DNA of 64,000 bases, taken from assembly GCF_001442535.1 (NCBI RefSeq), contig NZ_CP013141.1:2239242-2303241 (forward strand), written 5' to 3'. Made by a program: the position numbers and the translations under genes. Below are positions 1 to 64,000 of the stretch, one piece after another. The notes under the pieces were generated by a model, which saw only the letters and a program-made list of their open reading frames with translations, was not told the origin of the DNA and did not search any database. How positions within the stretch are numbered: the first letter of the stretch is position 1; every line of letters begins with the position of its first letter. The DNA is from Lysobacter antibioticus. Lineage in GTDB: Bacteria > Pseudomonadota > Gammaproteobacteria > Xanthomonadales > Xanthomonadaceae.

Positions 1-165
1 CGGCGCCGTCGCGACCGCTTCCGTCGACGCAGCGCGCGCCGCCGGCACAGACACCTCTCGAGCAACGACCGCCGGCTCCTCGACCTTGTCGGAAGCCAGC
101 GCCATCACCGAGTGGCCCATCGCCTGCAGCCATTCGCGCTGCTCGGCGCTCCACAGCGCGCTCAT
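1..165 (-). CDS. Hypothetical protein, 3' part outside window
   Basis: Only the first 55 codons are visible, reading MSALWSAEQREWLQAMGHSV at the start, and the rest lies left of the window. The ATG overlaps the pssA stop as ATGA, so it is probably translationally coupled to pssA. The visible part is soluble, starts with a Trp/Glu-rich helix and turns Ala/Val-rich. I do not recognise the family. A small accessory protein such as a DNA polymerase III psi-like subunit is conceivable from the W-Leu-Gln-x-Met-Gly pattern, but this is a guess. Confidence 0.6.
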   Translation of the reverse strand, partial: MSALWSAEQREWLQAMGHSVMALASDKVEEPAVVAREVSVPAARAASTEAVATAP

Positions 166-938
166 GGCGGGCCGGCCTCAGCCGGCGGCATGCGGCGCAG
201 GCGGCGATAGGCCGCGTAGACCGGGCCGGACAGCGCGTACGGGGCGAAGATCGCCAGCAGCACGCGCGGCGGGTCGATCGCGATCGCGATCACCACCACC
301 ACCACGACCAGGATCGCCAGGAACGGCACCCGGTCGTTGCGCGGGCCGCTGCCCTTGAAGCTGAAATAGCGCATGCGGCTGACCATCAGCAGGCCGGCCA
401 CCACGGTCAGAGTCAGCGCGGCATAGCGCAATTGCTCGCCGACCAGGTCGAAGCTGTGGCAGGTCCAGACGAAGCTCGCCACCAGTCCGGCCGCGGCCGG
501 GCTGGCCAGGCCGATGAACCAGCGCTTGTCGACCTGGCCGACCTGGGAATTGAAGCGGGCCAGGCGCAGCGCGGCGCAGGCGGCATACAGGAAGGCGCCG
601 ATCCAGCCGATCTTGCCGGGGATCACGCCGTCGAGCTTGGTCGACTCCAGGGCCCAGTGGTACATGACCAGGGCCGGCGCCAGGCCGAAGCTGATCAGGT
701 CGGCCAGCGAGTCGTACTGGACCCCGAATTCGCTCTGGGTGTTGGTCAGGCGCGCGACCCGGCCGTCGACGCCGTCGAGGATGGCGGCGATGAAGATCGC
801 CATGCAGGCCTCGTCGAAGCGCCCCTGGGTGGCGGCGATGATCGCGTAGAAGCCGGCGAACAGGCCGCCGGTGGTGAACAGGTTGGGCAGCAGGTAAATG
901 CCGCGTCCGCGCGGGCGGGGCGTGTGATGGGGTTCCAT
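162..938 (-). CDS. pssA: CDP-diacylglycerol--serine O-phosphatidyltransferase
   Basis: This integral inner-membrane enzyme makes phosphatidylserine from CDP-diacylglycerol and serine, the first step to phosphatidylethanolamine. The 258-residue protein carries the complete CDP-alcohol phosphotransferase signature D-x2-D-G-x2-A-R-x8-G-x3-D-x3-D, beginning at Asp55 (DGVDGRVAR). Several hydrophobic segments follow, and the length fits the PssA subfamily. The ATG at 938 has no strong Shine-Dalgarno sequence. The stop overlaps the next minus-strand gene by ATGA, so the two form an operon. The upstream neighbour is divergent. Confidence 0.93.
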   Translation of the reverse strand: MEPHHTPRPRGRGIYLLPNLFTTGGLFAGFYAIIAATQGRFDEACMAIFIAAILDGVDGRVARLTNTQSEFGVQYDSLADLISFGLAPALVMYHWALESTKLDGVIPGKIGWIGAFLYAACAALRLARFNSQVGQVDKRWFIGLASPAAAGLVASFVWTCHSFDLVGEQLRYAALTLTVVAGLLMVSRMRYFSFKGSGPRNDRVPFLAILVVVVVVIAIAIDPPRVLLAIFAPYALSGPVYAAYRRLRRMPPAEAGPP

Positions 939-1050
939 AACTGGGAAGTGTAGCGCTTGCCTGTGCCTCGGCAGGATGCTGCAATCGTCGCTTCCCCCGC
1001 TCGACCGGCTTTACGCCGTCCGTTCCGTTTGCCTGCCTCGGAGCTTCGCT

Positions 1051-1533
1051 ATGCCCTGCCCGTCCCGCCACTCGCTATTTCGCGCCTTTCCGGCGCTCGC
1101 CGCCAGCGCCGTCCTGATCGCCCTGCTGGCCGCGCCGGCGGCTGCCACCGAGCTGTACCAGTGGAAGGACGCCAACGGCGTCACCCACTACTCCGATTCG
1201 CCGCCGCCGAACCAGGGCGGGGTCAAGAACCGCGTGATCAAGAACAAATCCGGCACCGCCACCTCGGCCCAGTCGGCCACCCAGGACAGCCCGGCCGAGA
1301 ACGCCCAGTGCACGACCGCGCGCGGCAACCTCAAGCAGTTACAGAGCTCGGCCTCGGTCGGCGTCGACGCCAACAAGGACGGCAAGCCCGACAACATCCT
1401 CGACGCGCAGCAGCGCGCGGCCCAGGTCCAGCTCGCCGAATCGGCCGTCAAGGCCTATTGCATGCAGCCGGCGGCTCCCGCCGTGGCACCGGCAGCGACG
1501 CGTCCGTCGACCGCCAAGCAGGGCGACGCCTGA
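1051..1533 (+). CDS. DUF4124 domain-containing periplasmic protein
   Basis: Predicted exported protein of 160 residues. A signal peptide (about residues 1-34, ending in an A-A-P-A-A-A-T type site) precedes the short DUF4124 motif, seen as LYQWKDANGVTHYSDSPPP, common in proteins of this bacterial group. The rest is low-complexity Ala/Gln/Asp-rich sequence with an 'DANKDGKPDN' segment. I chose the ATG at 1051 because GGAG lies upstream and the signal peptide then begins at the start. A start at 976 would put 25 residues before the signal. The function is unknown. Confidence 0.8.
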   Translation: MPCPSRHSLFRAFPALAASAVLIALLAAPAAATELYQWKDANGVTHYSDSPPPNQGGVKNRVIKNKSGTATSAQSATQDSPAENAQCTTARGNLKQLQSSASVGVDANKDGKPDNILDAQQRAAQVQLAESAVKAYCMQPAAPAVAPAATRPSTAKQGDA

Positions 1534-1688
1534 TCCAGGCCTGATGCCCCCGGCGGCCGACCAGGCCGCCTCTCCCGCCCCGGACCGGCCCCCGCCGCTC
1601 CGGGGACCGGCCCGACCCACCCCGGCGGACGGAGCCACCGCCTCGGCATGGCAAACTGTTCGCTTTCCATGTACGCGAACCCCAGCCG

Positions 1689-3401
1689 ATGCGTCTGTCG
1701 CAATTCCATCTCCACACCAGCAAGGAAACGCCCGCCGAAGCCGAAATCGTCAGCCACAAGCTGATGCTCAAGGCCGGCATGATCCGCAAGCTCGCCGCCG
1801 GCCTGTACACCTGGTCGCCGCTGGGCCTGCGCGTGCTGCGCAAGGTCGAGCGCGCGGTGCGCGAGGAGATGAACGCCGCCGGCGCGATCGAAGTGCTGAT
1901 GCCGTCGGTACAGCCGAAGGAACTGTGGGAAGAGACCGGGCGCTGGGAGAAATTCGGCGGTCAGCTGCTGAAGATCCAGGACCGCAAGGAAGCCTGGTAC
2001 TGCTACGGCCCGACCCACGAGGAAGTCATCACCGATTTCGCCCGCAACGAGCTGGCCAGCTACAAGCAGTTGCCGGTCAACTTCTTCCAGATCCAGACCA
2101 AGTTCCGCGACGAGATCCGCCCGCGTTTCGGGGTGATGCGCGCACGCGAGTTCCTGATGAAGGACGCCTACTCCTTCCATCTGAGCGACCAGGACCTGGA
2201 TCGCGAATACCGCAACATGTACGACACCTACAGCCGCATCTTCACCCGCCTGGGCCTGAAGTTCCGCGCCGTATTCGCCGACACCGGCGCGATCGGCGGC
2301 AGTGCCTCGCACGAGTTCCACGTGCTGGCCGACTCGGGCGAGGACGCGATCGCCTTCTCGGACGGTTCGGACTACGCCGCCAACGTCGAACTCGCCGAGG
2401 CGGTGGCGCCGCACGCGCGCGGCGCGGCCGCCGAAGCGCTGCGCAAGATCGACACGCCGACCCAGAAGACCTGCGAAGACGTCGCCGTGCTGATGGGCAT
2501 CGCCCTGGCGCGCACGGTCAAGTCGGTCGCGATCGTCGGCGCCGACGGCGAAGGCAAGCCGCAGTTCGTCCTGGCGCTGGTGCGCGGCGACCATGTGGTC
2601 AACGAGATCAAGCTGTCCAAGCTCGCCGGCCTGGCCGAATACCGCCTCGCCACCGAAGCCGAGATCCTCGAACACCTCGGCGCGCAGCCGGGCTTCCTGG
2701 GCCCGCTCAAGCCGGTAAAGACCATCCGCGTGATCGCCGACCGCAGCGTCGCGGCGATGCACGACTTCGTGGTCGGCGCCAACGAAAACGGCTACCACCT
2801 GGCCGGCGTCAACTGGGGCCGCGACCTGGCCGAGCCCGATGAAGTCGCCGACATCCGCAACGCCGTCGCCGGCGACCCCTCGCCCGATGGCCAGGGCACG
2901 CTCGGCATCGCCCGCGGCATCGAGGTCGGCCACGTGTTCCAGCTCGGCCGCAAGTACGCCGAAGCGATGAAGCTGACCGTGCTCGACGAAACCGGCAAAG
3001 CCGCCACGCCGGCGATGGGCTGCTACGGCATCGGCGTGTCGCGCATCGTCGCCGCGGCGATCGAGCAGAACCATGACGACGCCGGCATCGCCTGGCCCGA
3101 GGCGATGGCGCCGTGGCAGGCGGTGGTGTGCATGATCAACCCCAAGAACGACGCCGCGGTCACCGAAGCGGCCCAGGCCCTGTACCGGGAGCTGCTGGCG
3201 GCCGGCGTCGATGCCGCGCTCGACGATCGCGGCCTGCGTCCGGGCGCGATGTTCGCCGATATGGAACTGATCGGCGTCCCGCACCGCGTGGTGGTGTCCG
3301 AGCGCGGCCTGGCCGCGGGCAGTTTCGAATACCGCCACCGCCGCGCCAGCGAAGCCGAGAATCTCGACCGCGCCGCGGTGCTCGCGCGGATCGCCGGCTA
3401 A
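1689..3401 (+). CDS. proS: Prolyl-tRNA synthetase (bacterial type with editing domain)
   Basis: Charges tRNA-Pro with proline in the cytoplasm. The 570 residues fit the bacterial (E. coli-type) enzyme. The N-terminal class II catalytic core begins [10 protein letters not shown] and includes TRTHEEV-like and [17 protein letters not shown] class II motifs. A YbaK-like editing insertion occupies roughly residues 225-400, and the core resumes with [10 protein letters not shown] before the C-terminal anticodon-binding domain. The gene appears monocistronic. A strong hairpin lies just downstream. Confidence 0.97.
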
Positions 3402-3813
3402 GCGCCTGCGCGATTACCTTCGCGCTTTACCTCCCGGCATGCGGGAGGTAAAGCGGGGTATCGGCCCCGCCCTCGCGACCGGTGCCGATCGATTATCGAA
3501 AGCGCCCCGAATACGGCCCGCCCGTACGGTGCGCGCGGTTTATGGCAATTACATGGCAAACCCCGCCCCGCACCCGACGGGACGGCGGCCGCGGCGAGGC
3601 TTTCCCGCCTAATACCTTCGTGCGGTTAGCGCCGCGGCCAATACCCGATTACATTAATCCACGCGTCGACGGCGAACCCGATGGATTCGCCTCCTATAAG
3701 AACGCGAATATCTGCACAGACCTTCGGCACATTTACGCGGAGTGAATGTGCCTTTACTATTCCGCCGCGCGCCAGGGACTGGCCAAAATCCGAACCCACT
3801 CCCCGGAGGCTCC
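3402..3813. other. Intergenic region between proS and the H-NS-like gene
   Basis: This stretch of about 410 bases holds a perfect 13-bp hairpin just after proS, annotated separately. The rest is locally more AT-rich, especially around 3640-3770, and probably contains the promoter and leader of the H-NS-like gene. An open frame at 3482-3745 has no recognisable domain and no good ribosome binding site, so I do not call it a gene. Confidence 0.6.
3424..3454. terminator. Perfect inverted repeat after proS
   Basis: A 13-base arm (3424-3436, GCTTTACCTCCCG) is exactly complementary to 3442-3454 with a 5-base loop. It lies 22 bases after the proS stop, where a terminator is expected, but no T-run follows. 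It may act as a 3'-end stabilising hairpin or a factor-dependent stop. Confidence 0.55.
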
Positions 3814-4197
3814 ATGTCGATCGATCTCTCCACGTTGTCCGCGAAAGAACTCGAGTCACTGATCAGCCAGGCCAAGAAGCGCAAGACCACCCTCAATAAG
3901 CGCAAGCCCGTTGCTGCGGTGCGCAAGAAGGTCGCGCAGTTGCTCAAGACCGAGGGATACACCCTCGAAGAATTGTTCGGCGGCGTCGCTCCCAGCAGCC
4001 GCGCCACCAAGACCACGAAAGCCGCCAAGCCCGCTCCCGCAGCACGCAAGGCACGCAAGCCGCTCGGCAAGGTCGCGCCGAAGTACCGCAACCCGGGCAA
4101 TACCGCGGAAACCTGGACCGGCCGCGGCAAGCAGCCGCGCTGGCTGGCCGCGTACGTCGCCGCGGGTCGCAAGATCGACGATTTCCTGATCAAGTAA
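3814..4197 (+). CDS. H-NS histone family DNA-binding protein
   Basis: Nucleoid-associated protein of 127 residues. The N-terminal part (about 1-50) is a charged helical oligomerisation region. A Lys/Ala/Pro-rich linker follows (about 65-90). The C-terminal H-NS DNA-binding motif includes KYRNPGNTAETWTGRGKQP, with the G-R-G-K-Q-P-R-W core that inserts into the DNA minor groove. The start at 3814 is set by GGAGG at 3805-3809, 4 bases before the ATG. Xanthomonas has related XrvA-type proteins that regulate virulence genes. Which paralogue this is cannot be told here. A terminator follows. Confidence 0.9.
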   Translation: MSIDLSTLSAKELESLISQAKKRKTTLNKRKPVAAVRKKVAQLLKTEGYTLEELFGGVAPSSRATKTTKAAKPAPAARKARKPLGKVAPKYRNPGNTAETWTGRGKQPRWLAAYVAAGRKIDDFLIK

Positions 4198-4216
4198 TCG
4201 GCGATACGCAGCGAAG

Positions 4217-4241
4217 AGGCCGGCCCTGCGCCGGCTTTTTT
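4217..4241 (+). terminator. Rho-independent terminator after the H-NS-like gene
   Basis: A GCCGG/CCGGC stem (4219-4223 with 4231-4235) and a 7-base loop are followed by a six-T run, 20 bases after the stop codon. Confidence 0.8.
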
Positions 4242-4387
4242 GTGGGCGAAGGAAAATCCCGGAGGGCCGAGGTTCGGCGGAGATCGAGCCCGTTCTCGGC
4301 CGCCGCAAGCCAATCTCTCCGCCGCCGGACCCGCGTTTCAATCCCGGGCCCGACAGGCCGCGCGCAGTGGCTTTCCCGGGCCGTGAC

Positions 4388-5638
4388 TTAGAGATTCCGC
4401 CGCGCCGGCAGCAACAGATTGCCGAATATCAGGCCGGCGATCAGCGCCAGCAGGATATTGAGCACGGCCAATACCGCGTCCTGGCCGACATTGACGTCCT
4501 GCTGCTGGATCATCGACAGCAAGCCGCGCAGGCTGACGCTGCCGGGGACCAGCATGATGATGCCGGGCACCCGGATGATCGCCCCGGGCCGATTACCCCA
4601 GCGGGCGTAGGCATTGCCGACCGCGGTCAGGGTCAGCGCGGCGAGGAATATCCCGGCCGGGCTGCCCCAGGCCAGGCCGACGAAACGCGAAATCAGATAA
4701 CCGCCGGCGGCGGCCGCCATGACCTTGGGATAATCGCTGCGATGGGCGCGGAACAGCACCGCGAACGCGTAGGCCGCGACCGCAATGCCGCACCATTCGA
4801 CCCAGGCCTCCTGCGGACGCGAGGCGCGGATCTGCGGCTGCAGCCCGATCAACTCGGTCAGGTACAGCGCGATCACCGTGCCGACCGCGAGTTTCACCAC
4901 CGTGGTCAGGGCGCCGGCGAAGCGCGCCGTGCCCGAGACCAGATGCTGGCTGGTCAACTCGTTGACTGCATTGGTCAGGGCCAGCCCGGGCAGCAACACG
5001 ATCAACGAGGCGATGATCACCGTGTTCTGGTTCAAGGGCGCGATGAAGCTGGCGACCAGCACGGTCATGCTGGCCGCGAACATCGCCGCGATCGCTTCCA
5101 GCGCTTCCTTGAAGCGCGGGCGCGAGCCGGAGATGTCGACCAGCAGGCCGATCATCAGGCCGTTGATCGCGGCCACGCCGATATCCAGCCACGGCAACCG
5201 CAACAAGCTCGCGACCGCGCCGGCGGCCAAGCCATACGCGACCACCTGCATGGCGCGCCAGCGCTTGCTGCGCGGCCGGTCCAATTGTTCGAGCGCGGCG
5301 TGGCCGGCGGCGAGGTCGAGACGGCCCGCCATGACCTCTTCGGCGATGCGGTCGGTTTCGCTGAGCCGGTACAGATCGTTCTCGCCGGGCGGCAGGCGGA
5401 TCACCCGCGTCGTGTCGCTGTCGCCGAGCGGCCGGTTGGGATCGCTGAAGGTCAGGATCAGGCCGGTCGGGTTGGACCACGGCTCACATTCCAGGCGCAG
5501 CTTCTGCGCGACCGCCGTCACCGCCCCTTCCAGGCGCTGGGCGGTGGTGCCGTAACTGTGCAGCCGCTCGGCCAGCTCGACGACGAAGGCGATGCGGGCG
5601 GCATAGCTGGTGGCGCTGAGCGGATGCGGGGTCGACAT
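4388..5638 (-). CDS. ThrE-type threonine/serine exporter family protein
   Basis: Predicted inner-membrane transporter of 416 residues. The N-terminal cytoplasmic DUF1212/ThrE domain begins near ARIAFVVELAERLHSYG. Two sets of membrane spans follow, the ThrE core and the second, DUF3815-like half with RVPGIIMLVPGSVSLRG, so both halves are fused in one chain as in Corynebacterium ThrE. The substrate is inferred from the family (threonine, serine or small dipeptides). I used the ATG at 5638, where homology begins. Upstream in-frame ATGs add a basic unconserved stretch. It is divergent from mlaE. Confidence 0.82.
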   Translation of the reverse strand: MSTPHPLSATSYAARIAFVVELAERLHSYGTTAQRLEGAVTAVAQKLRLECEPWSNPTGLILTFSDPNRPLGDSDTTRVIRLPPGENDLYRLSETDRIAEEVMAGRLDLAAGHAALEQLDRPRSKRWRAMQVVAYGLAAGAVASLLRLPWLDIGVAAINGLMIGLLVDISGSRPRFKEALEAIAAMFAASMTVLVASFIAPLNQNTVIIASLIVLLPGLALTNAVNELTSQHLVSGTARFAGALTTVVKLAVGTVIALYLTELIGLQPQIRASRPQEAWVEWCGIAVAAYAFAVLFRAHRSDYPKVMAAAAGGYLISRFVGLAWGSPAGIFLAALTLTAVGNAYARWGNRPGAIIRVPGIIMLVPGSVSLRGLLSMIQQQDVNVGQDAVLAVLNILLALIAGLIFGNLLLPARRNL

Positions 5639-5771
5639 AGCGGCGAAGCATCGCATGAGCGCGCGCCGCTGGGCAGACGGGCCGCGCGACCGGGCCCGGG
5701 CTTCGGTCAGCCGGCGTTGCACGCGACACTCACCTTGCCGTCCCTAGCCTGTATTCTCCGCCCGAGGCTCT

Positions 5772-6893
5772 ATGACCGTATCGACCACGCACGCGCCGGA
5801 AATTACCGCCGATGGCCAAGCGCCCTCGCGGCTACGCCTTTCCGGTTGCTGGACGCTCGAGCACGCGATCCAGATCTCGGAAGCCCTCAAGAGCGCCCCG
5901 GAAGGCGCCACGCAGATCGACGCCAGCGGCGTCGACCGGCTCGACTCGGTCGGCGTGCTGCAGCTGATGCGCTATGCGCGCCGGCACGAGCTCGATTTCG
6001 ACACCGCCTTCACCTTCCACGACAGTCACCGCGCCCTGGTCAGCGCGATCGAGGACGTCGCCGACGAGCGCCCGAAGAAGAAGCGCGAATACGGTTTCCA
6101 GGCCGCGCTCGCGCGCCTGGGCTTCGCAGTCACCGACAACTGGAAAGAAGTCCTGGCCCTGGTCGCCTTCTTCGGCGAAACCCTGGTCAAGATGCTGCGT
6201 CTGTTCAAGGAACCGGGGCGCTTCCGCCCGACCGCCACGGTCCACCACATGGAGCAGGTCGGCCTGGACGCGGTGCCGCTGATCGCGCTGCTGTGCTACC
6301 TGGTCGGCGCGGTCGTGGCCTTCCTCGGCTCGACCATCCTCAAGGACTTCGGCGCGACCATCTTCGTGGTCGAGTTGGTCAGCATCGCCTTCCTGCGCGA
6401 GTTCGGCGTGCTGCTCACCGCGATCGTGCTGGCCGGCCGCACCGCCAGCGCCTTCACCGCGCAGATCGGCGCGATGGTCAGCCGCGAAGAAGTCGACGCC
6501 ATCCGCACCCTCGGCATGGACCCGATCGACCTGCTGGTGATCCCGCGCGTGCTCGCCCTGCTGGTGATGTTGCCGCTGCTGACCTTCATCGCCATGGTCG
6601 CCGGCCTGCTCGGCGGCCTCACCGTCGGCGCCTACGGCCTGGACATTCCGCCTCAGCAATACCTGGCGCGCATGCACGACACCATGCAGCTGCGCCATTT
6701 CCTCGTGGGCCTGTCGAAGGCGCCGATCTTCGCCCTGCTGATCAGCCTGATCGGCTGCCTGGAAGGTCTGCAGGTCGAGGGCACCGCGCAATCGGTCGGC
6801 GAACGCACGACCTCGAGCGTGGTCCAGGCGATCTCGCTGGTGATCGTGCTCGACGCCTTCTTCGCGATCTGGTTCATGGAGATGGGCTGGTGA
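5772..6893 (+). CDS. mlaE: MlaE-family lipid ABC transporter permease with N-terminal STAS domain
   Basis: Membrane subunit of a phospholipid ABC transporter that keeps the outer membrane asymmetric. Residues 1 to about 105 form a STAS domain (MlaB-like; LRLSGCWTLEHAIQI and IDASGVDRLDSVGVLQL), so the STAS and permease functions are fused here, unlike separate MlaB in E. coli. Residues about 130-373 are the MlaE permease, with GAVVAFLGSTILKDFGA and FTAQIGAMVSREEVDAI motifs. It is the first gene of an operon with mlaF, a CPBP protease, mlaD and a lipoprotein. An inverted-repeat element begins 8 bases after its stop. Confidence 0.93.
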   Translation: MTVSTTHAPEITADGQAPSRLRLSGCWTLEHAIQISEALKSAPEGATQIDASGVDRLDSVGVLQLMRYARRHELDFDTAFTFHDSHRALVSAIEDVADERPKKKREYGFQAALARLGFAVTDNWKEVLALVAFFGETLVKMLRLFKEPGRFRPTATVHHMEQVGLDAVPLIALLCYLVGAVVAFLGSTILKDFGATIFVVELVSIAFLREFGVLLTAIVLAGRTASAFTAQIGAMVSREEVDAIRTLGMDPIDLLVIPRVLALLVMLPLLTFIAMVAGLLGGLTVGAYGLDIPPQQYLARMHDTMQLRHFLVGLSKAPIFALLISLIGCLEGLQVEGTAQSVGERTTSSVVQAISLVIVLDAFFAIWFMEMGW

Positions 6894-6900
6894 TGCGGCC

Positions 6901-7013
6901 GGGAATGGGGAATCGGGAATCGGGAATCGCCGAAAAGCGAGCTGAGCGTGCGTTCGCGCACGCCGCGGAGAAGCCGCTGTGACGACTCCCGATTCCCGAT
7001 TCCCGACTCCCGA
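6901..7013. repeat. Inverted repeat of GGGAATC units between mlaE and mlaF
   Basis: The left arm (6901-6929) consists of repeated GGGAATC/GGGGAATC units. The right arm (6983-7013) is the complementary series of GATTCCC/GACTCCC units. The arms pair over about 27 bases with a few mismatches and are separated by about 53 bases. Repeats of this kind occur between genes in Xanthomonadaceae genomes (from memory, not checked). The right arm is inside the open frame of mlaF, just after its GTG start, and the ribosome binding site lies between the arms. Confidence 0.85.
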
Positions 7014-7830
7014 CGTCGACGGCGGCGAAGCCGCCGACGACGTCATCATCCGCATCCGCGGCCTGATCAATCGGTTCGGCGAGCAGGTCGTCCACGACGG
7101 CCTCGACCTGGACGTGCGCCGCGGCGAGATCCTCGGCGTGGTCGGCGGCTCGGGCACCGGCAAGTCGGTGATGATGCGGTCGATCCTGGGCCTGCGTAAG
7201 CCCGATGCCGGCGAGATCGAAGTATTGGGCATCGATGCGCGCAATCCCGACCCGCGCCTGCGCCGCGAGATCGAGCGCAACACCGGCGTGCTGTTCCAGG
7301 ATGGCGCCCTGTTCTCGTCGCTGACCGTCGGCGAAAACGTGCAGGTGCCGTTGAAGGAGTATCACAGCGACCTGCCCGATTCGCTGCGCTACGAACTGTC
7401 GCTGCTCAAGGTCAAGCTGGCCGGCCTGCCGGCCGATGCGATCAACAAGCTGCCCTCGCAGCTGTCGGGCGGCATGCGCAAGCGCGCCGGCCTGGCGCGC
7501 GCACTGGCGCTGGATCCGCCGTTGCTGTTCCTCGACGAACCCACCGCCGGCCTCGACCCGATCGGCGCGGCCGCGTTCGACCGCCTAATCCGCACGCTGC
7601 AGCAAGCGCTCGGTCTCACCGTGTTCCTGATCACCCACGACCTCGACACCCTGTACGCGATCTGCGACCGCATCGCCGTGCTCGCCGACAAGAAAGTCAT
7701 CGCCTGCGCGCCGATCGCCGAAGTCGAAAAGCTCGACCACCCCTGGGTGCAGGAGTATTTCCACGGCCCGCGCGCGCGCGCCGCCCAGGTCGCGCGCGAC
7801 CAGAACCTCGCGGATGCGCCGCCGCCATGA
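6979..7830 (+). CDS. mlaF: MlaF-type lipid ABC transporter ATP-binding protein
   Basis: Cytoplasmic ATPase of the Mla-type transporter, 283 residues. It has Walker A GGSGTGKS, the signature LSGGMRKRAG, Walker B LLFLDEPTAGLD and the switch histidine in LITHD. The only possible start between an in-frame stop at 6943 and the conserved domain is GTG at 6979, preceded by GGAG 8 bases upstream. The first 14 residues after the start (TTPDSRFPTPD...) are encoded by the right arm of the inverted repeat and are not part of the ATPase fold. The stop overlaps the next start as ATGA. Confidence 0.93.
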   Translation: MTTPDSRFPTPDVDGGEAADDVIIRIRGLINRFGEQVVHDGLDLDVRRGEILGVVGGSGTGKSVMMRSILGLRKPDAGEIEVLGIDARNPDPRLRREIERNTGVLFQDGALFSSLTVGENVQVPLKEYHSDLPDSLRYELSLLKVKLAGLPADAINKLPSQLSGGMRKRAGLARALALDPPLLFLDEPTAGLDPIGAAAFDRLIRTLQQALGLTVFLITHDLDTLYAICDRIAVLADKKVIACAPIAEVEKLDHPWVQEYFHGPRARAAQVARDQNLADAPPP

Positions 7831-8711
7831 CCGTTTGGGGACTGCCGGCCGACGCGCTGTGGAGCGTGTCGCTGTGGGGACTGCTGTGCGCGGCCGCGGC
7901 CTTGCTGTGGTGGCCGAAGGCACGGGCGGCGAGCCTGCTCCTGCTCGGCGCCGTCGTGGTCGGCGCGCTGTCGCGCGGGTTGCTGGACCCCATCGCGTTG
8001 CTCTCCTTCGCCCTGCTCGGCCTCGCCGCCTGGCTGGTGCGGCCGGAGCGCGGCAAGGGCTGGCGCATTACCGGCCATGTGCTGTTCGTGCTGGTCGCCT
8101 TCGCCCTGGGTCTGCACCTGATGCCGGGCTTCCACAACCCGCAGTTGCTGACCGATCTGCGCCTGACGCCCGACGCGGCGCCGATGTCGCTGTACTTCAA
8201 TTTCGACAAACCCCTGGCCGGGTTCTGGTTGCTGCTGTGTTGGCCATTGCTGAAACGCTTCGGCGAAGGCGAGCAACCGCTCGCGGCCTCGCTTTCGGCG
8301 GGCCTGATCGGCGCTGCGCTGGCCGGCCTGCTCTGCCTGGGCCTGGCGCTGGCCTTGGGGGCGATCGCCTGGGCGCCGAAGTGGCCGGCCTTCGGCGCCT
8401 TGTGGGCGCTCAACAATCTGCTGCTGGTCGCGCTGGCCGAAGAAGCCATGTTCCGCGGCTATCTGCAGGAGGCCCTGCAGCGGCGCTGGCGCGAGCTGCG
8501 GCATGGCGCGAGCTACGCGACGATGCTGTCGGCGCTGGCTTTCGGCCTCGTGCATGCCGGCGGTGGCTGGCGCTGGGTGCTGTTGGCCAGCCTGGCCGGG
8601 CTGGCCTACGGTTGGGCCTATCGCAAGGGCGGCCTGTTCGGTGCCGTGCTGGCCCACTTCGGCCTCAACCTCATTCATTTCACCGCGTTTACCTATCCCA
8701 TGCTGGCATGA
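7827..8711 (+). CDS. CPBP-family intramembrane metalloprotease
   Basis: Polytopic membrane protein of 294 residues with about eight hydrophobic segments. The C-terminal half carries the CPBP (CAAX protease / bacteriocin-processing, Abi) motifs: EEAMFRGYL (E-E-x3-R), FGLVHAG with the zinc histidine, and the last motif around NLIHF. Members cleave or modify membrane substrates, but many bacterial ones are of unknown role. It starts inside the mlaF stop (ATGA) and mlaD follows 46 bases later, so it is co-transcribed with the lipid transporter. A role in maturing or controlling the transporter is only an inference from position. Confidence 0.88.
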   Translation: MTVWGLPADALWSVSLWGLLCAAAALLWWPKARAASLLLLGAVVVGALSRGLLDPIALLSFALLGLAAWLVRPERGKGWRITGHVLFVLVAFALGLHLMPGFHNPQLLTDLRLTPDAAPMSLYFNFDKPLAGFWLLLCWPLLKRFGEGEQPLAASLSAGLIGAALAGLLCLGLALALGAIAWAPKWPAFGALWALNNLLLVALAEEAMFRGYLQEALQRRWRELRHGASYATMLSALAFGLVHAGGGWRWVLLASLAGLAYGWAYRKGGLFGAVLAHFGLNLIHFTAFTYPMLA

Positions 8712-8757
8712 TGCCGGCCATGAAACACGGCAACGCCCCGTCGTTCAAAGGTGCCTG

Positions 8758-9687
8758 ATGGAAACCAAGGCCAATTACGTCCTCATCGGTGCGTTCACGA
8801 TCGTCGTGACGCTGTTCCTGCTGTTGTTCGCCCTGTGGGCGGCCAAGTACTCCTCGGAGAAGAGCTGGCGCGAGTACGCGGTGATCTTCAACGAGCCGGT
8901 CACCGGCCTGTCGGAAGGCAGCACCGTGCAGTACAACGGCATCTCGGTCGGCACCGTGCAACAGCTGAGCCTGGCGCCGGACGACCCGCGCCGGGTCATC
9001 GCCAAGCTGCGCCTGCAGGCCGACGCGCCGATCAAGACCGACACCCGCGCCAAGCTGTCGATGACCGGCATCACCGGCAGCCCGATCATCCAGCTCACCG
9101 GCGGCAGCCCGAACAGCCCTGCGCTGGCCGACGCCGAGCGCAGCAGCGACATCCCGGTGATCCAGACCGAAGCCTCGGCGCTGCAGAACATCGCCGACAC
9201 CGCCAACCGCCTGGTCGCGCGCATGGACCAGGTGCTCAGCGACGAGAACGTCAAGCACGTGTCGAACACGCTGGCCAACATCGAATCGCTGACCGGTTCC
9301 ATCGCCGGCCAGCGCGAAGACCTGCGTGCACTGATCACCAACGCGCGCAAGTCCAGCGAACAGCTCGCCGTCACCCTGAACACCACCAATCGCGCGGTCG
9401 AGAGCGTCGATCGCGAACTGGTCGACAAGCTGCCGGGCCTGATCGCCAAACTCGACAGCACCCTGACCAAGCTCGATTCGGCCGCGACCGGCGCTAACGG
9501 CATCCTTACCGACAACCGCGCCGCGATCAGCAGCTTCGCCAACGACGGCCTGGCCCAGCTCGGCCCGACCCTGAGCGAACTGCGCTCGCTGGTACGCGAC
9601 CTGCGCCGGATCAGCGACCGCCTCGACAACAACCCGACCCGCTACCTGCTGGGCCGGGATGCGACCAAGGAATTCGAGCCCGAATGA
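8758..9687 (+). CDS. mlaD: MlaD/MCE-family substrate-binding protein
   Basis: Membrane-anchored periplasmic protein of 309 residues that carries lipid between the membranes in Mla-type systems. The N-terminal anchor is at about residues 8-30 (ANYVLIGAFTIVVTLFLLL). The single MCE domain is at about 38-115, with GLSEGSTVQYNGISVGTV and TGITGSPIIQLTGG. A long helical, coiled-coil-like tail follows, rich in Asn/Thr/Asp heptads. The ATG at 8758 follows the CPBP gene by 46 bases. The stop overlaps an ATG at 9684, but that is probably not the start used by the next gene. Confidence 0.92.
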   Translation: METKANYVLIGAFTIVVTLFLLLFALWAAKYSSEKSWREYAVIFNEPVTGLSEGSTVQYNGISVGTVQQLSLAPDDPRRVIAKLRLQADAPIKTDTRAKLSMTGITGSPIIQLTGGSPNSPALADAERSSDIPVIQTEASALQNIADTANRLVARMDQVLSDENVKHVSNTLANIESLTGSIAGQREDLRALITNARKSSEQLAVTLNTTNRAVESVDRELVDKLPGLIAKLDSTLTKLDSAATGANGILTDNRAAISSFANDGLAQLGPTLSELRSLVRDLRRISDRLDNNPTRYLLGRDATKEFEPE

Positions 9688-9714
9688 GGGGCATGGCGAA
9701 GCCATCGATACAGC

Positions 9715-9936
9715 GGCCGGCGACGCGAGCCGGCGAACGTTCGAACCATGTTGCGAAGACGATCATGACTCAGACAACCCGACTCAATGCATCCTCGAAC
9801 GGCCGCGCTTACGTACCCGGCTCATCGGCACGGCAGCCGGCCAATCGGGCCGGCGAACGTTCGAATCAGGTTGCGAAGACGATCATGACTCAGACTCCCC
9901 GACTCAATGCATCCTCGAACGGCCGCGCTTACGTAC
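9715..9936 (+). repeat. 120-base tandem duplication upstream of and across the lipoprotein start
   Basis: Bases 9730-9816 recur at 9850-9936 with only about five differences, an exact 120-base period. Each copy contains the same ATG (9765 and 9885) followed by the codons MTQT.RLNASSNGRAYV. Because 120 is a multiple of three, the reading frame stays open through both copies. The second copy runs straight into the signal sequence. Confidence 0.9.
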
Positions 9937-10571
9937 ACCTCTTCGGTTGGCTCTTCTCAGGCGCGACCGTATTGGCCTTGGCCGGTTGCTCGTCGATCCT
10001 CGGCGAGAAGCCGAAGAAGCCGACCACCCAGTACGCGCCCGATCCGCGCGTGCAGGCCGATCCGTCGTGGCCGAACGCGAACTGGCAGCTGTCGTTGAGC
10101 GCGCCCAACGCGGCGCGCATGATCGACAGCTTGCGCATCGCCGTGCGCCCGACCGGCAACGAGATCGAGGTCTACAAGGGCGCGGCCTGGGCCAAGCTGC
10201 CGAGCAGCATGATCGAGGACGCCCTGCTGCGTACCCTGGAGGACTCCGGCAAGATCGCCGCGGTCGCGCGCCAGGGCAGCGGCATCGGCGGCGACTACAA
10301 GCTGGTGCTCGACATGCGCCGTTTCGAGTCCGACTACGGCCAGGGCGCGGCGGTGCCGTCGGCGACCATCGAGATCAACGCCAAGCTGATGCACAACTCC
10401 GACCAGAAGGTCGTCGCCTCGCACACCTTCCTGCAGGCGCAACCGGCCGCGACCACCGCGGTGCCCGACGTGGTCGAAGCCTTCGAGCGCTCGCTGGAAA
10501 CGATCACCGGCGAGATCGCAGGCTGGACGCTGACCTCGGGCGACGCGCACGACAAGAGCCACAAGCGCTGA
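9885..10571 (+). CDS. ABC-type transport auxiliary lipoprotein
   Basis: Probable outer-membrane lipoprotein of the Mla-type transporter, PqiC/YmbA-like auxiliary family, 228 residues. The ATG at 9885 places a lipoprotein signal at the N-terminus: basic/polar start, hydrophobic FGWLFSGATVLALAG, then the lipobox cysteine in LALAGCSS. The mature domain continues with the family pattern WQLSLSAPNAARMIDSLRIAV and ends in FLQAQPAATTAVPDVVEAFE. A longer frame from 9684 is open, but it would bury the signal about 100 residues inside. The promoter-proximal half of the start region is a tandem duplication. Last gene of the operon. Confidence 0.85.
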   Translation: MTQTPRLNASSNGRAYVHLFGWLFSGATVLALAGCSSILGEKPKKPTTQYAPDPRVQADPSWPNANWQLSLSAPNAARMIDSLRIAVRPTGNEIEVYKGAAWAKLPSSMIEDALLRTLEDSGKIAAVARQGSGIGGDYKLVLDMRRFESDYGQGAAVPSATIEINAKLMHNSDQKVVASHTFLQAQPAATTAVPDVVEAFERSLETITGEIAGWTLTSGDAHDKSHKR

Positions 10572-10756
10572 GCGGTGCCGTGCCCCCTGCCATGACGGCC
10601 TGATGACGGGCCACGGCGGCGGCGCCGCGACCGCCGCGCGAAAGATGCGTGAAGGCTTTGCGCAAGAATGTACCCGGTGACCGCCGACACAAGCCGCCGC
10701 GCACCCGCTGCCTAGACTGCGCCCACCGCCGTCGTGGCGCGCATCGGGGAAGTGGA

Positions 10757-11944
10757 ATGACCGCACCGTTCTCGCAACGCCGTCGCGCCAGCGCACGGCG
10801 CAGCCTGCTCGCGCTCGCCCTGGCCTTGGAACTGATCGCCTGCATCGGCCTGGCGCAGGCAACACCGCCCGGCACTATCGACTACGAAACCATCGGCGCG
10901 ACGCCGCTGCGCGCGCTCGGCCGCGACGTGCAGGCGCCCGATGCCACCACCAACGTCCTGTTCGGGGCGCAGCTGGCGAATCCTGCGCCGGTCACCTACG
11001 AACAGATCGTGTTCGCGGTGCGCGACGCCGCCGACCGCAACTACGACCTCGGCCACCAGAGCGGCTATACGGTCGGCACGAGCGTACGCGAACTCACCGG
11101 CAGCGGCCGCTTCCCGGCCGGCCAATATCGTTACTGGGTTTCCTACTACGCCAACGGGCGTTGGACCGACCTGGCGCCGCAACGCAGTTTCACTGTAACC
11201 ACCGCGCCGGTCACCGACCCCACCACGACGCGTCCGCTCGGCGCCGGCACGAACTGGGTCTATCGCTTCGGCGACGAGTTCGACGGCAACGCCGTCGATT
11301 GGAATCGTTGGGCCGACGACTCTTCCGCCGAGGCCGACCACGGCCACGGCAACCCCGGCAATCAGCAACTGGAATGGAACCAGGGCAAGAACTGCTCGGT
11401 GAGCAACGGCGTGCTGTCGATGCTCGCCAAGCGCGAGACCGCGATCTCGCCTTCGGGCCGCCGCTACGACTGGACTTCGTGCCTGCTGTCTTCGCACAAG
11501 CGCTACAACTTCCGTTACGGCTTCATCGAGGCGCGCATGAAGCTGCCGGCCGCGGCCGGCTTCTGGCCCGCGTTCTGGACCTTCCAGGCACCGGGCGCGC
11601 AGCAGTGGAACGAGACCGACGTATTCGAGTACTACTCCGACAACAAGAGCCGGCTGTACTTGAACCAGTACGTGATCAAGAACGGCGTCGAGCAGTTGGA
11701 CAGCTACATCCACACCACCAGCTTCGACCCGAGCGCCGGCTACCACGTCTACGGCGCCGACATCGCCCCCGATGCGACGCGCTTCTACATAGACGGCCAA
11801 CTGGTGCGTACCACCGCCAACGTCAGCCAGATCGAAACCTCGATCCTGATCGACCATTTCGTCTACGCCGGCAAGCCTCCTGCGGCGACGACCCAATCGG
11901 CAACCACCTGGGTCGATTACGTGCGCGCCTGGCAGCGGCCGTAG
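10757..11944 (+). CDS. Secreted glycoside hydrolase family 16 (beta-glucanase type)
   Basis: Exported glycanase of 395 residues, probably acting on beta-1,3(-1,4)-glucans such as fungal or oomycete cell-wall glucan. The signal peptide is about residues 1-35 (ending AQA). An Ig-like module at about 38-150 is followed by the GH16 domain from about 165 to the end. The catalytic motif E-x-D-x-x-E is present as NETDVFEYY with Glu286 nucleophile, Asp288 and Glu291 acid/base. The substrate-cleft GFWPAFWTF motif precedes it. The start at 10757 follows GGGGAAGTGG. The gene stands alone. Confidence 0.9.
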   Translation: MTAPFSQRRRASARRSLLALALALELIACIGLAQATPPGTIDYETIGATPLRALGRDVQAPDATTNVLFGAQLANPAPVTYEQIVFAVRDAADRNYDLGHQSGYTVGTSVRELTGSGRFPAGQYRYWVSYYANGRWTDLAPQRSFTVTTAPVTDPTTTRPLGAGTNWVYRFGDEFDGNAVDWNRWADDSSAEADHGHGNPGNQQLEWNQGKNCSVSNGVLSMLAKRETAISPSGRRYDWTSCLLSSHKRYNFRYGFIEARMKLPAAAGFWPAFWTFQAPGAQQWNETDVFEYYSDNKSRLYLNQYVIKNGVEQLDSYIHTTSFDPSAGYHVYGADIAPDATRFYIDGQLVRTTANVSQIETSILIDHFVYAGKPPAATTQSATTWVDYVRAWQRP

Positions 11945-12022
11945 CGCCGCTCCTACAGGGGCTTCGGTCAACTCATCCTTCGCCGTGCTCTTGGGTAGGA
12001 GCGGCGCGAGCCGCGACCGCGC
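11944..12022. repeat. REP-like element with 13-bp inverted arms
   Basis: GCGCCGCTCCTAC (11944-11956) is exactly complementary to GTAGGAGCGGCGC (11995-12007). The right arm continues into GAGCCGCGACCGC, a second small palindromic half. A related copy lies at 45098-45122. It sits between convergent genes, typical of REP sequences, and overlaps the last base of the GH16 stop codon. Confidence 0.75.
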
Positions 12023-12063
12023 CGACTCAGCTGGGACGTAACTCGCCGCAAGACCGAGCCCCG

Positions 12064-12657
12064 TCACTCCCGCGGCCCGATCACCCGAAACGTCAGGTTG
12101 ATCCGCTCGCCCACCGCCCGCACCGTGCGTGGCAAGGCATGGCGAAAATTCGCCTGGGTCGGCCCCGACATCACCAACAGACTGCCGTGCCCCAGTTCGA
12201 GCGCGCCCTTCAATTCCGCGCGGCGCCGATGCTTGAGCGCGAAGCGACGCGTCGCCCCGAGACTCAGGGATGCGATCACCGGCCTCGGCCCGAGCTCGCG
12301 CTCGTCGTCGCTGTGCCAGCCCATCGCATCGCGGCCGTCGCGGTAGCGATTGGCGAGTACGCTGTTGAAGCCGACCCCGAGCTCGCGCATCAGCCGCTCG
12401 CGGATCGGACCCAGCGCTTCGGGCCAGGGATACGGACGGAAGTCCACGCCGGAGTAGCGGTAGTGCGCATCGGCATCGCCGATCCAACTGCTGAGCCGCG
12501 GCGAATCGTGCTCGCGCCCGAACAGGCGGATGCGGTGCACTTCCCAGCGGATCTCCTCGACCAGGGCCGCCTGCAGCGCATCGGCGGCGACGCGCTCCAG
12601 CCAGTTCGGGTCGAAAGCCAGTTCGGCGTCTTCCAGAGGCAGGCGTTGCAAGGGCAT
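12064..12657 (-). CDS. alkB: AlkB-family 2OG-Fe(II) DNA repair dioxygenase
   Basis: Cytoplasmic oxygenase of 197 residues that repairs alkylated bases by oxidative demethylation. The iron ligands are visible as His115 and Asp117 in MGWHSDDE and His173 in FRHALP. The 2-oxoglutarate-binding RxNxTFR motif is present as RINLTFR at 185-191. The NRYRDGRDAMGWHSD pattern is closer to the AlkB homologues common in Xanthomonads than to E. coli AlkB, so specificity is not certain. Convergent with the GH16 gene and divergent from the ETF-QO gene. Confidence 0.9.
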   Translation of the reverse strand: MPLQRLPLEDAELAFDPNWLERVAADALQAALVEEIRWEVHRIRLFGREHDSPRLSSWIGDADAHYRYSGVDFRPYPWPEALGPIRERLMRELGVGFNSVLANRYRDGRDAMGWHSDDERELGPRPVIASLSLGATRRFALKHRRRAELKGALELGHGSLLVMSGPTQANFRHALPRTVRAVGERINLTFRVIGPRE

Positions 12658-12888
12658 GGCGGCACGCTAGCACGCGTCGCACGGGCCTCGCGATCCGGAT
12701 CTTGCGCCGGCCCGGCGTCCACCTGCCCGGCTCCATACGCCCCTCGCCGCGAACGTCCGGGAACGCGTGCGCAACAGTACGCAAAGCGTTTTAAACGCCG
12801 ACCCGGCGCGGCACCGACGGGGTCACATTTGGCGCTGCCGCCGCAAACCCGCGACAATATGCGGATCGCACGCCAGAGTCCCGCCAGC

Positions 12889-14553
12889 ATGAGCGAACAG
12901 CCGATCGATACGGTCCAGCCGTCCGACACGCCAGCCATCGAAATCGAACGCGACGTCATGGAGTACGACGTCGTCACCGTCGGCGCCGGCCCGGCCGGGC
13001 TGTCGTTCGCGATCCGGCTCAAGCAGCTCAATCCGGAGCTGTCGGTCTGCGTGATCGAAAAATCCAGCACCATCGGTGCCCACATCCTGTCCGGCGCGGT
13101 AATCGAGACCGGGCCGCTGGACGCGCTGCTGCCGAACTGGCGCGACAACCCGCCGCCGATCTGCGTGCCGGCCACCGACGACGAGTTCTGGCTGCTCAGC
13201 AAGACCGGCGGGCGCAAGCTGCCGGTGCCGCCGGGCATGCACAACCAAGGCAACGTCATCGTCAGCCTCGGCGCGATGTGCGCCTGGCTGGCGCCGCAGG
13301 CCGAAGCCCTCGGCGTGGAGATCTACCCCGGCTTCGCCGCCGCCGAGACCCTGCACGACCCCGACGGCCGCGTCGCCGGCGTGCGCATCGGCGACATGGG
13401 CATCGCCAAGGACGGCAGCCACAAGTCGGGCTTCACCGCCGGCATCGACATCCGCGCCAAGGTCACCGTGTTCGCCGAAGGCGCGCGCGGCCATCTGACC
13501 AAGCGCTTGATCAAGCGCTTCAAGCTCGATGCCGACAGCGACCCGCAGGGTTATTCGATCGGCATCAAGGAACTGTGGCAGGTGCCCGAAGACCGGGTCA
13601 GCCCGGGCAAGATCGTGCACAGCTTCGGCTGGCCGGCCGACAGCCACACCTACGGCGGCAGCTTCCTGTATCACCTCGACAAGGGCCGCATCGCGCTCGG
13701 CTACGTCAGCGGCCTGGATTACCGCGACCCCGACTACAAGCCGTGGGAAGCCTTCCAGCAATGGAAGAACCACCCGATGGTCAAACCGCTGCTCGACGGC
13801 GGCACCATCGTCTCGGCCGGCGCCCGCGCCATCGTCACCGGCGGCTATCAGTCGCTGCCGAAGGTCGAGATGCCCGGCGCCCTGCTGATCGGCGACACCG
13901 CCGGCCTGCTCAACGTGCCCAAGGTCAAAGGCACTCATCAGGCGATCCGCTCCGGCATGCTCGCCGCCGAACACCTGGCGCAGTCGCTGAGCAGCGAAGG
14001 CTTCGACGCCAAGCTGCGCGCTTCCGATGCGATGGCCGAGCTCAAGAAGGTCCGCAACATCAAGCCCGCATTCAAGCGCGGCCTGTGGTTCGGCATGCTC
14101 AACGCCGCCTGGGAAACCGTCACCGGCGGGCGTTCGCCGTGGACCTTGAAGAACAAGGCCGACTGGTCGTCGCTGCAGAAGCTCGGCGAAGCCGAACAGC
14201 CCAAGCGCGACTACGTCGACCGCAGCCTGGCCCCGCGCGATCGCCTGGCCTCGGTGTATTTCGCCGCGACCGAGCACGACGAAGACCAGCCGGTGCACCT
14301 CAAGGTCGCCGATACCGACATCTGCATCACCCAGTGCGCCGAGGAATACGGCAACCCCTGCACGCGCTTCTGCCCGGCCGGCGTCTACGAGATCGTCGAA
14401 TCCGCGTCCGACGACGGCAGCGTCGCCAAGCGCCTGCAGATCAACTCGGCGAACTGCGTGCACTGCAAGACCTGCGACATCAAGGACCCGTACGAGATCA
14501 TCAACTGGGTCACCCCGGAAGGCGGCTCGGGGCCGAATTACCAGAACCTGTAA
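12889..14553 (+). CDS. Electron transfer flavoprotein-ubiquinone oxidoreductase
   Basis: Membrane-associated flavoprotein that passes electrons from reduced ETF to ubiquinone. The 554 residues match the family length. An FAD-binding GxGxxG (VGAGPAGLSFAIRL) is near residue 28. The central quinone-binding region includes SGLDYRDPDYKPWEAFQQW. The C-terminal 4Fe-4S domain has the cysteines CAEEYGNPCTRFCPAGVYE and NCVHCKTCDIKDP. The ATG at 12889 is closest to the conserved region. An in-frame ATG at 12859 is an alternative. Its partners etfB and etfA lie 8 kb downstream. Confidence 0.95.
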   Translation: MSEQPIDTVQPSDTPAIEIERDVMEYDVVTVGAGPAGLSFAIRLKQLNPELSVCVIEKSSTIGAHILSGAVIETGPLDALLPNWRDNPPPICVPATDDEFWLLSKTGGRKLPVPPGMHNQGNVIVSLGAMCAWLAPQAEALGVEIYPGFAAAETLHDPDGRVAGVRIGDMGIAKDGSHKSGFTAGIDIRAKVTVFAEGARGHLTKRLIKRFKLDADSDPQGYSIGIKELWQVPEDRVSPGKIVHSFGWPADSHTYGGSFLYHLDKGRIALGYVSGLDYRDPDYKPWEAFQQWKNHPMVKPLLDGGTIVSAGARAIVTGGYQSLPKVEMPGALLIGDTAGLLNVPKVKGTHQAIRSGMLAAEHLAQSLSSEGFDAKLRASDAMAELKKVRNIKPAFKRGLWFGMLNAAWETVTGGRSPWTLKNKADWSSLQKLGEAEQPKRDYVDRSLAPRDRLASVYFAATEHDEDQPVHLKVADTDICITQCAEEYGNPCTRFCPAGVYEIVESASDDGSVAKRLQINSANCVHCKTCDIKDPYEIINWVTPEGGSGPNYQNL

Positions 14554-14615
14554 GAGCTGCGACCGACCATGCCGATTGCGACCTGATCGCCTCTTCGGTG
14601 AACCCGAACAGCCTG

Positions 14616-14651
14616 CAACGGCGCGCCCCGGTCGACCGCGCCGTTGTTATT
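14616..14651 (+). terminator. Probable terminator after ETF-QO
   Basis: CAACGGCGCG (14616-14625) pairs exactly with CGCGCCGTTG (14637-14646) around an 11-base loop, followed by TTATT. It lies about 60 bases after the stop. The remaining roughly 160 bases up to the metalloprotease show nothing recognisable. Confidence 0.6.
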
Positions 14652-14811
14652 CGATGCAGCAGCCGATTGCGCTCGTGGCTCGCCTGCAACGAATCAAGAC
14701 TTGCCCAATCGGTGGCCGGCATCCGGGATTGCAGATGCAACTCTCTCCGGGAGGGCTCAGCGCAAAGCGCGCTCGGCCTCTAGCGCTGTCGGGTTGTGAG
14801 GTACGACGACC

Positions 14812-17214
14812 TCAAGTACCGGTCACCACCCAGTTCGTATCGGACACGGTATACAGGCTGCCGGAACCAGGCAGAATTCTCGATCCGTCAAGCAGATGGA
14901 TGTAGTTCTGACCGGTCCTCTGATTGCGCCAGAAAATGTCGGCCTTGCCATCCCCATTGTAGTCGCCGCTATTGACCACTTTCCAAGCTTGATCGGGCTC
15001 GACATGAACCAGGTTGACCTCGCTTGGCACGGTTCCTGCCATCCTCCACAGGTGGCACTCGCCCGTCGTCGCATGACGCCAGTAAACGTCGCTGCGTCCG
15101 TCTCCACCAAAGTCGGCGAAAGCGACCGGCTTCCAAGCGGAATCCGCAACAGTCGGTGCCGCGCCCGACGCGCTCAGCACCGTGGCACCCGACATGAGAT
15201 GAATGTAGTTTTGTCCTGAGCTCGCATTGCGCCAGAAAATATCGGCAGTGCCATCGCCGTTGAAATCGCCCGACCCGGCTACGCTCCAGGCAAGATTAGG
15301 TTCGCGGTAAACAGTCACCACGCTACGTGGAATGACTCCATTCATGAACCATATGTCGTTGGTACCGTTGACGCTATTACGCCAGTACAGATCGGTTTTC
15401 CGGTCTCCGTCGAAGTCGCCCAGCGCGACGATCTTCCAGTTCAGATCGCCGACACTGAAAGAGTATCCAGAGGCGGGAAGAATCCGGCCGCTCTCCATCA
15501 GGTGAACGTAGACTTGACCCGTTCGACTGTGGCGCCAGACTACATCCGAACGTCCGTCGCCATTGAAATCGCCTGATCCGGCTACCTCCCAAGATAGGTC
15601 AGGCTCTCGGTGCACGGTAATCACGCCCACCAAGGACGCCCCATTCATGAACCACAAATCATTTACACCACTTACCAAATTGCGCCAGTAGACATCGGAT
15701 TTGCCATCGCCGTCGAAATCGTTGCGTACAACTGCGCTGGCGACTACAGCGGCTCGGAACGTGGCGATGATCGGATGGGTTTGATTAAGCGTCTGCGCGG
15801 TATCGGCATCGCCGGCGACACCGCAGGCGAAACCGCCGCAGGTCGTGATACGCGGATTCGAGAAGACCCGATAAGAGGTCTGGCCCGGATCGCCATAGGC
15901 CATGATGTCGTAGAAATTGCCGGTGGCCGCACCGGCCTTGTAGCCGAACGAGTACGCATACGCGCCGTACTGCAGGGTGCCTCCCGAGGAGGCCGTCGCG
16001 CGATCGTGCTGCGCGCCCATGTTGTGACCCAGCTCGTGGGCGAAGGTTTCGTCGCGGCAGAAATAGGTCGTGCCGCCATCGTTCTGGCGCCCATCGCTGA
16101 CGACCGAATAACCGTTCGGCGCCGACGACGTGGTGATCGGCTGCTGATTACCGCCGAGTAGCCAGGCGATACCGCAACCGTCCTGCGTGGTGCGATCGTA
16201 CTTGCGTACGAACGACACCAGGTCGGCGCCGTACTGATCGCGTGCCGCACGCAAGGCATTGAAAGCGGGATCGACCGGGGTCGTCCGCGTGCCGGTCATC
16301 TTCTCCAGGACGCCGCCATTGTCGGAATTGTCCGGATAGTTGACCTGCATGGCGTGGACCATGCGAATGCGCGAAGTGATCTGGCTGTTGACGTAGGCCT
16401 GGTTGGTGACTTCCACCAGATAGTTGAGTCGAGTCACGGCCTGGGACGCGCCGCCCAGGCCGGTCGCGAAGCCGTTGCTGTAACCGACCAGGACATCGAC
16501 CACGACCTGACTGTTGGCCGCGGTCGCCGCAGCGGCGACCGATGCGCTGGTCGGCGCCACGACCGATGCGTTCGCCGCTGCGCTCGGTATCAGATAGTCG
16601 TCGGCATGATCGGGGCCGATCGAATTTTCGAGCAGCGCCAGCTTGGCCGGATCTGTCTCGACCAACCAGGACTTGCCGTCGCGCATGGTCAATTTCAGCG
16701 CGGGCTTGCCGGGTTGGGCGATGCTGCCGAATACGGCGCGTTCGCCGAAAGTAATGATGGCCTCTTGCGCGAGGCCGCCGCGGTCGATGCGCCCGACCCA
16801 GGTCCAGTCGCCGCTCGGATGCTCGACGTGGCGCTCATAGCGGAAGTCGAGTTCTTCGCCGGAGGGCGCGGTGATGCGCAGATGACCGCCGATGATCGCG
16901 GCAAGCGCGTGCTCCTCGCTCAATTCGACGCGATGCCAGGCAGAGGCGCCTTCGGAGATGGCCGCTTGTTTGGACGGATAAGCGGCCAGGTCGCCGCGAT
17001 CGGGAAGACGTGCGAAGCCGGCAGCGGCGATGCGGCGCGTCGCAAGCCGCGCCGATACCGGATCTGCGAATGGGCTCGGTGCCGAATGCATTGCCGGAGC
17101 GGACGTCGCCGCTCCGCTCGCAAGCCTTTGAGCGATTGACGAAGGACCGGAGTCGGATGACGTACAGCCAGCCGCAAGCAGGACCAGCATCCCCAGGAAA
17201 GCCAAATTGCGCAT
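14812..17214 (-). CDS. Secreted reprolysin-like (M12) zinc metalloprotease with FG-GAP repeats
   Basis: Exported metzincin of 800 residues. It begins with a lipoprotein-like signal (LVLLAAGCTSS, Cys17). A propeptide-like region to about 230 contains RYERHVEHPSGDWTW. The protease domain has the zinc motif HELGHNMGAQHD (His393, His397, His403; catalytic Glu394) and a Met-turn in FYDIMAYGD. From about residue 490 come repeated FG-GAP/VCBS blades such as DFNGDGRSDVVWRH, about 47 residues each, likely forming a calcium-binding beta-propeller. A paralogue with the same architecture lies at 24593-26965. Probable secreted degradative enzyme. The target is unknown. Confidence 0.9.
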   Translation of the reverse strand: MRNLAFLGMLVLLAAGCTSSDSGPSSIAQRLASGAATSAPAMHSAPSPFADPVSARLATRRIAAAGFARLPDRGDLAAYPSKQAAISEGASAWHRVELSEEHALAAIIGGHLRITAPSGEELDFRYERHVEHPSGDWTWVGRIDRGGLAQEAIITFGERAVFGSIAQPGKPALKLTMRDGKSWLVETDPAKLALLENSIGPDHADDYLIPSAAANASVVAPTSASVAAAATAANSQVVVDVLVGYSNGFATGLGGASQAVTRLNYLVEVTNQAYVNSQITSRIRMVHAMQVNYPDNSDNGGVLEKMTGTRTTPVDPAFNALRAARDQYGADLVSFVRKYDRTTQDGCGIAWLLGGNQQPITTSSAPNGYSVVSDGRQNDGGTTYFCRDETFAHELGHNMGAQHDRATASSGGTLQYGAYAYSFGYKAGAATGNFYDIMAYGDPGQTSYRVFSNPRITTCGGFACGVAGDADTAQTLNQTHPIIATFRAAVVASAVVRNDFDGDGKSDVYWRNLVSGVNDLWFMNGASLVGVITVHREPDLSWEVAGSGDFNGDGRSDVVWRHSRTGQVYVHLMESGRILPASGYSFSVGDLNWKIVALGDFDGDRKTDLYWRNSVNGTNDIWFMNGVIPRSVVTVYREPNLAWSVAGSGDFNGDGTADIFWRNASSGQNYIHLMSGATVLSASGAAPTVADSAWKPVAFADFGGDGRSDVYWRHATTGECHLWRMAGTVPSEVNLVHVEPDQAWKVVNSGDYNGDGKADIFWRNQRTGQNYIHLLDGSRILPGSGSLYTVSDTNWVVTGT

Positions 17215-17369
17215 AGCGGCCAGCCAAATAAAAGCAGCGCCGCATCCTGCATCCGCGGCGCGGATACTTCAATGGCCGCAAAAAAAGCATGCGACAGCGA
17301 CTGAGAACTGCGTCTCAATTTTGCGGAGAAGCTGCTTTACGTAGCCTCGCGAGGCCGCCGTTACGCTAT

Positions 17370-18002
17370 TCAGGCGGCCAGCAGCGGCACGCCGGTCTTG
17401 GTGCGCAGTTCGTCTTCGTTCACGCCCGGCGCGGTCTCGACCAGTACCAGGCCACGCTCGGTCACGTCCATCACCGCAAGCTCGGTGATGATCCGATTGA
17501 CCACGCCCAGGCCGGTCAACGGCAGCGTACATTCGGGCAGGATCTTGTGCTCGCCGTTCTTGGCGCTGTGTTCCATCAGCACGACCACGCGCTTGACGCC
17601 GGCGACCAGATCCATCGCGCCGCCCATGCCCTTGACCATCTTGCCGGGCACCATCCAGTTGGCCAGGTCGCCCTTGTCGGTGACCTGCATCGCGCCGAGG
17701 ATCGCCAGGTCGATATGACCGCCGCGGATCATCGCGAAGCTGTCGTGGCTGCCGAAGTAACTCGCCCCCTGACGCGCGGTCACGGTCTGCTTGCCGGCAT
17801 TGATGAGGTCGGCGTCGATTTCGCTTTCGGTCGGGAACGGACCGATGCCGAGCAGGCCGTTCTCGGACTGCAGCCACACGTCCATGCCGTCGGGAATGAA
17901 GTTGGCGACCAGCGTCGGCAGGCCGATGCCGAGGTTGACGTAGGCGCCATCGGTGAGTTCCTGCGCGGCGCGCTGCGCCATTTCATCGCGGGACCAAGAC
18001 AT
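17370..18002 (-). CDS. scoB: 3-oxoacid CoA-transferase subunit B
   Basis: Small subunit of a class I CoA-transferase that moves CoA from succinyl-CoA to an acetoacetate-like acid. The 210-residue protein has the active-site region [12 protein letters not shown], with the catalytic Glu expected in S-E-N-G, and the conserved [14 protein letters not shown]. The start at 18002 is chosen for AGGAAG about 9 bases upstream. Xanthomonas homologues (LpsI/LpsJ) sit next to xanB at the LPS locus, as here. The partner subunit is separated by 309 bases of repeat DNA instead of the usual close spacing. Confidence 0.93.
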
Positions 18003-18311
18003 TGATAATTCTTCCTGTATAGGTGGACGCAATTGAAGTGCCGACGGAGAAAGTCGGTTTACGACGACAGGCTCCGGAAGCTTTTCCCGTATAGCTGGAT
18101 GTATCGAATCGACTACGGAGAAAATCGGTTTGCGACGATCGGCTCCGTGAGTTTTTCCCGTATAGCTGGGCGCATCGAAATCAACGAAGCAGAAAACCGG
18201 CGATGCCGATCCACTCCGACTCGGGAAAACCGGCGTGCGAGCCGCAGCGACCGGTCCAACCCAAGCGCATCGATCACAACGACGCGCATGAGATCAGGAC
18301 GGTCCGCCCAC
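18003..18311. other. Non-coding gap within the scoAB pair
   Basis: This 309-base gap holds the tandem repeat array and the scoB ribosome binding site next to 18002. No gene is supported. It may contain an internal promoter or an RNA-processing site that sets subunit balance, which is an inference only. Confidence 0.6.
18011..18205. repeat. Degenerate 72-base tandem repeat between scoA and scoB
   Basis: A unit of about 72 bases carrying GTATAGCTGG, GGAGAAAATCGGTTTGCGAC and GGCTCCGKRAG occurs about 2.6 times. The GTATAG marks fall at 18017, 18089 and 18160. Traces of further decayed units are visible to about 18300 (GGGAAAACCGGCGTGCGAGC). No open frame spans it on the coding strand of the operon. 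Confidence 0.8.
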
Positions 18312-19049
18312 TCACCCAGCCCGCACCGTCCGCTGCTCGATGCGTTTCTCCGGTGCCGCATTGACGACGATCCGGTCGACGTAGATACCCGGCAGGTGCA
18401 CGTGATCGGGGTCGATCGCGCCGACTTCGACCAGTTCCTCGACTTCGGCGATGCAGACCTTGCCGGCCATCGCGCAGGCCGGGTTGAAGTTGCGCGCGGT
18501 CTTGCGGAACACCAGGTTGCCGGCCTTGTCGGCCTTCCAGGCCTTGACCAGCGACACGTCGGCCTTGAGCGCGGTTTCCATGACGTAATGGTGGCCGTCG
18601 AACTCGCGCGTTTCCTTGCCGTCGGCCACCACGGTGCCGTAGCCGGTGCGGGTGAAGAAGGCCGGGATGCCGGCGCCGCCGGCGCGCAGGCGCTCGGCCA
18701 GGGTGCCCTGCGGATTGAATTCGAGTTCGAGTTCGCCGGACAGGAACTGACGCTCGAATTCCTTGTTCTCGCCGACGTAGGACGAGATCATTTTCTTGAT
18801 CTGGCGCGTTTCCAGCAGCAGGCCCAGGCCGAAACCGTCGACACCGGCGTTGTTGGAGATCGCGGTGATGCCCTTGACGCCGCTGTCGCGCAACGCGCCG
18901 ATCAGGGCCTCGGGAATGCCGCACAGGCCGAAGCCGCCGACGGCCAGGGTCTGCCCGTCCGCCACCACGTCCTGCAGGGCTTGTTTCGCACTGGGGTACA
19001 GCTTGCTCTTCGCGGCGCCAGCGGGCGTCGCGGCGATGGCCTCGGCCAT
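18312..19049 (-). CDS. scoA: 3-oxoacid CoA-transferase subunit A
   Basis: Large partner of the scoB product, 245 residues. It shows the family's CoA-binding loop [13 protein letters not shown] near residue 38 and the conserved [20 protein letters not shown] and [20 protein letters not shown] regions. Together the subunits form a succinyl-CoA:3-ketoacid transferase used in ketone-body or branched-acid catabolism. The start at 19049 has GGAG upstream (RC of caactcctttg). It is divergent from the ATP-grasp gene. See scoB for the LPS-locus link. Confidence 0.94.
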
Positions 19050-19166
19050 GGGACAACTCCTTTGCGGGATGGGCGCAGTTTAGCCTGCGGCCGGGTCCGG
19101 ACGTAGCGGACTTTCGGGCAATACCGCGACAATGCCCCGATCGTGTGCCGACGCTAGACTTGCGAC

Positions 19167-20078
19167 ATGAGCCGACTCGCCCTGGTCACCGCCATCGCCG
19201 CCGCCGGGCAGGACGACGACCTGTCGCCCCTGCTCCAGGCCTGTACCGAACGCGGCATCGCCGCCGAGATCCGCGCCTGGGACGACCCCAGCGTGGCCTG
19301 GGCACGATACGACGCCGTACTGCTGCGCTCGCCCTGGGACTACAGCGAACGCCTCGACGAATTCCTGGCCTGGTGTGAACGCGTCGATGCGCGCACGCGC
19401 CTGATCAATCCCTGGCCGGTGGTGCGCTGGAATACCGACAAGCATTATCTGGCCGACCTCGCCGCGCGCGGCGTGCCGGTGGTGCCGAGCGCGTTCGTCG
19501 AACCCGACATGGATGCGCTGCCGGCCTTGCAGGAGTTTCTCGCCGCCTATCCGGACGCCGACGAATTCGTGGTCAAGCCCGCGATCAGCGCCGGCTCGCG
19601 CGACACCCAGCGTTATGCGCGCGCGCAAGAATTCGCCGCGGCCAATCATCTCGCGCGCCTGCTCGACGAGGGCCGCAGCGCGATGCTGCAGCCCTATCTG
19701 GCTTCGGTCGATCGGGACGGCGAGACCGCGCTGGTGCACTTCAACGGCGTGTTCAGTCACGCCATCCGCAAAGGCGCGATGCTGCAACGCGAGGATGCCT
19801 TGAACCTGCGCGCGGTGGAACGCATCACCGCGCGCGAGGCCGGCGACGACGAACGCAGGGTCGCCCTGCATGCGCTGACCGCGATGACGGCGCGGCTCGA
19901 TCTCGAAGAGCCGTTGCCGTACGCCCGCGTCGACCTGATCCGCGACGGCGAAGGCCAACCGCAGCTGCTGGAACTGGAGTTATGCGAACCCTCGCTGTTT
20001 TTCGCTCACGCCGAAGGGAGCGCCGAGCGTTTCGCCGAAGTGCTGGCCGAGCTGCTGGCGACGATGCAGGTCGATTGA
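19167..20078 (+). CDS. ATP-grasp domain protein
   Basis: Predicted ATP-dependent carboxylate-amine/thiol ligase of 303 residues. The N-terminal pre-ATP-grasp part includes YDAVLLRSPWDYSERLDEFL. The ATP-binding core has FVVKPAISAGSRDTQRY, where the Lys binds ATP, and the Mg-binding end LPYARVDLIRDGEGQPQLLE-LELCEP. These patterns match the RimK/DcsG-like group that includes a cycloserine-pathway ligase, but the substrate here is unknown and no pathway partners are adjacent. Stands alone, with a strong bidirectional terminator between it and convergent xanB. Confidence 0.85.
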   Translation: MSRLALVTAIAAAGQDDDLSPLLQACTERGIAAEIRAWDDPSVAWARYDAVLLRSPWDYSERLDEFLAWCERVDARTRLINPWPVVRWNTDKHYLADLAARGVPVVPSAFVEPDMDALPALQEFLAAYPDADEFVVKPAISAGSRDTQRYARAQEFAAANHLARLLDEGRSAMLQPYLASVDRDGETALVHFNGVFSHAIRKGAMLQREDALNLRAVERITAREAGDDERRVALHALTAMTARLDLEEPLPYARVDLIRDGEGQPQLLELELCEPSLFFAHAEGSAERFAEVLAELLATMQVD

Positions 20079-20137
20079 GCCGCTCGCGTCCGCACAGGCG
20101 AGCGTGAGCACGGCCTCGCCTCGACGAGGCCATAAAG

Positions 20138-20166
20138 AAAAAACCGGCCTCGCGGCCGGTTTTTTC
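20138..20166. terminator. Bidirectional terminator between ATP-grasp gene and xanB
   Basis: An A-run, the CCGGCC/GGCCGG stem and a T-run give a near-perfect symmetric hairpin (AAAAAACCGGCC to GGCCGGTTTTTT), suitable for stopping both convergent transcripts. Confidence 0.9.
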
Positions 20167-20188
20167 ATGCGCGGACGCGACGGAGCGC

Positions 20189-21601
20189 TTACGAACGCCC
20201 GTACACGTCCTCGAGGCGGACGATATCGTCTTCGCCCAGGTAGGCGCCCGATTGCACCTCGATCAGTTCGACCAGCTCGGTGCCGTTGTTGCGCAGGCGA
20301 TGGACGCTGCCGAGCGGGATGTAGGTGCTCTCGTTCTCGTGCAGATCGAACACCTTGTCGTCGCAAGTCACCTCGGCCACGCCGGACACCACGATCCAAT
20401 GCTCGGCGCGCTTGTGGTGCTTCTGCAGGCTCAGTGCCGCGCCCGGCTTGACCACGATGCGCTTGACCTGGAAGCGCTCGCCCATGTCGATCGAATCGTA
20501 GTTGCCCCACGGGCGGTAGACCTTGCGGTGGAACAGGTGCTCCTGGCGACCGGCCTGCTTGAGCTTGTCGACGATGGTCTTGACGTCCTGCACCCGGTCC
20601 TTGCGCGCGACCAGGGTCGCGTCGGGCGTATCGACGATGACCAGGTCCTCGACGCCGATGGTCGCGATCATGCGGCGCTCGGAAGCGCGCACCAGGCTGC
20701 CGGTGGTGTCCACCGAGATCACGTCGCCTTCGTAGCGGTTGCCGTTTTCGTCGCGCTCGGCCACCGCCCACAGCGACGACCAGGAGCCGATATCGCTCCA
20801 GCCGCAGCTGACCGGAACCACTGCAGCGCGGTCGGTCTTCTCCATCACCGCGTAGTCGATCGAATCGTTCGGGCTGGCGGCGAACGCCTCCTTGCCGACG
20901 CGGATAAAATCCAAGTCCCTCTGCGCCTGCGCATAGGCCGCGCGCGCCGCGCTCAGGATGCCCGGCGCATGGCGCGCGAGTTCGTCGATGAAACGCTGGG
21001 CCTTGAACAGGAACATGCCCGAGTTCCAGGCGTAGGTGCCTTCGGCCAGATAGCCTTCGGCCGTGGCCAGGTCGGGCTTCTCGACGAACCGGCTGACCTG
21101 GTAACCGCCCTCGCCCAGGGACTCGCCGCGGGCGATATAGCCGTAGCCGGTTTCCGGGTAGTCCGGATGGATGCCGAAGGTGACCAGCCAGTCCTGATCG
21201 GCCAGCGCGGTCGCCCGCGCGACCGCGTCGCGGAAGGCCTGCACGTCTTCGATCAGGTGATCGGCCGGCAACACCAGCATGGTCGCTTCGGGCTCGCTGG
21301 CGACCAGGTGCAGCGCGGCCAGGGCGATCGCCGGCGCAGTGTTGCGCGCGATCGGCTCAAGTAGGATGGCACCGTTGGCGACACCGATGGCCTGCAGTTG
21401 CTCGCCGACCATGAAACGGTGGTCCTCGGCGCAAACCGTGACCGGCGCACCGGCATCGGGCAAGGCGTTGGCGCGCAGAATGGTCTCTTGGAACAGCGAG
21501 TGATCGCCGATCAGCGTGAGGAACTGCTTGGGTTGATTCTGGCGCGAAAGCGGCCACAGGCGCGAACCGCTGCCACCGCTGAGAACGACGGGATGAAGCA
21601 T
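20189..21601 (-). CDS. xanB: Mannose-1-phosphate guanylyltransferase / mannose-6-phosphate isomerase
   Basis: Bifunctional cytoplasmic enzyme (ManC/XanB type, 470 residues) that supplies GDP-mannose. Residues 1 to about 350 are the nucleotidyltransferase with GGSGSRLWPLSR near the start and the FVEKPD motif. The C-terminal cupin-type isomerase domain carries QVKRIVVKPGAALSLQKHHK. The start at 21601 is where the family begins. A long open upstream frame over the mutarotase gene is a shadow. GDP-mannose from this enzyme feeds gmd and rmd in the LPS locus of this window. It is next to scoAB as in Xanthomonas. Confidence 0.96.
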   Translation of the reverse strand: MLHPVVLSGGSGSRLWPLSRQNQPKQFLTLIGDHSLFQETILRANALPDAGAPVTVCAEDHRFMVGEQLQAIGVANGAILLEPIARNTAPAIALAALHLVASEPEATMLVLPADHLIEDVQAFRDAVARATALADQDWLVTFGIHPDYPETGYGYIARGESLGEGGYQVSRFVEKPDLATAEGYLAEGTYAWNSGMFLFKAQRFIDELARHAPGILSAARAAYAQAQRDLDFIRVGKEAFAASPNDSIDYAVMEKTDRAAVVPVSCGWSDIGSWSSLWAVAERDENGNRYEGDVISVDTTGSLVRASERRMIATIGVEDLVIVDTPDATLVARKDRVQDVKTIVDKLKQAGRQEHLFHRKVYRPWGNYDSIDMGERFQVKRIVVKPGAALSLQKHHKRAEHWIVVSGVAEVTCDDKVFDLHENESTYIPLGSVHRLRNNGTELVELIEVQSGAYLGEDDIVRLEDVYGRS

Positions 21602-21757
21602 CCTGGCTCCAGGTTTCGGAACGGGAAAGGGCGCTAAGAATAGCCGAACCCTCTGCAACCAGGCTTCACGGCACTTAACCGGGCCTGGCCCGGGGCCGCT
21701 AAAATGGGCCGTAGCGTCCAGTACGGACCACCCACCGCGCCGCCAGGAAAGGACGCC

Positions 21758-22594
21758 ATGCCCACCGCTCCGATCGCCTCGCCGCTGTCCCTGAACCCTG
21801 CCGGATCCTCGGGATCGACCGTAGAAGCCACGGCGTTCGGCGCCCATGTCCTGTCGTGGCGCTGCCGCGGGCACGAGCGCCTGTACCTCAGCCCGCACGC
21901 CAGCTTCGCCGCCGGCAAGGCGATCCGCGGCGGCATCCCGGTGATCTTTCCGCAGTTCGCCGAACGCGGCCCCGGACCGCGCCATGGCTTCGCCCGGACC
22001 TTCGAGTGGGATACCGTCGAGACCGGACCCGAACGCTTGCTGTTCCGCTTCGCCGACGACGAGACGACGCGGGCGTCGTGGCCGCACCGCTTCGCCGCCG
22101 AACTCAGCGTCGAACCCGCGCCGGACCGGCTGCGCACCGCATTGACGATCCGCAACCGCGGCGACGAGGCCTTCGAGTTCACCGCCGCCCTGCACACCTA
22201 TCTGCGCGTGGCCGATGTCGCCGGCACCCTCGTGCATGGGCTCGAAGACCGCCCCTACCTCGATTCGACCAGGCAGGGAGTGCATTGCGAGCCCGACGAC
22301 GCTCCGGTGCGTTTCGAAGCCGAACTCGACCGCATCTACCCGGATGTTCGCAAGCCGCTGCGCCTGACCGACGGCGAGGAGCTGCTGCGGCTCGAAGCCG
22401 AGGGCTTCAGCGACGTCGTGGTGTGGAACCCGGGCCGCGAGCTGGCCGCCGGCATGAGCGACCTGAGCGTCGGCGAGTACCACCGTTTCGTCTGCGTCGA
22501 AGCCGCTGCGGTGCTGGTCCCGATCCGGCTCGAACCGGGGCAGGCGTGGACCGGCGCGCAGATCCTAGTGGTCGAGGAACGGGCGGACGCCTGA
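21758..22594 (+). CDS. D-hexose-6-phosphate mutarotase (YeaD-like)
   Basis: Aldose epimerase-like protein of 278 residues that interconverts anomers of hexose 6-phosphates. Family patterns include KAIRGGIPVIFPQFAERGPG, the HGFAR segment and the C-terminal VCVEAAAV. The ATG at 21758 follows AGGAAAGGA. An ATG at 21704 would add an unconserved stretch. It is divergent from xanB, with which it shares a roughly 155-base promoter region, in keeping with hexose-phosphate metabolism. Confidence 0.9.
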   Translation: MPTAPIASPLSLNPAGSSGSTVEATAFGAHVLSWRCRGHERLYLSPHASFAAGKAIRGGIPVIFPQFAERGPGPRHGFARTFEWDTVETGPERLLFRFADDETTRASWPHRFAAELSVEPAPDRLRTALTIRNRGDEAFEFTAALHTYLRVADVAGTLVHGLEDRPYLDSTRQGVHCEPDDAPVRFEAELDRIYPDVRKPLRLTDGEELLRLEAEGFSDVVVWNPGRELAAGMSDLSVGEYHRFVCVEAAAVLVPIRLEPGQAWTGAQILVVEERADA

Positions 22595-22809
22595 GCCGCC
22601 AATGTGGCGCCGTCCCACCGGGCCGTGCCGTCACACATGGGCGCGGTACGCGGTGCTGTACGGTCCTGGCCCTAGAGACGGCCCGCCCTCCCCCGTTTCC
22701 CCAACCCCGTTTCTAGAGTCTTCGCTCCTGCGTGGGCCGGCCGTCTCCGTTAGAATCGTGGGTTCTCGGCCGCTCCTGGCCCAGCACCCCCACAAGGAAT
22801 CCCCGCACG

Positions 22810-23556
22810 ATGAAGATCCTCGTCGGTTACAAGCGCGTGGTGGACTACAACGTCCGCATTCAGGTCAAGCCGGATGGCTCCGGCGTGGTCACCGACGGCG
22901 TCAAGCTGTCGGCCAATCCGTTCGACGAAATCGCCCTGGAAGAAGCCCTGCGCCTGCGCGACAAGGGCATCGCCACCGAGGTCGTGGTCGCGACGATCGC
23001 CCCGGTCGACGCCCAGGCGCACCTGCGCAACGGCCTGGCCATGGGCGCCAATCGCGCCGTGCACGTGGTCTCGGACCAGCCGATCCAGCCGCTGACCGCC
23101 GCGCGCGCCCTGCTCAAGCTGATCGAGAAGGAACAGCCGGACATCGTCATCCTCGGCAAGCAGGCCATCGACGACGACGCCAACCAGACCGGCCAGATGC
23201 TGGCCACGCTGTGGGGCCGCCCGCAGGCGACCTTCGCCTCCAAGCTCGAAGTCGAAGGCGGCAAGGCCACGGTGACGCGCGAAGTCGACGCCGGCCTGGA
23301 AACGTTGGAAGTCGATCTGCCGGCGGTGATCACCACCGACCTGCGCCTCAACGAGCCGCGCTTCATCAAGCTGCCCGACATCATGAAGGCCAAGAGCAAG
23401 CCGCTGGAGACCATCGCCTTCGCCGATCTCGGCGTCGACACCGGCGACACGCTCAAGACCACCCATTACGCGCCGCCGCCGAAGCGCAGCAAGGGCGTGA
23501 TGGTCAAGGACGCGGCCGAACTGGTCGCCGCACTCAAGGCTAAGGGGCTGCTGTAA
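22810..23556 (+). CDS. etfB: Electron transfer flavoprotein subunit beta
   Basis: AMP-binding subunit of the soluble electron carrier that collects electrons from acyl-CoA and related dehydrogenases, 248 residues. It begins MKILVGYKRVVDYNVRI and contains the ETF-beta signature around NPFDEIALEEALRL and the GKQAIDDDANQTGQMLA segment. The start is the ATG at 22810. The stop and the etfA start share a base (TAATG), giving translational coupling. The chromosome beyond etfA holds the variable LPS locus. Confidence 0.96.
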   Translation: MKILVGYKRVVDYNVRIQVKPDGSGVVTDGVKLSANPFDEIALEEALRLRDKGIATEVVVATIAPVDAQAHLRNGLAMGANRAVHVVSDQPIQPLTAARALLKLIEKEQPDIVILGKQAIDDDANQTGQMLATLWGRPQATFASKLEVEGGKATVTREVDAGLETLEVDLPAVITTDLRLNEPRFIKLPDIMKAKSKPLETIAFADLGVDTGDTLKTTHYAPPPKRSKGVMVKDAAELVAALKAKGLL

Positions 23557-24503
23557 TGAGCAAAGTTCTGATCGTCGCCGAACATCTCAACGGCAAGCTC
23601 AACGCGTCGACCGCCAAGTGCGTGTCGGCCGCGCAGGCGCTGAAGCCGGACTCCATCGACATCGTCGTGCTCGCCGCCGACCCGGCCGCCGTCGCCGCCG
23701 AAGCCGCGCAGATCGCCGGCGTCGCCAAGGTGCTGACCATCGCCAACGCCGCCAACGCCAATGCCATCGCGCAGGTGCTCGCACCGCAGGTCGCCGCGTT
23801 GGCCAAGGGCTACAGCCACGTGTTCGGCCCCAGCACCACCTTCGGCAAGGACCTCATGCCCTGCGTCGCCGCCCTGCTCGGCGTCGCCCAGGTGTCCGAC
23901 GTCATGGCCGTCGAAGGCAGCCACACCTTCAAGCGCCCGATCTACGCCGGCAACGCCATCGTCACCGTCGAGGCCCCGGCCGACCACACCGTGGTCGCCA
24001 CCGTGCGTACCGCCTCGTGGCCGGAAGCGGCGAAGGGCGGCAGCGCCGCGGTCGAGGCCGCCTCGGTCGACGCGAGCCTGCCGAGCCACACCCGGTACAT
24101 CGGCCTGGCCGCCGGCAAGTCCGACCGTCCCGACCTGCAGAGCGCCAGACGCGTCGTCTCCGGCGGACGCGGCGTGGGGTCGGCGGACAACTTCAAGATC
24201 ATCTACGACTTCGCCGACAAGCTCGGCGCCGCCGTGGGCGCCTCGCGCGCCGCGGTCGACGCCGGCTATGTGCCCAACGAGATGCAGGTCGGCCAGACCG
24301 GCAAGATCATCTCGCCGGAGCTCTACGTCGCCGTCGGCATCAGCGGCGCGATCCAGCACCTGACCGGCATCAAGGACGCCGGTACCATCGTCGCGATCAA
24401 CAAGGACGGCGAAGCGCCGATCTTCGAGATCGCCGACATCGGTCTGGTGGGCGACCTGTTCAAGCTGTTGCCGGAGCTGGAAGCAGCGCTTGCTTCCGCC
24501 TGA
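23556..24503 (+). CDS. etfA: Electron transfer flavoprotein subunit alpha
   Basis: FAD-binding subunit of ETF, 315 residues. The C-terminal FAD domain shows SGGRGVGSADNF and VGASRAAVDAGYVPNEMQ-VGQTGKII patterns and the GISGAIQHLTG loop. It pairs with etfB directly upstream and delivers electrons to the ETF-QO gene product of this window. It ends just before a perfect palindrome. In Xanthomonas etfA marks one border of the LPS locus. Confidence 0.97.
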   Translation: MSKVLIVAEHLNGKLNASTAKCVSAAQALKPDSIDIVVLAADPAAVAAEAAQIAGVAKVLTIANAANANAIAQVLAPQVAALAKGYSHVFGPSTTFGKDLMPCVAALLGVAQVSDVMAVEGSHTFKRPIYAGNAIVTVEAPADHTVVATVRTASWPEAAKGGSAAVEAASVDASLPSHTRYIGLAAGKSDRPDLQSARRVVSGGRGVGSADNFKIIYDFADKLGAAVGASRAAVDAGYVPNEMQVGQTGKIISPELYVAVGISGAIQHLTGIKDAGTIVAINKDGEAPIFEIADIGLVGDLFKLLPELEAALASA

Positions 24504-24516
24504 TCTCCCAAACACA

Positions 24517-24542
24517 TTGCGCCGGACAAGTCCGGCGCAATG
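24517..24542. terminator. Perfect hairpin between etfA and the converging metalloprotease gene
   Basis: ATTGCGCCGGAC (24517-24528) is exactly complementary to 24531-24542 with only two bases between. It lies 14 bases after the etfA stop and is symmetric, so it could serve both converging transcripts. There is no T-run. Confidence 0.6.
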
Positions 24543-24592
24543 CTCAGTGCCTCACCAAATCTAGCAAAGCGACATGAGTGCGTCGCCGATAC

Positions 24593-26965
24593 TCATCGCA
24601 TCCAAACAGGCTTGACGATCTCCCACCCGCCTGCGGGATATTGACCGATCGACAGAATGTCGAAGCCACCAATCGTATTGGCCTGCCACATCCAAAGCGA
24701 TGTCTTGGCGTTATCGCGCCAAAATATATCGCTACGGCCATCACCGTCGAAGTCCCCGACTGTCGCAACCTTATACTCGTTAGATACACCTTTGCTGCCG
24801 ACGCCCAAGCGCGTGGCGCCGTTCATATACCACCAATCGATCTGCTGCAGATACGTATTCTGCCAAAGAATATCATCGCGGCCGTCACCATTCACATCAG
24901 CCGCGCCGAATACATACCAATTCTGGTTAGGGTATGGACTAACAAAGGCAATAGTGAAATCGGCCGCGCCTGGATCCGCGAGCCAAAACCATAATGTCGT
25001 ATTGTCCCGCCATAGCAGATCGCCGCGCCCGTCTCCATTGAAGTCGCCGATGGCCTCAATTGAATAGCCGCCACGCGGCACGAACTTACGCCCGACAGCG
25101 AGCCGCTGGGCCCCTCTCATCAACCACCAGTTGACTTCGCCGGTATCCGGGTTCATCCAGATTATGTCAGCAAAGCCATCGTTGTTGAGATCCCTCGCCC
25201 CTTTAATCTGCCAATTTCCTGACCGTGGATAATCCGCAACGAAATGGATAGAAAAGCTGCCATTGGTTTCAGCCTGCCAGACCCATAATGTATTGCTATC
25301 CCGCCAGAACAAATCAGAACGACCATCGCCGTTAAAGTCACCAGTCGCAGAAACCCAATATTGCTTAGCAATGAACTGACTACCGACATCGTCGCGCGAT
25401 GACCCGTTCATTTTCCACCAATCGAACCGCTGCATTTCCAGGTTGTTCCATAGAATGTCACTGCGACCATCTCCATTGACGTCGTTATGGACCGACGTCT
25501 TGAAAGACACTGCAGTAGCTCGAAACCCTGCTATCAAGGGCATCGCCTGATTCATGCTTCGCGCATTATCCGAGACGTTCGCGATACCGGTCGGCCGCCC
25601 TCCGTAGGAAATATTGGGGTTGGCGAAGTGGCGGATCGGAGTTTGCGACCCGTTCGCATAAGCCATCACCGTATTAAAACCCGCCGATGAGCTTTCGCGA
25701 TAGCTGTATGAATAAGCATGCGCGCCCGACTGGCCGGCATCTTCCTGATTGTGGGCTTGGCCCATGTTATGACCCAATTCGTGAGCCAAGCTCTCAGCGC
25801 GGCAAAAACTGCCGGCATCACTACCGTCACTTACCACCGAATAACCAAACCGTTCGTCGCGCGCGGTGACCAACTTCTGGTTGCCCCCTAAAATCCAAGC
25901 CGCCCCGCAACCCTTGCTCGAAGAACGAAACGGACGCACCAATCCCACCAAGTCAGCCCCGAACTGTTCGCGCGCGACCCACAGCGGCGCGAGCGAAGCA
26001 GGGACCGCAATCGGATTGGCACCGTCCCAACCAGTGACCTCATGGAGTGCAATGTTGTTGGATACGCTGTCGGAATAGTTGACCAACATGGTATGCACCA
26101 ACCGCAAACGCATGCCGATCGAGCTATTGGCATAAGCTTCGTTGGTCACATCAATCAAAAACGACAACCGGGTGACGGCACCCGACTGGCTTCCATAGAT
26201 TGCCGTCAAGCCGGGCGTATAGCCCAATGCGACATCAATCACCGGGGCCGTAATCGCAGTTGCGGCCGAGGTAGCAGCAAGCGCAGCCGTGCCGCTACTG
26301 CCGGTTGAGATCTGCGCTGTCTGGTAAGGCATCAGAGAATCATTCACTGGCGGACTCAATAAGCCTGGCGACTTGTGCAACTGCGAGGGATCGACCTCGA
26401 TAATCCAACTGACCCCATCGCGCACCGTCAATTCCAGAGAACCGCCTTCCGGAAGACCGAGGTTGCCGAAAGCGGCTTTCTCCCCGAATGTTAGAATCGC
26501 TTCTTGCCCAGCAGCACCCTCCAGACGGCCGATCCAAGTCCAGTCGCCACTTGGGTGCTCGACGTGCCGCTCGTATCGGAAACCCAGCAGCTGGCCCGAC
26601 GGGGCGCGAAACTCCAGTCGGCCGGTAGCGATGGCTCGCAATGCGTGATCTTCACTGACTTGCGCGCGATACCAAACCAACGCTCCCTCACGCTCTGGAG
26701 CGGTCACCATCGGATAGGCGGCCAATTCGCCGCGATCGGCCAGTGACGCGAAACGTACAGAAGCCGCGGAAGCAGACACCAATGCCGGGCGCGACTGAAT
26801 CGCAACTCCTCGCAAACTGGAAACAGTATGTCCTCCGGAGACACTCGCCGCCGCCGCCCCCTCCGTCAAGTCAACTGCGACAACTTCAGCCTGCGGATCG
26901 GAAGTACGACCGCAGGCAACAGCCAACAACAGAACACTAGTGGCAACAAACACACTTCTGCTCAT
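24593..26965 (-). CDS. Secreted reprolysin-like (M12) zinc metalloprotease with FG-GAP repeats, paralogue 2
   Basis: Exported metzincin of 790 residues, a clear paralogue of the protein at 14812-17214. It has a lipoprotein-like signal (VLLLAVACGRTS, Cys18), the same propeptide block RYERHVEHPSGDWTWIGRL, the zinc motif HELGHNMGQAHN (His395, Glu396, His399, His405) and a Met-turn FNTVMAYANG. The C-terminal repeats differ in detail, with DINGDGRSDILWNN / WWKMNG-type blades. The base composition is visibly more AT-rich than the neighbouring etf genes. It lies between etfA and the LPS cluster, where Xanthomonas has only LPS genes. Confidence 0.9.
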   Translation of the reverse strand: MSRSVFVATSVLLLAVACGRTSDPQAEVVAVDLTEGAAAASVSGGHTVSSLRGVAIQSRPALVSASAASVRFASLADRGELAAYPMVTAPEREGALVWYRAQVSEDHALRAIATGRLEFRAPSGQLLGFRYERHVEHPSGDWTWIGRLEGAAGQEAILTFGEKAAFGNLGLPEGGSLELTVRDGVSWIIEVDPSQLHKSPGLLSPPVNDSLMPYQTAQISTGSSGTAALAATSAATAITAPVIDVALGYTPGLTAIYGSQSGAVTRLSFLIDVTNEAYANSSIGMRLRLVHTMLVNYSDSVSNNIALHEVTGWDGANPIAVPASLAPLWVAREQFGADLVGLVRPFRSSSKGCGAAWILGGNQKLVTARDERFGYSVVSDGSDAGSFCRAESLAHELGHNMGQAHNQEDAGQSGAHAYSYSYRESSSAGFNTVMAYANGSQTPIRHFANPNISYGGRPTGIANVSDNARSMNQAMPLIAGFRATAVSFKTSVHNDVNGDGRSDILWNNLEMQRFDWWKMNGSSRDDVGSQFIAKQYWVSATGDFNGDGRSDLFWRDSNTLWVWQAETNGSFSIHFVADYPRSGNWQIKGARDLNNDGFADIIWMNPDTGEVNWWLMRGAQRLAVGRKFVPRGGYSIEAIGDFNGDGRGDLLWRDNTTLWFWLADPGAADFTIAFVSPYPNQNWYVFGAADVNGDGRDDILWQNTYLQQIDWWYMNGATRLGVGSKGVSNEYKVATVGDFDGDGRSDIFWRDNAKTSLWMWQANTIGGFDILSIGQYPAGGWEIVKPVWMR

Positions 26966-27250
26966 TACAGGGGCCTAATTCTCGCTGACTGAAGCGCTCG
27001 GGACCGCTCGTGGAACACCATTCTTCCAGGCAGCTCGAATCTTGAACCCGAGTCTACTCTCACGTCCTTACGAATTTGCATGTTTAGCTAATTTCGCGGC
27101 AGTAAGTCCGATCCGACCGGCCTATCAAGCCCATCCCTTACCTGACTTATTTCGCCAGGTCGGGCAAAATGCCGAATCTGGCGCTGCTTATGAATTAGCC
27201 CCGTGATCGGCGCCGGCACCAAATTCATACCTTTGAGGCCCCTCAACTCC
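26966..27250. other. Intergenic, divergent promoter region at the LPS cluster border
   Basis: About 285 AT-richer bases between the minus-strand metalloprotease and the plus-strand LPS cassette. It must hold both promoters. I could not assign -35/-10 boxes with confidence. Confidence 0.5.
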
Positions 27251-28231
27251 ATGATTCCCGCACTGCAACAAAGACAGCGTACTCGAGCGATTACCGGAAT
27301 GCTGTCGGTGATCTCGCCGGTGTACGGTTGCGAAGGCTGCCTGGAAGAACTGGTCGATCGGATTCGCGCCTCGATATCTCAATGCAAGATGCAGGCGGAA
27401 ATAATCCTGGTCAATGACGGCAGCCCTGACCGCTCCTGGGAGCGCATTGTCGAACTTGCCGCACGCTATCCAGAAGTGCGCGGCCTGCGCTTGTCGCGGA
27501 ATTTCGGCCAGCACTACGCCATTGCCGCAGGCCTCGAACACGCACGAGGGGAGCTCATTGCAGTCATTGACTGCGACTTGCAAGATCGCCCAGAAGAACT
27601 TCCGCGACTCGTTGAGATGATTCGACACGGCTACGATGCAGTGTTCGGCCAGCGTACCGAGCGCCAGGATTCGATGCTTAAGCGGTTCACCTCATACACC
27701 TTCTTTCGCACTTTGAGTTATTTGACCGACGTACCCCAGGATCACAGCACGGCGAATTTCGGCGTCTTCAGCCGCAAGGTTATCGACACGGTCAACCTGA
27801 TGCCGGAAGCTGACCGTTGTTTCCCGCTAATGGTTAAGTGGACCGGCTTTCGCAGTACTGCGGTTCCAGTCGAGCACGCGGAACGTCTGCAAGGCCAAAG
27901 CAGCTATAGCCTCGGCAAACTGATTCGGCTAGCGACCAATATCGTGCTTACCTACTCTGACAAGCCCTTGCGTCTGGTCGTTCGGGTTGGCTTGGTTTTC
28001 TCCCTGATCGCATTCGCGATCGTATTGCTGGCCATCTATCGCTACAGTCTCGGCGACGTAGCCGTGGCTGGGTTTACCAGCGTTATTGCTTCGATCTGGC
28101 TACTTGGTGGCGCGACCATTTTTTGCCTCGGGGTTACCGGGCTATATCTAGGCCGGCTGTTCAACGACACCAAGGGCCGGCCTTACTACATCGTCAGCGA
28201 CCAACTCAACACCCCCGAGGAAACTCCGTGA
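27251..28231 (+). CDS. GT2 polyprenyl-phosphate glycosyltransferase (GtrB/ArnC-like)
   Basis: Membrane-anchored family 2 transferase of 326 residues from this start, predicted to load a sugar onto undecaprenyl phosphate. The N-terminal GT-A domain has VISPVYGCEGCLEEL, VNDGSPDRSW and the metal-binding DCDLQDRPEE. The QGQSSYSLGKLIRLA motif and two C-terminal membrane helices (about residues 230-305) are typical of the GtrB/ArnC/DPM1 group. The start is uncertain: ATG 27251 has GAGG 12 bases upstream, ATG 27299 begins exactly at homology, and GTG 27203 is also open. Its stop overlaps the next GTG start. Confidence 0.88.
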   Translation: MIPALQQRQRTRAITGMLSVISPVYGCEGCLEELVDRIRASISQCKMQAEIILVNDGSPDRSWERIVELAARYPEVRGLRLSRNFGQHYAIAAGLEHARGELIAVIDCDLQDRPEELPRLVEMIRHGYDAVFGQRTERQDSMLKRFTSYTFFRTLSYLTDVPQDHSTANFGVFSRKVIDTVNLMPEADRCFPLMVKWTGFRSTAVPVEHAERLQGQSSYSLGKLIRLATNIVLTYSDKPLRLVVRVGLVFSLIAFAIVLLAIYRYSLGDVAVAGFTSVIASIWLLGGATIFCLGVTGLYLGRLFNDTKGRPYYIVSDQLNTPEETP

Positions 28232-29385
28232 TCGATTGCAGCTCCACTTCCGGGGAACCGCTGCTCTGCGCTTCCCCACTCGATAGCCAGCGATTTGGCT
28301 TACGTGTATTCCGCGGCATATTGAAGAACGTGGATGAACGTGCATTGCTACGCGAGATGATCGAAGGGTCCGCGGATATCGCGATCATTCGCACGCCGGC
28401 CGGCAGCGCCCCACAACTTCACCGTCTGGCACGTTATGGCATGGCGCCGATCCACGCCGATACCTTGGTGTACTACCAGGCATCTCTTGCCGACTATGCA
28501 CCAAAGCCCTTACGCAATGAGGATCTGGTCTTTAGCGAAGCAACGCCGGACGACAAAGTTGAGCTCGATGCGCTGGTAGCCACCACGTTCGACGGCTACG
28601 TTAGCCACTACCATGCGAACCCACGACTGTCTCCCGGTGCCATCTTGGCTGGCTATGCCGAATGGGCATCGGGATATATCAGCAGAGAGGTGGCGGGAAA
28701 GATCACTTGGACGGCGCGCCGTAAAGGCCGCATCGTTGCTTTTGCCTGCTGTGCTTTTGACGAGCAAGCGCAAGTATGTGAAGGCGTGCTTTACGGTGTA
28801 CACCCCGATCACGCAGGTGGCGGGCTGTATGGCGACCTGATCCGTCACACCCAACGCGAGTTCCGTGATCGCGGCTTTGTCACCATGAAGGTCTCCACCC
28901 AAATATGGAACCTAGCTGTGCAGAAGGTCTGGGCGCGCGAAGGCTTCGCATTGAACTTTGCCTACGATACTTATCATATCAACGCCATGCTCTCCGCTGG
29001 CGAACTACTCGTCGATCGCGAGCTGGTATTTGACAGCGAACAAGTACGTCGGTTCGCCGAGATTACCGGTGACGATAACGCCATACATCTGGACGACCGG
29101 GCTGCTAAGAACGAGGGCTTTGAAGCACGCATCACGCACGGCATGCTCGCCGGCGGCGAGCTGTCGCGAATCTTCGGCACCGACATACCGGGCCCCGGCA
29201 CATTGTTCTTGCGCTCGGATTTCGTATTCATGCGACCAATCTACTGCGGCCGCCCCCACAGACTCCATATTCGCTACCTCGCGCCGCCCAGCGCAGGAGG
29301 CCACATACCTGCGGTAGCAACCATTCGCGACGCTGCCGGCCGCATATGCTTGCTGTGCTACAGCGATTTGCTCAAACGCAGTTGA
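28228..29385 (+). CDS. Fusion of WecD-like GNAT N-acyltransferase and MaoC-like (R)-enoyl-CoA hydratase
   Basis: A 385-residue two-domain enzyme. Residues about 15-250 resemble WecD, the acyltransferase acting on dTDP-4-amino-4,6-dideoxygalactose, with a WecD-type N-terminal subdomain and the acyl-CoA loop HPDHAGGGLYGDLI near 192-205. Residues about 265-385 are a MaoC/PhaJ hot-dog domain. The hydratase dyad D-x4-H is intact (GDDNAIHLDD: Asp282, His287), followed by ITHGMLAG. GTG at 28228 is the start because GAGGAA lies upstream and it overlaps the previous stop (GTGA). Inferred role: make an (R)-3-hydroxyacyl-CoA in place and transfer it to an amino sugar made by the WecE-type enzyme of the cassette. 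Confidence 0.85.
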   Translation: MIDCSSTSGEPLLCASPLDSQRFGLRVFRGILKNVDERALLREMIEGSADIAIIRTPAGSAPQLHRLARYGMAPIHADTLVYYQASLADYAPKPLRNEDLVFSEATPDDKVELDALVATTFDGYVSHYHANPRLSPGAILAGYAEWASGYISREVAGKITWTARRKGRIVAFACCAFDEQAQVCEGVLYGVHPDHAGGGLYGDLIRHTQREFRDRGFVTMKVSTQIWNLAVQKVWAREGFALNFAYDTYHINAMLSAGELLVDRELVFDSEQVRRFAEITGDDNAIHLDDRAAKNEGFEARITHGMLAGGELSRIFGTDIPGPGTLFLRSDFVFMRPIYCGRPHRLHIRYLAPPSAGGHIPAVATIRDAAGRICLLCYSDLLKRS

Positions 29386-29413
29386 ACTCCACCACCACCC
29401 AACCAAGAATCTC

Positions 29414-29779
29414 ATGGCCTATTTCTTCATCGCATTAATGCTTGCCCTAACTTGTTACGGGCAATTAGTGCTCAAGTGGCGGGTCAACCTAGCCGGCTCG
29501 CTCCCTTCAGATCTGAACGGACAGCTGCATTACATATTCTCGCTGCTTAGCTCACCCTGGGTGATCAGCGGCTTAGCATCGGCATTTCTCGCATCGATCT
29601 GCTGGATGCTAGCTTTGACCAAACTGGATTTGAGTCGCGCCTACCCGTTCACAGCACTGAGTTTTATTCTGATCCTGATCTCCAGTGCATTTTTCTTTGG
29701 AGATACGCTCAGCCTCGGCAAGATGATTGGCACGGCACTGATCATAGGCGGAGTATGCGTGATCGCCTTTGTGACCTGA
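29414..29779 (+). CDS. Small EamA/SMR-like membrane protein (ArnE/ArnF-like)
   Basis: A 121-residue protein with four predicted membrane helices, the size and layout of SMR-type or ArnE/ArnF subunits. It includes CYGQLVLKWRVN and, in the last two helices, DLSRAYPFTALSFILILISS and GTALIIGGVCVIAF, the small EamA pattern. ArnE/ArnF are thought to flip undecaprenyl-phosphate-aminoarabinose, and by position this protein may flip the lipid-linked sugar made by the upstream GT2 enzyme. It starts 28 bases after the fusion gene. Confidence 0.8.
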   Translation: MAYFFIALMLALTCYGQLVLKWRVNLAGSLPSDLNGQLHYIFSLLSSPWVISGLASAFLASICWMLALTKLDLSRAYPFTALSFILILISSAFFFGDTLSLGKMIGTALIIGGVCVIAFVT

Positions 29780-29901
29780 TTCGACTGCTTGCAGCCTATT
29801 TTCGAGCACCACCATATAGCCCCCCTGCTTCATCGCACCACGAAAGCCCCACCAAAACCCATTCACATTGCATGCAATAGAACAGAATCGGAGACACCAG
29901 G

Positions 29902-30522
29902 ATGGCGCAAATTACCAGCGGGGCACGCAGCATCCTTTCGTTACCGGCCGCGTATGATGCCCTCCAGAACTTGCTGGGCGCAAATCGCTCGCGCAGCCGA
30001 ATCAGTTCGGACCATATACGTGCGAAAGACGGCGATATTGTCCTGGATGTGGGCTGCGGCACCGCGGAGGTACTCGATCACATAAAGGCTAACATCACTT
30101 ATTTCGGCTTCGACTTATCGCAAAGCTATATCGATGCAGCGATACGCAGCTACGGATCACGTGGCACGTTCCAATGCCGCGATCTCACCTCCCTTGCTCC
30201 AAGCGAATTGCCTCCGTGCAACATCGCAATCGCCATCGGACTATTGCATCACTTGGATGACGAAGGCGCTATCGGGCTTCTTTCCAATCTGCACAGTCGA
30301 CTCGCGCCTGGCGGCCGCCTGATCACCATTGACGGCGCTTATTATCCAGACCAATCCTCGATCGCTCGTTATATCCTTTCGAGAGATCGAGGACAGAACG
30401 TTCGCGAAGGCGAAGCCTATCGAGCACTGGTGCCATCCTCTTTCAGCCGCGTCGAACTGATTCGCCGCGACGACCTGCTAAATATTCCCTATACCCACGC
30501 CGTGCTGGAGTGCACCAAGTGA
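29902..30522 (+). CDS. Class I SAM-dependent methyltransferase
   Basis: Soluble methyltransferase of 206 residues with the SAM-binding motif VLDVGCGTAEVL near residue 48 and the acidic motif II FGFDLSQSYIDAA. The post-II region IGLLHHLDDEGA and LAPGGRLITIDGA complete the Rossmann fold. The substrate is unknown. Position in the cassette suggests O- or N-methylation of the sugar, its acyl group or the glycan. A 120-base gap precedes it. It ends by overlapping the aminotransferase start (GTGA). Confidence 0.85.
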   Translation: MAQITSGARSILSLPAAYDALQNLLGANRSRSRISSDHIRAKDGDIVLDVGCGTAEVLDHIKANITYFGFDLSQSYIDAAIRSYGSRGTFQCRDLTSLAPSELPPCNIAIAIGLLHHLDDEGAIGLLSNLHSRLAPGGRLITIDGAYYPDQSSIARYILSRDRGQNVREGEAYRALVPSSFSRVELIRRDDLLNIPYTHAVLECTK

Positions 30523-31652
30523 CGATCCCGTTCAATAAGCCCTTCATGACAGGGCGCGAGCTGTCTAACATCGCCCAGGCCCACATGAACGGACATCTAT
30601 CCGGTGATGGTTTTTTTACCAAGCAATGCCATCGCTGGCTGGAGACGCACAGCAGAGCACAACGCGCCCTGTTGACCCATTCCTGTACAGCGGCACTGGA
30701 GATGGCTGCGTTGCTGATCGATCTCGAGCCCGGCGATGAAGTTATCCTGCCATCATTCACCTTCGTCTCTACCGCCAACGCTTTCGTGCTGCGCGGCGCC
30801 GTGCCTGTATTCCTCGATATCCGAGCCGATACGCTCAATATCGACGAGCGCCTGATCGAAGCGGCTATTACTCCGCGCACCAAGGCAATCTGCGTAGTTC
30901 ACTATGCCGGCGTGTCCTGCGAGATGGACACCATCCTTGAGATAGCTGCCCGCCACAATCTACGAGTGATCGAAGATGCGGCCCAGGGCATTTACTCGAC
31001 CTATAAAGGACGACCATTGGGAGCAATCGGCGAGCTCGGCGCGTTGAGCTTCCACGAAACCAAGAACATCATCTCAGGAGAAGGTGGCGCGTTACTCATT
31101 CGCGATGAAGCGCTCGCAGAACGGGCCGAGGTCATTCGGGAGAAAGGCACTAATAGAAGCAAGTTCTTCCGGGGACAAGTCGACAAGTACACATGGGTCG
31201 ACGTCGGCTCTTCGTATCTGCCCAGCGAGCTGATTGCCGCTTTCCTTGCTGCTCAGATCGATGAAGGCGAAACGATTACTCGAAACCGCTTAGCGATTTG
31301 GGATCGCTACCATGCATGGGCCGAAAAATACGAAGTGCGAGGTCTGTTACGTCGCCCGATCGTACCCGCACATTGCACCCATAACGCACACATGTACTAC
31401 CTGCTGATGCCCGATCTCGAGCGCCGTACGCGCTTTATCGCAAAAATGAAGGAATCCGGTATCTCCACGGTATTTCACTACATCCCGCTGCACAGCGCTC
31501 CCGCCGGGAAACGGTATGGCCGTCATGCCGGCGATATGGCGATCACCGATTCGACTAGCGAACGTTTGGTCCGCCTGCCGTTGTGGGTGGGATTAGAAGA
31601 GCATTTGGATCGCGTACTGGCTGCAGCTGATGACGCGCTTGCCGGCCTCTAA
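30519..31652 (+). CDS. WecE/RffA-type dTDP-4-keto-6-deoxyhexose aminotransferase
   Basis: PLP enzyme of the DegT/DnrJ/EryC1 family, 377 residues. The pattern matches WecE, which forms dTDP-4-amino-4,6-dideoxy-D-galactose: N-terminal IPFNKPFMTGREL, LPSFTFVSTANAF, DAAQGIYSTYKGRPLG and the PLP-lysine region FHETKNIISGEGGAL (Lys182). GTG at 30519 is taken as the start because it overlaps the upstream stop and GGAG lies 8 bases before it. It would supply the amino sugar acylated by the fusion enzyme. The rmlA/rmlB genes needed for its substrate are not in the window. Terminator follows. Confidence 0.9.
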   Translation: MTIPFNKPFMTGRELSNIAQAHMNGHLSGDGFFTKQCHRWLETHSRAQRALLTHSCTAALEMAALLIDLEPGDEVILPSFTFVSTANAFVLRGAVPVFLDIRADTLNIDERLIEAAITPRTKAICVVHYAGVSCEMDTILEIAARHNLRVIEDAAQGIYSTYKGRPLGAIGELGALSFHETKNIISGEGGALLIRDEALAERAEVIREKGTNRSKFFRGQVDKYTWVDVGSSYLPSELIAAFLAAQIDEGETITRNRLAIWDRYHAWAEKYEVRGLLRRPIVPAHCTHNAHMYYLLMPDLERRTRFIAKMKESGISTVFHYIPLHSAPAGKRYGRHAGDMAITDSTSERLVRLPLWVGLEEHLDRVLAAADDALAGL

Positions 31653-31675
31653 GAGCTGAAAGTAGCGAAAAAAAG

Positions 31676-31701
31676 AGCCCAGCACGCAGGCTGGGCTTTT
31701 T
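31676..31701. terminator. Bidirectional terminator between converging LPS blocks
   Basis: AGCCCAGC (31676-31683) and GCTGGGCT (31690-31697) form an 8-bp stem with a six-base loop, with an A-run before and TTTTT after, between the plus-strand cassette and the minus-strand block. Confidence 0.88.
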
Positions 31702-31759
31702 GCAATCATCTACGCGCTCTATATCGCGAACTAGCAAGCCAAGCTATCGCCCTTTCGCC

Positions 31760-33826
31760 CTATTCGATATCTCCGACGCGCTTTAGCACCGTCCCATACC
31801 AGCGCAGCACACCCGCTCCGCTGGAGCGGACACGCACCTCCAAGGAGCTCACTTTCGCATTGAGTGTAAAGCGCAGAGCAATGCGTTGACGACCGCTGCC
31901 GGTGACTCCGCGCATGGCATGCTCGATTCTGTTCCCGCTGAATACGTCGACCACACCGAAACCATTAGCGGCATCGCCCACACCTTCGACGTCGAAAGTT
32001 GCCTCATATACGCCACTGCTCAATGTTATGTAAGGGCCAAAGGCGAGATAGCCGCTCTGGCCGGAAGCCTCCACAGCCTGCAAGCCACTTATATTGACGA
32101 GTTGGCCCGTATTGCGTAACCCATTCGCTGTGGGCAACAACTGCAAAGGCCGATCCAGGTGCCGGTCCCAGCCCCGCAAACCTTTCGCAATGTTGCCGCT
32201 AAAAAGATAAGCAGCGTACTGATCGTGCCGATAGATACGGACCGGCTTACCCACCATGGATTCGAGCAAGAGCCAGTTCACCGCCTTGGCTTCCGCATCA
32301 CTCAACAACAGGAAGCTGGCGCCCTGCCAGGCCTCAGGTCTGTACCAACGCTCAGATGAAAGGTGATACATGGGCATCGGCAGCCCCTGCTCGATCGATA
32401 TTTGCCGAACCTTTGCCTTACTATCGCTGAAGACAGTAATAGCTCCGGCATTCCAATAGGTACCGTAGCCATACTTCAACCCATTGGACTCGAGCATCCG
32501 CGCCATATGACGCAAAGGTACTTCGTCGCGGCCACGCAAAGCCTGCGAAAAAGGATGGGATGGCCAAATACTGCTAGACAGCAATAATAGAACCAGCACC
32601 GCAACCCCAGCAGCCTGACCGGCGCGGGCATGATAGGCAGATGAGAATGCCCAACCAACAACGAGCATGATTGCAAGGAATAGCGACGGCACCAGATAAC
32701 GAGATGCGTAGGCCGGTTGCGACATGTCGGCGATCGTCGTAGTCATCTGCAGGAAAAAGAACAACGCCAACGAAACGGCCGTAAAAGCCGCAAACAAACG
32801 CAGTTCGGCACGGCTTTCGCGCACACCCCAAGCTGAAGCAACCGGGATCAGCACAAGCAACGTCAGCCCACTTACCAGGCGCAAAGCTTCGCCTGCCCCA
32901 ACCATCGAAGCGACCAGCCCGCCCTCCTGCGGCACCACCCCAAGAATCTCAAGCGCTCCGCGCAGCGTGAGCCAGAAATTGCGGATCAGCCCTTCGAAGC
33001 TCAACCAACGAGCGACAGAGGCACCATTGAGATTGTTAACGCCACTGAGTACAGCCGCATGGAGCACCATCCCTACGGCGAGGGCAGATATCAGAATCAA
33101 AATACACAACAAGCTGCGATTCAGTCTGGAATCCCAGCGCCATCCCGCCGCCCGTCCTTTGACGAGCGCGTCAATTATCAATGCCCCAAATAATGGCAGG
33201 AGGTACGAAGCAAGTGCGCGCTGCGGATTACTGAAGGATACGAGCGCCACGTGCAGCCAAATCGCCAAGCCCCAGATCCAAACGCCCGACCCAATCGCGG
33301 CCAGATAGCGCCACGTGAAGTAGAGCAAGAAGCAAGCGAGCGAGAAAACCACTCCATACGAAACTTGTCCGTATAAGTTCTCAGCGCCTTGAAGCGACAA
33401 CGCCCCGGCAATCAAGGCAACACAAAATAAGCGAATCCAGCGCGATGGCGTCACCAGCCTGCTAGCCAGCCACACCGACAGCAGAATCAGTAACGACGAG
33501 ATTGCACCAGACAACGCATGCAGCTTGTACCCATTAGCGAAGAACGACAGAAAGGGCACGATGAACCATTGCCCGAATACCACCATCAAATCGCCATTGA
33601 CGTATGTCCAGTCCGTCGGAAACAGGCGCCCGGTATCGTATATCTCTTGTGCAAGTAGATTCTTGGCCGCCGAATCGGAGTGAAACGCAACCTGATAGCC
33701 ATAGATGAGGTAATAGACGAGTAAGAGCAGGTTAAGCGCGAGCACTCCAATCAGCCCCAGTTTGGCGCCCTTTTCCAAACCCATCAACGCAGTACGCAAT
33801 CTAGCGTCTAGTACAGGATTACTCAC
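31760..33826 (-). CDS. Multi-span membrane protein, GT-C-like periplasmic glycosyltransferase candidate
   Basis: A 688-residue protein with about 11 hydrophobic spans in residues 15-450, then a soluble C-terminal part of about 240 residues ending in a beta-rich module. An acidic motif in the first periplasmic loop (HSDSAAKNLLAQEIYDTG) matches the Asp-containing loop of GT-C enzymes that use polyprenyl-phosphate sugars. I cannot name the family. It is the last gene of the minus-strand LPS block. GTG at 33826 is preferred because GAGG lies 7 bases upstream. ATG at 33859, coupled to the rmd stop as TGATG, is the alternative. Confidence 0.7.
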   Translation of the reverse strand: MSNPVLDARLRTALMGLEKGAKLGLIGVLALNLLLLVYYLIYGYQVAFHSDSAAKNLLAQEIYDTGRLFPTDWTYVNGDLMVVFGQWFIVPFLSFFANGYKLHALSGAISSLLILLSVWLASRLVTPSRWIRLFCVALIAGALSLQGAENLYGQVSYGVVFSLACFLLYFTWRYLAAIGSGVWIWGLAIWLHVALVSFSNPQRALASYLLPLFGALIIDALVKGRAAGWRWDSRLNRSLLCILILISALAVGMVLHAAVLSGVNNLNGASVARWLSFEGLIRNFWLTLRGALEILGVVPQEGGLVASMVGAGEALRLVSGLTLLVLIPVASAWGVRESRAELRLFAAFTAVSLALFFFLQMTTTIADMSQPAYASRYLVPSLFLAIMLVVGWAFSSAYHARAGQAAGVAVLVLLLLSSSIWPSHPFSQALRGRDEVPLRHMARMLESNGLKYGYGTYWNAGAITVFSDSKAKVRQISIEQGLPMPMYHLSSERWYRPEAWQGASFLLLSDAEAKAVNWLLLESMVGKPVRIYRHDQYAAYLFSGNIAKGLRGWDRHLDRPLQLLPTANGLRNTGQLVNISGLQAVEASGQSGYLAFGPYITLSSGVYEATFDVEGVGDAANGFGVVDVFSGNRIEHAMRGVTGSGRQRIALRFTLNAKVSSLEVRVRSSGAGVLRWYGTVLKRVGDIE

Positions 33827-33858
33827 TTCTCCCCCTCGTTTAACGCCCCGAGCACCCA

Positions 33859-38782
<4,924 letters not shown>

Positions 38783-38783
<1 letters not shown>

Positions 38784-40189
38784 CAGGAAACCACCTTGCC
38801 GAGCGCGTGCTCGATTTGCATCAACACCTGGGCGCCGCTTCGCGAAAGACGAACGGCCCGCTGCTGCTCGAATACCCCGCCAGCGGACCAACGGTCAACC
38901 GGCATCGGGGCTACCAGCCCCGAATTCACCGACAGTGCGCGCAGCCGACCTTTTATCCCCGGATAGCGCTCGAGCCTTTGGACCACGGCCTCGCGCCACT
39001 CCGGCCGACGCAACACCTGCCGCATTACGCATACCACGATAAATCGCGCGACACGCATAGACCAGCGCAACACTCGCTTTGGCAAGGAAAGGCAAAATCG
39101 GAACAGGCGCGCGCTATAACGCAGAGGCGCGGTGATACGCCATGAAACACTGGAGCGGATCAGAGTCAGATGCTGTTCGAGCGCCTTCGCAGCCGCCTGC
39201 CAATGCTCTTCGGACGCGACGTGTATATCGAAACGCCCTTTCAAGATGTCGTATTGCTCGCGCATCGAACGCAAGTTCGCATGCCCCTCCTCGACCTTGG
39301 ACAAGAGTTCACGCTGGTGGATGGCGCTTTCATGCTCCATTTGCTCGTGCAAGGTCTTCAATTGCTCGCACGCCGTGCGCAGCTTGCCGCCCAGTTCCTC
39401 GCTCATGCCCCTCAGACGCTCGGCATGCTCGTTGGCATTCGCGGCGATTGCCTCGCATCGTGATTGATTTTCCTTGATCAGCGAAAAATACGACGACGAC
39501 GAGGTGCCGCTAAAGGCGATCCCATCGAACACATTGGGACCGCCGCTGAATCTTTCGAGTCGCGCCCGTTCTTCGCTGGAGACGTAGTAACGATTGAGGC
39601 CATCGAAGTAGGCATAGACATACCCCTTCGCGAGCAACCCTGGTTCCCAGCCTTCGTGAGACTGAACCTGACTCATTGGCAGCGTGCTCTCGACCACGAC
39701 GATCCACGGCCGCACAGGCGACGTGCGCCAGCCCGCCAGCACGTCGCCTTCAGCGCCTTCCACATCGACCTTGAGCCAGTGGACTGTACGCTCGCCGACT
39801 TGGCCGAGCAAATCATCCAGGGTGATTGCCGCGACGATAGTCGGCTCGACGGCGTAGCCCGAGTTCGCGTGCGATTCAGCGATATCGGCCTTTACGGTGC
39901 TGAGACCGGTATCGGGCATTTGAAAGAAGCTTGCGACGCCTCCTTCGGATGTGACCGCGGCATGGACCACGACTTCCTCCGGCCGAGCCTTGCGAAGCTC
40001 CTCGGCATAGGACGCCATGGCGTCGACATGCACCCCGCGCCAGCCTTGTTCGTAGAACAACCGGCTAACCGAATCGATGTCCGGACTTTGCGCGCCGATA
40101 TCGATGTAGAAGCCATCTTTCACATCACTCAACGCCCGCCAAAGCAGGATGTCTTCGAAGTTCTGCGCGTAGGAAATCAATCTAGACAT
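38783..40189 (-). CDS. FkbM-family methyltransferase with long coiled coil
   Basis: A 468-residue protein. Residues about 1-205 form an FkbM-type SAM methyltransferase, with YAQNFEDILLWRAL, DIGAQSPDIDSVSRLFY and WLKVDVEGAEGDVLAG. Residues about 237-345 form a charged coiled coil, ending in the SVSWRITAPLR signature. The basic, partly hydrophobic C-terminus (about 350-390) may bind the membrane. In E. coli O8/O9, WbdD combines a methyltransferase with a coiled coil that measures chain length, and this gene lies in the same kind of operon (wzm, wzt, chain GTs). A chain-end role is an inference. The start at 40189 was chosen over 40201. Confidence 0.87.
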
Positions 40190-40243
40190 GGTTGCGATCA
40201 CATTCTTAAAGCTGGCCGCTGGGCAATCGAAAAACGGCGCGAA

Positions 40244-41476
40244 TCACGCCCGTGAAATATCGAACTTCGCATCGAGCCAACTAGTGCCGATGAATACCGG
40301 CAGATTGGCGTTGATCACGTCGAACACCAGCAGGTTGTCGACCCATTCGTAATTGTCGACCAGGTGGGTATCGGTGCTGACCAGCGCAGGCGAGACCGAA
40401 TAGGAGCCCTGGCCGAGGGTGCAGGTGAACGTCAGGTCGAACCTCAGTTCATCGCCCGTCTTGAGATCGTGCTGCACCTGCTGTGTATGCCAAGTATTGG
40501 TACCCCACACCACGTGCCCCTGCCTATCGCGCAGCATGAAGCCCAGGACGAGGCGCGGCACTTCATCCTGAATGGAGGACTCCAAGCGCAACATGAGCCG
40601 CTGGCCGACGCGCGCGACTTTGACTTCTTCCAGGCTGATCGCGTCGAGCAATTGGAGTTTGGCGACCCTAGCTTGTCCAGTACCGCTGCGGGTCTGCAAC
40701 CAGCCTTGCGAGTCGCGCTGTTGCTCGATCAAACCCGCGGAATTCTCTTTCTCCGCCATCATTGAGTTGTAGTAGTCGACGACCTCGTCCGGCAAACCGT
40801 CCTTCACCACCCGGCCCGCATCGATCAGGATGACCCGATCGCAAAGGGACTTGACGTCCCCCATGCTATGGGTCACCAGCATGATCGACACGCCGTCCTC
40901 GCGGAACTTGCGCATCCGATCGAAACTTTTGTGCTGGAAGTAGCTGTCGCCGACGGACAAGGCTTCATCGACGATCAGCAAGTCCGGCTTGAATGCGGTA
41001 GCCACGCTGAAGGCGACTCGCATCTGCATACCGCTGGAATAAGTCCGCACAGGCTGATCGAAGTAGTCGCCGACTTCGGCGAAAGCCTCGATATCCGGCA
41101 TGGCCGCCTCGATCTCGGCCTGACCGTACCCCATCAGACCCGCGGAGTGATAAGCGTTCTGGCGCCCGGTAAAATCGGGATTGAAGCCCATGCCCAGTTC
41201 CAGAATCGCGGCGACCCGGCCGGTGCGCTCGACACTGCCCTCACTCGGGCGAGTGGTGCCCGTGATCAGCTTCAGGAGCGTGCTCTTGCCTGCCCCATTC
41301 TGGCCAACCACTCCGACAGCCTCCCCCGGGGAGATGGAGAACTCGACATCGCGCAGCACCCAATGCTCTTCACTCGGACGCACTGGAAGACCGAACCAAG
41401 AAGCCGCGCGCATCCATTCGCTGCGCCAACGGCGATAGGCCTTGCCCAAACCCTTGACATGCAGTTGACCGCTCAT
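40244..41476 (-). CDS. wzt: O-antigen ABC transporter ATP-binding protein
   Basis: Cytoplasmic ATPase of the Wzm/Wzt O-polysaccharide exporter, 410 residues. Walker A is GQNGAGKST (residues 59-67), the signature YSSGMQMRVAFS, and Walker B DLLIVDEALSVGD. After the nucleotide domain (to about 255) comes a C-terminal domain of about 150 residues of the Wzt carbohydrate-binding type, with RLVLGFMLRDRQGHVVWGTN. In E. coli O9a this domain recognises the methylated chain end. Its start overlaps the wzm stop as ATGA. Confidence 0.96.
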   Translation of the reverse strand: MSGQLHVKGLGKAYRRWRSEWMRAASWFGLPVRPSEEHWVLRDVEFSISPGEAVGVVGQNGAGKSTLLKLITGTTRPSEGSVERTGRVAAILELGMGFNPDFTGRQNAYHSAGLMGYGQAEIEAAMPDIEAFAEVGDYFDQPVRTYSSGMQMRVAFSVATAFKPDLLIVDEALSVGDSYFQHKSFDRMRKFREDGVSIMLVTHSMGDVKSLCDRVILIDAGRVVKDGLPDEVVDYYNSMMAEKENSAGLIEQQRDSQGWLQTRSGTGQARVAKLQLLDAISLEEVKVARVGQRLMLRLESSIQDEVPRLVLGFMLRDRQGHVVWGTNTWHTQQVQHDLKTGDELRFDLTFTCTLGQGSYSVSPALVSTDTHLVDNYEWVDNLLVFDVINANLPVFIGTSWLDAKFDISRA

Positions 41477-42267
41477 AGCGCGTCCACCATTTCCGGACTG
41501 GCTCGACGAAATACCATCAGTGCGACCAGCAACAGAGCCACTGCCGCCAGGAACAGCCAGCCCAACTCACGCCACATCGGCGGCGTACCGAATACGAGGA
41601 CGTTCTGATAGCTCGCAAACAAGGGATACAGTGGATTCATCTTGAACCACTTCTGGTAGGCCTCGGGCAGGATGCTGACCGAGTAGACGATCGGCGTTAA
41701 CCAGAACAGCGCTTGCATGACGACCGGAACCACCTGACCGATATCGCGCATGAATACGTTGAGCACGCCCAGGACCAGCCCTACTCCCATCGCCAGCATC
41801 AAGGTCAGGGCGATCAGTATCGGAAGCCATAGAGCCTGCATGTCCGGGAAATGACCCAATGCGGCGAACACACCGAAGATCGCCAGCAAAAGCAGCAAAT
41901 TGGTGACGAGCATGGTGCCGGCGGTGATCAGCGGCAGACAGATGCGCGGGAAGGCCATCTTCTTCATTAGATTGCCGTTGTCGATGAATATACCGAGACA
42001 ACGCATGATCGTCTCGAAGAACAAGGTCCAGCCCAGTGTTCCTGCCATCAGGTACAACGAATAAGCGTATTTGTTGTCGATGCCCGGCAACTTCGCCGCA
42101 AGGATCTTCGACAAGATCAAGGCGAAGATCAGCACCTGGGCCAACGGATGAATGATCATCCACAAGCCGCCGAGCTTGCTGCGGATGAAGCGCGCGCGCA
42201 GATCGTTCTTGATCGAAGAAAAGATGAAATAGCGGTATCTCAATACCGCCAGCAACATGTCTTTCAT
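41473..42267 (-). CDS. wzm: O-antigen ABC transporter permease
   Basis: Inner-membrane channel of the polysaccharide exporter, 264 residues with six membrane helices (ABC-2 family). The N-terminal interface region includes RARFIRSKLGGLWMIIHPL, and the helix end motif RDIGQVVPVVMQALFWLTPIVY is typical of Wzm/TagG/KpsM proteins. It works with Wzt to export the lipid-linked chain. Both neighbours overlap by ATGA, so the GT gene, wzm and wzt are one translational unit. Confidence 0.95.
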   Translation of the reverse strand: MKDMLLAVLRYRYFIFSSIKNDLRARFIRSKLGGLWMIIHPLAQVLIFALILSKILAAKLPGIDNKYAYSLYLMAGTLGWTLFFETIMRCLGIFIDNGNLMKKMAFPRICLPLITAGTMLVTNLLLLLAIFGVFAALGHFPDMQALWLPILIALTLMLAMGVGLVLGVLNVFMRDIGQVVPVVMQALFWLTPIVYSVSILPEAYQKWFKMNPLYPLFASYQNVLVFGTPPMWRELGWLFLAAVALLLVALMVFRRASPEMVDAL

Positions 42268-43670
42268 AGCCCTACCTTTGCTTGCGCGCCAGCCACGCCG
42301 TTCGCCGCGTCATCGGTTGCGACTCGAAGGAAAACGGGTGAACTGATCAGAAATTCAGCCAATGCAGTCGCTACGCGCACGGGCGAAAGCACTTCTCGGA
42401 CGTCGACTGCGGCACGCGCGCCGAGAGCCTCGCGGAGTGCGGGTTCATCGGCCAGTTCGAGCATCGCCGAAGCAGCCTGGTCGACGTCCGCATCGGCCCA
42501 GCGCGCGCCGTCGCCATGCGGGTATTCGTCGGCTCCGACGGGAACCAGACGATAGTCGATCAGCCGGCTATTGTCGGCGCTCATGAAATCCAGATTGCCG
42601 GACCAGCCCGTTGCGACGACGGGCTTGCCCTGAAGCATGCATTCGGCCATGCCTAAGCCGAACCCTTCGGCGCGATGCAAAGACACATAAACATCGCAAC
42701 AACGTTGCAACGCCCGCATGTGAGCGCGCTCGATGATCTCGTCGCGCACCAGGATGCGCGGGTCGGCCGAAGCCTCCGCGAGCAGCCGCTCGAGTTGTGC
42801 CGGATGCCGGTGACCATTACCTGCCTTGATAAGCAGGCATACGTCATCGCGTTCAGGGTCAAAAGCTCGGACGAATGCCTCGATGACCGCGAAGGGATTC
42901 TTGCGTTCCATCCAGGAGTTGAAATCGAAAGAACACAGAAACAGGATCTTGCTCGCTTCCAGGCCGAAGTCGCCACGCTCCAGTCCGCTATCGTCCACAT
43001 CGACCAACGGCAGTGGCACGTGCACCACTGGCTTGTCGGTTATGCGGACGAGGGCGTCGCGTACGAAACGGGAGGACGCCAGCACCCCATCGACGCGTTC
43101 CAGGGTACGCAGCCATGACGCCGGCACCGTCTCCAGCTCCCAGAACCAGCAGGCGAACGTGCGGCGGCCAGCCGAGATATCCGGCGGCAGACTCGCCATT
43201 GCCGCTTCGTAGCGATCCGGATTAACGAACACGAGATTCACCCCGAAAGGAGCTTCGTGCCCAATATAGGCATCGAGGCTGCGATCGGAGCCGGACTGCG
43301 AGCTGTCGTCCTCGATGTCGATCAGTGCGACCGGATAACCCGCATCGATCAATGCGCGCGCATACATGCGTGCGCTTTCGCTCAGCCCCGATTGGCCGCG
43401 CAGGAAGCCGATCAGATTCACTCCCTGTGCACCTGACGTCGCCGCCATATGCCGAGCAGGCGCCGGCGATGCGGCCGCCGGCGAAGCCGCGGGCAATTCG
43501 GGAAAACTCAGCGTGCCGCGCGTGCGCGAAGCCAGCGCCGCCGAAGCGCGATGAGTCCAGGCCGCCGGCAAACGTCGATACAACGGGCGCAGCCAGCCCT
43601 GTCGCCGGATCCATGCCGAGATCCGCAACATGACCAAGCCACGCTCGCTGTCCTTGTTGCTCAGGTTCAA
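42264..43670 (-). CDS. GT4-family glycosyltransferase
   Basis: A 468-residue cytoplasmic glycosyltransferase. The N-terminal 75 residues are basic then Ala/Pro-rich. The GT-B domain follows, with NLIGFLRGQSGLSESARMYA and the donor-binding CCDVYVSLHRAEGFGLGMAE. The TTG at 43670 is the start because a perfect GGAGG (43677-43681) lies 6 bases before it. An internal ATG at 43631 has no good site. First LPS gene after metB, only 40 bases downstream, so they may be co-transcribed. It stops inside wzm (ATGA). Confidence 0.86.
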   Translation of the reverse strand: MNLSNKDSERGLVMLRISAWIRRQGWLRPLYRRLPAAWTHRASAALASRTRGTLSFPELPAASPAAASPAPARHMAATSGAQGVNLIGFLRGQSGLSESARMYARALIDAGYPVALIDIEDDSSQSGSDRSLDAYIGHEAPFGVNLVFVNPDRYEAAMASLPPDISAGRRTFACWFWELETVPASWLRTLERVDGVLASSRFVRDALVRITDKPVVHVPLPLVDVDDSGLERGDFGLEASKILFLCSFDFNSWMERKNPFAVIEAFVRAFDPERDDVCLLIKAGNGHRHPAQLERLLAEASADPRILVRDEIIERAHMRALQRCCDVYVSLHRAEGFGLGMAECMLQGKPVVATGWSGNLDFMSADNSRLIDYRLVPVGADEYPHGDGARWADADVDQAASAMLELADEPALREALGARAAVDVREVLSPVRVATALAEFLISSPVFLRVATDDAANGVAGAQAKVGL

Positions 43671-43676
43671 CCCGCG

Positions 43677-43681
43677 CCTCC
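43677..43681 (-). promoter_or_regulatory. Shine-Dalgarno that fixes the TTG start of the GT4 gene
   Basis: GGAGG on the minus strand, 6 bases before TTG at 43670-43668. It lies in the 40-base gap after the metB stop, and it supports TTG as the real start. Confidence 0.75.
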
Positions 43682-43710
43682 GGCGTCGTCGTCTCGTTCC
43701 GCCTCAAGCA

Positions 43711-44892
43711 TCAACTGGCCAGCGCACGTTCGAGCTCGGCGCGCAGATCCGCCAGGTCCTCCACGCCCACGCTCAAGCGCACCAGGTTGTCGGTGATGCC
43801 CAGCGCGGCGCGGCGGTCCGGCGGAATCGAGGCGTGGGTCATCACGGCCGGGTGGTTGACCAGGCTTTCCACGCCGCCGAGCGATTCGGCGATGGTGAAC
43901 AGTTCGCAGCGTTCCATCATCCGGCGCGCGCCGTCGAGGCCGCCCTTGACGTAAATGCTGACCATGCCGCCGAAGCCGTGCATCTGGCGCTTGGCCAGTT
44001 CGTGCTGCGGGTGCGACTTCAGGCCCGGGTAGATCACTTTCTCGACCGCCGGGTGGGTCTGCAGCCATTCCGCCAGCGCCTGGGCGTTTTCGCAGTGGGC
44101 CTTCATGCGCAGGTGCAGCGTCTTGAGGCCGCGCAGGGCGAGGAAGCTGTCGAACGGGCCCTGCACGGCGCCGACCGCGTTCTGCAGGAAGGTCATGCGC
44201 TCGGCGAGGTCGGCGTCGTCACCGACCACGGCGATGCCGCCGACGATGTCGGAGTGGCCGTTGAGGTACTTGGTGGCCGAGTGCATGACGATGTGCGCGC
44301 CGAGTTCGAGCGGGCGCTGCAGGATCGGCGAGGAGAAGGTGTTGTCGACCACCACCACCAGCCCGCGCTTGCGCGCGATCGCGGCGATGGCGGCGATGTC
44401 GACCAGCTTCAGCAGCGGGTTGGTCGGGGTCTCGATCCAGACCAGCTTGGTCTCCGGACGGATCGCGGCTTCGAACGCGGCGACGTCGCTGAGGTCGACC
44501 CAGCTGAAGTCCAGCCCAGCGGAGCGGCGGCGGACGCGCTCGAACAGGCGATAGGTACCGCCGTAGACGTCGTCCATCGCGATGACGTGGCTGCCGGCAT
44601 CGAACAGTTCGAGGATGGTCGAGGTCGCGGCCAGGCCGGAAGCGAACGCGTAGCCGTGGCTGCCGCCTTCGAGACCGGCGATGCAGCGCTCATAGGCGAA
44701 GCGGGTCGGGTTGTGGCTGCGCGAGTACTCGAAGCCCTGGTGCTGGCCGGGGCTGCTCTGGGCATAGGTCGAGGTCGCATAGATCGGCGGCATCACCGCG
44801 CCCGTGCTCGGGTCGGGCGACTGACCGGCATGGATCGCGAGGGTACCGAGGCCGAGCTTGCGGGCCCCGTCTTCCGGCTGCTGTTGGCTCAT
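43711..44892 (-). CDS. metB: Cystathionine gamma-synthase/lyase family PLP enzyme
   Basis: PLP enzyme of sulfur amino-acid metabolism, 393 residues. It has the Cys/Met-metabolism signature around the PLP lysine, MHSATKYLNGHSDIVGG (Lys208), and the substrate-site TPTNPLL and SLGGVESL. Sequence alone does not separate synthase from gamma-lyase. The neighbouring cystathionine beta-synthase gene suggests reverse transsulfuration (lyase), while the Xanthomonas homologue at this LPS border is annotated metB. The stop is 40 bases before the first LPS gene on the same strand. Confidence 0.92.
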   Translation of the reverse strand: MSQQQPEDGARKLGLGTLAIHAGQSPDPSTGAVMPPIYATSTYAQSSPGQHQGFEYSRSHNPTRFAYERCIAGLEGGSHGYAFASGLAATSTILELFDAGSHVIAMDDVYGGTYRLFERVRRRSAGLDFSWVDLSDVAAFEAAIRPETKLVWIETPTNPLLKLVDIAAIAAIARKRGLVVVVDNTFSSPILQRPLELGAHIVMHSATKYLNGHSDIVGGIAVVGDDADLAERMTFLQNAVGAVQGPFDSFLALRGLKTLHLRMKAHCENAQALAEWLQTHPAVEKVIYPGLKSHPQHELAKRQMHGFGGMVSIYVKGGLDGARRMMERCELFTIAESLGGVESLVNHPAVMTHASIPPDRRAALGITDNLVRLSVGVEDLADLRAELERALAS

Positions 44893-45241
44893 TGAATGCT
44901 TCCGATTCCGCTCATTGGCGCAACCGGGAATTCTAACATTGCCGCCGCGATCGGCCGCCGCGACGCCGCCTCACTTCAGGCCGGATGCAGGCGGGGTATG
45001 CAGATGGACGGCCCGGTGCCGACCGCTGATGCGCAATGTGCCGGCGCAAGCTGAATACGCGGTTCACCGGCATCTGGCGCTACCAACCCACCCCAGGCAG
45101 GAGCGGCGCAAGCCGCGACCGGCCGATCCGAACCCTTGAGTGTGCTTTAGCCTCGTCCGGCAAAGGGCCGCGGCTTACGCCGCGCCCGCCAGAACCGACC
45201 GGGCGGCCTCCGCCCGGCGCGGGCGGAAGACCGGGCGGCGC
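44893..45241. other. Intergenic between metB and cystathionine beta-synthase
   Basis: About 350 bases holding the metB promoter, a REP-like unit (45098-45122) and a GC-rich hairpin CCGGGCGG/CCGCCCGG (45199-45217) that could end the upstream beta-synthase transcript. No SAM riboswitch pattern and no gene was seen. Confidence 0.6.
45098..45122. repeat. REP-like unit, second copy
   Basis: CAGGAGCGGCGCAAGCCGCG matches the right half of the REP-like element at 11995-12022, with one changed base in the GAG/AAG centre. Its own palindromic core is GCGGC..GCCGC. Confidence 0.7.
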
Positions 45242-46612
45242 TTACTGCACTCGGCGGCGCAGGAAGTTGAGCAGGTCGATGCGGGTGATCAGGCCCAGGA
45301 AGCGTTCGCCGTCGACGACGATGGCGACATGGCCGCGGTCGAACACCGGCAGCAGCGATTCGATCGGCTGGCCGACCGGAATCTTGTCGAGTTTGCTGAC
45401 CATGGCGGTCGAGACCGGGTCGCGGAAGCGCGACTCGTCGCCGTACACATGCAGCAGCACGTCGCTTTCATCGACGATGCCGACGATGTGCTCGCCGTCC
45501 ATGACCGGCAGCTGCGAGACGTCGTACAGCTTCATGCGCTGGTAGGCGGTGACCAGCAGGTCGCCCGGCCCCACCACCACCGTGTCGCGCTGCGAGTACG
45601 GGCGCAGGATCAGGTCGCGCAGGTCGCCGTGCTGTTCGCGCTGGATGAAGCCGTTATCGAGCATCCAATAGTCGTTGTACATCTTCGACAGGTACTTGTT
45701 GCCGGTGTCGCAGACGAACACCAGCACCTTCTTGGGCTCGGTCTGTTCCTGGCAGTACTTCAGCGCCGCCGCCAACAGGGTGCCGGTCGAGGAACCGCCG
45801 AGGATGCCCTCCTTCTCAAGCAGCGAACGCGCGGTCAGGAAGCTTTCCTTGTCGCTGATCGCATAGGCCTTCTTGACCCGGGTGAAGTCGGAGATCGGCG
45901 GCAGGAAGTCCTCGCCGATACCCTCGACCATCCAGCTGGCCGACTTGTCCGACAGGGTGCCGCGGTTGATGTATTCCTCGAGGATCGAACCGACCGGGTC
46001 GGCCAGGACCAGTTCGGTCTTGGGCGACAGCGTGGCGAAGGCCCGCGACAGGCCGGTCATGGTGCCGGAGCTGCCGCAGCCGAAGACGATGGCGTCGAGC
46101 TCGCCGCCCATCTGTTCGAGGATCTCCGGGCCGGTGCCGAACTCGTGCGCGGCCGGGTTGTCGGGGTTGCCGAACTGATTGATGAAGTAGGCGCCCGGGG
46201 TCTCGCTGGCGATGCGCTCGGCGAGGTCCTGATAGTAGTCCGGATGGCCCTTGGCCACGTCCGAACGGGTCAGCACGACCTGCGCGCCCATCGCCTTGAG
46301 GTTGAAGATCTTCTCGCGGCTCATCTTGTCGGGCACCACCAGCAGCAGCTTGTAGCCCTTCTGCTGGGCGACCAGGGCCAGGCCGATGCCGGTGTTGCCG
46401 GCGGTGCCTTCGACCAGGGTGTCGCCGGGCTTGATCTTGCCGGCCTTCTCGGCCGCTTCGATCATCGACAGGCCGATGCGGTCCTTGATCGAACCGCCGG
46501 GGTTCTGCGATTCGAGCTTGAGATACAGCTCGCAGACGCCGGTATCGAGGCGCTGGGCCTTGACGATCGGGGTCTGGCCGATGAGTTCGAGTACGGAGGA
46601 ATGAATGGCCAT
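45242..46612 (-). CDS. Cystathionine beta-synthase with C-terminal CBS domains
   Basis: PLP enzyme of 456 residues that condenses serine and homocysteine, or acts as a cysteine synthase-like enzyme. The PLP lysine is in NPGGSIKDRIG (Lys43), with the phosphate-binding GTAGNTGIGLA loop near 108 and GCGSSGTMTG. Residues about 335-456 are two CBS domains (MKLYDVSQLPVMDGEHIVGI and IPVGQPIESLLPVFDRGHVA), as in eukaryotic-type enzymes regulated by adenosyl ligands. The start at 46612 begins MAIHSSVLELIGQTP. Together with the metB product it can run transsulfuration. Confidence 0.93.
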   Translation of the reverse strand: MAIHSSVLELIGQTPIVKAQRLDTGVCELYLKLESQNPGGSIKDRIGLSMIEAAEKAGKIKPGDTLVEGTAGNTGIGLALVAQQKGYKLLLVVPDKMSREKIFNLKAMGAQVVLTRSDVAKGHPDYYQDLAERIASETPGAYFINQFGNPDNPAAHEFGTGPEILEQMGGELDAIVFGCGSSGTMTGLSRAFATLSPKTELVLADPVGSILEEYINRGTLSDKSASWMVEGIGEDFLPPISDFTRVKKAYAISDKESFLTARSLLEKEGILGGSSTGTLLAAALKYCQEQTEPKKVLVFVCDTGNKYLSKMYNDYWMLDNGFIQREQHGDLRDLILRPYSQRDTVVVGPGDLLVTAYQRMKLYDVSQLPVMDGEHIVGIVDESDVLLHVYGDESRFRDPVSTAMVSKLDKIPVGQPIESLLPVFDRGHVAIVVDGERFLGLITRIDLLNFLRRRVQ

Positions 46613-46999
46613 GCGAATCCTGTGGGCCGCGACCATGCGGCGGACCCGGCCATTCTAGCGAGGCCTCGGCGGACTGCGTTGCGCTGCGGGCGCGTTCGGA
46701 TCGGATCGCGGGCGCGGGTCGGCGACGGCCGCCACGTTTCGCGCGCAGGGATCACGCCTCGACCGTGCGAGACCGGATTCGGTTTTGGAAGACCCGGCCT
46801 TGGAAGATCCGGCTTCGGAAAATCCGGTTTCGAAGGATTCGGTAGCCGCGAGCGGTGGCGACCGACGAGGATGGCCGCCACCGCCCGCGCTAAGCCTGGA
46901 GCCGTCGACCGCAGGCGGGCCGGGGTCCATACGATCAACGCCGGGAAACTCCTTCCCGACGGGCGCCGCACCGGCGTCGTAGCGCCGATGCCGCCTGGA
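46613..46999. other. Intergenic upstream of cystathionine beta-synthase, with tandem repeat
   Basis: About 390 bases with a 15-base tandem repeat near its middle. Short open frames on both strands cross it, but none has a domain or a ribosome binding site. Confidence 0.55.
46770..46844. repeat. 15-base tandem repeat, four to five copies
   Basis: Units TTGGAAGACCCGGCC, TTGGAAGATCCGGCT, TCGGAAAATCCGGTT and TCGAAGGATTCGGTA follow at 46785, 46800, 46815 and 46830, with a partial unit before. The period keeps one frame open on both strands, but no gene is recognisable. Confidence 0.85.
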
Positions 47000-47215
47000 T
47001 CAATGCTGTTGGTCGTACAACTGGATCAAGCGGTCCTTCGCAGCCAGCTTCTCGCGCTTCATCTGCCCCAGGGTGGTGTCGTCGATCGGCAATACGCCGA
47101 GCTCGGCGTCCATGACCTTTTTGTCGAGGTCCTTGTGGCGCTGGTAGAGCTGTTTGAATTCCGGATTGCTCTTGATGAGCGCGTCGATTTCAGGCTGCGG
47201 TTGTTCTTCGAACAT
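47000..47215 (-). CDS. DUF465 (YdcH-like) small protein
   Basis: A 71-residue charged helical protein of the DUF465/YdcH family. The pattern FKQLYQRHKDLDKKVMDAEL and the C-terminal LKREKLAAKDRL-type helix (here QMKREKLAAKDRLIQLYDQQ) is characteristic. The function is unknown. The proteins are likely dimeric coiled hairpins. The ATG at 47215 has a perfect AAGGAGG 5 bases upstream, so the in-frame upstream start is rejected. Confidence 0.88.
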   Translation of the reverse strand: MFEEQPQPEIDALIKSNPEFKQLYQRHKDLDKKVMDAELGVLPIDDTTLGQMKREKLAAKDRLIQLYDQQH

Positions 47216-47775
47216 GAAAGCCTCCTTCAGCACGAATGCAAACGCCCCGGCCGTTGGACCAGGGCGTTGCGGGGGACCGTGAGGATCATCAGGCGCGGTG
47301 CGGCGGCCGCTTCACGCAACCCGGCCGCATGCGGATGTGCGGCGGCGGGGTCCTGCGGAAAGGGCGTATCGGTCATCGGCCTGGCTCTTCGCCAAGCGGT
47401 CGAAGAACCGCTTGGGTATCTGACCCTACTCCTGTGCCTGGGATCCGGCAAGGGCGGTCTGCAACCGTTTTCAGCGCCGGGACAGCCGCAGCCGCGGGCG
47501 CCCAAAGCGGCATTAACTCTTTGTTTTATCGAATAGTTATAGCGAAACCCGAAAACATGAACAGCGGCGTCCCGGGCGCTTACAAAAATGCGCCCCGGGC
47601 CCTCGCCGCTCGTCGGAAGCGCAGCCGCCCGATACGGCAAGGCGCCGCCCGGACCCGACAGCGGGCGACTGCGGCGCGACGTCGAGGACACTGCTTCAAG
47701 CCGCCGCCCCGGTCTTGCACCGGGCCGAGCCCGCCCGGCTGGGGCCAGCCCGCGCCGGGCCTGAACCCTGCCGGC
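47216..47775. other. Intergenic region upstream of the DUF465 gene
   Basis: A 560-base stretch. The AT-rich part near 47510-47570 probably holds the promoter of the DUF465 gene. A perfect 9-bp hairpin (CCAAGCGGT 47392-47400 with 47407-47415) lies in the leader. A 49-codon minus-strand open frame (47227-47376, starting MTDTPFPQDP) ends just before the DUF465 start, has no good ribosome site and no known domain, and is possibly a leader peptide. Confidence 0.5.
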
Positions 47776-48405
47776 TTACTTCTTCTTCGGCTTGGGCTTG
47801 GGCGGCTTCGGCGGGGTCGAGGACTGACCGAGCAGCTCGGCCTCCTTGCGCGCCAGCTCGGCGTCGCGCTCGCGCGCGGCGCGCAGCTTGGAGGCCTGCT
47901 GGTTGGCGACGTTGTCGAGCAGGCCCTCGGCCTCCTGGCGCGCCAGGGCTTCCTGGTCGGCGGCCTGGCGCAGGCGCTCGGCCTCCTCGGCCTGGATCTG
48001 GGCCTGCACGCGCAGGCGCTCGGCTTCGGCACGGGCGCGGTCGGCGTCGCGGCGGCTGGCTTCGACCAGCAGCTCGCTGCGCTCGCGGTCGAGGCGGTCG
48101 ACTTCGCGCTGGGCCAGCTGGGTGCGGGTCACGACCTCGGCGGTCTCGACCCGGCGGTCGGCGATGCGCAACGCCCACTGGCGGTCGCGGCTGCGAGCCT
48201 GGCGCACCGCATCGATCGCCTGACGCGCGCGCAGGCGTTCGAAGGCACCGAACGCAGCGGCGTTGGGATTGGCCTCGATCGCGGTCACCCGCTGGGCCAG
48301 CCGGGCGACCTCGGGGTCGTCGGCGGGCGCGGCGAAGGCCAGGCCACAGGCCGCGGACAGGGTCGCAATCGCGACCAGCCGGTTAACGCGAAGGCGCGCG
48401 CTCAT
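47776..48405 (-). CDS. Exported coiled-coil protein of unknown function
   Basis: A 209-residue protein with a signal peptide (about 1-27, ACGLAFAAPA) and then an almost entirely helical chain rich in Arg, Ala, Glu and Gln with heptads (about 60-185). It ends in a PPKPPKPKPKKK-type tail. The helical part resembles the DUF4398-linked periplasmic proteins often found ahead of OmpA-like genes, but there is no OmpA domain. It overlaps the upstream lipoprotein gene by ATGA, so the two form an operon. Confidence 0.8.
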   Translation of the reverse strand: MSARLRVNRLVAIATLSAACGLAFAAPADDPEVARLAQRVTAIEANPNAAAFGAFERLRARQAIDAVRQARSRDRQWALRIADRRVETAEVVTRTQLAQREVDRLDRERSELLVEASRRDADRARAEAERLRVQAQIQAEEAERLRQAADQEALARQEAEGLLDNVANQQASKLRAARERDAELARKEAELLGQSSTPPKPPKPKPKKK

Positions 48406-48779
48406 CGGTCGCCTCCCTGCAGGCGATTGCGCAATTCTGTGACCTCGGTCCTGCGCTGGTTGAGTTCCGCCTGGGTCAGGGTCTCGCGGCTGTGAGCGTA
48501 GGCCAGGTCGGCCTCGGCGGCCGCGGCCAGCGCCAAACGCCGCGCATCCTCGTCCTTGCCCTGCGACAGCGCGGCCTGGGCCGCGCTGAGCGCGGTGCGC
48601 GCGGCATTGAGGTCCTGCGGCGCATATTGGTCGGCGTCGGCGTCGGCCGCGCGCATGACCGCCTGCTGCGCGGAGGACAGTTCCCCGGTCGGCGGAGGCG
48701 TGGAGGCGCAGCCGGCCAGCCCGGAAGCGAGAACTGCGGCCAGCAGCGGCAATCGAATTTGTGCGAAGCTTGCGGTCAT
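48402..48779 (-). CDS. DUF4398 lipoprotein
   Basis: A 125-residue envelope lipoprotein. The signal ends in the lipobox VLASGLAGCAS (Cys24). The DUF4398 region follows, with ADQYAPQDLNAARTALSAAQAAL and a helical Ala/Glu-rich end. The function is unknown. It is the first gene of a two-gene operon with a helical exported protein and is divergent from pilU. Confidence 0.87.
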   Translation of the reverse strand: MTASFAQIRLPLLAAVLASGLAGCASTPPPTGELSSAQQAVMRAADADADQYAPQDLNAARTALSAAQAALSQGKDEDARRLALAAAAEADLAYAHSRETLTQAELNQRRTEVTELRNRLQGGDR

Positions 48780-48875
48780 TGGGGAGCGCCGTACGGAAGG
48801 GATGTCGCACGGACATTGTCGGAAGCCGGCAGCGTGCTTGCAACGGCGCGCGCCGTCAACAAGGGGTGTGAATGC

Positions 48876-49994
48876 ATGGACATCGGCTATTTCCTGAAGC
48901 TGATGACGGAAAAAAACGCGTCGGATATGTTCCTGACGACTGGCGCGCCGGTGTACATCAAGGTCGAGGGTCGACTGTACCCGCTCGGCAATACCGGTCT
49001 GCCCCCGGGCATGGTCAAGAAGATCGCCTATTCGTTGATGGACGAGGGCCAGGTGCCGCTGTTCGAGCGTGACCTGGAGTTGAACATGGCGCTAGCCCTG
49101 CCCGACGCCGGCCGTTTCCGCATCAACGTCTTCAAGCAGCGCGGCGAAGTCGGCATGGTCATCCGCGCCATCCGCAGCATCATTCCGAGCATCGAAGAGC
49201 TGCAACTGCCGCAGGTGCTCAAGCAGATCATCATGGCGCCGCGCGGCCTGGTCCTGATCGTCGGTTCGACCGGCTCGGGCAAGTCGACCACGCTGGCCTC
49301 GATGATCGACCACCGCAACAGCAATACCGCCGGTCACATCCTCACCATCGAGGATCCGATCGAGTATCTGCACAAGCACAAGAAGTCGATCGTGAACCAG
49401 CGCGAGGTCGGCCTGGACACCCACGCCTTCCACAACGCGCTCAAGAACGCGATGCGCGAAGCGCCGGACGTGATCCTGATCGGCGAAATCCTCGACGCCA
49501 CGACCATGGAGGCGGCGATCGCCTTCGCCGAAACCGGTCACCTGTGCCTGGCGACGCTGCACTCGAACAACGCCGACCAGACCCTGGAGCGCATCCTCAA
49601 CTTCTTCCCCGAGGCCGCGCACAAGAACGTGTTGATGAACCTCGCCCTGAACCTCAAGGCGGTGGTCTCGCAACGCCTGGTGATCGGCCTCGACGGGCGC
49701 CGCCTGCCGGCCGCGGAAATCCTCATCAACACCCCGCACGTGCGCGATCTGATGCGCCGCGGCCAGGTGCACGAGATCAAGCAGGCGATGGAAGAGTCGC
49801 TCGAGGAAGGCATGGAGTCGTTCGACCAGTGCCTGTTCCGCCTCTACAAAGAGGGCCGGATCGAAATGGAGGAAGCGCTCAAGGCGGCCGACTCGCGCGA
49901 CGGTCTGGCGCTGAAGTTCCGCCTGTCCGAAGGCGGCACCGGCGAGCACGATCCCTACGCGGACATGTACGACGCGACTGCCGCGCAGCACTGA
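48876..49994 (+). CDS. pilU: Type IV pilus retraction ATPase PilU
   Basis: Cytoplasmic hexameric ATPase of the PilT/PilU family, 372 residues, required for twitching motility. Walker A is GSTGSGKST, the Asp box AGHILTIEDPIEYLHKHKK and the AIRAG-like His box is HLCLATLHSNNADQTLERI. The N-terminus MDIGYFLKLMTEKNASDMFL and the longer C-terminus (ending near 370) fit PilU more than PilT. The ATG at 48876 has AAGGGG upstream. PilT is not adjacent. A strong terminator follows. Confidence 0.94.
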   Translation: MDIGYFLKLMTEKNASDMFLTTGAPVYIKVEGRLYPLGNTGLPPGMVKKIAYSLMDEGQVPLFERDLELNMALALPDAGRFRINVFKQRGEVGMVIRAIRSIIPSIEELQLPQVLKQIIMAPRGLVLIVGSTGSGKSTTLASMIDHRNSNTAGHILTIEDPIEYLHKHKKSIVNQREVGLDTHAFHNALKNAMREAPDVILIGEILDATTMEAAIAFAETGHLCLATLHSNNADQTLERILNFFPEAAHKNVLMNLALNLKAVVSQRLVIGLDGRRLPAAEILINTPHVRDLMRRGQVHEIKQAMEESLEEGMESFDQCLFRLYKEGRIEMEEALKAADSRDGLALKFRLSEGGTGEHDPYADMYDATAAQH

Positions 49995-50017
49995 CGCGGA
50001 CGCAGCACGCAAAGCGA

Positions 50018-50048
50018 AGCCGGCCGTCGCGAGACGGCCGGCTTTTTT
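50018..50048 (+). terminator. Strong rho-independent terminator after pilU
   Basis: An 11-bp perfect stem (AGCCGGCCGTC with GACGGCCGGCT) and GCGA loop, followed by six T, 23 bases after the stop codon. Confidence 0.93.
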
Positions 50049-50065
50049 ATGGGTTGCGAAACGCC

Positions 50066-50092
50066 CCGACCGACCGACCGACCGACCGACCG
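50066..50092. repeat. CCGA tetranucleotide microsatellite
   Basis: Six perfect CCGA units plus a partial seventh sit between the pilU terminator and the maiA stop. It is outside both genes but may vary in length. Confidence 0.85.
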
Positions 50093-50106
50093 GCCGGGCC
50101 GCGGCC

Positions 50107-50769
50107 TCAGGCCGGCGGGCAGTCCGGCTGGTTCTCCGGGCGCGCGGCGTCGAATTCCGGCAGGGCCAGGCAGGCGGCTTCGATCCGCAACAGGGTCGGG
50201 TAGGCTTCCAGCGGTACGCCGAAACGGCGCGCGTTGTAGAGCTGCGGTACCAGGCAGCAATCGGCCAGCCCGGGCAGGTCGCCGACACAGAAAACGCCGG
50301 TGGCCGGGTCCTCGGCGAGCATTGTTTCCAACGCGGTGAAGCCCTCGGAAATCCAGTGTTTGACCCAGCCGTCGCGCTCGGGCTGCGGCACGTTCCAGGT
50401 GCCGTCGAGGTACTTCAGCACGCGCAGATTATTGAGCGGATGGATTTCGCAGGCGATGGTCTGGGCGATCGCGCGTACCCGATGGCGCTCGCGCGCGGTC
50501 GTCGGCAGCAGGTTCGGACGCGGCCAGGTCTCGTCGAGGTATTCCAGGATCGCGATCGACTGGGTCAGGGTGCGCTGGCCGTGCTGCAACACCGGCACCA
50601 GCCCCTGCGGATTGAGTTCGCGATAGGCGGCGGCATGCTGTTCGCCGCCATCACGGACCAGGTGGACCGGCACGATCTCGTAGTCCAGGCCCTTGAGGTT
50701 CAGGCCGATGCGCACCCGATACGAAGCGCTGGAACGCCAGTACGAATACAACCGTAATTGTTCGCTCAC
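50107..50769 (-). CDS. maiA: Maleylacetoacetate isomerase
   Basis: Zeta-class glutathione S-transferase-like enzyme, 220 residues, that isomerises maleylacetoacetate to fumarylacetoacetate in homogentisate breakdown. The N-terminal thioredoxin fold has the zeta-class SYWRSSASYRVRIGLNLKG motif and LTQSIAILEYLDE. The C-terminal helical domain holds NNLRVLKYLDGTW and the GDLPGLADCCLVPQLYNARR motif. The upstream fah gene is on the same strand 97 bases away. Confidence 0.94.
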   Translation of the reverse strand: MSEQLRLYSYWRSSASYRVRIGLNLKGLDYEIVPVHLVRDGGEQHAAAYRELNPQGLVPVLQHGQRTLTQSIAILEYLDETWPRPNLLPTTARERHRVRAIAQTIACEIHPLNNLRVLKYLDGTWNVPQPERDGWVKHWISEGFTALETMLAEDPATGVFCVGDLPGLADCCLVPQLYNARRFGVPLEAYPTLLRIEAACLALPEFDAARPENQPDCPPA

Positions 50770-50866
50770 CCGGATGCGCCTCGATTGCTTGCCCGATCGG
50801 CAGGACGCAAACCTTACCGGTTGCGCCGTGCCGTCGGACGACCTCTCGTCGTACGCGTCGCTGCCG

Positions 50867-51853
50867 TCAGGCGGAAGGACGTTCCATGCGCTGCTCGATC
50901 GCGCCGAAGATGCTGCGGCCTTCGGCGTCGAGCATCTCGATGCGCACGGTGTCGCCGAACTTCATGAAGGGCGTCGACGGCTTGCCGTGCTCCAGCGTCT
51001 CGACGGTGCGCTTCTCGGCGAAGCACGATGCGCCCAGGCTGGTGTCTTCGTTGGCCACGGTGCCGGAGCCGACGATGGTGCCGGCCGACAGCGGCCGGGT
51101 CTTGGCGGCGTGGGCCACCAGCTGGGCGAAATTGAACTGCATGTCGATGCCGGCTTCGGGCGCGCCGAACCATTCGCCGTTGATGTGGGTCAGCAGCGGG
51201 CGGTGGACCTTGCTGTCGATCCAGGCCGGGCCGAGTTCATCGGGGGTGACGAACACCGGGCTCAGCGCCGAGCGCGGCTTGGACTGCAGGAAGCCGAAGC
51301 CCTTGGCGAGCTCGTTGGGGATCAGGTTGCGCAGCGACACATCGTTGACCAGGCCGATCAACTGGATATGCGCGGCGGCCGCTTCGGGCGTCGCTGCCAT
51401 CGGCACGTCGTCGGTGACGATCACGACCTCGGCTTCCAGGTCGATGCCGTAGTCCTCGCTGACCACCCGCACCGGGTCGCGCGGGCCGTAGAAACCGGCG
51501 CTGACCGCCTGGTACATCAGCGGGTCGACGTAAAAGCTTTCCGGCACCTCGGCGCCGCGGGCGCGGCGCACGCGCTCGACGTGCGGCAGGTAGGCGCTGC
51601 CGTCGACGAATTCGTAGGCGCGCGGCAAGGGCGCGGCCAGTGCGGCGAAATCGACCTCGAAGGAGTCCGCGGCGCGGCCCTCGTTGAGCGCATCGGACAA
51701 GGCGTTGAGGCGCGGCGCCGCGTTCGACCAATCCTCCAGCGCGCGCTGCAAGGTGTCGGCGATGCCGGTGGCGCGCACGGCGCGGGTCAGGTCGCGCGAG
51801 ACGACGATCAGCGTGCCGTCGCGGCCGCCTTCCTTCAGGGATCCGAGTTTCAT
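50867..51853 (-). CDS. Fumarylacetoacetate hydrolase family protein
   Basis: A 328-residue FAH-family enzyme, probably fumarylacetoacetase, giving fumarate and acetoacetate in tyrosine degradation. Metal-binding acid residues lie in YGIDLEAEVVIVTDDVP and the GLVNDVSLRN motif, and the C-terminus has GSGTVANED. It is shorter than the classical 420-residue fumarylacetoacetase and closer to the bacterial two-domain type. Acetoacetate from this route could feed the scoAB CoA-transferase of the window. A divergent promoter region follows upstream. Confidence 0.9.
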   Translation of the reverse strand: MKLGSLKEGGRDGTLIVVSRDLTRAVRATGIADTLQRALEDWSNAAPRLNALSDALNEGRAADSFEVDFAALAAPLPRAYEFVDGSAYLPHVERVRRARGAEVPESFYVDPLMYQAVSAGFYGPRDPVRVVSEDYGIDLEAEVVIVTDDVPMAATPEAAAAHIQLIGLVNDVSLRNLIPNELAKGFGFLQSKPRSALSPVFVTPDELGPAWIDSKVHRPLLTHINGEWFGAPEAGIDMQFNFAQLVAHAAKTRPLSAGTIVGSGTVANEDTSLGASCFAEKRTVETLEHGKPSTPFMKFGDTVRIEMLDAEGRSIFGAIEQRMERPSA

Positions 51854-52215
51854 CCAGGCCTCGATGTCGATGCAGGGCGCCGCAGCGCGATGGTTTCAAT
51901 TGTAACCACTCGCGCGCCGGTAATCACCGCCCGGCGCCGTCCGGGCCCATTCGGGCCGGCCGGATCGCCTGTCGCGAGGGGCGCGCCCCGGGGGTTCGCG
52001 GGCGCCGTTTCGAGCCCAGGCAGCCTACCCCGAAAAAAAGTTTCGCGGCCGTGATGGGTCCAGCCGCCCTTTGCCGGTTTGTTGAGTTAAGCGCGGCGTG
52101 GTCACGCCCGGGTTCGCCGGGGCAGGCCCAGCCAGGTCAACGATCCAAGGATCGGGTTGAGGGCACGTCCCTCTGCGACCGCGTGATTCCTCAATCATGC
52201 CTTCGGAGTTCCATC
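51854..52215. other. Intergenic upstream of the M23 peptidase gene
   Basis: A 362-base divergent region. It contains the fah promoter, an A-run near 52031 and a small GATCC/GGATC hairpin near 52140. A c-di-GMP riboswitch is common before secreted enzymes in this group, but I could not see its conserved core, so none is called. Confidence 0.5.
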
Positions 52216-54186
52216 ATGAAATCGCAATCCGCTCTCGTCCTGCGCGCCCTGCCCGCCGCCCTCGCCCTGTGGTTCGGGGCCAGCGCCGGCGTCCATGCCC
52301 AGGCCCTCACCATCGACGTGGTCAATCCGATCAAGGACGGCCGGGTCGTGTTCGAAGCGATCGGCCCGGCCCAGGTCGGCGGCGCCAAGCAAGGCCGCGT
52401 GTCCCTGCGCATGGGCATCCGCAACGACGATGCCGTGCCGCTGACGATCACTAAGGTCGAGATCCTCGACCAGCTCGCCTCCAACTTCCTTGCGCCGGTG
52501 CAGATCGCCCCGGGCACGACCTACGCCTTCCAGAACTGCAAGTGCAACTACTTCAATGCCGACCCGGATGCGCCCAAGGTGCCGTCCTCGTACCCGATCG
52601 TGATCACCGCGCCCTACCCCAGCACGGTCAAGATCGCGGTCTACGTGCAGGGCTACCGCAACCCGGTGATCAAGAACCTGTCGTTCGCGCCGGGCACCAA
52701 CAACGACGGCCCGCTGCGCTACCCGGGCAAGGTCGCCGACCTGCGCGCCAACGAAGCCTGGCAGACCTCGAGCAACCACCCCGGCGACAGCCAGGCCTTC
52801 GGCCTCGACACCAGCGTGACCGGCTGGACCGGCAGCACCTGGGACGCCAAGCGTCCCGGCGCCGATCCGAACAAGGCCGAAGGCCAGCGCGCTTATGGCC
52901 TGCCGCTGTACGCGATGGCCGACGGCATCGTCTGCAGTGCGCTCAACGATTTGCCGGAATGGAAGAACTACCCGCGCGTCAGCAAGGAGATCGAACCCGA
53001 GCCGATCGCGCCGAGCACCGGCCAGTACTCGGCCGGCGGCAACTTCCTCAAGGTCAAGACCGGCGACGAGATCGCCCTGTACGCGCACATGCAGCCCGGC
53101 TCGATCCCGGCCGAACTGCTGGTGCCGGGCGCGATCGTCAAGCAAGGCCAGTACCTGGGCAAGGTCGGCTACTCGGGCAAGTCCAGCGGCCCGCACGTGC
53201 ACGTCCACGTCACCCAGGAAAGCACCAGCACGCCCTGCGACGGCAACGACCTGCGTCCGCGGCCGATGACCTTCGCCCAGATCCAGAGCCTGACCTGGAG
53301 CGAAGCCAAGGCCATGGCCGGCGCCAACAGCACGGACCCGACCGACTGGACCCAGCTGAGCAACCACTCCGCGCCGCATCCCTACAGCCTGATCTACCCT
53401 TCGAGCACGGCCTATCCCTTCGATGCCGCCGAGACCGACGCCAAGACCTTCCTCGGCGTGTGGAAGGCCAGCAGCGAGATCGAAGTGCGGGTCAATCGTC
53501 CGAGCTGGACCGCGTTCACCCAGAAATGGTCGGAGATGTCGGCCGACGGCTTCCGCCTGGAGCAGGTCGAGAACTACCTCGAGAACGGCGACCGCCACTT
53601 CATCGGCGTGTACAAGCGCGGCAGCGGCGCCGGCGCGCTGTACAACTTCGACAACTGGGACGACTTCACCGCCAAGTGGAAGGAACTGTCCGACGACGGC
53701 CAGCGCCTGCTCGACCTCACCACCTACCTGAGCGGCGGCAAGCGCCACTACGTCGGCGTGTTCCGCGCCGGCAACGGCAACGCCGGCCTGTGGAGCCACA
53801 CCGGCTTCAGCGCCTTCGCCAATCAGCGCGAGATCGCCAAGGGCCTGGGCCTGCGCCTGATCGACATGGAGAGCTTCGACATCGGCAACGGCCAGCGCCA
53901 GTTCGTCGGCGTGTACCGCGAAGGCACCGATAACCACGCCCTGTGGCGCTCCAACAGCTGGGCCGCGTTCACCGGCAAGTGGGACGAGCTCAGCGACAAC
54001 GGCCTGCGCCTGATCGATGTCGACAGCTTCGTCGAAGACGGCGTGCGCAACTACGTCGGCGTGTTCCGCGCTGGTTCCGGCGGTTATGCGCTGGAAGCGG
54101 TCAAGAGCTACCAGACGCTGTACCAGTCGGCCGAGAAGTACGCGACCAAGGGCCTGCGCCTGGTCGACGTGCAAGCGGTCGAGTGA
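52216..54186 (+). CDS. Secreted M23 metallopeptidase with C-terminal BTRD1-like repeats
   Basis: Exported 656-residue protein. The signal peptide ends at about residue 29 (VHAQA). The LytM/M23 domain spans about residues 180-335, with ligands His188 and Asp198 in NHPGDSQAFGLD, His291 in YAHM and the GPHVHVH motif (His327, His329). The peptidase loop LPLYAMADGIV also fits. The C-terminal half (about 445-655) has five repeats of about 50 residues, such as HFIGVYKRGS...WDDFTAKWKELSDDGQRL, resembling the bacterial tandem repeat domain 1 of polyglycine hydrolases. Likely lyses peptidoglycan or protein of other cells. Start set by GGAG 7 bases upstream. A terminator follows. Confidence 0.85.
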   Translation: MKSQSALVLRALPAALALWFGASAGVHAQALTIDVVNPIKDGRVVFEAIGPAQVGGAKQGRVSLRMGIRNDDAVPLTITKVEILDQLASNFLAPVQIAPGTTYAFQNCKCNYFNADPDAPKVPSSYPIVITAPYPSTVKIAVYVQGYRNPVIKNLSFAPGTNNDGPLRYPGKVADLRANEAWQTSSNHPGDSQAFGLDTSVTGWTGSTWDAKRPGADPNKAEGQRAYGLPLYAMADGIVCSALNDLPEWKNYPRVSKEIEPEPIAPSTGQYSAGGNFLKVKTGDEIALYAHMQPGSIPAELLVPGAIVKQGQYLGKVGYSGKSSGPHVHVHVTQESTSTPCDGNDLRPRPMTFAQIQSLTWSEAKAMAGANSTDPTDWTQLSNHSAPHPYSLIYPSSTAYPFDAAETDAKTFLGVWKASSEIEVRVNRPSWTAFTQKWSEMSADGFRLEQVENYLENGDRHFIGVYKRGSGAGALYNFDNWDDFTAKWKELSDDGQRLLDLTTYLSGGKRHYVGVFRAGNGNAGLWSHTGFSAFANQREIAKGLGLRLIDMESFDIGNGQRQFVGVYREGTDNHALWRSNSWAAFTGKWDELSDNGLRLIDVDSFVEDGVRNYVGVFRAGSGGYALEAVKSYQTLYQSAEKYATKGLRLVDVQAVE

Positions 54187-54245
54187 TCGGCGCCGACCGC
54201 ACCGGCAAGGCATCGCCGAGGTAGCGATCCTTGCCGTAGCGAACC

Positions 54246-54275
54246 GACACGCCGCCTTCGGGCGGCGTGTCTTTT
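54246..54275 (+). terminator. Rho-independent terminator after the M23 gene
   Basis: An 11-bp stem GACACGCCGCC/GGCGGCGTGTC with a TTCG tetraloop, then CTTTT, 60 bases after the stop codon. Confidence 0.88.
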
Positions 54276-54383
54276 GGCGAAGGATCGATGCCTCAGTGGT
54301 GTCTGGCCGATGCGCGCAGAGCGGGTCGCCGCTTGCGCTGTCTCTCCCCTGAGAATGGCGCAAGCAACGAACCGGCAGGCCGG

Positions 54384-57170
54384 CTAGCGCGCCGCTACTT
54401 GCACCCGCGGCGCGCCCTGCTTCACCGACTGCAGGCGCCGCAACAGCTCCGACTCGCTGTACATCTCGCGCCGCAACACCGCCTCGGCGAGTTGCACCTG
54501 CGCCGCCGCGCCGCGCGCGTCGCCGCGCGCGAGCAGGACCTCGGCATAGGGCACGCGCAGCCTCGCGGTCTTGACCTGCTGCGCGCCGTAGGCGAGGCGA
54601 CTGTCTTCGATCGCCTTGGCCCAACCCCGCTCGGCTTCATCCCACTGCCCGCGGCGCTGCGCGAGCTCGGCCTGCAGGCTGGGAATACGCGCCAGCATGA
54701 AGGCGTTGTACTCGCCGCGGCCGAGGTCGATCGCCGCCAACTCGGCCTGCGCCTCGTCGAGGCGGTCGCGGCTCAACAGCCATTCGACCCGGGTCAGCGC
54801 CACCATCAACAGCCCGGCATGGTCCTCGCCATAGCGACGGCGCCAAACCGAGGCGCTACGCTCGACCAGCGACCGCGCCTCTTCGTTGCGGCCGCCACGC
54901 GCGAGCACCAGGCCAAGACCGTTCTCGGTGCGCAACACCCGGCGCTCGTCGGGCGCCAGGTGCTCGCGACGGATCGACAAGGCCTGGCGCAGGCGCCGTT
55001 CGGACTCGGCCAGGTCGCCGCGCTCCAGCGCCAAGGCCGCGTAGTTGTTGAGGATGCGGGCGTAATCGAGGCTGCGCTCGCCGGCGACCACGGCCATGAT
55101 CTCCAGCGCGGCCCGATAGTGTTCGCCGGCCTGGCGGTAATCGCCGAGGTCCTGGGTGGCGTTGGCCAGGTCGACATGGATGTTGGCGACCATGTCGCTC
55201 TGCTCGCCGTACAGATCGCGCGCCAGGCTCAGGTTCTCGACCAGTTCGCGGCGGGTTTCCGCGACCCGCCCGAGGCCGAACAAGGTGCTCGCAAGACCGA
55301 ACTGGTTGAGCTGGGTGGCGACCGGGTCGCTGCCGGTCTCGCGGTTGATCTCGAGCGCATCGCGATAGGTCTGCTCGGCGCGCTTGAGTTCGCCGCGGCG
55401 CCGATACAGCTGGGCAAGGCGGGCGAGCATCGCCGCGCGTTCGTCGGGCGACTGGCGCAGGCCGCGTTCGCTGCGCAGTTGCTGCGAACGCTCGAAACTG
55501 CGTTCGGCCTGCGCGTACTGACTGTCGGCGACGTGGGCCAGGCCGAGCGTGTCGTAGGCATCGGCGAGGCCGCGCGGGTCGCCGTCGCGCTCGCGCAGAG
55601 CCAGCGAGCGGCGCGCGGCCGCGACGGCCTGGGCGCCGTACTGGCGGTCGCTGAGCGAACGCGACAGATCGGCGAGCGCCTGTGCCGCCTGGTCGGGCCG
55701 GTCCACCGCCGGGTCGAGGAACTCGCGCGCGGCCTGGTCGAGCAAGGCCTCGGCGCGCTGCGGCTGGCCGAGATTGCGGTAGGCGCGACCGAGCACCGCG
55801 CGAAGACGCGCGCGGATCGCCGGAGTGTCGTCGAGCCCTTGCTCGATGCGGGCGGCGGAGGCGTCCAACACCTGCCGCGCACTCAAGTCCTGCCCGGCCT
55901 GCGCCCCGCGCATACGCGGATCGGCGGCGTCGAAAGCCGAGACCAGGAAATCGCTGACCTGACGCGCGACCGAGGCCTCGCGCTCGGCGCGCGCACGCTC
56001 GGCGGTGACCCGCCAGACGAAGCCACCGGCTAGCGCAAGCACCAGCGCCGCCGCCGCGGTCTCGCGCCAATGCCGACGCAGATAACGGCCGAAGCGGTAG
56101 CCCAGCGTCGGCGTGCGCGCCGACACCGGACGCCAGGCGAGATGGCGCCCTATGTCCTGGGACAAGGCTTCGACCGAGGAATAGCGCTGCTGCGGATCGA
56201 GTGCGCAGGCGCAAGCGGCGATCGCATCCAGGTCGCCGCGCAGGCGCTCGCGCCAGGCGCAGTCCGGCCCGGCCCACTCGCTCGGCAGCGGCACCGCGAC
56301 GTCGCGATCGGCCAAGCCGCGTTCGAGCGAGCGGCAGGCCAGCAATTCGGTCAGCAACACGCCGAGCGCGAACACGTCGCTGACCACACTGACCCGCGCG
56401 CCGCCGAGCAATTCGGGGCTGGCATAGGCCGGGGTGCAGAAGCTGCCGTAGGAGGCGTTGTCGTCGCCGGCCTGGTGATCGAGCACCTGGGCGATGCCGA
56501 AATCGAGCAGGACCGGCTCGCCGTCGTCCTGCACCATCACGTTGCCTGGCTTGAGATCGCAATGCACGATCAGGCGCTGGTGCGCGCTCTGCACCGCTGC
56601 GCAGATGCGCTGGAACAACCGCAGGCGCTGCAGTAAGTCGGGCTGGCGTTGCTCGCAGTATTCGTCGAGATCGCGGCCGAGCACGTACTCCATGACCAGG
56701 TACGGCTGCCCGCTCGGCGTGGTGCCGCCGTCGTAGAGGCGGGCGATGTTGGGATGCTGCAGTTCGGCCAGCAGCTGCCGCTCCACCGCCAGGCGGCGGG
56801 CGAACTCGGCCTGGTTGAAGCCGCTGCCGCGCAGCAATTTGATCGCCACTTGTTGGCGGAACAGGCCGTCTGCGCGCTCGGCCACGAACACCGTGCCCAT
56901 GCCGCCGCTCGCCACGCGTTCGATCAGGACCCAGGCGCCGAGGCGGTCGCCGGCCTGCAATTCGCTGTCGGGCAGGCCCGCGACCAGATCGCTCAACGGT
57001 TGCACGACGCGATCGAAGTGCTCGGTCTGCGCGCCGAGCAACTGCATGGCTTCGGCGATCAGCACCGGATCGTCGCTGATCGCGTGCAGCTCCTCGAACC
57101 AACGCTCGGCCGGCAGGTCGCACACCGCATCGAACAATCGGCGCAGGTCGTGCCAACGCTGGGTTTCCAT
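54384..57170 (-). CDS. Serine/threonine protein kinase with TPR repeats
   Basis: Membrane-spanning kinase of 928 residues. The Hanks-type domain (about 75-345) has the ATP loop VASGGMGTVF, catalytic Lys111 in VAIKLL, the HCDLKPGNV loop, where Cys replaces the usual Arg, and DFG. A membrane helix lies at about 368-388 (TAAAALVLALAGGFVW). The rest, about 390-928, is helical with TPR-type repeats. The ECF sigma factor gene directly upstream (32-base gap) suggests that the kinase controls it, as in ECF43-type kinase/sigma pairs reported in Xanthomonas. An all-cytoplasmic N-terminus with a periplasmic TPR sensor is likely. Confidence 0.92.
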   Translation of the reverse strand: METQRWHDLRRLFDAVCDLPAERWFEELHAISDDPVLIAEAMQLLGAQTEHFDRVVQPLSDLVAGLPDSELQAGDRLGAWVLIERVASGGMGTVFVAERADGLFRQQVAIKLLRGSGFNQAEFARRLAVERQLLAELQHPNIARLYDGGTTPSGQPYLVMEYVLGRDLDEYCEQRQPDLLQRLRLFQRICAAVQSAHQRLIVHCDLKPGNVMVQDDGEPVLLDFGIAQVLDHQAGDDNASYGSFCTPAYASPELLGGARVSVVSDVFALGVLLTELLACRSLERGLADRDVAVPLPSEWAGPDCAWRERLRGDLDAIAACACALDPQQRYSSVEALSQDIGRHLAWRPVSARTPTLGYRFGRYLRRHWRETAAAALVLALAGGFVWRVTAERARAEREASVARQVSDFLVSAFDAADPRMRGAQAGQDLSARQVLDASAARIEQGLDDTPAIRARLRAVLGRAYRNLGQPQRAEALLDQAAREFLDPAVDRPDQAAQALADLSRSLSDRQYGAQAVAAARRSLALRERDGDPRGLADAYDTLGLAHVADSQYAQAERSFERSQQLRSERGLRQSPDERAAMLARLAQLYRRRGELKRAEQTYRDALEINRETGSDPVATQLNQFGLASTLFGLGRVAETRRELVENLSLARDLYGEQSDMVANIHVDLANATQDLGDYRQAGEHYRAALEIMAVVAGERSLDYARILNNYAALALERGDLAESERRLRQALSIRREHLAPDERRVLRTENGLGLVLARGGRNEEARSLVERSASVWRRRYGEDHAGLLMVALTRVEWLLSRDRLDEAQAELAAIDLGRGEYNAFMLARIPSLQAELAQRRGQWDEAERGWAKAIEDSRLAYGAQQVKTARLRVPYAEVLLARGDARGAAAQVQLAEAVLRREMYSESELLRRLQSVKQGAPRVQVAAR

Positions 57171-57202
57171 GTCGCCTCCTGTCGCGTCGGATCGCCGCTC
57201 GC

Positions 57203-57754
57203 TCAGCCCAACTGCTGTCCCAGCCAGGCCCGGGCGAAACGCAGGTCGCGTTCGACGGTCGGCACCGAGACTTCCAGCACGCAGGCGATCTCACTCTGCT
57301 CCATGCCGCCGAAGTAGGCCATCTCGACCGCCCGCGCCGAACGCTGATCGCGCTCGGCCAGGCGTTCGAGCGCATCGTGCAGGGCCAGCACGTCGAAACC
57401 GACGGTCTGCCCGCCGTGCAGGTCGGCGTGCGACAAGGTCAGCATCACCGGCCGCGCGCCGCGCTTCGCCGCCGCTTGCGCACGCGCCTGATCGACCAAC
57501 ACGGCACGCATCTTCAGGGCCGCGAGCGCATAGAAGTGGGCGCGGTCCTGCCACTCGACCTCGCCGCCGATCAGGCGGATCAAGGCTTCGTTGACGAGCG
57601 AGGTGGGCTGCAGGGTGCGCTGACCGTTGCGCGCGCCCAGGCGCACCGCCGCCATGCCGCGCAAGGTGTCGTAGACCAGGGCGAACAAGCGGTCGCGCGA
57701 AGCGACGTCGCCGCCGCGCCAGTCATGCAGTAACCGAGTCAGATCCTCGCTCAT
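57203..57754 (-). CDS. ECF-family RNA polymerase sigma factor
   Basis: A 183-residue sigma factor of the TIGR02999 / Sigma70_ECF type. Region 2 is recognisable around FALVYDTLRGMAAVRLGARN and LQPTSLVNEALIRLIG. Region 4 has the helix-turn-helix EMAYFGGMEQSEIACVLEV and VPTVERDLRFARAWL. It starts at 57754 and is followed 32 bases later by the kinase gene. No anti-sigma factor is nearby, which fits regulation by phosphorylation. Confidence 0.92.
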   Translation of the reverse strand: MSEDLTRLLHDWRGGDVASRDRLFALVYDTLRGMAAVRLGARNGQRTLQPTSLVNEALIRLIGGEVEWQDRAHFYALAALKMRAVLVDQARAQAAAKRGARPVMLTLSHADLHGGQTVGFDVLALHDALERLAERDQRSARAVEMAYFGGMEQSEIACVLEVSVPTVERDLRFARAWLGQQLG

Positions 57755-57976
57755 GCGCGCTCCCCAACGCCGCTACGCGGCCCCTGCGCCGCGGATGGTA
57801 GCCGAGTAGCGCGAACTGCGGAGACCAAGCGGTCACAGCTGAGATCAGTCGCGACGGCCGGCACTGTCTGGCCGACGCTGCCGCGGGTCCGGGCAGGCGC
57901 CGCCCTGCATCGGCCAGGAATTGCAGCGGTGAGGGCACTACAGTGTCGTGCTGAACCCCGCACGCCTGGGAACGCC

Positions 57977-58465
57977 ATGCCGACAACCCGCACCATCGAA
58001 GCCAACGACCGCGAACGCATCCGCGCCTTCCTCGAGCTGCGTTGGGGCGGCCCGACGATCATGCTCGACGGCCGCGCGATCGACGCCGCTGCCTTGCCGG
58101 GCTTCATCGGCGTGGATGCGGGCGGCGCCATCGCCGGCCTGGTCACCTTGCTCGACGACGCGGTCCAGTCGGAGATCGTCACCCTCGACGCGATGCGTGC
58201 CCAGGCCGGCCTGGGCACCCGTCTGCTCGAACTCGCGGCCGAACGCGCACGCGCACTCGGACTGAACCGGCTGCTGACCCGCACCACCAACGACAACCTC
58301 GATGCGCTGCGTTTCTACCAGCGCCGTGGCTTCCGCCTGCACCGGCTCGCCGCCGGCGCCATCGATCTGGAACGCGAGGCCGACCCGGCCATCCCCCTGC
58401 TGGGGCGGCACGGCATCCCGCTGCGCGATGAGATCAGCCTGATCAGGGGCTTGGGCGCGGACTGA
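57977..58465 (+). CDS. GNAT-family N-acetyltransferase
   Basis: A 162-residue acetyltransferase. The acetyl-CoA loop is QAGLGTRLLELAAERA (R/Q-x-x-G-x-G/A), with the following NLDALRFYQRRGFRLHRL typical of the last GNAT strand. The N-terminus contains the short substrate-side motif RAFLELRWGGPTIM. The substrate is unknown. The ATG at 57977 follows GGGA. It ends about 45 bases before an array of terminator-like hairpins. Confidence 0.88.
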   Translation: MPTTRTIEANDRERIRAFLELRWGGPTIMLDGRAIDAAALPGFIGVDAGGAIAGLVTLLDDAVQSEIVTLDAMRAQAGLGTRLLELAAERARALGLNRLLTRTTNDNLDALRFYQRRGFRLHRLAAGAIDLEREADPAIPLLGRHGIPLRDEISLIRGLGAD

Positions 58466-58511
58466 AGACACGCATGGCGACGATGCTTCAACGGGGCGGC
58501 GCGAGTCGCAG

Positions 58512-58660
58512 AAACAAGAAACCCGCCTGATGGCGGGCTCGTCCCCTACAAAACAAGAAACCCGCCTTGCGGCGGGCTCATACCTAAAAAACAAGAAACC
58601 CGCCTTGCGGCGGGCTCATACCTCGTAAAACAAGAAACCCGCCTTACGGCGGGTTTCAGG
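58512..58660. repeat. Four-copy tandem array of terminator-like hairpins, period 38-39
   Basis: AAACAAGAAACCCGCC starts at 58512, 58551, 58589 and 58628. Each unit carries a stem CCCGCC/GGCGGG with a 3-5 base loop and a flanking A/T tract on the minus-strand reading. The fourth copy is best formed (AAACCCGCC/GGCGGGTTT). On the minus strand each is a hairpin plus T-rich tail, so it can end transcription from the tRNA side. It lies between the convergent GNAT gene and tRNA-Gln. Confidence 0.9.
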
Positions 58661-58700
58661 TCGCCGATTCGAGCCGTTGAGCAGGAATCGGACTTGGATG

Positions 58701-58775
58701 TGGCAGCCCCGGATGGATTCGAACCACCGAATGCCTGAGTCAGAGTCAGGTGCCTTACCGCTTGGCGACGGGGCT
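58701..58775 (-). tRNA. tRNA-Gln (anticodon CTG)
   Basis: A 75-base tRNA including an encoded CCA. The acceptor stem AGCCCCG pairs fully with CGGGGCT, the D arm is GCCAAGCGGTAAGGC, and the anticodon stem CCTGA/TCAGG encloses loop CTCTGAC with anticodon CTG. The T arm has the GGTTCGAATCC motif. It lies just downstream of rpsI on the same strand, 45 bases away. Confidence 0.96.
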
Positions 58776-58820
58776 ATGGTACCGATATTAACGCAAAAAC
58801 GCGATGCGAAAAAAGAACTA

Positions 58821-59213
58821 TTAGCGCTTCGAGAACTGCGTTGCGCGGCGAGCCTTGTGCAGACCGACCTTCTTACGCTCGACTTCACGAGCGTCGCGGG
58901 TCATGAAGCCTGCCTTACGCAGTTCGCCCTTAAGGGTTTCGTCGTACTCGACCAGCGCGCGGGCGATGCCGAGACGGATCGCGCCGGCCTGGCCGGTGAT
59001 GCCGCCGCCGGCGACCGTCACGTTGACGTCGAACTTGTCGGTCGACTGGGTCAGCTCGAGCGGCTGGCGGACGATCATGCGCGCGGTTTCGCGGCCGAAG
59101 AACTCTTCGATCGTACGCTGATTGATGGTGATCTTGCCGTCGCCCTTGCGCAGGAACACGCGAGCGGTGGAAGACTTGCGGCGGCCGGTGCCGTAATTCT
59201 GCTGGATAGCCAT
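58821..59213 (-). CDS. rpsI: 30S ribosomal protein S9
   Basis: A 130-residue ribosomal protein with the conserved [15 protein letters not shown] start, [19 protein letters not shown] core and the basic C-terminal tail ending [11 protein letters not shown] that reaches the decoding site tRNA. It follows rplM by 10 bases, the standard rplM-rpsI operon, so both are co-transcribed. The ATG at 59213 matches the usual start of S9. Confidence 0.98.
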
Positions 59214-59223
59214 GGTCTTTACC

Positions 59224-59652
59224 TTAGATGTCGAGCGGCTGCGGCTGCTGGGCGGTATGCGGATGCTCGGAGCCCTTGTAGACCTTGAGCTTGCGATACA
59301 TGGCGCGGCCGAGCGGATTCTTCGGCAGCATGCCCTTGACACCGATCTCGATGACGCGTTCCGGGTGGCGCTCGAGCGCCTGGCCCAGCGTCTCGCTCTT
59401 CAGGTTGCCGACGTAACCGGTGAACCGGTAGTACATCTTGTCCTGCAGCTTATTGCCGGTGACGGCGATCTTCTCGGCGTTGATCACCACCAGGTAATCG
59501 CCGGTATCGACGTGAGGGGTATAGACGGGCTTGTGCTTGCCGCGCAGACGACGCGCGAGTTCGGAGCACAAGCGGCCGAGCGTTTTGCCCGACGCGTCGA
59601 CGACGTACCAGTCGCGCTGGACGGTCTCGTTCTTGGCGGTAAAAGTCTTCAT
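59224..59652 (-). CDS. rplM: 50S ribosomal protein L13
   Basis: A 142-residue large-subunit protein ([40 protein letters not shown] and [20 protein letters not shown]). The length is typical. It is the first gene of the rplM-rpsI operon, with its leader in the 170 bases toward the divergent Fe-S protein gene. Confidence 0.98.
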
Positions 59653-59823
59653 GACAACTCTTTATGTGGGCACAGTGGTCGGGCTGGTTCCGCCGTTTCC
59701 CGGTGCGGGAAGGGCGTCGGAACGTCGCCTCGCGTTGTGATTGCGGAACGAAAGAGGCGGAATGATAGCGGGCAGTCCGGGATCGTGCAAGCCTGGGTTT
59801 TGCCCGTGCTAGCATCGATGGTC

Positions 59824-60996
59824 ATGTCGCACGACCGTCGCCCGCCCTCCGCCGATCCCCTGGTGGCTCTGGCCGACCGCTGCGTGCAATGCGGGCTGTG
59901 CCTGCCCTCCTGTCCCACTTACGGTCGCGACCGGCTCGAAGCCGAGTCCCCGCGGGGTCGGATCGCCCTGGCCCGGGCCTGGGCCCTGGACAGCATTGCC
60001 CCAACCCCGACCTCCGACGCCCATCTCGATCACTGCCTGGGCTGCCGCAGCTGCGAGTCGGTGTGCCCGGCCGGCGTGGATTATGGCCGATTGCTGGTCC
60101 TGGCCCGTACCCGCCAGCGCGATCGCCGGCCGCCGGTCTGGCGCCAGCGCCTGATCGAAGGCCTGGCGGCGCGGCCGCGCTGGCTGGCTGCGGCGCTGTC
60201 CCTGTACCGGATCGGCCATCCCTGGCTGCCTGAAGCCTGGCGCTCGTTGCCGCGCCCGCCACGACGGCTGCCGATGCCGGCAACACGCCCCCAGGCGGCC
60301 GCACAGGCCCGCGCCGGACTGTTCGTGGGCTGCGTGGCCGGTTCCTACGAGAGCGCCGTGCGCGCCGCCACGGTGCGGCTATGCGCCTCGCTCGGCGTCG
60401 AACTCGACCCGGTCGCCGGCCAAGGCTGCTGCGGCGCCCTGCACGAGCACGCCGGCAATGCCGCCGCGGCCCAGGACCTGGCCCAGGCCAACCGCAGCGC
60501 CTTCTCGGCCCACACTACCGTGCTCAGCCTGGCCAGCGGCTGCCACACCGCGCTGGCGCATTCGCTCGCGCCGCAGGCACAAGTGATCGACGCCATCGCC
60601 TACCTCGACCAGTCCGGCGCCGGCATGCGCTTCCGCCCGTCCCAGCAACGCATCGCCGTGCACCTGCCCTGCACCCAGCGCAACGTGGTCAAGTCGGTCC
60701 CGGCCTTGCGGCGCTTGCTGGCGCGGGTGCCCGGATTACAGGTGGTCGAACTCGACGCCGGCTACGGCTGCTGCGGCGCGGCCGGCAGCCAGATGCTGAC
60801 CGACCCGGCGCGTGCGGCCGAATACCGCGCTCCGCTGCTCGAACAATTGGCGCACAGCGGCGCCTCGCTGCTCCTCAGCGCCAACATCGGCTGCCGCCTG
60901 CATCTGGGCGGCGGCACTGCGATCCCGGTCCAGCACCCGCTCGAGTTCCTGGCCGGCCTGCTCGACGACGGCGCGAGCGAGCCGGCGGTCGATTAA
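59824..60996 (+). CDS. GlcF-like iron-sulfur protein with two CCG domains
   Basis: A 390-residue Fe-S protein like the glycolate oxidase iron-sulfur subunit. Two 4Fe-4S motifs lie near the N-terminus ([12 protein letters not shown] and [12 protein letters not shown]). Two CCG domains follow ([13 protein letters not shown] and [13 protein letters not shown]), which bind a further cluster. GlcD or GlcE genes are absent here, so the electron donor is unknown. The start is taken as ATG 59824, with ATG 59818 also possible. It is divergent from rplM. coq7 follows 37 bases later. Confidence 0.87.
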
Positions 60997-61033
60997 CCGA
61001 CTTCTACGCCGGCCTCGCCTTAGAATCGGCGCC

Positions 61034-61675
61034 ATGACGACCCGCGAACTCAGCCCCCTGGACCGCGTGCTCAGCGAAGCACAGCGCGCGCTCGATACCG
61101 TATTCGGCGCCCCGGGCGCCGAACGCCCGAACCCTGCCGGCAACACCGCCGAACTGGTGCTCGAACCCGACGAGCGCCGTCATTCGGCCGGCCTGATGCG
61201 GATCAACCACGTCGGCGAGGTCTGCGCCCAGGCCCTGTACTGCGGCCAGGCCGCGGTCGCCCGCGACGAGTCCACCCGCGGCCACCTGCTCGAAGCCGCC
61301 CAGGAGGAGACCGACCACCTGGCCTGGTGCGCCGATCGCCTGCGCGAACTCGACAGCCGCCCGAGCCTGCTGAACCCGCTGTGGTACGCCGGCAGCTTCG
61401 CCATCGGCGCCCTCGCCGGGCTGCGCGGCGACGGCTGGAACCTGGGCTTCGTGGTCGAGACCGAGCGCCAGGTCGAGGCCCACATCGACGAGCACCTGCA
61501 GTCGCTGCCCGAAGGCGACCAGCGCAGCCGGGCGATCCTGCGGACCATGAAGGCCGACGAAGCCCGCCATGCCGAGAACGCCGAAGCCGCCGGCGCACGC
61601 ATCCTGCCGATGCCGGTGCCGGCGCTGATGGCGGCGGCATCCAAGCTGATGAAGGCCGTGGCTTACCGGGTCTGA
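61034..61675 (+). CDS. coq7: Coq7-type 3-demethoxyubiquinol 3-hydroxylase
   Basis: Di-iron monooxygenase of ubiquinone biosynthesis, 213 residues. The iron ligands are in [24 protein letters not shown] EETDHLAWC and the pair [12 protein letters not shown] and [11 protein letters not shown]. The core segment [19 protein letters not shown] is typical. The ATG is at 61034. Its product makes ubiquinone, the acceptor of the ETF-QO encoded in this window. A repeat and a bidirectional terminator lie behind it. Confidence 0.95.
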
Positions 61676-61720
61676 GGTTCGGGCCCCGCCGGGCCTGAGG
61701 GGCTCCGAGGAGGATTCGCG

Positions 61721-61759
61721 CCCTCACCCCGGCCTTCTCCCGCAGGCGGGAGAGGGGGA
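61721..61759. repeat. CCCTCACCCC-type intergenic palindromic repeat
   Basis: The sequence includes TCTCCCGC/GCGGGAGA with an AG loop. This kind of repeat is widespread between genes in several Proteobacteria. It lies 45 bases downstream of coq7. Confidence 0.7.
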
Positions 61760-61843
61760 CAAGCGAGCCGGACTCACTCGCTGGAGCCCCGCCTGCCGCG
61801 GGCAGAAGAGCGGAAACAAGCCGGGCCGCGCCCGCCCCGCAAC

Positions 61844-61871
61844 GAAAAGGCCGGCTTTCGCCGGCCTTTTC
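61844..61871. terminator. Bidirectional terminator between coq7 and speD
   Basis: GAAAAGGCCGGC (61844-61855) is exactly complementary to 61860-61871, with a TTTC loop. A/T tracts on both sides suit both convergent transcripts. Confidence 0.9.
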
Positions 61872-61887
61872 GCATGCGCGCAAAGGC

Positions 61888-62682
61888 TCAGTCGACCAGG
61901 TTGCGGCCGTGGTAGAGCTCTTCGATCTCGCGGCGCAGACGCGCCTCGATCTTCATGCGCTCCTTGAACGAGAGGTTCTTGGCCTTTTCCTCGAACAGGT
62001 AGGTGTCGAGGTCGAATTCCTTCAGGTGCATCTTCGTGTGGAAGATATTTTCCTGGTAGACGTTGACGTCGATCATCTCGTAACGCGACTTGATGTTCTT
62101 GGCCAGGTAATCCTGGATCGAGTTGATCTTGTGGTCGATGTAGTGCTTCTTGCCCTTGATGTCGCGGGTGAAGCCGCGCACCCGGTAGTCCATCACCACG
62201 ATGTCGGACTGGAAGCTTTCGATCAGGTAATTCAAGGCCTTAAGCGGCGAAATCACGCCGCAGGTCGCCACGTCGATATCGGCCCGGAAGGTCGCGATGC
62301 CGCTGTCCGGGTGGGTCTCCGGATAGGTGTGGACGGTGATGTGGGACTTGTCCATGTGGGCGACCACGGCGTCGGAGATGATCTCCTTGCCGGCCGCCTT
62401 TTTGTCGATCACCGGTTCCTCGGAGATCAGGATCGTCACCGAAGCGCCCTGGGGGTCGTAGTCCTGGCGGGCGATATTGAGGATGTTGGCGCCGATGATT
62501 TCCGCCACATCCGTGAGGATCTGGGTGAGGCGGTCGGCGTTGTACGCCTCGTCGATGTATTCGATATAGCGCCCGCGCTCGTCTTCCGAGGCGGCAAAGC
62601 AAACATCGTAGATATTGAACGAGAGGGCCTTGGTGAGGTTGTTAAAACCCTGCAACCGCAGGCGCGGCAACGGCTTGACCAC
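61888..62682 (-). CDS. speD: S-adenosylmethionine decarboxylase proenzyme
   Basis: Pyruvoyl enzyme of the E. coli type, 264 residues, that gives the propylamine donor for spermidine synthesis. Self-cleavage before Ser113 ([12 protein letters not shown]) makes the pyruvoyl group. Family patterns include [17 protein letters not shown] and the C-terminal [14 protein letters not shown]. The start is GTG at 62682, since no ATG lies near. Divergent from clp. Confidence 0.96.
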
Positions 62683-62898
62683 TGTAGGAATATCCGGACG
62701 GACGGCGAGGGCCGCGATTATGAGGCAATTGGCCCCGGGGGGAAACGCAGCTAGGTTTTGGACTGCGTCGATTACAAAAGCGTGACGGTCTCTGCGCTTC
62801 CATCATCGCTCTCTATCGGACCGGGATTTTCAACGGCAGGATTTGCTCATGCGGCCGTATCGCCCTAAGCTCGGCCGAAAGCCAAAAGCCCATTCCCA

Positions 62899-63588
62899 AT
62901 GTCCGCCAACCCGGTAGCCCCCTTGACTGCATTACGCAGAACCAATAGCCCGTTGTTGCCGGACGGCGCAACGATCGAACGCTTCCTGGCCCATTGCCAC
63001 CGTCGTCGTTACCCGTCCCGCACGGAGGTGTTTCGCCCCGGGGATCCGGCCAGCACGCTGTATTACGTCGTCTCAGGCTCGGTGAGCATCATCACCGAGG
63101 AAGAGGACGGCCGTGAACTGGTCCTGGGCTATTTCGGCCCCGGCGAGTTCGTCGGCGAGCTCTGCCTGTTCATCGAGAGCGACCATCGCGAGGTGATCCT
63201 GCGAACGCGCAGCACCTGCGAACTGGCCGAAATCGGACACGAGCGCCTCTACGACCTGCTGCTGACCCGGCTCTCGCTGGACGCGCCCAAGCTGCTGTAT
63301 GCGATCGGCGCGCAGATTTCCCGGCGCCTGCTCGACACCAGCCGCAAGGCCGGCCGCTTGGCCTTCCTCGACGTCACCGACCGCATCGTCCGTGCCCTGC
63401 ACGACCTTGCCAAGGAACCCGAGGCCATGAGCCATCCGCAGGGCACCCAGTTGCGGGTGTCGCGCCAGGAGCTTTCGCGCCTGGTCGGCTGCTCGCGCGA
63501 GATGGCCGGCCGCGTGCTCAAGAAGCTGCAGGCCGACGGCAAGCTGCACGCCCGAGGCAAGACCGTCGTCCTCTACGGGACCCGTTAA
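62899..63588 (+). CDS. clp: Crp-family regulator Clp
   Basis: Global transcription regulator of 229 residues, the CRP-like protein of Xanthomonadaceae. The cyclic-nucleotide domain (about 28-125) has PGEFVGELCLFIESDHREV, in which Xanthomonas Clp binds cyclic di-GMP, and the helix-turn-helix RQELSRLVGCSREMAGRVLKK lies at about 190-215. In Xanthomonas and Lysobacter it controls secreted enzymes, exopolysaccharide and antibiotics (family knowledge), so it may govern the secreted hydrolases here. It shares a divergent promoter region with speD. Confidence 0.96.
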   Translation: MSANPVAPLTALRRTNSPLLPDGATIERFLAHCHRRRYPSRTEVFRPGDPASTLYYVVSGSVSIITEEEDGRELVLGYFGPGEFVGELCLFIESDHREVILRTRSTCELAEIGHERLYDLLLTRLSLDAPKLLYAIGAQISRRLLDTSRKAGRLAFLDVTDRIVRALHDLAKEPEAMSHPQGTQLRVSRQELSRLVGCSREMAGRVLKKLQADGKLHARGKTVVLYGTR

Positions 63589-63596
63589 GGGCCCCG

Positions 63597-64000
63597 GTGG
63601 GACGCATCGCGCCCTCCTCCGAGACCGCACCGACGGTGCGGCTCGCGGAGCTGGGCGATGCCAGCGATGTCGCCGAGCTGCTCAGCCAGCTCGGTTATCC
63701 CTGCACCCGCGATGAGGCCATCGAGCGCATCGCCGTGCTGCGCGAAGACCCACGCCACGACCTGCTGCTGGCCGAACTCGACGGCCACGCCTGTGGCCTG
63801 ATCGCCAGCCATACCCGCTATTCGCTGACCCGCGGCAACCTGCTGACCCGCATCACCGCCCTGGTGGTGGCCCAGTCCTGCTATCGCCAGGGCATCGGCC
63901 GCCTGTTGCTGCGCGAGGTCGAACGCCGCGCCCGCCGCGATGGGGTCGGCCGGGTCGAGGTCGCCAGCAACATCCGCCGCACCGACGCCCACGACTTCTA
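63597..64000 (+). CDS. GNAT-family acetyltransferase, 3' end outside window
   Basis: Only the first 134 codons are inside the window. GTG at 63597 is the likely start, 8 bases after the clp stop, so the two are probably co-transcribed. The acetyl-CoA loop is visible as CYRQGIGRLLLREVERRARR, with the preceding ITALVVAQS strand. The substrate is unknown. An ATG near 63656 is a later alternative. Confidence 0.75.
   Translation, partial: MGRIAPSSETAPTVRLAELGDASDVAELLSQLGYPCTRDEAIERIAVLREDPRHDLLLAELDGHACGLIASHTRYSLTRGNLLTRITALVVAQSCYRQGIGRLLLREVERRARRDGVGRVEVASNIRRTDAHDF

Follow-up and report, generated by a model that had tools for sequence, protein, structure and literature searches.

A predicted lipid-carried side-sugar cassette with a fused acyl-making enzyme beside a rhamnan-type O-antigen operon of Lysobacter antibioticus

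In enterobacterial common antigen (ECA), Fuc4NAc is found within the Wzx/Wzy repeat unit. Amino-sugar branch genes associated with a rhamnan O-antigen, as predicted for the locus described here, are known from wxc region 3 of Xanthomonas campestris pv. campestris, where wxcK and wxcN mutants lose their FucNAc branches (PMC4878081). The viosamine island of Pseudomonas syringae produces Qui4N with a 3-hydroxybutanoyl and a 2-O-methyl group (PMC3927599). FdhC and QdhC N-3-hydroxybutanoylate the dTDP-amino sugars Fuc3N and Qui3N for O-antigens (PMC4869667), and the same acyl group is present on another amino sugar (PMC8074265). The logic of adding side sugars after export is described for Gtr systems of the YfdGHI type (PMC11127046).

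Here, we analysed a window of 64,000 nt from Lysobacter antibioticus (contig NZ_CP013141.1), in which a gene cassette and a gene converging on it occupy positions 27251-33826. We propose, with a probability of roughly 60%, that the cassette adds side sugars, by way of a lipid carrier, to the ABC-exported, rhamnan-type O-antigen encoded next to it.

A cassette converging on an O-antigen operon

All six genes of the stretch are present and intact. The cassette is flanked by etfBA on one side and by an ABC-transporter rhamnan-type O-antigen operon on the other. Its first gene (27251..28231, forward strand) encodes a GT2 enzyme predicted to load a sugar onto undecaprenyl phosphate (Und-P). The PDB relatives of this protein are GtrB sll0501 (E 3e-59) and ArnC (7e-51). 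It is 34% identical to E. coli ArnC and also 34% identical to YfdH/GtrB, and has two C-terminal TM helices (about 238-256 and 266-284). By homology, it is a polyprenyl-phosphate sugar synthase of the GtrB/ArnC type. The second gene (28228..29385, forward), with a likely GTG start at 28228 and a 4 bp overlap with the GT2 gene, encodes a predicted fusion of a WecD-type GNAT N-acyltransferase and a MaoC (R)-enoyl-CoA hydratase. It is followed by a small EamA protein with four TM helices (29414..29779, forward), which matches the ArnE (2e-10) and ArnF (5e-07) profiles and gave no match to YfdG/GtrA in this comparison. The NCBIfam ArnF model is hit at 6e-15, yet under its cut-off. On these matches, the protein is a small membrane flippase candidate of the ArnE/F type. 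Two points speak against such a flippase: the cassette has this single half-size EamA protein where Arn has two, and a homologue of it was detected nearby (3 kb or less) at no more than 10 of 37 loci. A class I SAM methyltransferase (29902..30522, forward; Pfam Methyltransf_12/25), predicted to be a sugar O-methyltransferase, and a WecE-type dTDP-4-keto-6-deoxyglucose 4-aminotransferase (30510..31652, forward) complete the cassette. Family searches agree with the first-pass annotation, which had named these five families from the sequence alone; its "acyltransferase", however, covered the GNAT domain and missed the second, MaoC domain.

The O-antigen operon runs on the reverse strand. Its last gene (31760..33826) encodes a polytopic protein of 688 aa, a putative GT-C side-sugar transferase, and lies 32 bp behind rmd, convergent to the cassette. 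The Rmd-like NAD-dependent epimerase/reductase (33859..34767; Pfam GDP_Man_Dehyd/Epimerase) owes its name to family, position and context, with no equivalog over cut-off. It would supply GDP-D-rhamnose together with the GDP-mannose 4,6-dehydratase Gmd (34745..35779; TIGR01472, 472.7 bits against a cut-off of 415). Upstream lie a large protein with two GT4 domains, a candidate rhamnan polymerising glycosyltransferase (35796..38789; Pfam), an FkbM methyltransferase (38783..40201; PF05050), the O-antigen ABC exporter ATPase Wzt with its carbohydrate-binding Wzt_C domain (40244..41476; PF00005 and PF14524), the ABC-2 permease Wzm (41473..42267; PF01061) and a GT4 glycosyltransferase (42264..43670; Pfam). 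Wzm, a Wzt with a C-terminal binding domain and GDP-D-rhamnose genes together point to an ABC-transporter-dependent D-rhamnan O-antigen. A terminator-like hairpin (31676..31697, reverse) separates the two convergent operons; it is weak evidence on its own, because the region holds five such sites against 6.6 expected by chance. A promoter scan of the region returned fewer sites than shuffled sequences.

We propose the following route. dTDP-4-keto-6-deoxyglucose would be provided by RmlA and RmlB, whose genes lie elsewhere in the genome, and aminated at C4 by WecE, yielding dTDP-Fuc4N. The fusion would form an (R)-3-hydroxyacyl-CoA in its MaoC half by hydration of an enoyl-CoA (probably crotonyl-CoA), and its WecD-like half would transfer the 3-hydroxyacyl group onto the 4-amino group. 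The acylated sugar would then be O-methylated by the methyltransferase, transferred to undecaprenyl phosphate by GT2, flipped by the ArnE/F-like protein and attached to the exported D-rhamnan as side branches by the polytopic protein. This make, load, flip and attach-outside logic of Arn and Gtr systems had been suggested previously for the locus and finds good support in homology, gene order and recurrence. We infer every chemical step, as well as the acyl identity, the methyl position, the acceptor and the linkage; what sequences and models support directly are families, folds (those of the polytopic protein excepted), catalytic residues, gene order and recurrence.

Sugar, methyl group and acyl group

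The aminotransferase scores above both curated WecE cut-offs (601 against 435 bits and 600 against 375 bits) and is 57% identical to E. coli WecE, compared with 30% to VioA of O7. Its greater closeness to WecE predicts 4-amino-4,6-dideoxygalactose (Fuc4N) as the sugar. The same identities argue against Qui4N (viosamine), and the KS III/ACP acyl genes of the viosamine pathway are absent from the six genes.

Methylation of the side sugar is the weakest cytoplasmic step of the proposal. The methyltransferase belongs to a common family (1835 homologues, 120 of them listed), and the search does not settle its target; a homologue occupies the same slot in part of the relatives. Among wecE loci, the methyltransferase is present in nine of nine that carry this GT-C family (the locus L014 holding a distant member) and in three of 17 that do not (Fisher p 7e-5, ignoring relatedness). 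Gmd is also found in all nine, so that methylation and backbone type are confounded. This co-occurrence would suit an enzyme that acts on the rhamnan, internally or terminally, and owes its place in the cassette to linkage alone, a reading that we consider rather unlikely. Against it, the methyltransferase adjoins EamA or wecE in loci where other families fill the slot of the polytopic protein (L006, L007, L104, L156, L161, L163 and L166), no Gmd is seen in the viewed stretch of L007 and L104, and in the viosamine island of P. syringae the target of VioM is the amino sugar (PMC3927599). An enzyme that is found with several slot families could, on the other hand, have its target elsewhere than on this side sugar. 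A strict link between methyltransferase and GT-C family was rejected, as four of these loci, L156, L161, L163 and L166 of the held-out set, carry the methyltransferase with another slot family. Given these breaks and the confounding with Gmd, our claim is limited to this GT-C implying Gmd as well as the methyltransferase, and the independent lineages behind it are few.

In the fusion protein, residues from about 1 to 252 show the WecD fold with an N-terminal partial GNAT domain, and residues from about 257 to 385 the hot-dog fold and Asp/His dyad of an (R)-specific enoyl-CoA hydratase (MaoC/PhaJ). Among the matches listed (120 of 505 homologues, mostly metagenome proteins), the dyad is conserved in 127 of 131 aligned rows, some of which are one protein twice. 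Three rows lack it, and in a fourth, from Lysobacter sp. Root690, this part of the protein is deleted. The protein P0078, omitted from the folded fusion alignment for its degenerate MaoC motif, is included in the 131 rows. The dyad is also kept in 11 of the 13 fusion loci compared (L009-L021), which come from several phyla; Root690 (L014) is counted in both tallies. As the dyad is absent from Root690, a Myxococcaceae fusion and a few others, the hydratase is dispensable in some relatives. In one set of loci examined for it, no split pair was seen in which MaoC is encoded on its own next to a solo GNAT; this, too, counts against the proposal.

The fusion with its conserved dyad predicts an N-3-hydroxyacyl group on the sugar, probably 3-hydroxybutanoyl. 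Alternatively, the lipid-carried system might deliver plain N-acetylated Fuc4N, with a GNAT half that uses acetyl-CoA, as does WecD, its closest fold (PMC4964394), and a MaoC half that is vestigial or belongs to a different pathway. GNAT-only relatives hold the same slot, and the losses in Root690 and the Myxococcaceae fusion would fit. We nevertheless judge this improbable, because a relic would decay, yet the dyad persists in nearly all rows and loci counted above. For N-3-hydroxyacylation by the fusion, we found no precedent: a literature survey of titles and the beginnings of abstracts, covering few subscription papers, contained neither a GNAT-MaoC fusion for sugar acylation nor a report of Und-P-linked acyl-Fuc4N, and the available text of PMC4869667 and PMC4964394 makes no mention of MaoC.

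The polytopic protein and gene swapping in relatives

The 688-aa protein has about 12 hydrophobic stretches. Searches of Pfam, NCBIfam and PDB sequences gave no match to it, and a sequence link to ArnT or GtrS/YfdI was not found. Its first loop contains two residues, D51 and E61, that do not vary in any of the 121 aligned rows (the window and 120 listed out of 166 homologues). The polytopic nature and loop Asp reported by the first-pass annotation stand, while its GT-C label is putative, based on topology, motif and context. The C-terminal ~130 aa form a domain that recurs on other proteins of O-antigen loci. At E 1e-30, the protein is found in its own genome alone among 369 class-level genomes, and the homologues listed include Burkholderiales and others.

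Of 395 family genomes, 54 have a wecE of this group, and they represent 21 of 54 genera. This speaks against the earlier idea that the cassette as a set is new, as does the experimentally tested analogue wxc region 3 (PMC4878081). A large polytopic protein usually follows wecE, often of a family other than the putative GT-C. In a first set (28 loci minus L093 and L094, which lack wecE), a polytopic protein of 420-850 aa did so in 22 of 26 loci, a count biased by six loci (L087-L092) chosen for carrying the GT-C. In a held-out set picked by wecE alone (20 fetched; L154 and L160 dropped as the gene caller missed wecE), a large polytopic protein lay in the next two genes in 14 of 18 loci, against 4 of 248 other genes. 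Polytopic proteins thus follow wecE more than chance would give. Where the GT-C is close, the order with the GT-C behind rmd and converging on the cassette is kept in eight of eight loci, the window included. That the sugar goes to another acceptor (lipid A/core as in Arn, or protein), the polytopic protein being an unrelated O-antigen enzyme such as an acyltransferase or capping enzyme, is suggested by the ArnC and ArnE/F homology of loader and flippase and by a putative fold with no sequence match to known GT-C, but is improbable given these positions after wecE and behind rmd and the C-terminal domain shared with other proteins of such loci.

The occurrence of the GT-C gene without the cassette had been named as evidence that would speak against the proposal. 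Close relatives gave no such case: in all seven family genomes that encode a full-length close GT-C, the genome studied here being one of them, both wecE and the methyltransferase lie no more than about 4 kb away. Such cases do exist for distant relatives of the GT-C (23-28% identity): L093 has two copies with a methyltransferase but no wecE in the 20 kb viewed, and L094 has neither.

What lies between GT2 and EamA for acyl-making varies among GNAT-MaoC, GNAT, a LuxC/LuxE/ACP set and WbqC with a hexapeptide protein. We tentatively suggest, at somewhat less than even odds, a family-wide modular diversification of the antigen: an unchanging core, made up of an ArnC/GtrB loader, an ArnE/F-like flippase and WecE, would carry lipid-linked Fuc4N, the N-acyl module would be swappable, and the terminal transferase would be swapped independently among unrelated polytopic families. 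The acyl modules of such a scheme would be a GNAT-MaoC that supplies its own 3-hydroxyacyl-CoA, a solo GNAT, LuxC/LuxE/AMP-ligase/KR/ACP with a GNAT-like partner, and WbqC plus hexapeptide; some of the polytopic transferases would have a mobile carbohydrate-binding-like tail. No Pfam family scored above its cut-off for ten polytopic proteins of these loci. When profiles were compared, the GT-C matched one slot family (c7) weakly (E 7e-4, probability 27%) and three others not at all. If the unrelated slot proteins are indeed GT-C enzymes, they would represent several new glycosyltransferase families. The loci would form a natural series in which acyl group and terminal transferase are exchanged separately, and from which one could learn what part of the sugar is recognised by the glycosyltransferase outside.

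Comparison with known systems

The locus predicts a lipid-linked donor, undecaprenyl-phosphate acyl-Fuc4N, and a one-protein route from an enoyl-CoA to an N-3-hydroxyacyl sugar. With the Arn system of E. coli (Ara4N), the cassette shares an ArnC-like loader, an ArnE/F-like flippase and an aminotransferase of the same superfamily; it differs in having WecE rather than ArnB, no ArnA or ArnD, one flippase gene and an O-antigen locus. The GT2 loader is common to Gtr systems, but the flippase is EamA/ArnE-like instead of GtrA-like, a rare acylated amino sugar is predicted, and the GT-C candidate is unrelated in sequence to YfdI. The GT136 systems (pentofuranose), set apart here by description, use a phosphoribose-type loader and a MATE flippase (PMC11127046), in contrast to the GtrB-like and EamA-like proteins of the cassette.

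The wxc region, compared by description, makes a 3-amino sugar by a dTDP-3-keto route (PMC4878081), whereas the cassette has the WecE 4-amino route, the acyl-making fusion and a methyltransferase. The viosamine island resembles it in combining aminotransferase, acyl-making, N-acyl transfer and methyl genes for an N-3-hydroxybutanoyl, O-methyl 4-amino-4,6-dideoxy sugar. There, the acyl group is built and transferred by KS III, KR, ACP and VioB, and a large protein, VioT, adds the sugar to the flagellin glycan (PMC3927599); here, a single GNAT-MaoC fusion, WecE (galacto) and a lipid carrier are predicted. For FdhC and QdhC, also compared by description, the available text mentions no fused hydratase (PMC4869667), unlike the cassette fusion. 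FdhC does not figure in the table obtained with the fold comparison of the fusion, an absence that carries no weight. The likeness to ECA lies in WecE and in the WecD fold of the GNAT half. E. coli WecD (224 aa), however, has no MaoC domain, and the ECA genes listed include no Und-P monosaccharide loader, whereas the cassette has a predicted one. Taken together, the overall plan of lipid-carried side-sugar addition is already known; the more unusual features, missed by the first-pass annotation, are acyl-making by one fused enzyme and the swapping of acyl genes in relatives, and these look new.

Two convergent operons in a low-GC stretch

A low-GC stretch lies between etfBA (22807-24503) and metB (43711-44892). 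Here, the GC content is 51-58% in the cassette genes and 55-63% in the facing operon, against 67% in the window outside 24593-43670. On the forward strand, the cassette (27251-31652) comprises GT2, acyltransferase, EamA, methyltransferase and WecE genes. Two of the junctions between them are overlaps (4 and 13 bp), and the other two are gaps of 28 and 122 bp. The reverse strand carries GT4, wzm, wzt, FkbM, double-GT4, gmd, an Rmd-like gene and a 688-aa membrane protein gene (31760-33826), neighbours in this run lying no more than 42 bp apart. The two runs converge, 107 bp apart, with a terminator-like hairpin at 31676-31697 between them; a region scan showed no enrichment of terminator-like sites. 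Their spacing points to co-transcription within each run, so that a donor and an acceptor operon would meet tail to tail. The 688-aa gene, by its spacing and strand at the end of the reverse run, is therefore assigned to the backbone set rather than to the cassette. The six genes named in the first-pass annotation, five in the cassette and the converging membrane protein gene, are confirmed in the arrangement described.

An equally low-GC gene for a reprolysin-like metallopeptidase with FG-GAP repeats (24593-26965, reverse strand) separates etfA from the cassette; proteins of its nine-member cluster (c4) recur near other such loci. Further upstream, 19167-20078 (forward) exceeds the curated cut-off for the D-cycloserine synthetase DcsG (425 vs 360 bits), and the two preceding ORFs (17289-18005 and 18033-19106) have no NCBIfam match at 1e-10. 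The Mep72-like metzincin match at 14812-17214 (reverse) falls far short of its cut-off (133 vs 645 bits).

Predicted donor sugar and putative transferase

The aminotransferase scores above both WecE cut-offs and shares 57% identity with E. coli WecE, against 30% with VioA of E. coli O7. WecE produces the galacto sugar Fuc4N, VioA the gluco sugar Qui4N. The WecD substrate is given as dTDP-4-amino-4,6-dideoxygalactose in PMC4964394. The genome also encodes the precursor enzymes: rmlB and rmlA, both over cut-off, lie at 613 and 612 kb. The GT2 matches the GtrB sll0501 and ArnC structures in sequence; its identity is 34% to E. coli ArnC and likewise 34% to YfdH. The EamA protein has profile matches to ArnE and ArnF and none to YfdG/GtrA, with direct NCBIfam scores under cut-off.

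The 688-aa protein, a putative GT-C, contains some 12 hydrophobic stretches, and its C-terminal part is soluble. D51 and E61 in its first loop are invariant in 121/121 rows, namely the window protein and the 120 listed of 166 homologues. Searches against Pfam, NCBIfam and PDB sequences returned no match. A domain made up of its C-terminal ~130 residues is likewise found at the end of two large glycosyltransferases in a relative's genome (G276, locus L089) and of several other long proteins, and it occurs as small separate ORFs adjoining etfA, rmd or GT2 (L049 1294-1803; L050 1258-1812; L089 13550-13939). An acceptor-binding role is plausible by analogy, because the C-terminal module of GT136 is described as binding O-polysaccharide, though non-essential there (PMC11127046).

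The proposed Arn/Gtr-type, lipid-carried logic is supported by homology for the GT2, EamA and WecE proteins. The GT-C has no sequence match to ArnT or YfdI. The side-sugar interpretation is partly supported, with the GT-C fold, the methyltransferase target and the acyl identity as its weakest links.

Recurrence and modularity

Matches to the GT-C occur in 17 of 395 family genomes: seven full-length and close (its own included), three long but distant, and seven to the C-terminal domain alone. In 8/8 loci, the close form lies behind rmd and faces a wecE/methyltransferase cassette in convergent orientation. These loci are those of the seven genomes plus L003, whose contig is filed under Tolypothrix but appears to be Lysobacteraceae contamination. 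Of the loci with distant forms, L014 has the cassette, but in the same direction, L093 has a methyltransferase nearby and no wecE in the stretch viewed, and L094 has neither in the stretch viewed. The suggested tie between GT-C and cassette holds for the close form and loosens for distant ones.

The full GNAT-MaoC fusion of the acyltransferase is present in 9/395 family genomes. The wecE of this cassette's group is found in 54/395 (21 of 54 genera) and in 2 of the 20 genomes listed for its own genus, a sparseness expected for an exchanged serotype locus. Among 37 fusion-matching loci of the genome collection, ranging from Bacteroidota to Chloroflexota, 31 have wecE within 10 kb, 27 have GT2 directly upstream and 24 have both; EamA was detected in 10 and the MaoC part in 20. 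The Lysobacter sp. Root690 fusion (L014 10010-11035) has a deletion of the hydratase active-site segment, but its GNAT half shows a normal alignment.

One of the two genes that follow wecE encodes a polytopic protein (420-850 aa, at least 7 TM) in 22 of 26 scored loci, vs 12/439 other genes; six of the 26 loci had been selected by the GT-C itself. In a held-out set of 20 further loci picked by wecE alone, the figures were 14 of 18 scorable loci vs 4/248. Most of these proteins have no detectable relation to the GT-C family.

The acyl genes between GT2 and EamA/wecE vary in four forms: GNAT-MaoC (window, L003), GNAT alone (L089, L091), LuxC-LuxE-AMP ligase-KR-ACP with a GNAT-like partner (profile E 1e-6; L087 14287-19756, L088 2397-7866), and WbqC with a hexapeptide transferase (L090, L092). 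Relatives of most genes of the third form also occur in 6/20 held-out loci (L155, L156, L161, L163, L169, L170). The GT-C family is found alongside all four forms, which suggests that the putative GT-C discriminates little between acyl groups.

Comparison with known systems

The cassette had appeared new as a set. Its overall plan is already known from several analogues. Among those tested by experiment, X. campestris wxc region 3 comes nearest: mutants in wxcK and wxcN are reported to lack FucNAc branches on the rhamnan chain (PMC4878081). The nearest known sugar is the modified viosamine of P. syringae, described as Qui4N with 3-hydroxybutanoyl and 2-O-methyl groups (PMC3927599). FdhC and QdhC are described as 3-hydroxybutanoyl transferases (PMC4869667), and three-component systems as an established concept (PMC11127046). 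As far as the literature searched shows, three parts would be new: the predicted Und-P-linked acyl-Fuc4N donor, the self-supplying fusion and the exchange of modules.
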